Assembly: GCF_964355755.1 (NCBI RefSeq)
Contig: NC_092679.1
Span: forward strand, 17,350,932-17,414,931
Direction: 5' to 3'
Source: Antedon mediterranea
Taxonomy: Eukaryota; Echinodermata; Crinoidea; Comatulida; Antedonidae
DNA length: 64,000 nucleotides
Both the position numbers and the translations under genes were made by a program. Positions 1-64,000 of this stretch are shown here, in pieces. The notes beneath the pieces are model-generated. The model was not told where the DNA came from. It saw nothing but the letters and a program-made list of their open reading frames with translations, and searched no databases. The number at the start of each line of letters is the position of its first letter. Within the stretch, counting starts at the first letter, position 1.

Positions 1-1403
1 AGGGAATGTGTCTTTAAATAAATATTAAATCCAAATTACTGAAAAATTGAAAATGATATGGGTATCAGAGGTTGAAAATTAATGGATATATAAATGAAAT
101 AAGCAAAAAGCTAAATGAAAACGGTAAAGTGAAATAGCCAGAATGAAGTGCAAAGATTTCGGAAAAAACACTACTCCTTTGTCAAAAGAAATATTAATAT
201 CAATTATTAATAGACGCTCCCTCCCTTACCCCAAAAGTCAGTGGTACAACCTTGATGTTTAGGACGCATGTACAACACTATCATTATTTCAGTCTACAGG
301 TATTATAGTAAAGAGAGTCAGGGAAACGATTAGCGAATGTAATGTCAAGACGAATAGGGTAACACAGATAATGATAGATATTGATGAGTAAAAAGAACAA
401 GTACGTACAGTACTCACAACCTCCCTAGCCAACCTCCTGGTGCATGAACTGAAAATGACAATTCTTCTGGCTATGATCTAGGCTCTAAAGCTATATTCTG
501 ATGATCATAAAGTCGGGGATAGGATTATTTATACCCAAGGTGGTATTATACCCGGGGAACTACGGTAATTACTGTACAAATACAAAAATAACATTTTACC
601 GTGAAAATATTCTGGTTCTGTATAACATTCCAGTTGTTTATTATTTGATAGAGTATGTGATCTTATGATGCTGGTACAGTAGGTGAACCTATATTAATAT
701 CTAAATACTAGGCAAATTACTGAGAAAACAACAGCGGCTATCTCAGTAAATTGAATAAGCAAAAGGCTAAATCAAAACGGTAAAGTAAATAGTTTGAAAA
801 TGTACTAAGCTTTCGGAAAACACTTTTCTTTTGTCAATGTCAAGGGTTAATGAGAGTACAGTACTTGGAAAACATGAATATTAATAATATCTGAAAGATG
901 AGGGTTTATCAATTTGATATCTGTTGTACGTGCATACAATTAAGACCTAGTAATGTTCCGCCATACCATGCCAAAGAGTCCCTATCCAATCGCATTTGAA
1001 GAATGCCATGAAAGCTCTAGTGAATGGTTTAGACATATCAAGCAGAAGGTTCCAAGTTCGAATCTTAGAAGGTGGCTTTTCTCATTTGCACACAGATTAC
1101 TGTACCTCATTTTCGTCTATGCCTGTAATTGTTAACAATATCTATATACCCTGTCATCCCAAGTTTATAAGTACTACATTTCACCAAATCTCTGTGTCTG
1201 TGCGTCTTTATTCAGAAACTAGGTGTCTCATGTAAAGTAATCCCGAGAATAGAGATAATCTGATATCAAAGAGGGGGGCCACCCAAGATGAAGGCTCAAT
1301 GTAAAATTTCAAAATTACAGTCGAGCTGATACTTGGGAAAAGTAATCGTATATATAGCTACATTTGACACATATATTTGCTAGTCAATATAAATTATACA
1401 TAC
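1..1403 (-). other. Intron of the protein kinase D gene, continuing past the window edge
   Basis: After the splice donor at 1403-1402 the next expected coding piece is the second half of the C1b zinc finger. I find no match to it between 1 and 1403, so that exon lies beyond the left edge. The interval holds AT-rich sequence and the tRNA-related repeat at 890-1085; nothing else is recognisable. Confidence 0.6.
890..1085 (+). repeat. Degenerate copy of a dispersed repeat carrying a tRNA remnant
   Basis: This stretch matches 20829-21060 over about 200 bases: shared text before the tRNA-like part (for example ctatccaatcg), a shrunken tRNA body near 1011-1076 that keeps the T-arm-like GTTCGAA, and similar text after it. 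The D-arm and part of the anticodon arm are deleted, so it cannot fold as a tRNA. It lies in a protein kinase D intron. I read it as a decayed member of a tRNA-bearing repeat family. Confidence 0.6.
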
Positions 1404-4400
1404 CTTTACACTGCATCCCTTGCCTAAATAATCCAACTAACAGTTTCCTACAAAATTGACAAACTGTCGGTTTGGCGTAGTTATGAATCACGAATGTGTG
1501 AGGAACTTTGACCTTACTGGCCAAAGCTTTGTCTACTCCGATTGGTCGACAGCTCCACGAGTTCGACCTCTTCTCTTTACTAAAATCCGAGGATCTAGAG
1601 AGCAAGCTCTGAAAGGAAGCATAATGGAGTTTGATTAGTTTTCAGTTATTGTATGCACAGAGTGAGTGGTAGAAATGCCATCCTAAACTACATCCACAAG
1701 TATTGGAATAATGTTATATTTATCTTTTAACACTTAATTATTGTTTGACAAACATTCTAAAGCCCTGTCTACACTATCAAACTTTATGTGACAAAAACAT
1801 GTGATGTGGCCATATATGGACATGATGATGTCATATCACTAACTATATTTGGGCATATCACAACCATATTTAGACATATCACAATTTTTTTTGTCAAACT
1901 AGTTTGATAGTGTAGACAGAGCATTAGAAATAAAACTCTCCTAAAACCAGACTTTTCTTGAGGTCCAAAAGATCCGCAAACTCTATTTATACCATTAAAA
2001 ACACATTCAGAATGTCAGACAGTCCAGAAAGCCTGTATTTTAGTATACTGTAGCATGGTGCAATGTACAATACTTTATGTTAACATTTTAAGACATCCTC
2101 AGTGACAATTCTGTGCTCTATTTTTTTTAAACATGGCTGTGATTTACGTAGGTGGTTTACATAACTTGATTCTCTAGTATAATACCTGAATGAGCAAGAC
2201 ATATTTCACCATTATATTATACCGCCACCAAATTTTACAAAAGTAAGTACTGACTTTTACCGTGGTTTCATCTGCAGGGCCACCTGAAAGACTTTCTTGT
2301 GACATTGCCGTAAGCGGGAGACTGACGTTACCGCCCACAGACAATGATGGCCGCCGTATCTTAGATAGAGTACAATCATTTGGGATTTTCCAAGCACACC
2401 TTTTATGATAGTTACATCCACATCCTACAAAAAAGAATGCTCTTGTTAACATGGTTTACAACGAGTTGCTGTAGGCATGCCATTAGGGTTTTCTAGGAAG
2501 AATTGTTTCTTCTCCTCCAGGTTTTGGCAGACCAGTGAACCAGTACACCTACAATATCAGTACCTACAATCATTGGAAAATTGTGTAGACTTTGTCATAG
2601 ACTTTGTTATATTACGGAGTAGATAATAACTGCAGTACTACTGTAGATACTCTATGTATTACTACTACTAAAAAAAAAACTTTTTTAATATTCCAAGTTC
2701 TGACAACAAAAAAACCCTACATGGAATGTGACATTTAATCTAAAACGTTAAATAATTATAATCCTCCTCATTCATTCAAACTGGACTAGGCCCTCTACAA
2801 ACTCGCACGAGCCAGCATTGCAGCATCTCCTCAGCAGCATACCGAGAGACGATCCCCTACTCTTTTCAAATAGTGTACGGTACCTATCTTTCTCTAAATA
2901 AATAAACTGTCAATAAATTCTGAATAAAATTAATAGTATAGTATATGCTACCACTAGCATGCAGTGGGACAAATCCAGGGGCCCCAAAATTGTGTGTATA
3001 ATGTATATGACCAACTGGAGTAAGCTTATTTGATCCAGGGACCTGAAATGTTTATGGTTGAATGCCTATTGTACATAGGGAATTGATGGTACATATGCAG
3101 GGAATACCAGCACTTGTGAAGCAATATCCAGGGACTTTAAAAATCAAAATCTTTAGATTTGTATGCATTATAGATTGTGCATAGCTATGGGAAACAGAGA
3201 ATTGGGTAATGGAATGTCAATATAGAAGAAAACAAATGTTGTTACTGCATACTGCAGACTAAATTGACATTAAAAAAACCTCTCTTTGAAAAATGTTTTT
3301 ATCTGGTTTTCATCTGTATACAATTCTTTACATTACAACTTGTTGTCAACAAAAGTCATCTAGAAATGACTGGATGTTAGTGGTTGCTACTGTAGGAGTA
3401 GCTAAAAACGGCAAATCGCAGACCAGGTTTGCCAATAAAGAGGGGGGGGGGGGGAAGGGGTTGCTTTACAACTAGCTAAGCTACGCCTAGCAACCACTAA
3501 CCTCCAGTTTTTCGAAAAGTCGCACACATTCATATCTAATTACTGGTTTAACTTAAAGAATTGTATACAAACCTAGCCCTGAGTAGTATCATTTAAAACT
3601 AGCCAAATATTGGCAGGGAATGATTTTCAACAAGTAATAATCAGAAAATTTATTACCATCACATTTGATACCCTGTTTGACAAGTCCAAATAGCATCTGG
3701 CCGCAGAAGTCACAAAATGTTGGTACTTTGTACGAGTGAACATACAGTGTGTGTGGTCTGATTTGCATCTCTTCTACTGTCGCGTCAGCTATGAAAAAAA
3801 AGTCATCAAAAATTAATTTTATTGCACAAATAAGGATTATTGTTAAAAAATTTAACTAAATACAGTAAATAAAAATAACTAAAATGAAAAAACCTTTTAT
3901 GTCATCAAAAATGAGGGTCTTAATATTATTATATAATAATTTATTTGGAAGCTACACTTTTGAAACAGTGGCACACTTCTTGAATGAAGGTGCGTCCTAA
4001 GTAAAATAAAACAATAGGCCTATTTACAAGGAAACTTAAAATAAATTATGTACAAGATATAAAAAATAACATTAACAAAAGTAATAATTAATATCGACTA
4101 TTACATTGGCTATTTGCATGATATAGTGTACAAATTATATAGTAGGCCTAAAGTAGTACATTTAAATATGATAATTCGAAGGTCAAATCATTGTGCTTTG
4201 TCGTGCTTACTTTCATTACTTAAAACATTGATTACTTGAAACCAATTCAGTGCTTATTACAGACAACAGAGTCAATCAATCACATAATCTTGTATAGAAA
4301 CAATGTTGAGATGTGTTTTCATTGGCCTTAATTTAAATAACAGTTGAGTTGTACTGCATACTGTAATATCAGACTGTGGTTTCGTAGTGGATAAATTTAG

Positions 4401-7400
4401 ACGGCTAATTTTTATTTTTGACCACTTATAATAGATAAAGTAAACATTATTTTTCATGGCACTACTCCCGAGAAGAAGCCCTCTTTCGAGAAACCCTGTT
4501 CAGGGGACACTGTTAAGGGGATACTTTCATGTGCAACGAACAAGAAGCAATAAGCATTTAACACTAATTCTTATTCAAGGGACACTCCTATTAAGGGGAA
4601 CACTTAATGTTCAGCCCAAAAGATGTCCCGTTCTACTGTTGTACTGATCTTCAGGTTGGATTGAATTAGGAACTTTTTTACCTCATGTACCTGTGTTCTA
4701 TGTATGGAAGGCCGAAGAGGTAAAAATGGGTGTGGCCATACTGTAGCTAATAATGAATTGTAAACATATAGAATTTTCATGTAATATGTATGGAAGGCAT
4801 TTAGTTAATGTATTGTAAACATATAGAGAATTTTCATGAATACCGTATTGTTCCTAATAAACGCCCCCGGGGCATTGCATTTTTTTTTTAAGGGGGTGAA
4901 ATGTAAAAATCATAAATAGAGCCTAGGCCTAATAATGAGGCCTACCTACCCTAAAAAAATAAACAAGTTGCTTCTGACGGTCAATCAATGTTTTTTTGGG
5001 TGTGCAACAAATAAGTTCACAGGGTACCTCCAAACCCCCTGCTATGCTCTGTGTCTGCGTTTAGCTGTAATTTTTACTTTAAAATTAAAAATCTTGGATT
5101 GCTCTTGGGGCAAACGGCCGACGATGCAGCGTTCTTCGTTGTCTCTTTCACAACAGAAACAGCGTGGTTATCGTAGTTGTTTCCTTTATTGACATCTGTC
5201 CTCAACGTAATAAAAAGTTCTAACAACTCGAAAGGTCTTCATAAACTAGACGCCTTGTATCAATTCCGTGTTGTGTGAATAAACATGCAATTGTCTGATC
5301 TCCATTGTTTTCCTGGATTTTTAAAGACCAGCAATGTATGTTGTCGCGAATTGAAAAAACGTCCAGTGTCCTACACGCGCGAATTACCCTACGCGCCCGG
5401 TGTAGGCCTATATTGTTATCACAGTCGCTAAAAAATGTGACTTTCTGGGCTGAAAACCAATTATAAATCCTCTGTTTAGATAGATTAGACTAATAGATGT
5501 GTTAATTAGAAAATGAACAAAAAATAAAGGGGGCATTTATTAGGGGCGGGGCGTTTATTAGGAACAATACGGTATGTATGGAAGGCAAATAAGGTAAAAA
5601 AGGGTGTGGCGATGGTAAACTAAGATCAATAGTATTTATACCTGACAAGACAGCTTCTACCACAGAGCCATCTGTAATCTCATTCGGCGATGTAATGAGT
5701 TGTAGTATATTTGCACTATTTGGATCATGCCTAAAAAACCGTACCTTATCTCCAAGACCATAGAATTCATGTGTCGGGTACTGTGAATATAGAAAAATAT
5801 AATAATTAATTTCTCCTTTAAACTGAAGGACCTCAATGACTGTTCTTCCAGAGAACCCAGTATACAGACAAAAACAAACTTAAAATATGACAAACACAAC
5901 CCATTTCAAAACAAGAAATTTTTCTTACAAAAAACGCAACTCATCTCACTCAATATTTATCAAATGTTTTCATAGACTCTCTTTTCCCAGACATGGTTTG
6001 AGGTGTGCGCATACCCAGTCCGAGTTTCCAAACACCCATTTTTTCAGCCTTAGTAACCTATAAGCTACTGCATGGTAACTGTTTCCTAATGCTTCCGTTC
6101 TCTTGAATGTAACTGCCTTAAGGAGCGGTGCGAACAATTTACACTCTGTTGTTGTGCAGGAATTGATTTTACTTGAAAGCAGGCCTTGTCTTTTGAAAAT
6201 TATAGGTGTGCTACAAATTGCACTCCTCAATACATTCAGGGGCGTGCTGTGCTGTTTGTATTTTGGTGTGTAGAAGTTTACCAAATTTAAGCGTGTTGTA
6301 AATCACATTCCTCAAGGGTAGTTTAGGAGTGTTAGGTTAGTGATGCACTCGCTCGCCTTAAAAGACAAGGCCTGTGAAAGTATACCATACTTGATTTTAA
6401 AAAATAATCATGTACTTTACACTAGTAAAAAATACCCAGAAAACGTAGCTGATTTAACTATGACATTTACAAAATGTTACTCAGAGCGGATAGCACAAGT
6501 CTGTTCAAAACTTGAAAAGACAATAAGGAGTCAATTGCTGAAACCCCGTTTTATATAAATTATTATTTTATTAATATGTATTTTTTTCTGTTTATGAGCA
6601 TATCTCTTACAACTTTATATCCTTCAAGAAAATGAATAAAAAACAATTTCACAAATTATACAGTACACTTAAATAGTCAATAATAATTATCCTATTGATA
6701 CTTTGAATCGCAATTAAAGAGAAAAAAAAATTAAAAAAAAAAAGAGTACTGATATACTCATTAAAAATTACTCTATACCACCACACATTAATATGATGAA
6801 AAGAAATTGCACGCAACCAAATTGGTTGTGATTTAGGCGACTAACGTAGTTGGGACTAACTGTTTAAATTAAAAATTATGCATGTCCCCTGGAGGCTGTG
6901 CTGTATGGATACTAACAGTAACTACTCAGTTGAGAAGCAGATTGCATTATCAATGAAACACTTAATACTCTCTGATCTATTTATACTCAGACTTGAACAT
7001 CATTTTTTAAAGTGCTATTATATAATAAAAAGAATGTTAATTAATAATGTATTTGTATTAAAGATGTATTTTCCCCCTTTTTTTTTAATATACCATTTTA
7101 TTTTCATATAATAGTTATTTACTTTACCAAAAATTGGATCAAAAAAAAAATTTTTTACCTGAAAAAAACTGTAATTTAAAGCAAAAAATAGTCAAATTGG
7201 CTGCCAGCCAATTGGTTTTTGGTTGAATTTAACTGTTTATTTTGTCATTTTATTAGTCAAAATAATATTTGTTCAGGTTTTTTTTCTATGGACTTGATTA
7301 AGTTTGTTAAAACTACATAATGGCCTAATCAAAGTCTGATTTTATTAATCTTCACTTTTCATGTTTTTGGGAGACAATACATATCTTAAACTATACAGGT

Positions 7401-10400
7401 AGGATTAATATGGTTTTGAGTATAATATAAATAGTACTATAGTGCAAACATTTTGAGTGAATGATACTCATTTTTTGTGCCATAATATTTTGAGTGCATG
7501 GTAAAAAGCAATACTGTGCGAATATTGCCATTGCAATATTAAAAAGAAATTTTGAAATAAATTATACAGTAGATGCAGTTCAAAGAATCATCCCAAAGTA
7601 TTTGTTTTAAAACATTCAATTGGGAAAATAAATCTTGTAGTTTGCACTATAAATTATTTAATGTTTTAATATTCATAGAGTCATTTAAAAAATATGCAAC
7701 AGATACAGTGACTAATCGAGGATTTTTAAATAGAGATGGGAAGGGGTGAATGAACTTTCATATGTCCTTACTTTTGCAATTGCAATGTTTTAACATTTAT
7801 TTGGCCATCTTATAATCATCTTATCATCATAATTCTGTTTGTAATGTTTTGTTGTTTTTTTTTAGATAAATTGATACATACATTTGTCTTACATAAAACA
7901 AAATAAATTGGAAAGTTTTCGTTTTAGATAGGAAAATCATTTTAATATGCTGTCATTGATAAAAATAATATTTTAAAAAATCCAATCAAATGATGTCATG
8001 ATCAATAAAAACAATAACATCGTTGTATTGCCATGATATTATTGCTCTTACTGATCATGACGTCATTTGATTGGACAAAGGCAGTATATACAGGTACAGT
8101 ATGGCTATACAATACCGTAGTTATAGGATGTAAATTGTTTAGATTTCTTTTGTTTTATGTATAAAAAATACATATTTATCTATTTATCGTCGATCGTTAT
8201 CGTCCTAGTGTAAATGGGCCTTTAAGCTCAATAAAGATGAAAGAATCTCAAATCATTAGAAAAGAGAAAAATGGATCAAAAACTTTGGATGCAAAACATG
8301 CAGTAGATGAATAGTATATATATGACAGTACAGTAGTAACAGCAGTGCTACAATAATAGTATACAGCTCTGACAACAGTAGGCCTACAATAATAAAGTTA
8401 GAAGACACTACACATTAAGGGCACAAGGCCGAATTGATCATGACTCACAAATTCTCCAATAAACACTGTATAATCTAATATACAGTGTTTGACAAAGTTT
8501 AAGCCTGGGCTTACAATATACTTCATCATCTCAGAGGTCTTGAAACAAACTTCAAACCTTTGCAAAATGCAGACCCGATGCTGCTGTTGGCCCTGAACTT
8601 GCTGAGTAAGTTCTAGCATAGCTTATATTATGTTTGATAAATAATCAAACATATGAACATAAATATACTGTAGTTAAAGTACAGTGTGAAACGTGCAATC
8701 AAAGCTCTCTCTCTACACTATCAAACTAACTGTAGTTTGATAAAAAAAAGGGTTTATGTGCTTAAATATATTGGAACATCACATTTTTTTTACATAAAGT
8801 TTGATAGTGTAGACAGAGCGTAATTGATAAGAAGAAAAAAACAACAAATAATCAGGATTAGTAAATATTAAGGCAACAAACATATAAAACCAAACTACAG
8901 TACTTATACAGTTTTAAACAAACAGTATTATAATAAATTTATTGTGGAATGAAGATAACTGTAGATATAGAAGTGTGAAGTGGTGATATTTGATGATAAT
9001 AAAGATGACATAAATGATATTGATGATATCATAAATGATAATGATATATCACGAAGTATTGATGACACATTTTGAAAGATCAATACTATAAAAATGATAT
9101 TAAAAATTTTAAAAACTTTTATTAATTAGTTTATTTTACAGGGAGCAATGTACAAAAATCTGCACTACAGTACAATTCCAACAGGAGATAGCAGTAAGAG
9201 AACCACACAGGTTTAACTGACCGTTAATGCAGTAAAGCCACATTCACACAGCTTATTTGAGATCATTGATACAACATTTGCAAATGTTAGCTTTAATATT
9301 GTAGTGTGAAAGGGTAGGAACACCAAAATGACTTTCTGTGAGACCTTATAAAATTCAAATAAATATTATTTAATTAACCATTCATGTCTTCAATTCTGTT
9401 TGTAAAGCATGTTTACCTCCATGTGTAAAGTAACAGATTTTCTGTAATTTGCGAATTTCGGCTTATTACACAGTGTGAAAGGGTCCAAACATCCAAACAC
9501 CTGATTCTATCAGATTTCCTGTGAGACCTCGACACATCTTTTTGGGATCTGCCTTCGTCCACTTTCTTTTATTATTGCCATTGTTGTTTTTGTTACTATT
9601 GGTCTCTTGCACGTTAATAAATGTTCTTTGAATTCAAATAAATATTACTCTAATTAATTATTCATGCCTTTAATTCTGTAAAGTAACAGATTTTGTGTCT
9701 TTCGCTGAAACACATAGCTTTCTAGGTTCAACAGTAACATTACAGCAATACTGCCTTTTGTTTGAAAGGCAATTTATTATTAATATTGCCGTAATTTCTA
9801 ATCTAGGTGAAAGGGACCTATGCCAACTGGGGTGCTAACCAATAGCAAGTATATAGACTTGCCATAAAATTCAATTCAAACTACATAAATTCAAAAAAGA
9901 TAGTCTTACAGTTACAGTAAAACATAAGTTAGTCACTATACAGAAAACTATCACAGTGATCTAACAGTATACAATAACTTTATTAAATCTCAAACAAATG
10001 AGTTAAAGAGGTTGATTTGTTAATTTCCTGTAAAGGGACTTTTCTTGTAGATTTTTTTTGTAAAAGACACTTTTGTCAGGGTCAAACCAGCTCAAATCAT
10101 ACTACCATTTCCTCTCCTCTAATTTCCTCTATCAGTACTTTCTTCACACAGAGTCATGCGTAAAAGATTATTTACGTAACATTATGTACAGTACTGTATT
10201 TATACTACGATCATTTGGGTTTGTCACAAAATATTACAAGAATTAATGACTGAATTTTATAACAAATTGTTTTCATGTTTTGGAGGGTTTTTTTTTCAGA
10301 GTTTTTTTACTGATCTTGGTACAGTATTTATCTCAAATTTAGCTTAAATTTGAAGTGATATGAAGAACAAAATCAGTTTTCATTGCTGGTTTAGAAAACA

Positions 10401-13145
10401 GTGTTTAAAGAAAATTGATGACATAGTAACTAATTATTAATGTACACAGTATGTACTGTATAGAACAAAATCAGTTTTCACTGACTGTTTTAGAACACAG
10501 TATTTAAAGAAAATTGACCACAATTATTATTATTGTATAGTACACAGTACAGACTGTATGTATTTACAACAAAATCAGTTTTCATAGCTGTTTTAGAAGA
10601 AAGTGTTTAAAGAAAAATGACCACATAGTAACTAATTATTAATGTACAAACACAGTACAGTACTGTATGTATATACAACAAAATCAGTTTTCATAGCTGT
10701 TTTAGAAGAAAGTGTTTAAAGAAAATTGACCACATAGAAACTAATTATTAATGTACAAACACAGTACAATACTGTATGTAGAACAAAATCAGTTTTAATT
10801 GCTTGTGTTAACTTACAGTAGACTAGTATCGGTATATAAGAAAAATGACCAGAACTATTAATGTACATTATTATTTAATTGCCGTGGTTGTACTCTAATG
10901 TAAAAAAATCAGTTTACTGATGTTTAAAGATGACAATATTGAAATTTGACCACTAAGAAAAGAATAAACAATAAACTAATTAATAATGTATTGTATTGTT
11001 TTTTTATTTTTGTTTATGGTAAATTGGTAGAATTTGTTAAAGGCAAGAATTACTTTATAAAAAAAGATGAATAATATTGAACCACAAACGCAATTACAAC
11101 ACTCTCCGTAGTAAAACTGGTTTCTAGTCAATTGCATCATGTGTTGGTAAAATAGAATAACTAATGAGTTCTTATAAATTGTATAAACTATGCAGTGCTA
11201 TATAATTTCATTTTTCCCCTGTAAATATTTACTCAGTATTGCATTATGAAAATTGCATTTAACCTAAAGTGGTGTTTTTAGTGGAAGAAAGTGGCTGGCA
11301 GGCTTGAATTTAAAATACTTTTTCTCCTCCAAGAAAGACTAGAAAAGTATACAAATGGTATAATCCACGAACTATCACCCCCAACCATTATCATTGGTTA
11401 TCCGCCCGCAACAAAACGTATCTTACGCATTCAAGTACTTTTCAGTTATAACTTTTCCAAAAAGTAGCTCATTAAAAATTAAAACTGCCCTTTCAGTGTA
11501 ATAACCAAATAAATCATTTTATGTAATTAGTTTCACTTTGTTTTCGAGAATAAAAAAAGTAAACATTGGTGTACTGTAGGTTTTCCCCAAATCCCCCCAA
11601 AAATTATTTATACTCAATACCATTATTTGTGAAATACTGTACCAAAGTAGGTACCTTAAGAAGAAAACAATATTTTCAATGTTATTGTATCAATAATATT
11701 AATGTTACTGTCTCAATAATTTTAATGTTACTTTATTAAAATCTAATTGTGTCTAAGCACACTACCCTTATAGGGTACTATAAATTGGTGGTTGGAAAGG
11801 ATTTGATAGGGTTGGAACATTACCTGTAGTAGAGAAGTTATATTTTGATATTTTACTGAATTTAATTTCCAACTGGTACGTACTGTACAGTATGACCTAG
11901 GTCTTGTTTCAAACACCAGTATGTTTTGGTACTAGCAGAAACAGCCCATGAACGTGACAGAGTTCAAAATCCATTGAACACCATGTAAATCAATCAATCT
12001 GCACTAACTACAATACCAATATCATTTTTTAAAGATACACTCAATTATTATAAATACACTGGTCATATTTTATTTTTTGACATATCCAAACTTAATCAGT
12101 GTTACAGTATGATGGGTAAAAGGTTAAATGTAGCATAAAGCAATGAGTGTTACGAGTATTAAATCATGTTAAGCATGGCATATTAATTAAGCGCATTGCT
12201 TAATATACCATCGGTAATTGTGCCACAATTGAAACAATAAATGCGATATTGTGTAATCAAGCATGTCATTTTGTAGGCTTATTATGTGTTCTTTGAACCG
12301 TAAAGACATGACACGCAATCTAGGTTAAGTTTCAATCGCTTCAAACTTTAGGCTTCTCAATTAGCCCAGGTTGCTATACAAAACTAGCATAAATTAAGAG
12401 TGTTAATTTAAGCTATGTTCGCACTAGAAAAAAACTACATAATAAAATGTAAGAAAATATTCTTCCATCAATTTCGCATCCCCTCAGTCTTTTACAAGAA
12501 GTTGTATCATCACTACTGTGCGACATAAGCAAACTAGGGCATCGAGCATCAGGCATCGTCGTTTCCTAATTAATTGTGAAACGGGGAGTTATGTTCTTAT
12601 GGCACCTTGCATTGATACGGAGCCAAACTTTAGGGCCATTTAACACTGAACAGGCTATATAAAAATAAACTGAAAATAAATGTTATCGTTACCAAGTATT
12701 AAAATGAATGTTACGCCTTATCTTATCTCTAAATTATGTACTGTATGTATGATAATATTATATATTTAGCCTAGAGCTTAGGTTAAATACAGGCCTTTAA
12801 TTAAAGTCTAAGTACAGACTTAGCCTAGGGCTAACCTACCACCACTACTCTAGCCTAGCCAGATTCCTCAGGCGATAATAACAAACATCCACGTACACGG
12901 CTCGCTCTCCTCTCATCAACAATAGGCCTAGAAGAATATAGGTTTTAAACTACAAGCATATAAATGACTAGGTTTATTTTGTTTCGTACCTTTCGCCTTA
13001 CTAGCTGGCTTGCTACATCTTTCAACACAGATATGCTCAATTCGACACCCTCAACTTTATTGTATGTTTCCCGTACCAGGCCGATTTGCAGCGAGAAAGA
13101 AAATTCTCGGTATGATGAATTATTTTCCTCAGTAGTAGACGACAT
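1404..13145 (-). CDS. PRKD: Protein kinase D (PRKD1/2/3-type), N-terminal part, five exons
   Basis: A diacylglycerol-regulated serine/threonine kinase of Golgi and signalling membranes; only the regulatory N-terminus is in the window. Coding exons: 13145-12990, 5780-5642, 3788-3657, 2424-2261, 1608-1404; all have AG acceptors and GT donors and phases that agree. Exon 1 encodes the start of the N-terminal domain ([10 protein letters not shown]), exon 2 continues it ([18 protein letters not shown]), exon 3 has [16 protein letters not shown] and the first half of C1a, exon 4 its second half ([18 protein letters not shown]), exon 5 [13 protein letters not shown] and the first half of C1b (CQFC). 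The zinc-binding His/Cys pattern is intact. Start chosen at the first ATG in frame (13145). About 265 residues are visible; the kinase domain is off the window. Family assignment is strong; which vertebrate paralogue it matches cannot be decided. Confidence 0.93.
1759..1925. mobile_element. Palindromic MITE, family 1, copy 1
   Basis: Terminal inverted repeats CTGTCTACACTATCAAACT (left) and its complement near 1900-1922, around a short AT-rich core with several 'gacatatcac' repeats. Related copies lie at 8701, 43915 and 61259. No coding capacity, so non-autonomous. It lies in a protein kinase D intron. Confidence 0.75.
3368..3508. mobile_element. Short palindromic element with internal G run
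   Basis: The ends form an imperfect inverted repeat: GTTAGTGGTTGCTA near 3375 and TAGCAACCACTAAC near 3488, with AGTAGCT/AGCTACG further in. The core holds a run of twelve or more G near 3440. The form fits a non-autonomous foldback or MITE element in a protein kinase D intron. Confidence 0.55.
4841..5573. mobile_element. 733-bp element with 27-bp terminal inverted repeats
   Basis: The left end TACCGTATTGTTCCTAATAA (4841) is repeated in reverse complement at the right end (about 5547-5573), extending through AAACGCCCC. The interior has no recognisable transposase. TA at both outer edges would suit a Tc1/mariner-like target, but this is inference. Just outside, ATGTATGGAAGGC occurs near 4700, 4788 and 5574, so the site lies in a small local repeat. 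A similar terminus is visible near 33889. Confidence 0.7.
7981..8075. mobile_element. 95-bp near-perfect palindrome (MITE-like)
   Basis: The left arm TCCAATCAAATGATGTCATG and its complement at 8052-8075 form a ~24-bp stem with one mismatch, around a 45-base AT-rich loop. The size fits a small non-autonomous inverted-repeat element. Confidence 0.6.
8701..8820. mobile_element. Palindromic MITE, family 1, copy 2
   Basis: The left end has CTCTACACTATCAAACT and the right end AGTTTGATAGTGTAGACAGAG, matching the copies at 1759, 43915 and 61259. It is about 120 bp long, with an AT-rich core and no open frame. Confidence 0.72.
9300..9700. repeat. Diverged direct duplication in protein kinase D intron 1
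   Basis: Two blocks share ordered patches: GTGTGAAAGGGT (9305, 9474), TGTGAGACCT (about 9340, 9521) and AATTCAAATAAATATTA followed by ATTCATG and AATTCTG (about 9353, 9633). The spacing differs between patches, so this is an old duplication with indels. No coding signal. Confidence 0.5.
10364..10910. repeat. Tandem array, ~99-109 bp unit, about five copies
   Basis: The phrase AACAAAATCAGTTTTCA recurs at about 10364, 10464, 10568, 10677 and 10782, each time followed by TTTAGAA, GTTTAAAGAAAA and AATTATTAATGTAC. A decayed sixth copy is visible near 10905. Intervals of 100-109 bases show small indels between units. Confidence 0.8.
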
Positions 13146-14768
13146 TTTCAACAATTATAATTCCAAAAGTGTATTTCTTGAGCATCACATTAAATTGACA
13201 CAACAGGCAATTTTAACGGGGAACCATAATATACAGTCAATATTTCCAGAAAATCAACAATGTATACCGTTTGTTTGATCATGATTTGATCAATCTAGGC
13301 CAGTCGGATTATTCATTCTCTGGTCGATGATGATGATGTTGTGTTTCGGCGAATGGGCTAAATCTTTTTCTAAAGGAAAGATAATGGTGGAACATCACGT
13401 GACTGGATAGCATGGGAAAATGCCGTTCAATACATCATTTTTCTCGCTTAAATAACAATAATCTACAATTTAGTGTAATCTAAAGATTTTAAACAATATT
13501 TAATATCATATTTCTAAATCAATTTACGTTTATATTGTATAAAACATGCATCATTTGTTTTATAAAAATACCGAGTTTTCATTGCGATCCCTGAACTTAA
13601 GTGACCTTCAGTTCAAGTCTAGTCTTAATTAAGCGAATAAGTATGACTTAACGCAAGAGGGCGCTCTTGTACTTTTTTAATTTATCTGGCGGTAATTTTC
13701 ACATTTCCACTGACATAAAATTAAAACCGATTAATTTCGACATTTTCAAACATAAAGGCCTATTTAAATATTAAAAAGAAACATACAGTATCAGACATTA
13801 AACATAATTGAGTTTCCAAAACATAAAAAAAACATTTAAATGAAGAAAAAAACATAACAATAAAATTAATTATTTTCTTTTTTTAATTGAATAATGCAAA
13901 ATCATTATTTTGGGGAAAAATGTTTAGGTTTCTTATACATTTGTATTAACTTATGTTTGTTTAAATTCAGATTAACAATATGGATTTAAAACGAAAAAAA
14001 AACCATCAATAAACTACAATTTACATACATACTACTAATAATGTCCTCAGCTCCCCTGCATAAAGTAGTAGAACTCTTAATTGCAAAAGGTTTGTGCTTG
14101 GGCACTAAATTAGAGAACTTGTGCCTCAATTTAGTTTTTTTTTTACCATACGCAACTGATTTTCAAACTAAGCACATACTGGTGGGTGAGTGGCCGAGCG
14201 GTTAAGACAGTGGAACCGTAATAATCACGTAGCCATAACATCGGCAGGGGTTCGAGGCTCACTCACTCCATGGTTCTGGTGGTAGAACGAGTCTTCTCGG
14301 ATAAGGACTATAAACCGTAGGTCCAGTGTACACAACTTGCTCGTGTGCACTTTAAAGAACCTAGTACATCTTTCGAGACGAGTAGGGGGTTACCCCGGTG
14401 TATTAGTACATCACAGCCACTGATCATCAACTGGGCCCTCTGGGAGATCAGTCTTTGACTGAAGAGATCACCCAGTATAAAGATAAAACAAACAAACAAA
14501 AAAAATACTCTTCAAATCAGAATTATATTGGTCACCTGCTATATCGATGGTAAATTTGCAATTCAACTAGACCTGTAATACATCCTTGTGTTCTCTACAA
14601 CAAGTTAGTAAATCCAAAGTCTAGACATCCATGAATTATCCATACTGTATGGGGTGCAAAACACTCTTTGATAAACATTGATATGGCACTAGAAATTATT
14701 TGTATTTCAATGTCTCTGAAAACATGGCATCTAGAGGCCTATACTATAATAATGCCAAATGTGTAGTG
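13146..14768. other. Intergenic region between protein kinase D and COA4
   Basis: It should contain the protein kinase D promoter (the gene reads leftwards from 13145), but no TATA box or other clear core element is identifiable. The 3' half holds the SINE at 14182-14506. The rest is AT-rich, with poly-A/T runs and no convincing exon. Confidence 0.5.
14182..14506 (+). mobile_element. tRNA-derived SINE
   Basis: The head has a pol III A box typical of Leu/Ser tRNAs (TGGCCGAGCGGTTAAGAC, 14190-14207) and a B box (GGTTCGAGGCTC, about 14249). The acceptor-like ends GTGAGTG and CTCACTCACT can pair. A conserved-looking ~200-base body follows, then an A-rich tail (AAACAAACAAACAAAAAAAA) at 14485-14505. 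This order of parts is that of a full-length SINE on the plus strand. Confidence 0.8.
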
Positions 14769-15470
14769 TCATTGTTGCTGTGTGTTTCTTTTATTGTAGT
14801 CCATTATGCACTTTCTGAATTCTGTTACTTGATCTTGACATTTCCGCCAGTCTCTGTTGTCTGCCATACATTCCTAAACAAGATCAGAAAGAAGTTATGA
14901 TTAAGCCTAAAACTATCCTAGTACTAATAACCATGCATCAATGATCCAGGTCTCATTTTAAAACAATTTTTAACCAAAATATTTATTAGGCCTAGGGCCT
15001 AGGTTTAAGATCATATTATATTATTTATTAATAATATAATATTTTTGAAAATAGCAATCAAATATTAATATTATATAATGACAATAATAATAATAGTTAA
15101 ACAACAAAATCAAACGAAAAGTGTAAGCCTAGGCCTATGATGTTGCTAATGTTTACGACCTATTTTAGCCTAGGCCCCCTGGTACCAAGGCATCAACTCA
15201 CACTCTACCACGAATTAACCACTCTGGGCAGCCTACACCAGCACGCGGCGGTGGTACGGACGGATGGTAGGCTGGCATACTAAACTTGGCTTAATTGTTC
15301 GTTTTGATGCATACACGATAATTCGTAATTATTTATACCTGCACTTTATAATGAAGATTGAGACATCCTGTCTTTTTTATCATCGTATCAACAGGGTCAT
15401 CCTCTTCATCATCTTCAGTATTGTTATTGTTAACACGACGACTCCAATCGTGTCCCCTGTGCGTCGCCAT
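14769..15470 (-). CDS. COA4: COA4/CHCHD8-like cytochrome c oxidase assembly factor
   Basis: A small twin-CX9C protein of the mitochondrial intermembrane space needed for assembly of respiratory complex IV. Two coding exons: 15470-15339 (44 residues, from MATHRGHDWSRRV) and 14873-14769 (34 residues plus TGA), with donor GT at 15338 and acceptor AG at 14875-14874, phase 0. The predicted 78 residues carry an acidic stretch (EDDEEDDPVD), then two CX9C motifs: C-LNLHYKVQE-C, split by the intron, and C-QDQVTEFRK-C, joined by DNRDWRK. The HxWxxRV start, acidic DP, GC and DWRxCQ positions all match COA4. Cysteine spacing is intact, so it is probably functional. Both exons are too short to stand out as open reading frames. 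Confidence 0.92.
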
Positions 15471-16380
15471 GTTCTTGTTATCAGGTGACTGTTAAAGACC
15501 AATCAGCAATCAGAAAAGTTAATTGGCACGTCAAATGTTGTTTCCTTTTTACTATTACAAGGAAACTTGTAGTTATGTTCAGAACTGCATTACCCTGTAT
15601 TCTAAAGTTTATTTTGATGTTTAAACCCATCCTTATACTATCAATCATTTCTTCCAAAAAATTTGAATATTTATAGGCTACAAATATAGATTTTATTTTG
15701 TATATCAATTCAAGGCTATAAAAAACGTTATAAGCTTGAGAGTAACTGTGTCAAATATCAACCCATGTGTGGTAACAATCCTAAAAACGCGCCAAATGTT
15801 ACTATAGGTTTCGTCTGTGTCAAAACTGTTTGTGTTGTAGGCCTACCTATTGCCTTTGAGGTCGATTCATCGTTTGTAAATTTGTAAGTAACTAGAATTC
15901 ATTTTGAATTTCACATAATTTAGGCCACGTGTTTGAGATTAGGTACAAGGAACAATCATTGAGTATTGTCGAGTATTAGTTTAACTTTGGCCTTTTATAG
16001 ACCAAGCCAGTGTCTGTCTGATATTTTATCACTCGTGTCGTGTGGCACAGGTGGTTTGCGATTCGATATGTTGGCAAGCTTGGTTTAGTGTCAATAGAAA
16101 ACTACAGTATTTAGTTAAACCTCGGATAAAACCCAATAATGAAATAGGTGTTGTACACAAAGCATAATAATGAAAATGCATGCCAATTTAGTGCTGTGCC
16201 GATCTCTTTTGTCCGTGAGTCTTTAATATTCTTTCCAATAAGAGACCTTATGTAGGCTATAATTGTATAATTCACACATAAATAATACGTCAGCAAATCA
16301 ACAATGAGTGAGCTCACGGTTTTATTAGAAAACTCAGTTTTCAGAATTAAGAACCATGAAATAATAGTTTGATAAACAGT

Positions 16381-16402
16381 GGAATTTCCCGGGGAATTTC
16401 CC
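16381..16402. promoter_or_regulatory. Two abutting NF-kappaB-type sites
   Basis: GGAATTTCCC (16381-16390) is followed directly by GGGGAATTTCCC (16391-16402). The second contains GGGAATTTCC, a full match to the Rel/NF-kappaB consensus GGGRNWYYCC. They lie about 690 bases upstream of the TATA box of kinase gene 1. Function is inferred from the motif only. Confidence 0.55.
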
Positions 16403-16528
16403 ATAATAAACACTTGAGTTTTCAGGTTAACGGTATTGGATTTTATTTTTGCAATAAGTAGACCAAATACCGAACAAAAGAACCATTCCTTGGGGCTATA
16501 TAATAATTGCTCAAATGTCTACAAAACT

Positions 16529-16545
16529 GGAAATTCCAAAACCAG
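16529..16545 (+). promoter_or_regulatory. Decayed copy of the kappaB promoter block
   Basis: GGAAATTCCA followed by AAACCAG mirrors the active-looking block at 17067 (GGAAATTCCC, AACACCAG, TATAAA), but GTACGT replaces the TATA box. It may be a leftover of a tandem promoter duplication, or a weaker upstream Rel site. Confidence 0.4.
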
Positions 16546-17066
16546 GTACGTCCAGGGGCGTGCCTGACCATGTTCCCAGAGCTTTAACTTACAACATGGA
16601 AGAAATACAGTAAATAAACACAAATTATACTATTTATATGACAGTATAGTATAAATTAGGAGAGGTCACAAAACAATTGACACCGACAAACTGGACGCCG
16701 AGATCAACTATTAAACAGTTTTTATGACGACAACTTAATTTACCTCCCAACAATCTGTACGGTAGGTGTTTTTGATTTTCAAAACGGTATTTTTAATAAC
16801 ACCGTTATTATAACTATTTTCTGATAATTATTTATAATTGCGATGCATAAAACAGAAAAATGTATTTGGAAATGGATGGCCTATACACAACTAGAATAAA
16901 CAATCTTTACTCATTGATGTGAACATGGTTGATAATAATAAATCTTCCCTGGTTACAGGCGCGGCCTAATATTCATAGAAAATAACAATCAATAATACTC
17001 AATCAATTACAATACAAAGCAAGGAACAATACACTTCCTGCTCATTGTCAAAATTCATTCAAATCT

Positions 17067-17092
17067 GGAAATTCCCAACACCAGTATAAAAG
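17067..17092 (+). promoter_or_regulatory. Core promoter of kinase gene 1: kappaB site plus TATA box
   Basis: GGAAATTCCC (17067-17076; complement GGGAATTTCC fits the Rel consensus) and TATAAAAG (17085-17092) are eight bases apart. Kinase gene 2 has the same pair with the same spacing (23012-23037), although the surroundings have diverged, which argues that both parts are kept by selection. Transcription would begin near 17115-17125. Confidence 0.75.
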
Positions 17093-17114
17093 AGGGGTTT
17101 CAATGAGGAGTGGT

Positions 17115-17199
17115 ACATTTTGCCGTTGTCGAGGAATAGTGACATCTCTGGCTGCATTTTATCCCTTCAGTTATTGTATATTTTTTTGTTTGTAAGCAG
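17115..17199 (+). other. Non-coding first exon of kinase gene 1
   Basis: The start is estimated from the TATA box; the end is the donor AG|GTAAGT (GT at 17200). The text TGCCGTTGTC...GTGACATCTCTGG...GCATTTTATCC is conserved in the matching exon of gene 2. It would splice to the acceptor at 17943 (CAG|ATTAC), 39 bases before the start codon. Confidence 0.65.
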
Positions 17200-17982
17200 G
17201 TAAGTAATATTCATTATTACAGTATATCCCATAAAGGTTAATCCGCCGCGCAATGAAAAGCTCAACAGTCGCCCCGACGATTTTTTTGGCTTTGCCCGTT
17301 TATTTTTAAAGAGTGTGTCCACCTGAAAATATAATTTTTAAAAACATTGTTATACGGCCTAAGCTATCAACCATCGCTTTATTTGAACGATAATTGGATG
17401 AAAAACTAGTATTTTCCTGAAAACCATAATTTATTTTTATTTATTCATGGTTTATGCGTATTCATCCATTAAATGCATTTCTCCGCGAAAATAATTAACC
17501 AATCAGAGTTGTTCAGCAGGTAAATGATTCACGCGGGTATATAGATTCGCTTATCACTAGGAAAACATGAAGTTATAAATAATATTGATGATCATTGTGT
17601 AACTGTTTTCTGTGAAACATTGGATTATGCCTCTGTTTTCAGTTGAAAGGTGGTACAGTAGTACAATAGTAATTTCACACATAAATGACAGTACATGTGA
17701 TTATTTATTTGGAACTCTGTAGTACTAGGAAATAAGCCATCATTATCTCCGTAGATCTATAATTCACATGGACCTAGAGCCACGATACATGGCTCTGCTC
17801 CAGTATATAGCTATATAATACAATAAATAAAAGCCTTTCTTTTCTTATATTCGCAAAACTGTAGTTAAATTATGCAAATATCTTTTTAAATTTTTCACAT
17901 TTATTTTACTGACATCGTGTAAATACATCATCTGATCTTGCAGATTACTTATTTACCTGAGTGGTAGCATCAACAGTTTAAA

Positions 17983-20334
17983 ATGCCCCGTGGAACAACA
18001 TACGCAAATAATGCCTCTAACAGAAGTCTTGGTAGGGCTGGTATGGCCATGGGTAGTGCGCCAGTATCGAGATCTAGTGGAGGAAGCTCAAGTGGTGGAT
18101 ATGGCAGTTCCGGCAGTTCTGGGTCTTCATCTAAAACCTATGTTGATAACTCTTACAACCGTAGCCTCGGTAGAGTTGGCATGGATCATGGATCGATGGT
18201 AGCCTCTCGCAGTTCATCCAGCAGCAGTTCTACACCCAAAACCTATGTTGATAACGCATCCAACCGTAATCTCGGTAGAGTTGGTATGGAACATGGAACC
18301 ATGTCAGTCTCCAGCAGTTCCACAAGCAGCACACCTACACCTAAAACCTATGTTGATAATGCGTACAACCGTAGCCTCGGTAGAGTTGGCTTGAAGCATG
18401 GGACCATGTCAGTTTCCCGTAGTTCAGCAAGCAGCGATTCTAAGCCGGGTACCTACGTTGACAATCCATTCAACCGTAGCCAGGGTAGAGTTGGCATGGA
18501 TTATGGAACCAAGGTAGTTTCTTCGAAGAGCTCAAGCTCCAGTAAAGATCAGCTGAAAAATCCTGAAGTTAAGCTATATAAAGATAACGCTGCCAATAGA
18601 AGACTTGGTAGAGCCGGAAAACCTCTTGGAAGTATGCCTGTGAGTTCGAAGAAAACCAAATCAACTGATTACCTGCAGAAGGCTCACGAACACATGATGA
18701 ATAATCCGGTATGGTTTTTTTTAATGTTACCGATATTATCCTCACAACCTTACACAAGCCATCTCTACCATCATCAACGTATAACAATATAATTAATATA
18801 AAATGTTTTCATCTGATAGTAATATTAATAAAAACATATCATTAGAAATGAAACACACAGAATGAAGTATAAAACTCTAATTGGACAACATGCCTGAATT
18901 TTAAATTTTCCCTGATGAGCAGGATAAACAAAGCAATGAATCAATTAGTTATATTATAATTAGTGCACTATCATTGAGTCTACTTTACAAATGTGACCAT
19001 TTATGTAGAAACTTTGAGTCGTCGTTAAACCATGAAGAACTTTTTTAAAGAGGGGGAGGGGAGAACTTTTAAACCGACCATGGTAAAGAAATAAGGTGAA
19101 AATAGGGGAAGAGGAGGAGTTTGAGAGAGAGAGAGAAAGAGTGAATACACATCATCGCCCCAATCCTAGTCTATCGACTATGCCCCAATCGATACTCAAT
19201 CTTCATGATCATGGCTGAGGCTTTCATAATCATCGCCACACCTCTATTATAACCAATATTCACTTATGCAGGGAGTTGTTATTAAACAACTCCCTGACTT
19301 ATGTTATAGGCTACACACACATTTATACTATTTGCTATTCTTATTTACAGTATGAAGAGTTTGAAGCGCCGTTTGAAGCAGACGGAAATTTGGAGTCTCA
19401 TTTTATTGAACAGCTTAATCGTATGGAGTTATCAAGAAGTCGTACATCCACAAGAAAACCATTCGAATGGTACGAGGGTTCGATTATTAAGTTCGGTGAC
19501 CTCACTCTTGGTAAGAAAATAGGTCATGGTGGCTTTGGCGACGTTCATCACGGCCATATGAAAGGAAAGGAAGTTGCTATTAAGAAGTTACGTGTGCAGC
19601 GTGTGAGTCAAAAAAGGTTGACTCAGTTTGAAGACGAAGTTCGAATCTTCTGCAAACTCAAACACAAGAACATCATTACCTTCTATGGTGCCTGTATCGA
19701 GACACCTAACCTCTGCATCGTGATGGAGCTTATGAATGGAAGTCTGTATGACGAACTACATGTCAAAGATTACCAGTTCAGTGATACTGAGAAGACATTT
19801 ATTGCAATGGAAGTAGCCGATGGTCTGAAGTATCTCCATTCTAAGAATGTTGCTCACTGTGACATAAAACCAACGAATGTACTAATCAACATTGCTACTG
19901 AGGGTGCAGACAAGCACGAAGTAAAGATCACAGATTTTGGCTTGAGCAAGATCAAGAACTACTCCGAAACTTCGCATTCAAAGGCAGTGGGTGACGACAT
20001 GGTACGTGAACTTGGTACTCCGCGTTATTCAGCACCAGAGGTTCTTCGTGGTGAATTCCTTGACACCAATGGAATGATGATGACAGATGTTTACTCATTT
20101 GGTTTGGTAATATTTGAAATATTTAGTGGAGATGAGGTTTTTGACGATTACAACGCACACCAGCTGAGGAAGAATGTTGGAAATGGTGACCACAAGCCGT
20201 CATTACATAATTTGCTGTTGTCAGGTAAGCTGCAAGACTTGATGAGAAAATGTTGGGAAAGAACTCCAACCACACGTCCTACTGCTGGTGAATGCTTTGA
20301 TTCCTTAAAGAAGATTTACCAAACGAATGTTTAG
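17983..20334 (+). CDS. Repeat-kinase gene 1: YVDN-repeat region fused to a TKL-type kinase
   Basis: Two coding exons, 17983-18708 and 19351-20334 (phase 0; donor CCG|GTATGG, acceptor TTACAG|TATGAA), give about 569 residues. The first 242 hold six ~35-residue repeats with core YVDNxxNRxLGRVG, separated by Ser-rich linkers. The second exon is a protein kinase: Gly loop IGHGGFGDVHHG (~299), VAIKK lysine (~320), alpha-C Glu (~338), HCDIKPTN (~411), DFG (~437), YSAPEV and a CWERTPTTRPTA end. All catalytic residues are present; the Arg of HRD is Cys (non-RD). The C-lobe ending fits the TKL group. Start chosen because MPRG(T/S)TY is shared by all three paralogues just after a conserved 5' acceptor. 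No signal peptide or membrane segment, so probably cytosolic. Substrate unknown. AATAAA occurs at 20358. Confidence 0.88.
17995..18650 (+). repeat. Coding tandem repeat of gene 1, six units
   Basis: Units begin TTYANN, KTYVDN (three), GTYVDN and KLYKDN. The first and last (LGRAG...GSxPVS) resemble each other more than the inner ones (LGRVGxxHGxMxVS), so they look like capping units. The last is preceded by a KDQLKNPEV linker shared with gene 3. Confidence 0.85.
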
Positions 20335-20828
20335 TAGTTGCATCGGCGGAACGTCCTAATAAAGAAGGATGAGAACACCAATTTATTTTCTAAATAGGCA
20401 AATTTTGGTGATGGTTTTTTTATATCGATATACATGCGATAGCTAAATGTCGACACGCCTCTCTCAAGTTCAGTGAAAACAAATAACAAAACAAGAATAT
20501 CACGTATGAATGTTGAATCATGACCTCTCGCCATGCTAGCGGAGGTAATTAAAAATGAAATATATTTCACAAATTGCGGAACGGTTTAATTCTGTTTAAT
20601 TGACATAAACTATTTCTTTCATTCAATAGACTATACCTACCAACACGCGTATAATTTTAATAATGTAATATTTTTTATAGAAGAGGCTGCGCCAACCTTT
20701 CATTTGGTTATTTGTATTGATTATAAAATAGATATACACTGTGATATCTTAATATATGATTTAATACTATATAATATATATTATATATATATCTATCTTC
20801 GGAGATCCCGCCTCGTGAATAAAAATAC

Positions 20829-21060
20829 TGTAAGATGAGGGCGTATCAATTTGATCTCTGGTGCGCGTGCGTACAACTGAGGACTAGTGCTGTTCCGCCG
20901 TACCACGCCGAGAATGTTAAAGAGTCGCTATCCAATCGAGTTCGAACAATACCATGAAAGCCCCAGTGGTCTAATGGTTAGGACATCTGCATATCAAGCA
21001 GGCGGTCCGAGTTCGAGTCTCGGTTGGGGCGACTTTTTCTCATTCTCACAGATTTCCTCA
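20829..21060 (+). repeat. Dispersed repeat carrying the tRNA-like gene
   Basis: Matches 890-1085 both before and after the tRNA body (GAGGGxxTATCAATTTGAT, CTATCCAATCG, CTCATT...CACAGATT). Because flanks on both sides are shared, the whole ~200-base unit was copied, not just the tRNA. Confidence 0.6.
20960..21031 (+). tRNA. tRNA-like gene, anticodon ATC (Asp) if real
   Basis: A complete cloverleaf can be drawn: acceptor GCCCCAG/TTGGGGC, D stem GTCT/GGAC, anticodon stem TCTGC/GCAGG with loop ATATCAA, variable CGGT, T arm CCGAG-TTCGAGT-CTCGG. TTTTT at 21034 would end pol III transcription. The loop gives anticodon ATC, which decodes GAU, but animals normally use GTC for Asp and A34 is not expected in this box. 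With a decayed relative at 890-1085, it may be the head of a SINE-like repeat or a pseudogene rather than a working tRNA. Confidence 0.5.
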
Positions 21061-21556
21061 TCTTTATCGTTTCAAAATAATTAATTAAATTTCAGTATAT
21101 CACCGGGCGGTTTAGAATTAATGTTCTTTGCCTGATTTGTTTATATAATATATATTATATATATATATATTACATTTTTATTATGTTGTAGTTATAATCG
21201 ACATTCGGTTTTAAGTTTTATAATTACATTGTATAATGTATGTGTTGTGTCCGGGCATTATATAAGGACCTTTTCTCATTTTTATGTTTCTTTGTGTATA
21301 TGAAATTCAAATAGAGTAGATAGAATTGTAACTTTTTAACGTTTATTTTATATCTGTAAACAACATTGGTTTCTGCCATTTTATACTAGGCCTATCTTGT
21401 ACACATTACTATTTTTCGTTTTTAGACTGAGATTCCGGTGGCAGGTTTTGAGTTCGTAAAATAATAATATAATATTTTAGTTAGTTTATATTCGTTATTG
21501 TTACGGAGTGTATCTAAATGCAAGTAGGATAGAGAATATAATGCCTAAGTTTCAAT

Positions 21557-22575
21557 GTTGCTTATTTTATAAGATAAGATAAGATAAGATAAATCTTTAT
21601 TGTCATGAACACAACAAGGCGAACATGAAATTGGTTTTCCTTGATGCTTAAAAACACATACAATATATAAAACATTAAAAATATCAATACAATACATTAA
21701 AACTATATACAGTAGTAAACAAGTAAACAAACTATCTTTGGAATGTTGTGTTGGAAACATGAATAGAGTTGTGGACAAATGATTTCCTACATCGAGTGGT
21801 ATTGCACATTAAAGGACGAATTCTACCTGATTTATTAACAACATATTTATCATTCAATGGGTGTGAGTTATCTTCTTCCATTATTTTCTTAACTTGGCTA
21901 ATAACATCGCGGCTGTAAACTGCGTCGATAACATTGACATTCCTTCCTATTATTTTACTAGCAGTTTTCATAGCACGGTCAAGTTTCTTTTTATCATTAG
22001 CACTCAGACTATTGTACCAAACAACACAGTTGAAAGTTGCAACACTAAGAATAACACTCTGGTGAAACATAAAAAGTACATCATTATTCACTCTGAAAGA
22101 GTTCAGCTTTCTGAGAAGGTACAGCCGTTGATTACATTTTTTAACAATATTTACAGTATTTGCATTCCAATTTAATTCACAATCTACCGTTGTTCCTAAA
22201 TATTTATGTTCTTTTACAGTTTCTATCTTTTGGTCGTTTAATACAATATTATCAATAACACTTTTCTTCTTTCTGAAATCAAAAATTAATTCTTTGGTCT
22301 TATCCGCGTTTAATATAAGAAAATTTTTCTTACACCACGACTCAAACAACTTAAGTGTATTTCTATAATCATCTTCAGAGTTATGCTGAATTATACCCGT
22401 AACAACAGAATCATCTGCATACTTAACTATACTAACATAATTACTTTCAATTTTAAAATCATTTGTGTAAAGAGAGAAAAGAACAGGAGAAATAACACAT
22501 CCCCGAGGGACACCAGTGTTAGTGAAAAGTGAAAATCTTATTAAAAGTATAAAAGGAGCATTGCAAATAAGAAGC
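21557..22575 (-). mobile_element. 5'-truncated L2/CR1-like LINE with reverse transcriptase
   Basis: On the minus strand an open frame of about 280 residues carries reverse transcriptase motifs: GVPRGCVISPVLFSLYTNDF, KYADDSVVTG (the YADD core), LNADKTKELIFDF and HKYLGTTVD. The 3' end is AATAAAGATTTATCTTATC followed by ATCTT repeats at 21570-21592. Endonuclease and 5' RT motifs are missing, so it is truncated and inactive. Kinase gene 2 has the same downstream sequence without the insert (TTTCAATGTTGCTT then AGCTTAATAAATT, 27900-27935), which fixes the insertion boundaries and shows insertion after duplication. Confidence 0.85.
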
Positions 22576-22671
22576 TTAATAAATTCCAACTAAAACGTTG
22601 ATTTATGGTGCTTTGTTGTCAGTTTAATTTATAAGAGATTACAGTACAGTAATTGCATCTTTAAAGAATTT

Positions 22672-22754
22672 ACCAATCACAAAAGCGACTCGAATAGTCC
22701 ATCGGTTGTGATTGGTCAAATCTTTGCGTTGCGTCCTAGTGGGAAACAAGTTTT
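22672..22754. mobile_element. Partial MITE, family 2
   Basis: ACCAATCACAAAAGCGA, TGATTGGTCAAAT and TTTGCGTTGCGTCCTAGTGGG match one arm of the palindromes at 60476-60650 and 62386-62556. The other arm is missing or decayed. Confidence 0.6.
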
Positions 22755-23011
22755 AACAAGGAAGTTCGTAAATTAAACAGCGATCCTCAACTTCGGAACG
22801 GTTAGATCTATTTGTAATTCATGAATTAATAAAGTAATGCTTATTCAATATTAATTAGTCAACCTTTTGGTTTTGAATACATTTCTGATGAATAAACATC
22901 TACGGTACTAAACATGGTACGGTTGATAAAATTACATGTATGAAAATAAAATAAAAATCAATAATCCTTAACCAATCACAGAGCTCATTGTCTCAAATTT
23001 CGACAAACTCT

Positions 23012-23037
23012 GGAAATTCCCAACACTAGTATAAAAG
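23012..23037 (+). promoter_or_regulatory. Core promoter of kinase gene 2: kappaB site plus TATA box
   Basis: GGAAATTCCC (23012-23021) and TATAAAAG (23030-23037) are spaced exactly as in gene 1. GAGCTCATTGTC upstream also matches CTGCTCATTGTC of gene 1. A TATA promoter with a kappaB site next to it is typical of inducible genes; inducibility is inferred. Confidence 0.75.
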
Positions 23038-23059
23038 AGAGTATTGATTTAGGTAGTGT

Positions 23060-23175
23060 CACATCGTGCCGTTGTCCGGGAACAGTGACATATCTAGATG
23101 CATTTTTATCCTGCACTTATTTTATAATATTGATTGATTGACACAGGAGAATAATATTTTGGCAGTAAGGCTCAG
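23060..23175 (+). other. Non-coding first exon of kinase gene 2
   Basis: Start estimated from the TATA box; donor CAG|GTAAGT with GT at 23176. It shares GTGCCGTTGTC, ACAGTGACAT and GCATTTTTATCC with gene 1. It would join the acceptor CAG|ATTGCATTTAGCTGAG at 23883, 37 bases before the start codon. Confidence 0.65.
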
Positions 23176-23920
23176 GTAAGTATTCTATATTACCTCCCTT
23201 TTTTTCATAAATTTTCTTATATTTTTCTATACTACATTTACAAAGGAAGTTTAAAAAGTTGACACAAAGAAGATATGCCCAAATAAATGCACCGTTAACC
23301 TTTTTTGTTTCCAAACATCGTTAAAACATATATATCATTGCTGTTAGGCAGTATTTTATGTAACATTTTATAATTGAATTGTGCTAGTTTCTTATCCTTC
23401 GTTTTACTTTCCGTAACCAAGATGTTTTCCAATCTATGATGTTGTCATAGAAGTACTCTTCCTATTAGTTGTGACATTGGAATACAGAAATATTTCACAT
23501 TCTATTGTCTCGTTCGTGTTTAAGTAACCAGGGGAAAATGTCCCGGGGACAGCCTAGAAACATGTGTTTGATTAACTCGAATAGATTCGCCTATTACAGT
23601 GAAAAACAGGTGTTAAATATATTGATCTGTATTCTGGGAAACATTGTATTAGGCCATACAGATAGCAGGCCTACCTCTGTGATTAGCTGAAAGGTGTAAT
23701 AATACAATAGGCCTACTGTAGTACAATACTCATTTCACGCATATTATTGATTTATATGTGGTTATTCTTTAGAAAGTAAACCATATGTGTTATACATATT
23801 TATTCATTACACACAATAAATAAAAGCATGTTGCATGTTTTCTACTTTATCTCCAAATAATAGTATACCGGTACATCTTGCAGATTGCATTTAGCTGAGC
23901 TGTGAATTAACAGTTTGAAA

Positions 23921-26900
23921 ATGCCCCGTGGAACAACATACGCCGACAATTCCTCTAACAGAAGTCTTGGTAGGGCTGGTTTGCCTATGGGTAGTGCTCC
24001 AGTATCTAGTGGAGGAGGAAGCTCTGGTGGAAGCTTATGTAGTGGATTGGGAGAAATCTTAAGTGGTGGATATGGAGGAAGCTCAAGTAGTGGATATGGC
24101 AGTAGCAACTACACTGGTAGTTCTGAGTCTTCTTCTAAAACCTATGTTGATAACTCTTACAACCGTAGTATTGGTAGAGTTGGCATGGAACATGGATCGA
24201 AGGTAGTCTCCTGCAGTTCAGCAATCAGTGATTCCACACCTAAAACCTATGTTGATAACTCTTACAACCGCAGTTTCGATAGAGTTGGCATGGAACATAG
24301 ATCGAAGGTAGTCTCCTGCAGTTCAGCAATCAGTGATTCTACATCTAAAACCTATGTTGATAACTCGTACAACCGCAGTTTCGATAGAGTTGGCATGGAA
24401 CATGGATCGAAGGTAGTCTCATGCAGTTCAGCAATCAGCGATTCTGCACCTAAAACCTATGTTGATAACTCTTACAACCGCGGTTTCGATAGAGTTGGCA
24501 TGGAACATGGATCGAAGGTAGTGTCCTGCAGTTCAGCAATCCGCAATTCTACACCTAAACCCTATGTTGATAACTCTTACAACCGCAGTTTCGATAGAGT
24601 TGGCATGGAACATGGATCGAAGGTAGTGTCTTGCAGTTCAGCAATCCGCAATTCTACACCTAAAACCTATGTTGATAACTCTTACAACCGCAGTTTCGAT
24701 AGAGTTGGCATGGAACATGGATCGAAGGTAGTCTCCTGCAGTTCAACAATCAGCGATTTTACACCTAAAACCTATGTTGATAACTCTTACAATCGCGGAT
24801 TCGATAGAGTTGGCATGGAACATGGATCGAAGGTAGTCTCCTGCAGTTCAGCAATCAGCGATTCTACACCTAAAACCTATGTTGATAATTCACCGAACCG
24901 TAGTTTCAATAGAGTTACCATGAAACATAGAACCATGGTAGTCCCTCGCAGTTCAGCAAGCAGCAAACCTACACCTAAAACCTATGTTGATAATTCACCG
25001 AACCGTAGTCTCGGTAGAGCTGGCATGGAACATGGAACCATGGTAGTCCCTCGCAGTTCAGCAAGCAGCGATTCTACAACTAAAACCTATGTTGATAATT
25101 CACCGAACCGTAGTCTCGGCAGAGTTGGCATGAAACATGGAACTATGGTAGTCCCTCGCAGTTCAGCAAGCAGCAAACCTACACCTACAACCTATGTTGA
25201 TAACTCTTACAACCGTGGTATCGGTAGAGTTGGCATGGAACATGGAACCATGGTAGTCCCTCGCAGTTCAGCAAGCAGCAAACCTACACCTAAAACCTAT
25301 GTTGATAATTCACCAAACCGTAGTCTCGGCAGAGTTGGCATGGAACATGGAACCATGGTAGTCCCTCGCAGTTCAGCAAGCAGCGATTCTACAACTAAAA
25401 CCTATGTTGATAATTCACCGAACCGTAGTCTCGGCAGAGTTGGCATGAAACATGGAACTATGGTAGTCCCTCACAGTTCAGCAAGCAGCAAACCTACACC
25501 TAAAACCTATGTTGATAACTCTTACAACCGTGGTATCGGTAGAGTTGGCATGGAACATGGAACCATGGTAGTCCACCGCAGTACAGCAAGCAGCGATTCT
25601 ACACCTAAAACCTATGTTGATAATGCCTCTAACAGAAGACTTGGTAGAACTGGGAAGCCTCTTGGAAGTATGCCGGTGAGTTCAAAGAAAACCAAATCAA
25701 CTGAGTATCTGCAGAAGGCTCACGAACACATGATGAATAACTCGGTATGTTTTTGTTTTTTTTTTTCATTATACAATATCTTTCCTCTCTATCAACACCA
25801 TCGTATATAAACATCATTTTTAGCTTTTTCAGGATTTAGTAATAATAAGCAAGATGGCGCAGGAAAAAAGTATACAATTAGAAAGTAGGCCTAACGTAAT
25901 TAAATGAACATGCTTGAATTCTACATTATAGGAATGAATGAATTATTAATGTGCACCATATCAGAAGCAGTTTGACAATTATGTAACTGTGAAAGTCTTT
26001 GTTAAACCTTCATTTTAGAGTTAAGGAAATGCAAAACTAAGATGAAAAGTGGAGAATGGTGAGGGGTGGGGGAAGTGAAGAAAATGGCTCGAAATCTTCT
26101 ACTCAATATGCAGACATCTTTAATTGTACACCATATATATTATTATTATATTATTATTACTGTTGCTGTTGCCGTTGCCGTTGCTTTTATTGTTATTGTT
26201 ATTATTTACAGTATGAAGAATTTGAAGCGCCATTTAAAGCAGACGGAAATTTGGAGTCTCATTTGATTGAACAGCTTAATCGTATGGATTTATCAAAAAT
26301 AAAAAAGAGAAAACCATTTGAATGGTACGATGGTCCGATTATTAAGTTCAATGACCTCGCTCTCGATAAGAAAATAGGTCATGGTGGCTTTGGCGACGTT
26401 CATCACGGCTATATGAAAGGAAAGGACGTTGCTATTAAGAAGTTACGCGTGCAGCGTGTGAGTCAAAAGAGATTGACTCAGTTTGAAGACGAAGTTCGAA
26501 TCTTCTGCAAACTCAAACACAAGAACATCATTACCTTTTATGGTGCCTGTATCGAGAAACCTAACCTCTGCATCGTGATGGAGCTTATGAATGGAAGTCT
26601 GTATGACGAACTGCATGTCAAAGAGCACGAGTTCAGTGATACGGAGCAGACATTTATTGCAAGGGAAGTAGCTGATGGTCTGAGGTATCTCCATGTTTTG
26701 AATGTTGCTCACTGTGACATCAAACCAACGAATGTACTAATCAACATTGCTGCTGATGTTGCGAAGCACCAAGTAAAGATTACAGATTTTGGCTTGAGCA
26801 AGATCAAGAACAAGCATTCAGATGCAGCTGGCGACGACATGGTACGTGAACTTGGTACTCCGCGTTATTCAGCACCAGAGGTTCTACGCGGTGAATTCCT

Positions 26901-27174
26901 TGATACCAATGGAATGATGATGGCAGATGTTTACTCATTTGGTTTGGTAATATTTGAAATATTTAGTGGCGATGAGGTTTTTCACGATTACAACGCGCAT
27001 CAGTTGAGGAAGAATGTTGGAAATGGTGACCACAAGCCGCCTGTACAAGATCTGGGGTTGTCTGGCCCGCTGCAAGACTTGATGCTGAAATGTTGGGAAA
27101 GATCTCCAACCACACGTCCTACGGCTAGTGAATGTTATACATCTTTACAGTTGATTTACCTAACGACTGTTTAG
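23921..27174 (+). CDS. Repeat-kinase gene 2: 16 YVDN repeats plus TKL-type kinase
   Basis: Coding exons 23921-25744 and 26212-27174 (donor TCG|GTATGT, acceptor TTACAG|TATGAA, phase 0) give about 928 residues. The first 608 are mostly repeats: seven units (2-8) of the SYNRxxxRVGMEHGSKVVS type and seven (9-15) of the SPNRSLGRVG/SYNRGIGRVG type with VVPRSSAS linkers, between a first and a last capping unit. Kinase landmarks are IGHGGFGDVHHG, VAIKK, QFEDEV, HCDIKPTN (non-RD), DFG and YSAPEV. The activation segment is a few residues shorter than in gene 1. It lacks the KDQLKNPEV linker of genes 1 and 3. Start set at ATG 23921, giving MPRGTTY. A likely polyadenylation signal AATAAA is at 27365. Confidence 0.88.
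23933..25685 (+). repeat. Coding tandem repeat of gene 2, 16 units of 105 bp
   Basis: Inner units are 35 codons (105 bp). Units 10-12 (24977-25291) and 13-15 (25292-25606) form a higher-order duplication of exactly 315 bp, with the same order of subtypes. Type 2-8 units carry a Cys after VVS that other units lack. Most changes between units keep the YVDN, NR and RVG positions. Confidence 0.88.
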
Positions 27175-27839
27175 TAGGAAGGATTTTGCATCGGTGGAGC
27201 ATATTTTTAAAGAGGAAAATTTTGGTGGTGTTTCTTTTTAATAGATGTCTATGTATCGTTGAGTGTACATACATACATGTTTGGTTTATAATGTTCATTT
27301 GTATGTAGTTTAAGTTGACTGCACCACTAATGAGTGTGTTGTCACTGATTCAAAAGTGTTTGTCAATAAAGTTACTACTTTTACAGCTACATACCTAAAT
27401 ACCAGCTCACCCCTTAACATTTTTTGAAAACAAATATTTTCTAAGGAAACTTGAATTCCTTACGGATAAATATCCTAACGTATCCTAACGCGTGTAATTA
27501 AATAAATAGTATAAGTATATTTTAAATAAGAGCGAACCTTAATTTGGTTATTTGTATTTGCTGATCAAATAGATATATTTAATTTTAATGTATATAGTAC
27601 GTTGCATAGTTTTAATCGACATTTGATTTTAAGTTGTTACAATTACATTGTACAATGTATGTGGTCGGGCATTACATAATGTTCGAAATTGTGTATTTTG
27701 TGTAGTATATGATAAGGTGTTAAATATAGATAGAATTTTAACTTCAAAGTTTAGTATACTGTAAACAAGAATTTCAGCCTGAGTTTCCGATGGCAGGTTT
27801 GGTGTTAGTAAAACTATAACTATATAATATCATTCATTC

Positions 27840-28130
27840 ATTTTATATTCGAAGTCGGAGTGTATCTAAATGCAAGTAGGATAGGGAGTTTAGGGCATAT
27901 ATTAAGTTTCAATGTTGCTTTTGCTAGCTTAATAAATTTCAAATACGGTAGGGCCTACAGTATGAATGTCGATTTATTGTGCTTTGTTATAGTAAAATAT
28001 CATGATGAAGATGATGATGGTGATGAAAATGACGACGAGAGCAATAGACAGTATGGTATTGATAAATGTTCTCCGCATGTAAAATGGGTATGTGATGATG
28101 ACGTCATACATAATACGGTTGCCAGTATCT
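27840..28130. repeat. Downstream block of gene 2, duplicated after gene 1 and before gene 3
   Basis: GGAGTGTATCTAAATGCAAG, CAATGTTGCTT, CTTAATAAATT and GATTTATxGTGCTTTGTT also occur at 21500-21556/22570-22615. From CAATGTTGCTT onward, including GACGACGAGAGCAATAGACA and CATACATAATACGGTT, it matches 29700-29950. The block marks the unit of tandem duplication. An open frame here looks fortuitous. Confidence 0.7.
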
Positions 28131-28998
28131 TCATTAATATCATTAATGTTACTTTATTTTATTTTTTTATTTTATTCAATCAAAACCAACAGCGATAAAT
28201 ACCGCCACTAACAGGTTTGAAACATAAAACAATACAACATCAAAAACGGTTAACAATAAAATACAGATAAAATATATATATATATATATATAAAACATAG
28301 ATTGGCATGCCATAAACAATTTCAATTAAAACAGGTTATGCAGGCTGTTCAAGAAGTGAACACATCATCGTCCTCTTAAAATAACCAAGTCTATCATTAA
28401 AAATATCGATATGATTGCTATTTAGATTATTAAATGTATAAGGTAGTCTATGAAAAAGTCCCCTCTTAGTACAGTCGACACGGCTAAAAGGAATATGCAA
28501 TAAATGTCTATTTCGTGTACGACCAGGAACATTTAAACTAAATAGTGAAATTAATGAACAGTCATATTTAGAATTTAAAATATTATATAAAAAAACCATA
28601 TCAGATATCGTTCGACGATTGCTGACAGAATCAATGGAAAAGGCAAAATTAACACAGTTATAAGACAGGAATCGAACAAACTTCCGTTGAACAGTGTCGA
28701 TTCGACGGGCCTGACATGGAGAAATTGAATTGAAAATTGCGGAACAATATTCAAGGTGAGGACGTATAATAGATTTGTATAAAGATAAAAGTGCCCTGCC
28801 GTCGTTCATAAACCTACAATTTCTCCATATTAAGCCCATCATTCTATTAGCTTTTGACAACACATGATTAATATGTGAAAAAAAATTTAATTTACTATCA
28901 ATAAAAATACCTAAATCTTTCCATACATAAACCATCTCAAGATCATGTCCACTCAGATTATAATTGAAGAGCACAGGCCTTTTTTTTTTTTTTTTTTT
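28131..28998 (-). mobile_element. 5'-truncated non-LTR retrotransposon (LINE) fragment
   Basis: A minus-strand frame of about 212 residues (28974-28336) matches the C-terminal part of LINE reverse transcriptases: KDLGIFIDSKLNF, YKSIIRPHLEYCSAIFN, RRIDTVQRKFVRFL. The catalytic YxDD box is absent, so it is 5' truncated. An A-rich 3' tail (AATAAAATAAAAAAATAAAATAAAG on the minus strand) lies at 28150-28180. The paralogous site near 29955 lacks the insert. Oddly, the 5' edge is an 18-base A run (28981-28998, T on the plus strand). Confidence 0.8.
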
Positions 28999-29085
28999 AC
29001 AAGTTACAAGTATTATATTAGCCTATAGCTACTTATCAGGCCTAATGAATATGATTATGACATTTCCCGTCACTTGAGGAGGAAT

Positions 29086-29374
29086 GTTGGAAATGGTAAC
29101 ATTCACGGAATAATTAAGTTCAGTAGTGCCGTGTGCAAACCAGCCAATCAGGTAGCTCAGTGGTCGGTATTTCCAAGTTTCATCAAGACGGGGAATACCC
29201 TCCACCTTCTCACTGAACAAGGAAAGGGAAGAGAGGCAACGATATGTGTTTCATTATATGAGTTACCGTATGTTGCCGAATGAAAGACTAATATAATTAT
29301 ATATTTATCGACTGATGATCCGAACGAGGCAACAAACGTACGAGCTAGGTCCAAAGTCCACACTCTGAGACTGA
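29086..29374 (+). promoter_or_regulatory. Duplicated promoter and 5' exon, likely used by kinase gene 3
   Basis: It matches the promoter and first exon of the NO VEIN-like gene (35480-35785), including AGTAGTGCCGTGTGCAAACC, CCAATCAGG (CCAAT box, 29144), GGTCGGTATTTCCA, ACGGGGAATACCC, CGACTGATGATCCGAACGAG and GCAACAAACGTACGA, ending in a good donor GA|GTAAGT (GT at 29375). The nearest compatible acceptor is CAG|ATTACATTTAGCTGAG at 30485, the 5' acceptor of kinase gene 3. No TATA/kappaB block is present before gene 3, so I infer this copy drives it. Confidence 0.55.
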
Positions 29375-29497
29375 GTAAGTAATCATTATCAAGCCTACTA
29401 GACTAACTAACTAAGCCTAGGCTATATATATTCCAATGAACCATCATATCATATTATCATATAACTGTCTAACCTAGGCCAGCCTACCCTACTAAAG

Positions 29498-29781
29498 GGG
29501 GTGATGTACACCATTAGCGCTACCTCCTGTTTTTGCGCTCGTTACAATCGGTAATTAATTAAAAATATCAACTAACACTATTTAATTTATTGATAAAACC
29601 ACAGTTAAATAGGCCTAGGCTCTGAACAAATAGACTTATCCCTATCCGGAGATCATGCTAGCTTGAACGATATGCGGGCCATGCCAAACAGCCTTTATGG
29701 CATAGTTTTAATGTTGCTTTTCCTAGCTTAATAAAATTCAAATACGGTACAGTATAAATGTCGATTTATTGTGCTTTGTTT

Positions 29782-29813
<32 letters not shown>

Positions 29814-30020
29814 GGGGATGATGATGATGGTGATGATTATGACGACGAGAGCAATAGACAGTATGGTATTGATAAACGTTCTCTACATGATGTAAGATGG
29901 GTATGTGATGATATGTCTAATTGACCATCATACATAATACGGTTATCAGTATCTTCTGTTACAAGTACTATAGCTACGCTAATCAGGCCTAATTAAAATG
30001 ATAATGACATTTCCCGTCAT
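29498..30020. repeat. Continuation of the duplicated blocks upstream of gene 3
   Basis: 29498-29620 (CACCATTAGCG, TCGTTACAATCGGTAATTAA, TTATTGATAAAACCACAG) matches 36270-36370 in the first intron of the NO VEIN-like gene. 29700-30020 matches the downstream block of gene 2 (27900-28130 plus 28999-29060) and includes a (GAT)n microsatellite at about 29783-29855. Confidence 0.7.
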
Positions 30021-30522
30021 TGTTATTCCTGGGAAAAAGGAAGTAAGTTTATGGATTAATGTCATTTAAGTAAGTTCCGTCTGTATAATCAATGAGGGAG
30101 CTCGGTGGTGGGTATGTCTAAATTTCCAAACAGGAAAGTGTTTATTTTAGTTGCCGAATTTAATGAGTCATATCCGTTGCTGCTTTACAATGTTTGGTGT
30201 TTTGCCGTCATAAAGTAAGGGGAGCATACGTTCCGTGCTCCTCAGTACTACTAAATACGTAGCTCATTTCACTTAAAAAGAATCAGGCGAATTCAGGGTA
30301 ATTTAAATAATATTAATAGTAAAAAAAAATAGATGTCAAAATTACTTAATTTTTTAGCTGTCAAAGGAGGAGAGGGCATCCCTGGATCCGCTCCATGTAA
30401 AATGTAAATAAGTGTTTACAGTTAACATAATTATACTTATCATTCATTTTTAGTGACATCCAAAATGTATAATGACGTCTTTCAGATTACATTTAGCTGA
30501 GTTGTAAGCAAACTGTTTTAAA

Positions 30523-33121
30523 ATGCCTCGTGGATCAACATACACTGATAATGCCGCTAACAGAAGACTGGGTAGGGCTGGTTTGCCTATGGGTAGTGCT
30601 CCAGTATCGAGATCTAGTGGAGGAAGTAGTTATCTTGGTAGTTGTGGGTCTTCTAAAACATACGTTGATAATGCATACAACCGTAGTTTTGGTAGAGTTG
30701 GTATGGAACATGGAACCATGGTAGTCTCTCGCAGTTCATCAAGCAGCAATTCTAAACCTGGTACCTATGTTGATAATGCATACAACCGTAGTTTTGGCAG
30801 AGTTGGTATGGAACATGGAACCATGGTGGTCTCTCGCAGTTCATCAAGCAGCAATTCTAAACCTGGTACCTATGTTGATAATGCATACAACCGTAGTTTT
30901 GGTAGAGTTGGTATGGAACATGGAACCATGGTAGTCTCTCGCAGTTCATCAAGCAGCAATTCTAAACCTGGTACCTATGTTGATAATGCATACAACCGTA
31001 GTTTTGGTAGAGTTGGTATGGAACATGGAACCATGGTAGTCTCTCGCAGTTCATCAAGCAGCGATTCTAAACCTGGTACCTATGTTGATAATGCACACAA
31101 CCGTAGTTTTGGCAGAGTTGGTATGGCACATGGAACCATGGTAGTCTCTCGCAGTTCATCAAGCAGCGATTCTACACCCAAAACCTATGTTGATAATGCA
31201 TCCAACCGTAGTTTTGGTAGAGTTGGTATGGAACATGGAACCATGGTGGTCTCTCGCGGTTCATTAAGGAGCGATTCTAAGCCTGGTACCTACGCTGACA
31301 ATGCATTCAACCGTAGCCAGGGTAGAGTTGGCATGGATCATGGAACCATGGTAGTTTCTTCGAAGAGCTCAAGCACCAGTAAAGATCAGCTGAAAAATCC
31401 TGAAGTTAAGCTATATAAAGATAACGCTGCCAATAGAAGACTTGGTAGAGCCGGGAAGCCTCTTGGAAGTATGCCTGTGAGTTCGAAGAAAACCAAATCA
31501 ACTGAGTATCTGCAGAAGGCTCACGAACATCTGATGAATACTCCGGTACGTGTCTTATTTCTAATAAGAGTTTTTAAATTACAATTACCTAGCTAAAGTA
31601 TACTATATCTTATACCCCACACTTTCTTTCCTCTCAAATCCATTCTATCGTTATCAGAATGTGAAAACGTAACCTGCTCTAAAAAAAATCATCGTATGAA
31701 ATAGAAAATTGTACGTATTGTGAAATGTTTGAATACAATACAAAAGGAAAACAAATATGACAATTTATTGCTATTAAACAAAATATAAGGTACTGTATTA
31801 TTATTGCTTTCAATTTTTTATTATAATGTTATCATATTATATAATACAGAATAAAATGGATTAATATAAAATCTTGTATACATCATTATGCTAACTATTT
31901 TCTTTATGATGATTTCATTCCATTAATATCAAACCTTTTTTAAATAAATAAATAAATATCTTTAATCTGTAACTCTAACGGAGTGTTCTAGATGGCATAT
32001 CATAAATAAATGGCCTTCGAGTTGTTAATGAAGGCTTGTCTGTCCATTCCAACATTATCGAGAACTTTGTTTTGGCTATACGACTTCATTCATACAATTT
32101 AAATACGCATCTTTTTGCTATCATTATTATTCTTGTTATTATTATTATTATACAGAATGAAGAGTTTAAACCACTATTTAGAGCAGACGAAAATTTGAAG
32201 TCGCATCTGACTGAACAGTTTATTCGTATAAACTTACTGCGGAAACAAACCAGTGCAGCCACAAGAAAACCATTTGAATGGTTCCAGGGTCCGATTATTA
32301 AATTCTGTGACCTCAGTCTCGGTGACAAAATTGGTCACGGTGGCTTTGGCGACATTCATCACGGCTATATGAACGGAAAGGAAATTGCTATTAAGAAGTT
32401 ACGTGTGCAGCGTGTGAGCCAGAAGAGGTTGACTCAGTTTGAAGACGAAGTTCGAATCTTCTGCAAACTCAAACACAGGAACATCATTACTTTCTATGCT
32501 GCCTGTATCGAGACACCTAACCTCTGCATCGTGATGGAGCTTATGAATGGAAGTCTGTATGACGAACTGCATGTCAAGGAAACCGAGTTCAGTGATACGG
32601 AGCAGACATTTATTGCAATGGAAGTAGCCGATGGTCTGAGGTATCTCCATGCTAGGAATGTTGCTCACTGTGACATCAAACCAACGAATGTACTAATTGC
32701 TGCTGATACCGCAAACAAGCTTGATGTAAAGATTACAGATTTCGGATTAAGTATGATAAAAGACTACTCTGACATGGCACGTGAACTTGGTACTCCGCGT
32801 TATTCAGCACCAGAGGTTCTACGTGGTGAATTCCTTGACACCAGTGGAATGATGATGGCAGATGTTTACTCATTTGGTTTGGTAATATTTGAAATATCTA
32901 GTGGCTATGAGGTTTTTTACGATTACAACGCTCATCAGTTGAGGATGAATGTTGGAAATGGTGACCACAAGCCGCCGGTACATAATTTGCTGTTGCCAGG
33001 TAAGCTGCAAGACTTGATGCTAAAATGTTGGGAAAGAACTCCAACCACACGTCCTACTGCTGGTCAATGCTTTTCATCTTTAAAGGATCTGTACAAAAAC
33101 TATGTATTCAATCGGTGCTGA
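30523..33121 (+). CDS. Repeat-kinase gene 3: 9 YVDN repeats plus TKL-type kinase
   Basis: Coding exons 30523-31545 and 32156-33121 (donor CCG|GTACGT, acceptor ATACAG|AATGAA, phase 0) give about 662 residues. Nine repeats occupy residues ~5-320; units 2-6 are almost identical at DNA level. Then come the KDQLKNPEV linker, a capping repeat and the shared KTKSTEYLQKAHEH segment before the splice. Kinase landmarks: IGHGGFGDIHHG, IAIKK, QFEDEV, HCDIKPTN (non-RD), DFG, YSAPEV. The activation loop is the shortest of the three (DFGLSMIKDYSDMARELGTP). The second exon starts NEEFKPLF rather than YEEFEAPF, and the N-terminal extension before the kinase is the most diverged. Catalytic residues are intact, so activity is plausible. 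Confidence 0.88.
30535..31490 (+). repeat. Coding tandem repeat of gene 3, nine units of 105 bp
   Basis: Units 2-6 carry GTYVDNA(Y/H)NRSFGRVG with SRSSSSSxSKP linkers and differ at only a few bases over 105 bp each, implying very recent expansion or homogenisation. Unit 7 begins KTYVDNAS, unit 8 GTYADNAF and unit 9 (KLYKDNAANRRLGRAG) is the cap. Confidence 0.87.
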
Positions 33122-35433
33122 ACCAAAGCTGTGTGTGGAGTGAGCGAGTGATATGTGGCAACATGAATTTAAAATTTGCACCGTGGAAAAACGGTGGTGA
33201 TGCTTATACGGTACAGTGTGGTGTTTTTTTTTTAATGGATTTTAAGCGGTGAAAAATGTTCTAATTTCTTCCAATCATTTACAGCCAATCTTTTAAGAAC
33301 ATTTTGCAGTAATTTATTTTCTCATACGACCCTCCGTTGAGGAATTATTCCATAATTACACCAATACCGGAAAATGCATATAATATATATAAACTGATAC
33401 AAGAGATAGGTACTTGTCATTTCAATTGCTAATTTGACCTGCATTAAAGAAAGAATAAAAGTAAGTGTAATTGATAATATCGTATTATATTGATATATAT
33501 TCCCTCGAGCAAAATATCATTCCCTCGGCGGGGATGTCAAATCTTATATTTCACCTCTACGCAGGCAATATCTGTATAATATTGCATTTATTACTGTTAA
33601 GTGTTATATACGTGTCTGTATTGTGTGTAATATAATCATCAAGGAAAACAAATTTCATGTTCAAATATGCCAAATGTTTAGTCTGTGATATAAAGAAACA
33701 TCAGTAAAATATAATAATTGAATTTGTTTATTGTTAGGCTACTTTTGCCTATCTGGGTATTGAAGTGTTTCTTCAAAACAATCACTAATGTGCACTTATA
33801 GGGTAAATTTACCGAAATTAGGCTTCCATGATGTTTTTATAATAAATTAATGCTTATTCAATATTAGTAACTGGAAGCTACATTTACCGTATTTATTCGA
33901 ATAAACGCTTGCTTAGTTAACCGCAGGGCCGAACTACTTTACTGATATGTGAGTTTTACAGAATCAATAAACAACGACACACATTGCTGGTACTAAAAAC
34001 TAACAGAATAACATTAATTGTATCAACTAACAAAAGTTTCAGTTGACTAACAATAGAACAATTAGGCTACCAACACTGTGAAAATTGTAATACAAAATCA
34101 AAAGGGGTGGGACTGAATTCCTTATAGTAAATTGGACGCGCTTGTTAAAACGCTACAAACAAGAGTGAATTTGAAAACAAAAATTGGGGTTTTAAAAACT
34201 ACTCATATAAACAATCCTGTACATTCAATCAAATTGTATTTTAAAGTCACAAATAGGCCTATTACTCTTGCCTCTCGTACAAAAATGAAAGAAACGAAGA
34301 GCAATATCAACCAATCTAATTGGAAAGCTAGGATGGGTCCTCCTAAATACCAAGACCTACCAAGAACTACCAAGACCTACCAAGAACTACCAAGACCTGT
34401 CAATTTAAAGTGTTAATTTAACGAAATATGATAGATATAGACTTCTAATAGCATTTCCAACAATAAAACCTTAATTTTAGCGCGATATAGACACCAATAT
34501 TTGACGCAATACGGACTTTGTGACGCAATGTATGCATCAACTCAGTTCGTTTCACGAACGCAAAGCTTGTCAATTATTTAACATTTTTGGTGTCTATATC
34601 GCGCTAAAATTGAGGTTTTATTGTTGGAAATGCTATTAGAAGTCTATATATATCATATTTCGTTAAATAAATTAACACTTTAAATTGACAGGTCTTGGTA
34701 GGTCTTGGTAGTTCTTGGTAGGTCTAGGTAGGTCTTGATATTTAGGAGGACCTCCAATCCTAGCGGGTCCTCCTCAATACCAAGACCTTAGCTTGTCGAT
34801 TATTTAACATTTTTGGTGTCTATATCGCGCTAAAATTAAGGTTTTATTGTTGGAAATGCTATTAGAAGTCTATATATATCATATTTCGTTAAATTAACAC
34901 TTTAAATTGACAGTCTTGGTAGTTAGTTCTTGGTAGTTCTTGGTAGGTCTTGGTATTTAGGAGGACCCATCCTATAGTTTTAGCATGGTCAAACAGTCAT
35001 CAAAATCGGAGAACAAATTGTAATGCTCGATTATGTTTCTCTTTTAATTTATAGGGATTATTTGAATATGCATGTTACCATATTACACCCCGTATTACAC
35101 CAAAAACACGGCGCATTATGACCCATATTCATTATTATTATTTATATTATTTATAGGCTTTACAGAGAATATTATATAGAATAATAGGGCGGTATTGGTT
35201 GGGAGTTCTATATGGGCCCATACGAAGATGTCACAATATAATATAGGCTATAAATACATAATAGTGAAACAAACTAACAATTACGAATAAATTAGAAAAA
35301 AATATGGAAGGCTACTTATTATCAGGTATATTTTTATTTTTATTTTTTAAACTAACATCGAACAAATCCATCAATAAAATAGAATTACTGTATAACACCA
35401 TAGGCAACTTTCTATTGACAATGATAACACATT
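33122..35433. other. Region between kinase gene 3 and the NO VEIN-like gene
   Basis: Holds the gene 3 3' end (AATAAA at 33453), a short remnant of the L2-like LINE tail near 33637-33662 (CATCAAGGAAAACAAATTTC), a terminus like that of the 4841 element near 33889 (ACCGTATTTATTCGAATAAA) and the foldback at 34329-34975. No gene is supported. Confidence 0.55.
34329..34975. mobile_element. Foldback element with minisatellite ends, plus a tandem deletion copy
   Basis: The left end TAGGATGGGTCCTCCTAAAT and the right end GGAGGACCCATCCTA are inverted repeats. Each arm holds a CCAAGACCTACCAAGAACTA-type minisatellite, then ~130 bases (TTAATTTAACGAAATATGAT to GCGCGATATAGACACCAA) repeated in reverse in the other arm. 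A first full unit runs to about 34761. There a new left end (TAGCGGGTCCTCCTCAATAC) starts a second unit that lacks most of its left arm and ends at 34975. No coding capacity. Confidence 0.82.
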
Positions 35434-35785
35434 GGAATTTCCAATCTTGTAATTAACTGGAAAAGGAATGAAGTAAAATTCACGGAATAATTACTATAAT
35501 CAGTAGTGCCGTGTGCAAACCAACCAATCAGGCAGCTCAGTGGTCGGTATTTCCACGTTTCATCAACACGGGGAATACCCAGCATCCACAATGAACAAAG
35601 GGCAGAGCGACGATAGATATAAACTACAATTACTGTATCTCATTATTATGAGTTAGCGTATTTTGCCGAATAGAAGAATAATTATGTATCAGCATTGCAT
35701 ATTTGTATATATTTATCGACTGATGATCCGAACGAGGCAACAAACGTACGACGAGCTAGGCCCAAAGCCCACACTTCGAGACTGT
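35434..35785 (+). promoter_or_regulatory. Promoter region and non-coding first exon of the NO VEIN-like gene
   Basis: A kappaB-like GGAATTTCC lies at 35434-35442, a CCAAT box CCAATCAG at 35524 and a second, imperfect kappaB-like pair (GGTATTTCC, GGGGAATACCC) about 30-50 bases further on. The exon ends at donor TGT|GTAAGTATG (GT at 35786) and would join the acceptor TTTTCAG|TAATAC at 36570. No TATA box is evident. From about 35480 the block is duplicated at 29086-29374. The transcription start is not visible directly. Confidence 0.6.
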
Positions 35786-36590
35786 GTAAGTATGTAATCA
35801 TGGCGGGAATACACGCGAGCCTAGGCTATATTTTACAGTGAACCCTTCTATCATATACTGCCTAGGCCAGCCTACCCTGCTAAACAGACTAGGCTAGCTA
35901 GCTGTAGAGTGATGGGACATCTACTGTAGTAGGAAAAGTAACATTCATGTTGCCCTGGTGTGTAAGTTTGCTGCTAATGCAGTTTCGTATAATTGCGAGT
36001 AATTTTAAGGGGTAAGTTTGAAACTGCATAATAGTAGTGCCCAGTCTGTTTAATGAACACTATGCATGCATATTTAGTATTTGACTGGCTATCAGCACTA
36101 ATTCAAGTGTTCTGTTTTTTACTGGCAACGTCAATCGTACATAATCATTAATTCTATTGTCTTATCGACACAGGGAACTAGAGAACCGGACTAACGTAAT
36201 TTTACATATTATATACAGATAAAAAATAATTTTTAATTTCATTTTAGTTATCAAGAGAGGAGGGGAAGCGCACACCACTAGCGTTCCTCTTGGTTTTATG
36301 CTCATTACAATCAATACTTAATTAAAAATATCAATTAACACTATATAAATTATTGATAAAAACACAGTTATACAATGCATTTCAAATGGAAATTTAATTT
36401 GTAAGTCTTTCTTTATTTGGTTCATCCAGTTATTTCTTGGTCTTCCTACAGGTTGTTTTACTTTCCTGTTAGTTTCCTTCATTGTTTGTTTGATTAGGGT
36501 ATCATCCGGTAATCTAATTATGTACTATATGCTAAAATCGATAAACAAACTTGTTATATTTGTTTTTCAGTAATACTTTCTATAGGCATC

Positions 36591-39500
36591 ATGGCGCAAA
36601 AGCATACACACAAAGATGATATTAAGAAAAACATTAAGGAACTTCTTGAAAAAGAATCGGGTGAAATTCCAATAAATGACCTGGCAACCAAATATAATAC
36701 CTACTTTAAAAAAGATATTGTATTACGCAGATATGGTATCAATGGAATTAAATGTATACCAGACGTTTTTAACTGTTTTGAAATAGTCAAGAAAAAAGGA
36801 ACAGCAGTTTTGCGATTAAAAAAACAGGTAGTCAAAGTCCCAAAAGAAAATGTGAAAAGTAAACCAGTTGCAGTCACCTCAAATCAGGGCTCAAGTGTTA
36901 CCAAAAAAGTTGAAAAAACTGTCAAAAGCAAAAGTGCTTCAAGTACTTCCACCAAGAAGGTGCAAGAAACGGCACAAACTGTATCACAGTCTCCATTATT
37001 GCCATTAATGGGCATTGATACTGGCAAATTTTTTTCTGAAACCCTTGAAAATACTATAAGATCTCTTAAGGATCCTGTTGAAAAAACAACAACCTCCCAG
37101 CAACCTGTAACAGCTTCAGGATTTTTCCCTGCCCATCAGATGCCCACTTTCGGTAATATTACTTTTGGAGATAATGTTACCCTACCAAATCAATCATTTG
37201 GACAAGAGAATGTAAATCGGCAGCCAAGAAGCGAAATGCAAATTAATAATCCTTCACAATTGCTCCAAGAGTCCCAACAAAAAGAAAAAGATCTTCAGCA
37301 ACCTGGAAAAGCTGCGGAATTTTCTCAACACTTCATGTCTCCTGCCCATCAGATGCCCACTTTTGGTAATATTACGTTTGGAAATAATGTTACCCTACCA
37401 AATCAATCATTTGGTCAAGAGAATGTAAATCTGCAGCCAAGAAGCGAAATACAAATGAATACTCCTGCAAGATCCCAACAAAGACATGAAAATCTGCATC
37501 AACCTGGAAAAGCTGCAGGATTTTCTCAATATTTCATTCCCTCTGCCTATCAGATGCCCACTTTTGGAAATATTGTTACCCAACCAAATCAATCATTTGG
37601 TCAAGGTACAGTAAATAGGCAGCCAAGAAGCGAAATGGCAATGAATACTCCTTCACAATTACTTCAAGAGTCCCAACAAATAATCGAAGGCTTTCCATTA
37701 TCTCCACAAAGGAAAAGAAATATTCAGAGTTCAAAACCCTCAGTGGTTTATGACAATTTGCCTCAAAACATTTTAGACACAGATGAATTCTTAGTTGGTG
37801 TGAACAGTCAGTCCAGTAATTATTGGCCATCATTAAATGAAGGCGCAACAATGAAAAAGAAAGACAAGAAAAAGAAAGATCCAAAAGCAGAATCAGAAAA
37901 CCGCAGGATAAAATTTGATCACTTGGATGTTTCTACACTTCAACAGACAAGGGGCAGAAAAAGACCAACAAGAGAGGAACTCAATTCACGAGCTTCATTT
38001 CATATCCAAGCACTCTCAGAACAAAATGAACATGTTAGTATTGAGTTGGTTATGAAAGGTGTCAGAGAATATTTTGGCCAGAATAATATCAAACAGCTTG
38101 GGTTAAATAGAGAAACTGATCTGGAAGTAATTCGAGAACATCAACGCTTACTGTGTCGCATCAATGCCTACATATCAGCTTTTTGTAAGTGTCGTTCTAT
38201 AGCAACACTGTTTGAATTACTTGAAGATCTTCACAATATTCAAGAGGGCAAAGACAGCTTTGAGGATTTAAACGTGGGACCTCTTAGTAAATTCCCTGAA
38301 GTTTATAATGTTTTTAAATTTCCTCCGTACCAATCCGATCAAGATATTATAAAAGTTACTACAATGGATATTTTGGGCCTTTTGAAGGAACACATGTCAA
38401 GAAAGGACCTCTGGAGAACCAAGGTTGACTTAAAGGAATTCATGGAGTACATAATGAGCCACTATGAAGTATCAGACCCTTATCAACTTGGAATTCGTGT
38501 GCAGAGTGTTGCACTTGGAGTTTCGGTAAGTATACCATACATAATTGATAAATAATGATATAGTATGTCTGCCTGCAGTGGTGATTTAATAGTACCATGT
38601 ATATTCACCACTAACAAGTTGAATGGAATTCTGTTTAACTGCACAGAAGAGCTTATTTTAAACTCTCTCTCCGACAGGAAGCTTCACAACACTTCTTAAA
38701 AAGAAAACTAGATTTTATAGTTAATTACGAAAACAATTTTTATAGGTTATCAAAAAGGCTCAACGAGAAGAGAAAACCACAATGGAGCAATGCCGTAAAA
38801 CAATTGTAGAACAGTTAAAGCAAGAGGTAGAAGCATCACTGCAAAGTGTCAAGAAGTCTATACTTGATCCAGCCAATGTTAACCGTGAGTCATCGAAATT
38901 GGACAACCGGAAGCGATATGCTGATATGACTGCTGGGGAAGCCATTCTTAAGGTCTTTGAGAATGCTCGTCCGTTGTTGGAACATGAGCCGAGGCTTCGA
39001 AGTTTGTTTCGTGCACTTCCTGCAGTTGTAAATAACGAGGTTGCAAGGAATCTTTTCCATCTTGCTGTATGTCTTGGCAGCATGGAAATTCCTGAAGAAT
39101 ACCAACCAGGATATGAAGAAGAGGCAGTCGAAACAATCAATGCGTTAGACAATAAAGTTGAGCAAGAACCTGTATGCACCAATAAGATTCCTGATGAAGG
39201 TAAACTATTGCGGTCATTTTCAGAGTTACCCTTTTCATATATAATCTCTTTTCTTTTTTGTTGATGTTGTTGTGTTGCATCCTCTAGTGCGAGTGACCAC
39301 GCCAGTATATTGTTGACATACTAATTGTAACAATTGAAATAAATTGAATCAATGAATTGATTTTTACAGATGAGATTATTTCTGACATTGGGCAGTTTCT
39401 TAATAAAATCAAAGAGGTTCCAAATCTTAAAGACCTTTGCTTAATTGAAATAAGATTGTGCAAGAGTAAAAAAGTATCAAGTTTTTTGGATTTGAAAAAG

Positions 39501-42500
39501 GGAACTTTTCTGCAGTTTCTTACAAAAACTCCAAAGGTTTGTTTATTTTATTATTGAATAGTACGTTATTTAAATTTGAAATATGTAATTGTGCATAGAA
39601 ACAATCAAATACTTGTTGACTTATGAAATCATACAGTACAATACTCTACACCAGTTACACAACTTTCACATAAACATTAACAAAGTATAGATAAATCACA
39701 AAGATATTTAGATATATATAATTTCATGTGTGTGATACAGCTTCTTCAACAGTTTGGAGGCAGTATTATTGGCACATCAAGCAGTTTGAATGCTAATGGA
39801 ACACCATACCACCCTTCTACACATGATCTTACTGACTTCATCAGACAGTGTGGAAAGCAGAACATGGTTTGTGCTCAATTAATATACTTAGGTAGTGCAT
39901 GAAGGTATCCCCATGGCTGGTGCAAGATTACGAAAGTTAAGTTTTGGCCAGTCTAAAACGGTTAGGCTGCTGTAAACAATGGATTTTATGCAAACTGTAT
40001 GTAACTGATGCCTAATAACAATTATATATCTGTTATAAATTGATGCACAGTACAGCAACTGTTGACAAATGAAATGAAGGGCCTTAGCCACCTGTCCGTT
40101 TGGTAAGGTTTCAATCTGACCACTTTTTCACAGAGGCCTTTGACAACCCATTTGTTCTTGCGAAAACCAGACCACTTTATTTCTCATGGCTACTGTACAT
40201 CACTGAAATGCCACATGCATGTAGCTGTATTAAATCAGTTATTGTGGAGATACCATTGACTACAGAACAAGAATGCTAAGTTGGAGAGAGTTAATGATAG
40301 TGTCACAATTTTATTTATATGGTAATTGGTATTTTGATATACAGACTATAAATATAATAGCTATTTTATTTATTTTCAGAATGATGTTAAAGCTGTTGAA
40401 ACTGCTTTGTGTGAGCATTTCCAGACAACATCAGTTGATACCATCGGAAAAGGTTCTATACAACTACTTGTTTCCAAGGCAAAGAACATCCCCCAAAATG
40501 ATGAACAAAACTGTGTTACATATGAACAAGCTGTGTGTTCTCAAAACAGGTACCACCAGTAATTTGATAGTACCAGCCGGTTACACATGTCTGTTTATTC
40601 TAGTTAACTGATATTCCTGCAAATGTCTAGTGAACAGTTTCTTCACTAGCCAAATGTAAAATTATTTTTGGACAAAACAGTAGATACTGTAGTTTATGTT
40701 CACACAGGCACAGAACAAATTATATATAGTAAAGTATAGATTACACAACCTTTTAGATAAAGTAAAGTTATTTGTTTGGTTATCATTGGTTGCCGCTCTC
40801 TTTATTCTTATTACAGTTTGTGTTAGAATTTTGATTATATTTTGTTTTTGCCATGATGGTTTTAATATAAAATGTGTGGCTTGTCACTTGTTATTGTGAT
40901 ACACAATGATAAGTAAACAATTAATTATATTCGTTAATTTATTTTATAAGAAAAAAAGGATTCTCGGCCAAGAATTTTGGATTACGTGGGCACCAAAGTG
41001 TATGTAACGCCATGCTAGTTCTGAATTCTACCCCATTACTGAACGACTTTGCCGACTGGTCTCAGTGGGATCTGATCTTTAAACCTGAACATGGAGAATT
41101 GAAACATTTCATTGAGAAGTGGTCTGGTGTAATGGTTCCATGTGAACAAGATGGTAATGAATTAAACGTGTTTATAATTTAATTAGTTAAAATCGTACTT
41201 GAAGGATTGTTATTTTATTGAAACCTTATGCAAATATGTCATTTGTGTACCCCAAAAAAGTATCTACAGTATAACAATCAATGTACAGTAAAGATATACA
41301 GCAGAGATGTAAAGTAGATACAAAATGTGGGCCAAACATTTCAAGAGTGGCTGCTTAAATTACGCTATGGGAAGACTTGAATGGGTGCTATAGTCAACTC
41401 TATCCATCAATATAGTTTGTAAACCAGATATATTTGTTTTTTCAGATTACCAACTGAATGAGCCTATCAAGATACTTGCATTGGAAACTCGACCTGGAGT
41501 TCTGTTGAAGTTAGCTTCTGAAACATCAGTTGATTTGTTCAAAACATCAGCAATTCAAGGAGATGCTAGGCTTACTGCTGGGCACTTAGTTTCAATTGTA
41601 ACCAAGGACGGTATCCAAAATGCTCCTCTTAACCTTCTGCAGAATCATTATGAGTTGGCCCTAAATGAGATACTGGCTAAAGATTATATGCCAGTTCCTG
41701 GTGGACCACCAGAGAAGTCTGATTCTGACATCAAAGTTGTTACTTTTGTTCTGGATTGTCTAGTTCTACTACCAACCAACCTTTGTTTTGCTGTGTCAGA
41801 GGCAAGTACAAACAAAACGGTGCAAGTGTAAATGTACACTGTATATTTTTTTAGAAAATGATAACAAGATGGAAATTTGTCTTTATTTATGATAGAATGC
41901 ATTAATGTTTAGGAAAGAATTAGGTTGCTGTAGATTTGAGAACTTCTGTAAAAGTTTTAAATATTTATGAAATTTTTTTTAGGTTTTTCTAAAACCACTG
42001 TCCACTGTAATAGGAGACAAACGGTCTAAAAAGTTACTCAATGAAGCTTGCATGACAACAAACCAGTTGAACAGGATGCAACGGCTTGGTTTCTTACTAG
42101 GAATTGTTGAATGGTCAGAAACATTTGACCTGAAACTAAAAAATCCTAATTTTGCTGACAATTACCAAAATGATGATGATGAGTCAATTGATATTGCTGA
42201 CCTTTTGCCAGAAACAGAAAATGACCAACCAGAGGTAAATAGTTGTGCATACTGCTGTAATCACGCATACTTTTTATTTTCAAACTACTTCTAACTGTAG
42301 TTACTGTAATTTTCCCATGGCCAAAAACACCACTACCTAAAAAGCCTACATTGCCTTGATTTGGATTTATTTGGACAATTTTTTTTCTAATAACTGTTTT
42401 ATATTTTAAGATTCTGGAATTAGAAAGGGAAGAGGACATAAGTGATGAAAGTGAAAACTTCTCTGAAACAGATACAGATGAAACACCACCAGCTACAGAA

Positions 42501-45500
42501 ACACCATCATCTGTAGATGAAACACCACCTGCTACAGAGTCAAATGAAAATGGTATGTAATGTCCTTTTATAATTCCACATCTTAATCCGTTAAGATTCA
42601 AGAAGGATCATTCATTAAATATTATTTTACTTCAGAACTTTCATCGTCAAGTGAGAATTTGAAAGAAAAAGACCCTGAAATTGAAAAAAATGATGACATC
42701 AAAAGTTTAGAGGAAACAGGCGAAGGTGAGGATACTGATAAAGAAAATGAAGAAGTAGATGTCCAATCAGAAGAAGAGACTGCTGCTGATGATGAAATTG
42801 TGGAACCAGTAACCCCACTCACTCCACGGCAGATAGAAATGCAAGAGTGCAAAGCCATTGTTGACAAAATTCGCAAAGATGAATTTGGTATCAATGCCGT
42901 ATTGAACAAAGATGGTGAAGAATTGATAGCAAGACAGAAACTCAGAATCGCCAGAAGTTTAGAGAGACTGTCCTCTGAACTGTACACTAAAGATACACAC
43001 TTTGTACTCGAGTTGGTTCAAAATGCTGACGATAATACTTACAAGGAACAATGCCAACTGCCTTCATTGTTGTTTGTTTTGGAAGATGGTAGCATTACTG
43101 TCTACAACAATGAGAGGGGCTTTAGTGGTGAGAACATACAGGCATTATGTGATGTGGGTAAAAGTACCAAAGGCAAACACAAATATGGTTATATAGGTAA
43201 TTCTGTTTTTTTTACAATCATTTATAATTGAATAGAGAATCACCGAAGTAATGAAAAAGAAAATATAGGCATGCATGTGATATACTTATGTGGAAGTTAA
43301 GTTTAGAATTACCAACTAACTCCATAAAAATATTACCTGTATCACCTTCTGTATTTATATACACTTCTGAATTTCAGGTCATAAAGGGATTGGTTTCAAG
43401 TCTGTCTTCAGAGTGACTGATAGACCAGAGATACACTCAAATGGATTTCATATCTGCTTTGACCGTCAAACTGACCCCCTAGGATACATTCTACCCACCT
43501 GGATAGGTGCCTCCAAACCAAGAGATGTTACTGAAGAAGATGATGATGATTCAAAGGGGTGAGTGCTGCTTCATTTTCACTATTTTACGATTATTTATTC
43601 TATTTTGCTTACATAGGGTCACTAAATTCAAATTGGGGTCAATTGAGTGCTTGAATGAGTAAATATATATTGTATATTATTATTTTTAAACTGTTCATTT
43701 TTTCTCTAGGTGGCAGACAAGAATTTTACTACCTTTGAAGAGTGACGTTTGTAAAACAAACAAACTCCTGAATCGATTTGATGACATTCAGCCGTCACTC
43801 CTGCTGTTCCTGCACAGACTACGTTCAATTCAAGTTGTTAATCAGGTAAGAAAGTATAATACTTACTTCAAGCAATGAATTATACAAGAAAACAAAAAGA
43901 ACAAATAAAGTATGAAGCTCTGTCTACACTATCAAACTTTATGTGACAAAAAAATGTGATGTGCCCAAATATGGGCATGGACATTTTTTTGTCATATAAA
44001 GTTTGATAGTGTAGACAGAGCTTAATAAAACATGTGTACTGATAGTTTTCTTAGTTGGACTTGCTTTCATTACAAGTATACAGTACAATAGAAGAATTAA
44101 TGATACAACATACCGACTTCACTACTCTCCTAATTAAGCATATTATATACAGTAGTAGTAATGAAATATTTTTAACATTATACTTTAATAATCTATTTTT
44201 ACAGCCAAAACACACAAAGGCAGAAATGAAAAGGATTGATCATCCAAAGAGTGTCATTGAGATAAAACACACCAATGGAACTGACTTTTGGCTTGTTGTC
44301 AGAGACATGATAAACGTAGATGAATCAATGGTATGTAGTTTAAACCCATTCTTAATGAAATTATAATTTTATAGAAAATTTGCATATATGTAATAACTCT
44401 TTTCATTTCAACATTGTTGTTTTTAGTGTGACAGAGCTAACATGGAGTCCACTGAGCTTGCTTTGGCTTTTCCTCTGCCAAAGGACAAAAGCATATCTGA
44501 AGTTGTTATGAAGGATCAGTATGTTTTTGCATACTTGCCTCTGAGGAGCTATGGATTCAAATTTATTATACAAGGTAATTTTATATGTCAAATTTAAGTA
44601 TGACTTTAAAATTTTTACGAGTGAGATAATGTTGACCAATGTAAACCACAACAAGTAAAGTAGATAACATTGTAAAGTGGTCTACTAGAAACCATACAAT
44701 TTTAATTTAAACTTGTTATTATAACCTTGTTTTAGGTGACTTTGACATCCCATCTTCACGTGAAGATGTTGACAGTGACAGTGCCTGGAACCAATGGATC
44801 AAACAGCATTTACCTGCTCTTTTTATTAAAGCTCTGCAATACTTTAAGGTAAGTTGTTATTAAGTAAGATATGTAGTACTTTTAAGGTACAACATTATCA
44901 AGATTCAAGTAATTAATGCAGTGGCATTACTGTTTTTAAACCAATGATAACATTGTATTTTATGATGTTTATATTTATACAGGAATACTATGGTTGCAAG
45001 GACGAAGAACTAGCAGTGTGTAGATTCCTTCAATTTGTACCAGTGGAAGGCCAGATTTTAGGCTTCTTTGAGAGTGTTGCCAAAGAAATTCATCAAAAAC
45101 TGAAGTCTTCTCCATGCCTACCTGTTGTGTCACCAGATGGTATATATTCTTTTGTTCTAATATTAAAAGTATTTTAACATTTAAAAAAATGCATCTTAAA
45201 CAGAATGTAAATGAAATAGAAATTGCTCCTATATCTCTTCAATAAGATTTCTTGCAAAAGATATTCTTAATTGTTTATCTAAATTTGGCAGGAATTATGA
45301 TATTAATTATTAATCTTTAACAGATACTGGATCAACCATCTGGAAGCAGCCATCACAAGCCATCATTCATGATCCATTGGTACAAGAACTTGTATCTTCA
45401 ACAGCTTTGAACCGCCATCTTGATTGCTATTATCTTAGCAACACTGTTAGCAAATTGCTTAATGCTTCCCTCTTAAAGAGTCTTGGTGTAAAGACAATCA

Positions 45501-48500
45501 CGACTACTAACCTTATTAGTCTGTTTAAAGGAGAGGTCTTGCAAGCTAAAGCAAATGGTAAGCTAAAGATAGCAAAGTCAGTATAAGCCTTTCGATTTCT
45601 ATATGTTGGCCAGGAATGTGTAATTTGTTTTCCAAGGTTTACTTATTTTTTCCCAGGGATGAGGATAACTCAAATAGTCTTAATATCAAAAGGTGTGTTC
45701 TTCTTGTACTTAACTTCTTCTTTGTTTTACCAGGTGTTTGTTTGAAAATTGATTCTGTTGCTAAGTGGTTGACTTGTATCTATCGCTGTCGTGATATGGA
45801 ACATGACATATCGGAGGAACCGATTAAGGAGATTCAAGCCCTTCCCATCATTCCACTCAGCAATGGAATGTGGACAAATCTTGAAGACAAAAGTGTTTTC
45901 TTTTCATTGACTTTTGAAAATCAAAGGACTGACATTTATGCAGAGAAGAAATCTATTAAGAAACAAATGCAAGGTAATTTAAATAATGTTAATACGACTG
46001 AGGAAGAATTACAGTACTTTATCTGAATTTGGTTTAATTTTAAACAAAAATAAAGAGAATCATCACAATATAGATCAGGCATTATTGAGGACTAATGCAA
46101 ACAATAGAACTACAAAAGCCTTAACGTTAGCATAAAGATAAATTGCTACTTTATAACATTGGACCTTTGAATCTATTCATTTCAGGGAATATCCAGACAC
46201 TGGAATCAGACATGAATATTCTACATGGTGACCTTTTGACTTGTCAAGATGGTGTAGGTAATTCACAAGTTATGCTAATGATGGAGCAGTTAGGAATTTG
46301 CCACATCACCCCATATGATGTTATTCATAATCACATCTTGCCAACACTTAAATCTGAAGATTGGAAGGTAAGATAAGAATTAAGACCTATAAAATTAGCT
46401 TTTTGGCAGCTGTGGTCTTCAGTCTGATATCCCTTTTAAAGAAGAGATGGCATGAATTTGGGATAGATTTACTGCCATGTAGGCATACTGATAATGAGAT
46501 ATATTAAACTCTTGGTCAAGAGTGCACAAATCATAGAAATTGGGTAAATCAGATAACATAGATATAGACATAGATAAACTTTATTTGTATAGATAGGATA
46601 TAAAATACATTAAAAATACTTAAGAAAGAATAAGAAAGATATTAAAATACTTTTAAAATACATTAAAAATCTGATAAAACATACAAATATTGCAGCATTT
46701 AAAATACCGAATAATGATGTATAGACATTCGTTGGAAAGGGGTGAGCTAAAATAGAGAATCATGATGTTTTAAGTTTTTTTTCATTGATTTAATTGATTT
46801 TGACTTCTTTTGTGATTTTTAAAAAAAAAAGAACAAGTCACCAGCAGTGTGTGTAAGTTATGTTGTATACATCAAAGAAGAAATGCAAAATCAGCCTAAT
46901 ATTTGCAAGTGGGAAGATTTAAAGGAACTGGTACAAGTACGAACTGATAAAGGAACATTTGTGAATCCTAACAAAGAACCTGTCCACTTTACAATGAAAT
47001 ATGGTAACAAGTATGATCTTAAAAATGACTTCAAAGGTAAGTCCTGCTTTATAAACTGATATCAGTATTCCCTAATAGGTACCCCAAAAGGAAAGTGGAA
47101 CAGTCCAGGTACATCATATCTCTTCTGCTCCACGAAACATCCTCATACAGTAACCATGCTATATCAAAGAGAATGATGAAACTTCAAGTAGTTTACATAG
47201 ACTTTATAGACAACATGGTTGGTTTGTGTAATTCATAATTGAAGATACATTTTCTTTTATCCATTGCTATCACTTTTAGGAGGTGAATGGACTTTTTTGG
47301 ATGAATGTTACCTAACTTGTGGAAAACGGGGAATTGGCCATGAATGGAAGATATTTTTAGAAAAACTGGGAGTTTTGAGTTTGATAGCTATTGAGAGGAA
47401 AACACTAACACTACAGAAGTGTGCTATGGTAGGTTTGGATGGCAATAATCTGATGGTTTCTCTAATTTCAAAATTTTTCTGCAACTATAATTCACAATTC
47501 TTTAAAAAAATGTTAAATCCACAAATATGAAAGTTACTAAACTATTTACTTTTCTATTCTAAATTCGAAATCCATACTTTTTTCATAAATTTACAAATGT
47601 GAACACCAAAGTCTTTGTTCAAAATACAGCTGTTACACTTGATAAATCAAAAATTTCAATTCTAGTTTGAAGTTCAAAACAAAATTTGTTTTCATATTCA
47701 TTGTAATGTGTGTATTTATGACAAATTTTTGAAACAATGTCTCCCATACAATGATTATTATTTTGTAGCATATTAATTATAATAATTCAATATTTCTGTT
47801 TAGGATTCATCAGTTTGGGTTCAGGAATATGATAAGTGGCCAGTATCAAGTGATGGTTGTTATCACATTGAAGATTGTCGGAGCAAAGAACTAGAGACAC
47901 TTATTGAAAATAACACAAAGAGCAATAATCCTAGTAGTAGTAAAGTTATGGTAAACTTGCTAAATATGCTGGGAAAAGAGTGGAACTACTTCAGGGAATT
48001 TACCAATGCCTTTGTGGTTATCGACAACGACAGAAAGAGACAAATTGATTCCAGCTTTGCAAAGTTGTTACTGAAGTCCTCCTGGATTCCCACAACATCA
48101 GTAATTAATCCAGATGGAAGTAGAACAGATAATCGACTACTCCCACCAAATCAGGCTTTCCTTTTTTCAACAAGACTATACGCGTTTTTAAATAACCATG
48201 TTCCGTACTTAGAAGGTAGGAATCTGGAGAATGTAGAACTGAAGAACTTCTTGCAGATGAAAGGAGAGAATAAAATTGAAGATATCAATTTTATTTACAG
48301 CATGCTTCAAGAATGGTGTACAAGAGGAAAAGACTACAAACCAGATGAAAAAATGAAGTCTGGAGCGACATTTGCCACATCCATTGATCATATGTTCCAG
48401 GTTTACATTCATCTACAACTTCACTCACCTCCAGACAAGCTTGAAACATTTTTTGCTAGCTTTCCGGCTATTTTTGTGCCTACACAACCATGTTATTCAA

Positions 48501-51500
48501 GGAATATTGCCCGGAAAATTGTCATTGGAACATTTGTTTCTAAATCAATGACATATTGGGAAGATCCCATCCAACTATTTCAGACCTACTCTAGCTTGGA
48601 TAAGCATTCTCTTTCAGGAATATATGAAGAAAGGTCAGATTTCTTTCAGAGGCACATTAAAGTAGATGATACACCTAATATGCTTGAATATCTACAGCTG
48701 CTAGTAAAGATTTCGAGTGAAAATGAGTTGCCCAATAAAGTTGTTCATTCTCACGTCCTAAAAATCTTTGGAATCCTCGGTGAAAAATGTGCTATTTCCG
48801 GTTCTACATATCATGTACCTACTGACCTTGACACAACCAGGGCTGCGTTCTTGAAGAGCAATTTGAAAAGTTACAAAGTTTTTCCAACGAAGGCTAATAA
48901 ATGGGTTTGTCTTGAAGACCAACCTATGATAGCCGATGAAGGCTCGCAAGAGATGGAGGAAATGTTTGCATCCGAACCTTGTGTCAATTTACTTTTATTA
49001 GATGATAGTAGTAGCGGGAATGTAAGACAAAAACGAAGAAATGATGCACAAGGAATGCCTAAGCAAGAAAATATCCAGCGTTTTCTTAAGGCATGTGGAG
49101 TAAAGCATCTGTCGGAGTGCATGGAACAAGAGCCAATCCAGGAAAATACTAAACTATGTCCAAAACTACAAAATGTAATGCATCGCATTGTTCCATATAT
49201 TCAAACGTTCCTGTTTTCAAATTTTGAAGAAGTGCATCAAATACTTGTGGAAGACTTCAAGATAAAATCAAAACTGAAAATCATGAATTTTATGACTGCT
49301 GACCGACTTGAAGTTGCTTATCGACTTCTAGACTACTCCAAAGAGAAAGTAATAGCTGCAAAAATTCCTAAGAAGAGTTGTGCAATATCAAAAAATTTCT
49401 ACATAAATAAATCACTAGAGAACAGTGTTGAGACAGATAATTCAGTAAGGAAAGAAATTGCTAGATTCTTTAGCTGTAGCAATCATACATGTCAGAAAGA
49501 GCTCCAGAGATTTCTTATACTGGTAATGCAGCAGTCAGAAGGTATTGGTAAAGATTTTATAAAACAAGAAGGTTTATCAAGACTGGATGAAGGAGTTGAG
49601 CTGTGGGCAGTTGAGAAAGCTGAAGAACCTAAGCCTATTCCACGTAAGTGCTGTAATAATAAATTATAATTTTGATACCGTGGAGTATTTATACAATGCA
49701 TGATTCTGGTTGGCTAATTAAAAACACCTAAACTGACATTGTAAAATGTAGATAAAGTATTGTAATGTACATTTATACTATTATTATTATTCACTTTCTA
49801 TTATAGCCCCTCCAAAGCCTGTGAAAGTAGAACCATTGGTTAAAGAAGATGCAAATTCAGCCAAGCCTATCGAAAAAGATAATGGAGGCATTCACAGCTG
49901 GCCTCCAAAATCCAGTGCTTATGGAGTGATCCACACAGAAAGTAGGTTTATTCTGATATTATAGAAAACATTCATTATTTGTTTTATAACACACCTAATT
50001 TTATTCTTTTATAATTATTGGTCTTTGGAAAAAAGAATAAATTTTTATAGGAATTTCAGTTGATCATTTAAAATAAATTAAGTGTTCAGAAGCTGATCAA
50101 AATGCAGAGAAACAGATTTGGTGGTTATGATGCTTTGCTACCAATCCAAGGGTCCTGGATTCAAGTCCTGTCATAAGTCAGGATTGTTTCTAATACAAAT
50201 TACAACTCCACTCCCAAAGACTTGTAATAGACTTGTTTATGTAGAGCATCTTGTGTATATGTTTGTCTTGTGAACGGGATTGCCTTTAAGAAGGATAGTG
50301 AATGAATTCGCTTATAATTATCCTTGGCAATTTAATTTGCCTAAATATATAAAAACAAAACAGAGGGCAATGCTATTTAGTATTCTGGCCATTATTGAAA
50401 TATTATAAAATACAAGGTCTTTTGATGATATACACAAAACTTCAACCTGATAACTTGAAAATTGTGGATGTTGCGACCAAACAAACATACAAGCCAGTAA
50501 ACTTACTTGGTATTTTGCCAAATAATTGAATTTGTCAAGTTCACAAATATTATAATATAATTATTAATATTATTATTTTATTTTTTCAGAAGGAAAGAAT
50601 ACTGCTGAAGAAGCATCTTTGAAACATTGGCCACCACCACAACCAGCCCAGGTTCAACTAGATACACAGCCAAGGCAAATTGTTAATCTACAAGAAAATG
50701 GTAATCTGAATTTTATGTTACGTTTTTCTTAATATCAGCCATCTACCACCCAACTCAGAATGGTAAAAGAAGAAAAAAACACCCTCTATATACTTGTATC
50801 TGGGGAAGGATCCCCAGTTAGCCTTTAACAGGAGAGATAAACTAAATATATTTTTGCTTTTAGATCTGAAAACTACAACAAAAGAAGCATCATTAGAACA
50901 CTCACCTCAACCAGGTCATTCACAGCTAAATCATATGCAACAACCAACAACACGAGTGAATGAACAAGGTACATTGTATATTCAGTGTAAACTTGAGTAA
51001 TAAACGTAAATAAGCTTAGAGAGGTGTATTTTTTCTTACATCTATATACAGTAGTAAAACTAATTTTAATGTTTGTACCCCTTGAAAATAATGCATTGTA
51101 ACAGCTCACTATACAGTATTTTCCGATTTTTTAAATCAGCATAATTAAATCACACAGAGCCAACTGAGTTTTATGCATAACAGTATTTTTATTTCTTGAA
51201 TTGATTCAATCATTGAAGTTGTAGGAATGTGTGACTTCACAAACGACATAAAACTATTTTGAAATATTGTGTTATATTTTTAATAGACATACAAGATTTT
51301 AGAGGACTCAATAGAATTCCAAACTCAAACATAGAAAGACAAGTTAATGATGGTCAGCCACAAACTACAACAAATCCTGGTAATTTGTTTGGCAATACCC
51401 AGCAGACAGCTATTGCTGCCAGTAGTATGAATTCTCATCCAGGTATAGCTGGCACATATGGCATGGAAAAACTGCCAAATTTAGAGAATAAATCTATGGA

Positions 51501-52101
51501 AGGTAGGCCTTCTCATGTAGCTGACCTACCAGTTCATAATTTGCCTAGGCCAGTCCACACTGAAGGTTCACAATTTCAAACACCACCAAACCCTCAAAGA
51601 ACTGTGCATAGCGGTATGTTCAGTGGGTCACTTTCTACTGCTGTTGAGTTAGTTGAAGAAGAACTGAAACCTGATCTTCTTGATTTATCACTCCCTGATC
51701 ATGATGCCCTTAACAACCAACCAAGCCCTAAAGACGAACTTGTAGGAAAATATGGAGAAAAACTTGTTTATCATCTGTTAAAGAATCAGTACGATGATAA
51801 TGCAACTGTACGTTGGGTCAATGAAGAATATGAAACCGGTTTACCATACGACATTGAAATTCAAACAGTTGGAGAAAAAGCCTGCATAGAATACGTGGAA
51901 GTAAAAGCTACAAATTCTTCAGAGAAGAAATTCTTTGAAATTTCTTCCAACGAAGTTGCATTTGCGCAGCAACAAATGCCTAACTACCACCTATATCGTG
52001 TTTACAATACTTTAAGAAAAGAAAGTGTTAGAGTTTGCCATTTGAAAAATCTAGGTGATAAAATGAATAGAAGACAAGTGGTATTGTTAATGAAAATTTA
52101 A
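36591..52101 (+). CDS. NO VEIN/sacsin-like giant protein: LOTUS-like domain, GHKL ATPase, DUF3883
   Basis: 26 coding exons, all phases consistent (9,243 nt, ~3,080 residues): 36591-38525, 38746-39199, 39370-39536, 39741-39866, 40380-40549, 40951-41153, 41446-41801, 41983-42234, 42411-42552, 42636-43196, 43378-43558, 43710-43845, 44205-44330, 44427-44574, 44736-44848, 44983-45139, 45324-45557, 45734-45973, 46186-46367, 46832-47036, 47280-47428, 47804-49643, 49807-49941, 50590-50700, 50864-50968, 51287-52101. Residues ~6-76 look like an OST-HTH/LOTUS domain. Residues ~180-370 hold three QMPTFGNITFG repeats, and an acidic stretch precedes the ATPase. Residues ~1390-1480 form a GHKL ATPase: ELVQNADDN, then GHKGIGFKSVFRVTD. 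Residues ~2960-3050 form DUF3883 (YGEKLVY, PYDIEI, VEVKAT), nuclease-like with D and ExK present. Plant NO VEIN shares the ATPase-DUF3883 pair. The start follows the acceptor at 36570. Exact function unknown; soluble and probably ATP-binding. Confidence 0.9.
41801..41982 (+). other. GC-AG intron in the NO VEIN-like gene
   Basis: The exon ends TCAGAG at 41801 and the intron begins GCAAGT, the strong consensus for rare GC donors; it ends at TTTTAG before 41983. Phase 0 is kept. Reading through would reach a stop 10 codons later. No GT donor in the neighbourhood keeps frame with the next exon. Confidence 0.75.
43915..44023. mobile_element. Palindromic MITE, family 1, copy 3
   Basis: The best-preserved copy: AAGCTCTGTCTACACTATCA and AACTTTATGTGACAAAAAAA at the left, with the reverse complement at the right, forming a hairpin over almost its whole 109 bases. 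It lies in the NO VEIN-like intron 43846-44204. Confidence 0.82.
50113..50300 (+). mobile_element. tRNA-derived SINE fragment in a NO VEIN-like gene intron
   Basis: GGTGGTTATGATGC (A-box-like) and GGATTCAAGTCC (B-box, about 50157) are spaced as in a tRNA, then comes a non-tRNA body with AAAGACTTGTAATAGACTTG. The 3' limit is approximate and no A-rich tail is clear. Confidence 0.6.
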
Positions 52102-52510
52102 TATAAGCATAAAATCATGTTATGTAGTAATTGTTATTGCTAGCCAATTTAAGTGGTATATTTTTTACGGCTGCCAAACCTTTTTTATACTGTAAGTTCT
52201 GTCACATGCCAAAACAAGTTTACCTGTACAGGTAAATTTTTTACTGTATATCTCATCTTCAAAATAGTATAAGGATATGCTAAGGATGCACACCTTTTAG
52301 TGCGGAAGTTGCTTTACCATACTTCGCATGCACTGTACACATTTTCGCAAACACAACATATGGATGTTATGTTCACACTATTGTCTAGGTGTATCTTCTC
52401 TGCACTACTCTGATGTTTTATGACGTATAACATGCATTTTAAGTGTACATTGATATTGATAGTCATTCATATTTCACTTTATATTGTACTAGAAGTATTT
52501 TTTAGTCATA

Positions 52511-52516
52511 AATAAA
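52511..52516 (+). terminator. Likely polyadenylation signal of the NO VEIN-like gene
   Basis: AATAAA about 410 bases after the stop codon, followed by T-rich sequence and a second AATAAA near 52545. These are the first canonical hexamers downstream. Confidence 0.5.
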
Positions 52517-52559
52517 AGTATATATAAGTATTAATATGTCAAAATAAAATCCATTTAAT

Positions 52560-54300
52560 ATTCTAGCCAGACAAGGCCCTAATACAAATCAGTTTAATGT
52601 AGCATATTAGCCGAGGCCTGGCTGTATAAACTAGGATAATACCTTCTATAAACTTCACTAGGCCTTTCTAATCTCACCTAGGCCAGTTAGTAGGTTGCCA
52701 GCCTAGCTTTCTTAGCTGGCTATATTGGATAATACATTATAACATAGACTTACTACTTGCTAAGCCTTAATTCCAATCTTAGCTCTAGGCCTAGGCTAGT
52801 TGCAGAAGTTAACCAGCCTATATAGGCCTTTTCTAGGCTAAACGTACTAGAGTAGGCTGGCCTAGCTTAATATTATTAAAACATTACAAATTGGGCCTAC
52901 CTTCTACTCCAAGTTTGGCAATAATTTGCTAGTGGCATTTAGCCTTCTATTTTTGTAGTCTGGTAACTTTGCATTGTAATGTTTTTCCTAAAATAGTCTC
53001 TTAAATCTTGATTGTAAATCTTAGAACCCCGCTTAGAACTTAGACGACTACAGCACTTTGATTAAGTTTTGTCGTCTGACAAAATATCTTTAGGCCTACT
53101 CTGATTGGTTGAATCTTCAGACTTCTCACGTACAGACGTGTCTAAAATAAATAAGTACGTACGATACGATACAATAATATTGTTTGTCATTTTAACAACA
53201 AGGTACAAATGAAATTGTGTTTGTTGACGACACTACATTGTTGTTATTATGCTTAACATACATTTTTCATTATTGTCAGTATAGTATATACATATAGTCG
53301 TGAGTACTAATTATGAGTATTTAAAATATGTATTGTCCCCATGAACATTGAAGATTAATAAAAATAAAACTCTGAATAGGCATTTTTTGCAGATTTAATC
53401 CTAGTTATAAAGAATATTTTTTGCTTTATTACATTTTTCAGGGATTTTTTTTAATCCAATTTTTTTTAAAAGTTGAAACTATTGTGACATTAAAATGGCA
53501 TATTCGAAAACAAAAGTTTAAAAAACAGTTAGTAATTAGGTTTCTAAAATGTTTAATATAAGATATTAATACAGTGTAAATTATAATGACTTTGTTGACG
53601 AGTATATAATAATTAATAATAATGAATGTTGAAACTATTATGAGACATTAAAATGGCATATTCGAAAAAAAAAGAGTGAAAAAAAAACAGTTAGTAATTA
53701 AGTTTCTAAAATGTTTAATATAAGATATTAATAAAGTGTAAATTAGAATGACTTTGTTGACCCACCGCTAAGCGGCATTTGTTTTTTGATAGTGAGTATA
53801 TAATAATAATTAATAATAATTGTGAATATTGACAATATAAACATTGTACATTTACATTAATGGATCGGTAAATGTAAATTCGCTATAGTTAGTACAACAG
53901 ATGGTTTAATTATAATATAAGATATCAGGTGTCATTCGGTCATTATCAAGAAATAATCTATTTATAATCATAAATACTCAGTCAAAATGTAATGATGATA
54001 AAATACCGTAAAAGTAAAACAAAATCGCTCAAAGCGAAACATAGAAGTTTGTGCTTAATAATAAGAAATATGTTAATTTTTATAACGTTTTCACTTTAGT
54101 TTAAGTTTACTTTCATGCACTTTTTAGAATATGACTGGTTATTTTTAGTTTAGTAGTGGAGTTTATAGCATAACCCCTATTAAGGGGACACATTCAGGCC
54201 CAAGTGTCTCCTGAATAGAGGCTGGCCGTATATTAAAAGATATATTGTTTCTCATTCGTTTTACAGAAGTGTCCCCTCGGTAGTGGTGTCTCTGAATACA
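52560..54300. other. Intergenic, repeat-rich; no gene seen
   Basis: 52600-52870 is dense in AGGCCTAGGCTAG-type sequence. 53473-53790 is a tandem duplication (separate entry). Near 54176 there are GGGGACAC motifs similar to those at 4500-4610. No exon-like sequence was found on either strand. Confidence 0.5.
53473..53790. repeat. Two-copy tandem duplication, ~160 bp unit
   Basis: GTTGAAACTATTxTGA, ATTAAAATGGCATATTCGAA, AACAGTTAGTAATTA, TTTCTAAAATGTTTAATATA and AATGACTTTGTTGAC occur twice in the same order, starting at about 53473 and 53628. The copies differ by a few substitutions and A-run lengths. Confidence 0.8.
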
Positions 54301-54301
54301 A

Positions 54302-54552
54302 GTGTCCCAAATTCAATTTTTTACCTTATCTTTGTCATTCTTTTCTACCAGCTCCCATCACCATATACGTACATATATGTTCATTATTGTTATTAATTAC
54401 AAAAACTTCCCAAATTCAATTTTTGACCTTATCTTTGCCATTCTTTTCTACCAGCTCCCATCACCATATACGTACATATATGTTCATTATTGTTATTAAT
54501 TACTAAACTTTCCTGGTGTTATTATTAATATTAATATCTTGATAGTCTTATT

Positions 54553-54583
<31 letters not shown>

Positions 54584-56251
54584 TTACCATATTTACTGAG
54601 GGTAGCCTATCCAGTTCCTAATAGAACTGATCATTCAGGGCCCTCGATAAAACAAACATACAGTACAACACATAAAACATTCTTTTCTACCAGCTCCCAT
54701 CACCATATACGTACATATATGTTCATTATTGTTATTAATTACTAAACTTTCCTGGTGTTATTATTAATATTAATATCTTGATAGTCTTATTTTATTTATT
54801 TATTTATTTATTTATTTATTACCATATTTACTGAGGGTAGCCTATCCAGTTCCTAATAGAACTGATCATTCAGGGCCCTCGATAAAACAAACATACAGTA
54901 CAACACATAAAATATTAAATATTCAAATGACATAAAATATATTAAAGGCTTAAAAATTTACAATGATTATATAAAATTCATATAAAAGTTAAAATCGTTG
55001 ACAGAAAAAAAAATATATATATATATATACATAGTACGAACAATATTATCTGGAAATAAATAGTTTAAGGAAACGTGTAAAGGAAATAACATTTTCAGAT
55101 TGTCGAATGATTTTAGGAATCATATTAAAATACATAGGCGCTTTATAACTGAAACATTGTTTAAAAATCTCTAAAGAAGGTCGAGGAATAAAATAATTAC
55201 AATTAGAGATGGATCTGGTAGTAGGTCGACCTCCGGGCTGAGTCCTGGTTAACATGCGACTGATGTAATCCGGACGGAACGGTATTGATGGAAGCCCGAT
55301 AGGCGAGACAACCAAGTTGAAACTGATAACGTTGAGAAACGGATGAGATAGAAATGGTGTTATCAATAAGGTGGGATGGGGTATGAGGGTGAACTTTCAA
55401 GATAACTCTTTTAGACTTTGGACTTTAGCAACGAGTGGTGCTCGTGAGCCCCAGAGAGAACAACAATAGTCAATATGAGGTAAGACAAGAGCATTGTATA
55501 ACATAAGAGATGTAGCTTGGTGGACAAATTTTCGAGTTCGGGCGAGGATGGAGATAGAGGAACTTAATTTGTTGCACAACTTATCAACGTGCGGAATAAA
55601 AGTAAGATGATAGTCAAGAATGATGCCAAGATGCTTATGTTGGGTAACCTGTTTGATAGGTAAGTTGCTAATAGAAACATTTATAGGCCCGAGTAAAGAA
55701 AGCCTTTGTGGCGTTCCAATTACCATCACTTCAGTTTTTTTAGTATTGAGCGCAAGACTATTAGCTAGAAGCCAAGTGGAGATTTTATCCAAGTCAAAAT
55801 TAAGATTGGTTACAATATCGTCTACCTTATCGCTAGAATTGTAAATTATGGTATCATCATCAGCAAACATATCCATTGAAGAGTACGATAAACAATTGGG
55901 GAGATCATTTATGTATATGGAGAATAACAGTGACCCAAGGTTGGATCCTTGAGGTATACCAGCGTTGACATTAATAGATGAAGATATAGTTGATTTATAA
56001 CAGACATGTTGCTGACGTCCAGTAAGATAGGATGTAAACCATTTCACAGACGATTCAGAAAAACCATAAAAGGGAAGTTTACGTAACAGAATTTCGTAGT
56101 TTACAAGATCGAAAGCTTTCCTTAGATCAATAAAAACTGAACCAATGATTTTACCTTCATTAATACTGTGGATCCAGCTGTCATGAGTTTTAGTAATAGC
56201 AGTGAGTGTAGAGTAAGACTTTATAAGTCCATGACACTTTAGCAATAACAT
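54302..56251 (-). mobile_element. Broken LINE with reverse transcriptase; 3' tail duplicated
   Basis: On the minus strand, 56251-55397 encodes reverse transcriptase motifs: DLRKAFDLVNYEILLRKL, GIPQGSNLGSLLFSIYINDL, the catalytic box as FADDDTIIY, NTKKTEVMVIG and HKHLGIILDYHL. The frame then shifts: the remaining C-terminal part continues in other frames to 55046 (KAPMYFNMIPKIIR). The 3' region has GAACTGGATAGGCTACCCTC and ends in (AATA)n. This tail occurs twice (54560-54690, 54800-54920), with CTACCAGCTCCCATCACCAT present three times (54345, 54450, 54688). The start is 5' truncated; the element is inactive. Confidence 0.82.
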
Positions 56252-58115
56252 TTATTTTTGATAATGTGCAGTAGAATTTAATACGTCGTTACGAACATTG
56301 CGTGATTACCGTGGTTCAAATGCATTAAATTTGATCATACAAAAATACTTAGATGTCTTTCTGTTATTGCTTACCATATTTGAGCATCACTACCGTTTTT
56401 GGAACATCACACTTTGTCAGTTTGATAGAGCGGCAGTAATGGGTAAGTTCATAAGAAATAAAACCGTAATAAACGTACGTAAGAAATCAGTTTCGTCAAG
56501 GTAGCTGATCAGAAAGTGGTGGTGATCAGCTCAACAAACTTTCAACAATTGTTGTTGTACTGCTTTCATGAACTACTAGAAGACCCGTCCAGAGGTAGCT
56601 CACCCCAACCCTAACTCCGACACGACCAAAAAGACGGAGAACTCCACTACTGAACCAGTAAATCCACCAATCTATGCTCTATTGTCTTATATTTTTGCAT
56701 ATGACTGGTGGAATAACATAAAAAAGACTGTACTATTAAATACATACTTGGGACAAGTCTAGTAAAGAAGGTACACTTGAATATAATATAATATAATATG
56801 AACAACAATAATTATTAGTTAGTTCAATTATGCGTCTGATACTTAATGACGTGAAGAGAAATAATTCGTCAGAATAAGACACTGAATACTTTGCAGATAT
56901 AAGTCGGTGTCGAAAGAGAGGTCTTCACAACCAATTTCCAAGTGTGACCTGGCGTTACTATTATAATGTCAGTTACAAATTCAGATATTTTTTTACACGA
57001 ATAGTTTTTATCCGAAGAACATCAGATATTAGAACGATTGTATTATCATCATTTTTGGCGATTGTTCAACGTGTTCGTTTGATTCTAGTCATGAGGAGAC
57101 TTCCCGAATAATCGGAATCAAAACGGTGCTGGATTTGGTCTACTAGGATTCCTGTTCCCAAAAGTCATCCATTCATAGATACACTGATGAAGAAAGTCTA
57201 TCCGTGGTCTACCGGCAGTACAGTATTAAGATTTGGAGCATTATTATATGAAGAGACCGACCAATAGATTGAAAATATTTTTTTTATACGAATGGTTAGG
57301 ATCCGATGTCATGTAACACCTGAAGCAAAGGAAATGACATGGTATTGTGCATATAAATGCATGACTTTAAGAACCATGTCAGGTATAAATTCAGAATTTT
57401 GAAATTGGCCCAACAATTGTAAAACAAAGTGCGGAATTAATATGCCTAATGTTTACATTGTATTCCTAATAGTTTTTCAATAATGTGTCAAACACAACAC
57501 AACAAAAAGTTATGTTTTCAGGGTAACATTATCATTATCAACAGTTTGAGATATTACCTTTTGTAAAGGACAAATTATCGATTAGAAAATTGTAATTTAA
57601 ACAATTACCATTTTGCGTTAAATATTGTAGAGTCGACCTTATAAACTAACATTTTGTTTTATTGAAAAAATAAATGTTAGTCCCAGCTTTATAGGTAAGA
57701 TTACATCTTACAAATCCTGCATATTTACAAATTACAATTACAAAGTCTAAATGCTATCAACTAATAATCACATAAATGTACTACTGATTTGGAAAATAGA
57801 AAGTTGGTTTTTCATCCTAGTAACCATTTATACGTCTTCGACACTAAAATCAGATGATTTAATCAATAAGCATATTATTACATATATACAATCGCGCTAT
57901 GGTTAATTTGGTCATCTAACTAAAGTAGGCTTTATTCTCCAGGCGTGTCGTTTACGCTACACCACCTTTATTGGGGTGGTAGTAGCGTATTAGCAGCACA
58001 GAGTAACTGCAGAGAGGCTACTGCTAAAATTCCTTGATCGCGGCTAAGTAAAACATTTTGTGTGTAGGCTAGGGCTTAGCTAACATTTCGTTAGTGGCTT
58101 CTTAAATACAGGAAA
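56252..58115. other. Region between the LINE and IFT172
   Basis: AT-rich, without recognisable exons or repeats of known type to about 57900. 57954-57988 holds a GC-rich imperfect hairpin just upstream of IFT172. The IFT172 promoter must lie in the last few hundred bases; no TATA box is evident. Confidence 0.5.
57954..57988. promoter_or_regulatory. GC-rich hairpin upstream of IFT172
   Basis: CGCTACACCACC and GGTGGTAGTAGCG pair with one bulged base around a short TTTATTGG loop. It lies about 130 bases before the IFT172 start codon, in the likely promoter or 5' UTR. Function unknown. Confidence 0.35.
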
Positions 58116-61100
58116 ATGCAATTGAAACATACGAAAACATTCCTTACTCCTCAGGTAGTGTTGTGTATTTGATTTCTAGAGTTGTGTGTACATAACACGT
58201 ATTAATTTACTGTAAACAACTTGCGTTGCTTAGGACGCTGTTATTGTTGTCAAGCTGAAACTGGCCGGGTGCCGTGAGGTTAGGCCCCCGTACCGTGTAG
58301 TCAGAACACTGACCTAGGCCTAGCCTAGAATTTCAAACAAAAAAATTAACCTTATCCTCTGTTAGCGTGGTAGGACTAGGTTCTTATTTTCAATTTAGTA
58401 TTATAATACTACAGAATTTAAATAGGCCTAGGATAATTAAAAAAGCATTTACAATTTTAAATAAATTAAATTTGTTCAGGATGGAGCTGCTAAAATCACA
58501 GCATTGGCATGGTCACCTAATAACAATAAGTTAGCTGTTTGTACTGTTGATCGTGTAATTCTACTTTATGATGAACACGGTGAAAGAAGAGATAAGTTCT
58601 CAACCAAACCCATTGACTCAAAGGTACAGTAAAATATATTAATTATAATATTGACTTGTTGTATTGTATCTTAGTTAGGCCAGTTTTATATATACTTATT
58701 AGAAAATTGTGTAAACGGCGGATATCTCTGCATATCTCGGCACGGTCAACAGTTGAGTAATAATATTAATTTACAATTTTATTTTGCAGTATGGAAAGAA
58801 AAGCTACGCAGTGAAAGGTTTGGCGTTTTCACCCGATTCAACAAAAATTGCTGTTGGTCAAACAGACAACATTGTCTACGTGTACAAAATTGGAGATGAT
58901 TGGTATGGGACATCCTTGGATTTTAAAAATTCTATGTTATTACAATTAAATACAACTTCATAAATACGTTTGATAAGAAGTTAAAAATCTGTTTTAAAAT
59001 TAATTTCAAGAATCATTTGTCAATTTAGGGACTCAAAGAAAGTTATCTGCAACAAGTTTGTCCAGCAGAGTGCTGTTACCTGCCTAATCTGGCCTCCTGA
59101 CAACCAGATCATTGTAGGCCTAGCTGACGGAAAGGTGCGAGTGGCTAATACCAAGACCAACAAATCATCTACAGTGTATGGTACTGATTCTTATGTAGTG
59201 TCTGTAGCACACAAGTGAGTATATGCATTCAATCTTTTCATATTGGTTTTTAACAGGTTAAAACTGTATAATTATATAAGGGCCAGCGCTGTCTGAGTTA
59301 AATCCTGACGAGTCGTCTTGAGATAGCGTCAAGCATAATTTTTAGGTCGTTTTAAGATGCTTAATTTTTTCCCGACTAGACTGTTGGGCCTTGTCGTACG
59401 ACGCTGTCTGAGTTAAATCCTGACTACTCGTCTTGAGATAGATGTGTTTTGTCAATTATGACACAATACACAGTATAGATGTGCCAAATTATTTAATGAA
59501 ATTTCTTTCAGTTCATCTGGAAAAGGAATTGTATCTGGTCATGCTGATGGCACAATTGTCCGCTATTTCTTTGAAGACGAGGGCACAGGAGAGTCGCAGG
59601 GAAAGATCTGCACACACCCATGTCCTCCGTATAGCCTCTGCTGGGCTGGAAGCAGTGTCGTGGCTGCAGGATGTGACAAAAAGATAATGGTGTATGGAAG
59701 AGATGGTCGTTGCATCCAGCAGTTTGATCACAGCAGAGATCCAGATGAACATGAATTTACAGTGGCTGCCAACAGTCCAAGTGGCCAGTCTGTCGTTATT
59801 GGTAGCTATGACAGGTATGTCCTTTTTTTATTAAGTTTTTGTTAAGTTTATTGATCTACTATCCATTCTGTTCGATATGATGACGTAATGGTAAGGGAAT
59901 TGGACTAGCATGTAAGAGATTTGGGTTCGAGTCTTGTCTGTGCCATATGATTGTATCCTTAGGTAAAATGCTTCATACTCTCATTACATTGTCTGTTAGA
60001 TGGTATGTATCACATTGATGCTATTTAATGTACTTGGTGTTGTGTAGAAGACTTACATTTATAGTGTCATTCTGTAAAGCAAAGTTCAATTGTTGTTATT
60101 GTATGAAATAATATGGAATTGTTGTTCAGAAGCTATAACATGTTTATACATATGTTGCTATTGTCAATTCTTGCAGATTGCGTGTTTACAACTGGTCACC
60201 TAGGAAAGGTATATGGGAAGAGGCTAAGAGAAAGGACATTAAAAATCTATACACGATAACTACACTAGCCTGGCGTAAGGATGGATCCAAATTAGTAGCT
60301 GTAAGTATATCAAATTGAGTACATAGTTTTAAATAACACAGTAGGCCTAAAAAAGTTTACATTTTCAGAATGTATTATACAAAATAGAGACTAAAAGCTT
60401 CAAGAATTCTGGTTTTCATTTTCTAATTACCTGCTTTGTTTTTTTATTCCTTCTGTAAACATAACTTTTTTACGTAAGCGTGGTTCCCACTAGCGACGCA
60501 ACACAAAGACGTAACGCAACGCAAGTGAATTGACCAATCACAAGCGATGGCTTATTCGCTTGTGATTGCTAACTGTCTATAACTTCGCTTGTCATTGGTT
60601 AAAACGTTGCGTTTACGTCCTTGCGTTGCATCCTAGTGGGAACCAAGCTTAATATAGTTTTAATGTATTGTATTGATATTTTTCAATGTTTTATATATTG
60701 TATGTGTTTTTAAGCATCAAGGAAAACCAATTTCATGTTCATGACAATAAAGATTTATCTTACCTTAAAAGCTTCAATTCATACTGTATAGCACAAAAAA
60801 CATAATTTCTGGTGTTGATTCCTACTGGCTTTCCGTTTGTCCACTGCGTACCACCCATCTCAATATTAACAACCGAAATCAATCGACACTATGATGGTTA
60901 AATATTTAGATCTAATAAAGCATTTTGAAACAACAATCTTAATTGTAATAGGGAACACTTTGTGGTGGAGTGGAGATGTTTGATTGTTCGCTTCGTCGCA
61001 CTATTTTCAAAAACAAGTTCGAGATGACTTACGTGGGTCTGAGCCAGGTCATAATAAAAAATCTTTCATCTGGAACACGAGTTGTACTTAAATCACACTA

Positions 61101-63792
61101 CGGATATGAGGTGAGTACGGAAAAATTTGATTTTTGTGTGGTAACTAATAGCTACTGTACAATAATTGATGTACAATAGGTATAGTTAAGAATCTATACA
61201 GTCTGTATTGCTTTAGTACACCGTTAGAAATTTAGGATTAGAAATATTTGTATATGTAAAGCTCTGTCAACATTATCAAACTAGTGTGATGTGCCCAAAT
61301 ATGGTAATAATATGACATCATCATGCCCATTTTTTGATAGTGTAGACAGAGCTTAATATTAAATCTCTTTCTCTCAATTATAACCATTTTTATATCCACT
61401 TTTACTTTAGATTGAGCCTGTATTGCATTTAGTACAACTACAACATTACAAATTTGGGATTTGTCTTCACTAATGTATTTAATATTTAATCTCTTTCTCT
61501 CAATTATATAGTTTTTAACCAATGTGTCCCCTTTTATTAAAGATTGAGGAGGTTAAAATCCTGGGTAAGGATCGCTATCTGATAGGGCACACATCTAACA
61601 CTTTGTTGCTGGGTGACTTGTCAACAAACAAGCTTAGTGAAGTTCCTTGGCAAAGTAGTGGTGGCAATGAGAAGTTCTTTTTTGATAATGAATGTGTAAG
61701 TATGCTGTTTGATATTCATTCATGCAAATTTATTCAAATTTACAATACACTTTCTGTGTTAGTTATCTATACAAATTAATTCTAAATTACATAAATATTA
61801 ATATAGTAGTACTAGAATTAATCCTATTGAAATAAAAAATTCAAAACTTGTTTAAATGTTTTTTTTTTCAGGTCTGCATGATCTTCAACGCTGGTGAGCT
61901 TTCCCTTGTGGAGTATGGCAACAATGAAGTACTGGGATGTGTTAGAACAGAGTTCATGAACCCTCATCTTATCAGGTAAAATATTTTTTCCTTTAACAAT
62001 AGGACCTATGCATTGATGTGTCATTGGTTGTCGTCCTGACTCAAAACCATCAGAACTTAGAACCATCAGAACTTAGAACCATTAGAACCATCAGAACTTA
62101 GAACCATCAGAATTTAGAACCATCAGAACTTATAACCATCAGAACTTATAACCATCAGAACTGTGTCAAGGAATAGAGTGAGGAAGCACGTCTGAACTTT
62201 CCTGTATGCTCACAATGAATTAACATGACCTGACATGTTACGATAATAATAATACTTTAAAACAAGATAAAGTATAGTTAACTCTCATTGTATGGGCATA
62301 CATTTTTTGGTCCCTGTCATTGTTTCGTTTTATATTTGGCATGTTCCTTTATCCAATATTTCATTTAATATAAAAAGAACTTCTAAAGCTTGGTTCCCAC
62401 TAGAACGTAACGCAAGGACGTAAACGCAACGCAAGCGTTTTAACCAATGACAAGCAAAGTTATAGACAGTTAGCAATCATAAGCCATCGCTTGGGATTGG
62501 TCAATTCACTTGCGTTGCGTTACGTCCTTGTGTTGCGTCTAGTGGGAACCACGCTTAAATTTGTATTACAGTGTGCGTTTGAATGAGCGCAAGCAGCTTG
62601 GTGTTGATGACAACAAGAAGATGGCATACCTTGTAGATCTGAAAACCATCGCGATTGTTGATCTTGTTACTGGATTCCCAATGGCCACCATGGCACATGA
62701 TTCAAAGATTGATTGGTTAGAGTTGAACGAGACAGGACATAAGCTTCTATTCAGGGATAAACGATTAAGGGTAATTTATATAGTTGTTAATGAAATAAAT
62801 AAATTCCAAATTTTAGAATAAGCTAGATGTCAAACTTAAAAATGTTATTCTTTAAGTTCCCTGTAAGTGATTTTCTTGTATTAAAATTGATTTATATATT
62901 TTACATTGATTAAATAATGTCGGGTATTTCACCTTTTTTTTCCTCTTCTTTATCTAGCTTCACCTCTTTGACATCATTACTGAAACAAAAACAACAATAC
63001 AGAATTATAGCTCCTATGTACAGGTAAAAGGTTATTGATTATGTGATTTGTATATGAATACCAATTTATATTTTGAAGATTACAAGAATGATTAAAATAT
63101 ACATATACCTATCGAAATTTAAATATAGCATGGTACAATCCTGAGTCTATTTTGAAGCCTTTAAAATACTAATATTTAGTATTAATGATGCATTGATAAA
63201 TCGAATGTTTCTGTTTATCTTCAGCAAATCCTTTGTAAGAACAACAAACAAATCATGTAGCGCCTGCATTAGAATCAAAATCAGAACTTCTAGAACATTT
63301 GTCTGTATGTGCTCATCATCTTTTTTATTCATATATAATGTATGACTCTTTTATTTTCTACTGTTTTCTTATTTTTAGTGGGTTCCTCAAAGTGATGTGG
63401 TTGTTGCTCAGAATCGAGACAGTCTCTGTGTTTGGTACAATATAGACCATCCTGAAAAGGTTACAATGTTTCCTATCAAGGTTTGTACCATTTTAAATTT
63501 GATTTGTATTTATAACTGGTAATTGATTGACTTTTTGCATCGCGAGTGTGTGCGTTCATTAGATAAAAATTCTGCCGATTACATCATATTGTTTACTGTA
63601 TTGTATTTAGTATCATGTGAATTAACAAAGATTACCAATTACAACTTTTTTGTAGGGTGATATTATTGATCTTGAGCGTGTAGATGGTAAGACTGATGTG
63701 ATCGTTAAAGAAGGTGTTACTACTATCTCATACACATTAGACGAGGGATTAATTGAGTTCAGAACGGCTATTGATGATGGAGATTATTCAAG
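58116..63792 (+). CDS. IFT172: Intraflagellar transport protein IFT172, 5' 13 coding exons
   Basis: The largest IFT-B subunit, needed to build cilia; an N-terminal WD40 propeller region followed by helical TPR repeats. Exons: 58116-58154, 58480-58623, 58790-58902, 59029-59214, 59512-59814, 60177-60300, 60952-61110, 61543-61695, 61872-61975, 62572-62770, 62958-63023, 63379-63480, 63656-63792; all phases agree, giving about 609 residues. Family landmarks in order: [176 protein letters not shown]. The first exon is only 13 codons. No breaks seen. The donor at 63793 leads out of the window; vertebrate IFT172 is about 1,750 residues, so roughly two thirds is missing. Confidence 0.96.
59286..59455. 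repeat. Direct repeat in an IFT172 intron
   Basis: GCTGTCTGAGTTAAATCCTG followed by ACxAxTCGTCTTGAGATAG occurs at about 59287 and 59402, 115 bases apart, with unrelated sequence between. Probably a local duplication or the long terminal parts of a small element. Confidence 0.6.
59876..60110 (+). mobile_element. tRNA-derived SINE in an IFT172 intron
   Basis: An A-box-like TAATGGTAAGGG and a B box GGGTTCGAGTCTT (59923-59935) are followed by GTATCCTTAGGTAAAATGCTTC, a decayed form of the TGTCCTTGGGCAAGACACTT body known from many metazoan tRNA SINEs. The 3' end is not sharply defined. Confidence 0.65.
60476..60650. mobile_element. Palindromic MITE, family 2, copy A
   Basis: The ends AAGCGTGGTTCCCACTAG and CTAGTGGGAACCAAGCTT are inverted. 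Inside them CGTAACGCAACGCAAGTGAA, GACCAATCACAAGCGATGG and their complements pair, so the 175-base element can fold along nearly its whole length. It abuts a LINE tail (60657). Confidence 0.82.
60657..60766 (+). mobile_element. LINE 3'-end fragment (same family as 21557-22575)
   Basis: TGTATTGTATTGATATTTTT, GTGTTTTTAAGCATCAAGGA, AAACCAATTTCATGTTC and GACAATAAAGATTTATCTTA match, in order, the complement of 21580-21710. Only the last ~110 bases of the LINE are present, a severe 5' truncation. Confidence 0.8.
61259..61354. mobile_element. Palindromic MITE, family 1, copy 4
   Basis: AAGCTCTGTCAACATTATCA at the left and TTTGATAGTGTAGACAGAGC at the right, around GTGATGTGCCCAAATATGG, a core shared with the copy at 43915. 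It is 96 bases long and lies in the IFT172 intron 61111-61542. Confidence 0.75.
62045..62162. repeat. Minisatellite, 16-bp unit, in an IFT172 intron
   Basis: About seven to eight units of AACCATCAGAACTTAG with small changes (TTAG, ATTAG, TTAT). One unit is shortened (AACCATTAG). Likely variable in copy number. Confidence 0.85.
62386..62556. mobile_element. Palindromic MITE, family 2, copy B, next to a splice acceptor
   Basis: AAGCTTGGTTCCCACTAG at the left and CTAGTGGGAACCACGCTT at the right. The body matches copy A (60476) in the opposite orientation. The right end is 15 bases from the first base of the IFT172 exon at 62572, so the branch point and polypyrimidine region of that intron overlap the element. 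Confidence 0.82.
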
Positions 63793-64000
63793 GTATAGGG
63801 CGAAAATAAATTAAACAGATATAGATTCTTTTTATTGTCCAATATAAATGGAAATTAAAGTGCTCATAAAATAATTATCTTAATAATTACTTAAATAAAT
63901 ATAAGGGGAAAAAAAGAAACTATCTAAACAACAAATCTTTTGTTATAATGCCATATCCCAGCTGGGTAGAACAATATTGATATGGCAACATTCATGTACT
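63793..64000 (+). other. IFT172 intron running off the window
   Basis: It follows the donor AG|GTATAG at 63793. AT-rich, with TCTTTTTATTGTCC and no further exon in the remaining 208 bases. Confidence 0.7.

Follow-up and report, generated by a model that had tools for sequence, protein, structure and literature searches.

What is the function of a regular array of short repeats that precedes a protein kinase domain? This question is raised by a 64,000-nucleotide stretch of DNA (the window), in which three adjacent genes, all on the plus strand, each contain an exon coding for 35-residue repeats followed by an exon coding for a kinase (Table 1). A motif search yields exactly 6, 16 and 9 repeat units for genes 1, 2 and 3, the same numbers as had been given in a preliminary description of the locus. 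The genome holds a fourth copy, on contig C8, with eight units and the same architecture. It looks like an animal genome: an exon of an HCN-type channel matches PDB entries of HCN1, HCN3 and HCN4, which suits an animal without pointing to a phylum, while COX1 was not found in the genome. In all four genes the junction between the repeat and kinase exons is a phase-0 GT-AG intron, the introns themselves being diverged, and the reading frames are open throughout both exons. Splicing of the repeat exon to the kinase exon is predicted for all four genes.

Table 1. Features of the three repeat-kinase genes, numbered from the first nucleotide of the window.
Feature	Position	Strand	Description
Gene 1 core promoter element (TATA box context)	17076..17094	+	19 bases, identical in gene 2
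Gene 1 putative intron 1, 5' UTR exon to repeat exon	17200..17943	+	GTAAGT donor, GCAG acceptor
Gene 1 repeat exon	17983..18708	+	242 aa, 6 units
Gene 1 coding intron	18709..19350	+	642 bp, GT..AG, phase 0
Gene 1 kinase exon	19351..20334	+	327 aa plus stop; TKL-like, HCD non-RD
Gene 2 core promoter element (TATA box context)	23021..23039	+	19 bases, identical in gene 1
Gene 2 putative intron 1	23176..23883	+	GTAAGT donor, GCAG acceptor
Gene 2 repeat exon	23921..25744	+	608 aa, 16 units
Gene 2 coding intron	25745..26211	+	467 bp, GT..AG, phase 0
Gene 2 kinase exon	26212..27174	+	320 aa plus stop; HCD non-RD
Gene 3 repeat exon	30523..31545	+	341 aa, 9 units
Gene 3 coding intron	31546..32155	+	610 bp, GT..AG, phase 0
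Gene 3 kinase exon	32156..33121	+	321 aa plus stop; HCD non-RD

The TATA elements preceding genes 1 and 2 show 0 mismatches to each other, and when up to three mismatches are allowed they are the only two matches in the window, where a mean of 0.07 is expected; gene 3 lacks the element in the same search. Genes 1 and 2 also appear to have a 5' UTR exon in common, followed by a first intron of which the donor is conserved between the two genes, while the acceptor of gene 1 was recognised by eye only, BLAST giving no pairing with the other genes.

The Pfam Pkinase model matches each of the three kinase exons in the window over nearly its whole length (E-values from 1.7e-52 to 2.7e-55), which, together with the phase-0 junctions and assuming the predicted splicing, bears out the earlier description of a complete kinase joined in frame to the repeats. 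All four kinases contain the glycine-rich loop (G-loop), VAIKK or IAIKK, HCDIKPTN, DFG and APE motifs. From the KPTN in the catalytic loop we take the kinase to be of the Ser/Thr type. The HxD motif reads HCD in all four, making them non-RD kinases. For gene 1 (326 residues in the Pfam and PDB queries, the first Tyr being left out), the nearest relative of solved structure is CTR1 (PDB entry 3ppz, E 2.5e-37), followed by B-Raf and KSR, and the best 60 of 330 sequences in the PDB search are CTR1, Raf and KSR entries. Judging from these relatives and the catalytic motifs, the kinase is TKL-like. The gene 1 exon aligns with the plant CTR1, B-Raf and KSR kinases across the whole catalytic domain; unlike them, the repeat-kinase genes have HCD in place of HRD and an amino-terminal repeat array, and no other Raf or CTR1 domain is present among the Pfam matches of the six window coding exons (E up to 1).

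When the four genes are compared in pairs, dN/dS of the kinase exon is between 0.285 and 0.436 in all six pairs, and kinase exons are 81–91% identical versus 43–63% for the aligned columns of the introns, again in six of six pairs. These values point to purifying selection acting on the kinase exon, and the four genes look functional. Conceivably, the two exons of each gene are transcribed separately, or the genes are duplicates in decay, and the lack of the promoter element in gene 3 would fit such an explanation; given that all four genes share the phase-0 GT-AG junction although their introns have diverged, and given the open frames and the apparent constraint on the kinase, we consider it highly improbable.

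The repeat unit, of 35 residues, has the motif Y-x-DN-x2-NR-x2-GR-x-G. Its core of around 24 residues (Y-x-DN-x2-NR-x2-GR-x-G-x3-G-(T/S)-x2-V) is followed by a Ser-rich linker of about 10 residues. There are 39 units in the four genes according to the motif search, which itself demands Tyr, Asn(+3), Asn(+6) and Arg(+11); finding these four in 39 of 39 units is therefore partly by construction. Among positions that were free or loose in the search, Gly(+13) is present in 38, Asp(+2) in 37 and the first Arg in 38 of the 39. Units are spaced by 35–36 residues within the arrays (36 in the fourth gene) and by 40–41 residues for three penultimate units. Doubled gaps are absent, which means that no inner unit was missed. 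In an alignment of 22 units, 10 of the 35 columns are invariant or nearly so. The codons for the conserved residues vary synonymously, indicating that the protein is conserved and not the DNA alone. The repeat exons contain 20–23% Ser, no Trp and a net basic charge; of the hydrophobic residues, Ile makes up 0–1.8%, Leu 1.2–4.1%, Phe 0.4–2.1% and Val 6.6–9.5%.

No credible match to the unit was obtained from Pfam, NCBIfam, PHROGs, the PDB, prokaryotic genomes or viral contigs, where single units were put to Pfam only and NCBIfam and PHROGs were queried with whole arrays. The only Pfam match to 22 of the 39 single units (E up to 10) is Nbl1_Borealin_N, at a chance-level E-value of 0.21, in agreement with the earlier remark that no named repeat family with this core was recognised. 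Whole-protein scores for UN_NPL4 (PF11543) exceed the cut-off of 21.9 bits for gene 2 (43.1) and gene 3 (25.7) and remain below it for gene 1 (16.7). No stretch passes alone, however, the best ones covering 15–29 positions of the 80-position model, and none of the 22 single units matches; we read the whole-protein scores as sums over near-identical copies. ScyF is matched by gene 2 with an E-value of 3.8e-15 and three passing stretches, at 55.9 bits versus a curated cut-off of 350. Matches of whole repeat exons to GrlR, HTH_64 and PHROG families are likewise attributed to score inflation by near-identical copies, as is that to a PHROG portal protein (E 0.0024, one passing stretch). In the PDB, no solved structure matches the repeat; entry 9l5v aligns with residues 14–30 of the unit at chance level (E 0.13). 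Repeat profiles gave 37 and 26 pattern stretches in prokaryotic genomes and 71 and 95 in viral contigs, none of them confirmed by tblastn, in scans seeded by one or two short peptide patterns that diverged relatives would escape. An alignment of the kinases gave 30 stretches in viral contigs, none confirmed, and the gene 3 repeats matched nothing in phage records. A literature search for six core octamers as exact strings found no paper, and broader topic searches returned nothing on the repeat. Among eukaryotes, the sequences covered are this genome and the PDB chains. Within this genome, all repeat matches found fall inside the four genes.

The first and last units were described earlier as consistently different from the inner ones, and over four genes they do form a distinct class: between genes, the likeness of terminal units to each other exceeds that of terminal to inner units by 19 percentage points, a difference reached in 0 of 2000 within-gene label shuffles (39 units). 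At the protein level, first and last units are 63% alike, versus 47–54% for either compared with inner units, and the end units are still recognisable over array lengths from 6 to 16. The units might fold into a repeat domain, for instance a regular solenoid, with the end units as caps, forming a rigid scaffold or recognition surface for the kinase. Inner units in the window have a constant length of 35 residues, except next to the last unit in genes 1 and 3, which would also suit such a fold. We nevertheless judge it unlikely. Ile, Leu and Phe are scarce and Trp is absent for a hydrophobic core, even if Val is not rare; the linkers are Ser-rich, and the spacing is loose, as seen in the fourth gene and the penultimate units. 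In DNA comparisons the last unit scores 0.56–0.59 with inner units and hardly more, 0.60, with first units, and no solved structure matches. The repeat exons of all four genes fall on the disordered side of a charge-hydropathy plot and the kinase exons of all four on the folded side, in what is a coarse test; this goes against the earlier suggestion of a defined, capped structure rather than disordered filler. AlphaFold gave a mean pLDDT of 37 for the repeats, with an alignment of 16 of 17 prepared rows (the omitted row being from gene 2), and of 32 for a kinase exon as control, with a 3-row alignment and strands absent. As an undoubted kinase exon scores only 32, these models say nothing about folding.

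Amplification and homogenisation of the inner units, with the ends keeping older sequence, would also suffice to explain distinct end units. Taken further, the repeats would be a mostly passive spacer resulting from expansion of an exonic minisatellite, the end units being old ones beyond the homogenisation zone. Tandem Repeats Finder detects a period of 105 bp in all three window arrays, and inner units from one gene resemble each other more closely (81% for amino acids, 87% for nucleotides) than do inner units from different genes (71% and 80%). In gene 2, units 10–12 and 13–15 form a three-unit higher-order repeat, as identified by eye. The pN/pS of inner units is 0.78 in the fourth gene, so that constraint on those units is weak. 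In genes 1–3, it is 0.36–0.45, and the fact that it is below 1 in all four genes, together with the retention of the core residues in genes on two contigs despite codon drift, makes a passive spacer rather unlikely. Were it correct, the locus would amount to a kinase duplication of the ordinary lineage-specific sort, with a minisatellite in its coding sequence.

The reading we tentatively prefer is that the four genes form a small family of functional TKL kinases, probably located in the cytosol, with a flexible, multivalent docking and phosphorylation array on the amino-terminal side of the kinase. It comes close to the earlier idea of the repeats as a scaffold or a multi-site substrate. Each unit core would bind a partner or another array, and the Ser/Thr-rich linkers would be phosphorylated by the attached kinase or by a partner kinase. 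Valency would be set by the number of units, and clustering of arrays would bring the kinase domains together. The docking reading is favoured by the architecture conserved in four genes, the constraint on the kinase, the core residues kept with codon drift, the low inner-unit pN/pS of genes 1–3, the Ser-rich, Trp-free and basic composition of the repeat exons, which plot as disordered, and the variation of array length from 6 to 16 units with stable ends. Counting against it, conservation of the core is above that usual for a disordered linker, which could mean a small fold, and the inner units of the fourth gene are weakly constrained. Self-phosphorylation of the array is also not assured, as non-RD kinases have a tendency to low in vitro activity (PMC8463890). 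If the array does dock or cluster, a repeat family as yet without a name would be controlling a kinase via copy number, and with paralogues of 6, 8, 9 and 16 units an effect of valency would be directly testable. A bolder version is very unlikely: the unit would be the founder of a repeat family that is new and restricted to one lineage, its copies would drive self-association or the clustering of partners, and the non-RD TKL kinase would become a signalling assembly tunable by array length, perhaps one serving innate immunity. An extracellular ligand-binding surface seems unlikely as well, because the amino-terminus (MPRG..) reads as hydrophilic.

A different use of the array would be phosphorylation of the unit Tyr by a tyrosine kinase, followed by recruitment of SH2 proteins, in the manner of the substrate domain of p130Cas. 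Tyr starts every unit, being a residue that the counting motif required; on the other hand, the attached kinase is, by its KPTN catalytic loop, of the Ser/Thr type, and the conserved NR and GR are left unexplained. The pattern is that of p130Cas (PMC3983058), in that many copies of a Tyr motif are located in a probably flexible, disordered region, but the units read Y-x-(D/N)-N, mostly Y-x-D-N, and not YxxP, the kinase is in the same chain, and no SH3 domain is found among the Pfam matches of the six window coding exons (E up to 1). We regard this use as improbable.

Other kinases resemble the repeat-kinase genes in part. The plant immune kinase EFR is also non-RD, with the Arg of HRD replaced by Cys (PMC8463890), while a receptor part was not seen on reading the repeat-kinase genes; the shared Cys is no evidence for a shared function. 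The RHIM of RIPK kinases gave no Pfam match in the window exons (E up to 1) or the 22 units (E up to 10), in searches where HMMER filters may drop weak matches. IRAK1, which consists of a death domain, a ProST region and a kinase, likewise has a Ser/Thr-rich stretch amino-terminal to the kinase, and its ProST region is an autophosphorylation target (PMC9972678). Death domains are absent from the Pfam matches of the six window coding exons (E up to 1) and, unlike in IRAK1, the array here is a regular 35-residue repeat.

Three repeat-kinase genes are arranged head-to-tail in the window, each containing one repeat exon and one kinase exon (see table). Motif searches count 6, 16 and 9 units of the 35-residue repeat (core Y-x-DN-x2-NR-x2-GR-x-G) in genes 1, 2 and 3, respectively, and together with the coding exons they show that the preliminary description was correct in listing three adjacent genes with these unit numbers and a kinase. 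All three repeat exons start with MPRG(T/S)T. The predicted proteins, with exons summed, contain 569, 928 and 662 residues, and the coding introns (642, 467 and 610 bp) start with GT, end with AG and are located between codons. In every gene, by reading, the interval from the inferred upstream acceptor to the ATG contains an in-frame stop, which supports this ATG as the start.

Coding exons and promoter elements of the repeat-kinase genes
Feature	Positions	Strand	Remark
TATA element, gene 1	17076-17094	+	common to genes 1 and 2
Gene 1 coding exons	17983-18708 (repeat), 19351-20334 (kinase)	+	
TATA element, gene 2	23021-23039	+	common to genes 1 and 2
Gene 2 coding exons	23921-25744 (repeat), 26212-27174 (kinase)	+	
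Gene 3 coding exons	30523-31545 (repeat), 32156-33121 (kinase)	+	

The genome (354.4 Mb, 18 contigs), in which an HCN-type channel exon suggests an animal source, contains one further copy on contig C8; it has 8 units, and its kinase shares 72% identity with that of gene 3. The 140-bp intron of this copy has the same junction position as in the window genes, which argues against the rival reading that repeat and kinase exons belong to separate transcripts. Judged from sequence comparison, the genes look real, with good evidence for their splicing and function. Kinase exons are 81-91% identical and introns 43-63% (aligned columns), while kinase-exon dN/dS among paralogues is 0.285-0.436 over six gene pairs. 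The TATA element has no other match in the window with up to three mismatches (0.07 expected), gene 3 included; after it comes a conserved stretch with a GTAAGT donor at its end. BLAST shows the acceptor region directly upstream of the ATG to be conserved in genes 2, 3 and 4; in gene 1 the resemblance is visible by eye only.

All genome matches to the repeat fall within the four genes: 8/8 for the gene 3 array (E up to 0.001) and, at E up to 10, 11/11 for the gene 1 array, 26/26 for the gene 3 first unit and 20/20 for its last unit plus tail, these counts being lower bounds with every first-look candidate scored (26, 12, 26 and 20). The motif was not found within about 3.6 kb of eight other kinase loci (L013-L020), out of 76 other kinase matches. 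Such matches are grouped at G000 C10:20.23-20.33 Mb, C9:20.88-20.97 Mb and C8:5.14-6.44 Mb, most with long open frames, which suggests a kinase expansion.

Tyr, Asn(+3), Asn(+6) and Arg(+11) are present in 39/39 units, partly forced by the search motif, which requires them; unit spacings show that no inner unit was overlooked. Among residues less constrained by the motif, Gly(+13) and the first Arg are found in 38/39 units and Asp in 37/39. Codons at conserved positions differ synonymously, so the residues are maintained by selection. This argues against the rival reading of the units as a passive spacer, as does inner-unit pooled pN/pS below 1 in all four genes: 0.45, 0.44 and 0.36 for genes 1, 2 and 3 and 0.78 for the fourth gene, the last value being more in keeping with a spacer. 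No credible match to the repeat was found in Pfam, NCBIfam, PHROGs, PDB, prokaryotic genomes, viral contigs or phage records. Taken whole, the gene 2 and gene 3 repeat exons exceed the Pfam cut-off for UN_NPL4, and that of gene 2 scores with ScyF; both are read as inflation by repeated copies. At the level of sequence searches, it is established that the repeat is unnamed in Pfam, NCBIfam, PHROGs and the other libraries searched, which is a narrower statement than undescribed, since animal proteomes, where relatives would be expected first, are not among them.

The first and last units differ from the inner ones, as claimed before. Across genes, core protein identity is 73% for first and 77% for last units; first versus last units share 63%, terminal versus inner units 47-54%, and inner units 71% between genes and 81% within a gene. 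The first-last likeness is plainer in protein, because in DNA first and last units share 60% and terminal and inner units 53-59%. In genes 1, 3 and 4 the next-to-last unit contains a KNP(E/G)VKL linker, gene 2 being without it; with the terminal and inner classes, this indicates that unit position has identity. The distinct ends fit structural caps, and also fit old end units around a 105-bp minisatellite whose inner copies were amplified and homogenised. About half of the preliminary interpretation is supported: it stands for genes that look real, a repeat unnamed in the libraries searched and distinct ends, with caps just one of two fitting readings.

A capped fold of the units is the corresponding rival. 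The AlphaFold model of four units plus tail (16 alignment rows) has a pLDDT of 37, with two short helices, the longer of which (residues 142-154), adjoining the kinase junction, has a pLDDT of about 60. The kinase-exon control (three alignment rows) reaches only 32, with zero strands, so that the modelling fails on its control. By charge-hydropathy, all four repeat exons fall on the disordered side and all four kinase exons on the folded side.

Pfam Pkinase spans the domain in all three window kinase exons, and the solved kinases nearest to that of gene 1 are plant CTR1, B-Raf and KSR (phmmer, best 60 of 330 matches). HRD is the motif of most kinases; all four repeat-kinase genes have HCD in its place, while of eight other kinase loci compared seven have HRD and one HLD. 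The catalytic-loop KPTN is indicative of Ser/Thr specificity, which argues against the rival reading of the units as a phosphotyrosine array. According to PMC8463890, kinases without the HRD Arg are linked to innate immunity, in animals as well as plants, and show low in vitro activity, and plant EFR likewise has Cys at this position; for the present genes, the immune association may serve as a lead only. The reading we prefer, the likeliest one although somewhat less likely than not, is an intracellular TKL kinase carrying a flexible multivalent array. Such an array would work similarly to the IRAK1 ProST (PMC9972678) and p130Cas (PMC3983058) types, without belonging to either. The rivals (capped fold, passive spacer, phosphotyrosine array and separate transcripts) are all possible, each being less likely than this reading.

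Other features surround the genes. A tRNA-like gene (20960-21031, +), called tRNA-Asp, has anticodon ATC, unusual for Asp, and may be a tRNA-derived element. RVT_1 (reverse transcriptase) retroelement fragments are located at 21735-22589 (-), between genes 1 and 2, and at 55400-56251 (-); an ORF at 28339-29022 (-) resembles them by eye, but a Pfam search of it (E up to 0.01) gave no match. At 34340-34990, a stretch that by eye resembles a short mobile element is bracketed by recurring CCAAGACCTA and AGGTCTTGGT motifs of opposite orientation. Downstream of the cluster, open frames at about 36585-52101 (+) may form a multi-exon NO VEIN-like gene, since one of them (51235-52098, +) contains a NOV_C domain (E 2.4e-20); the four other frames tested there have no Pfam match.
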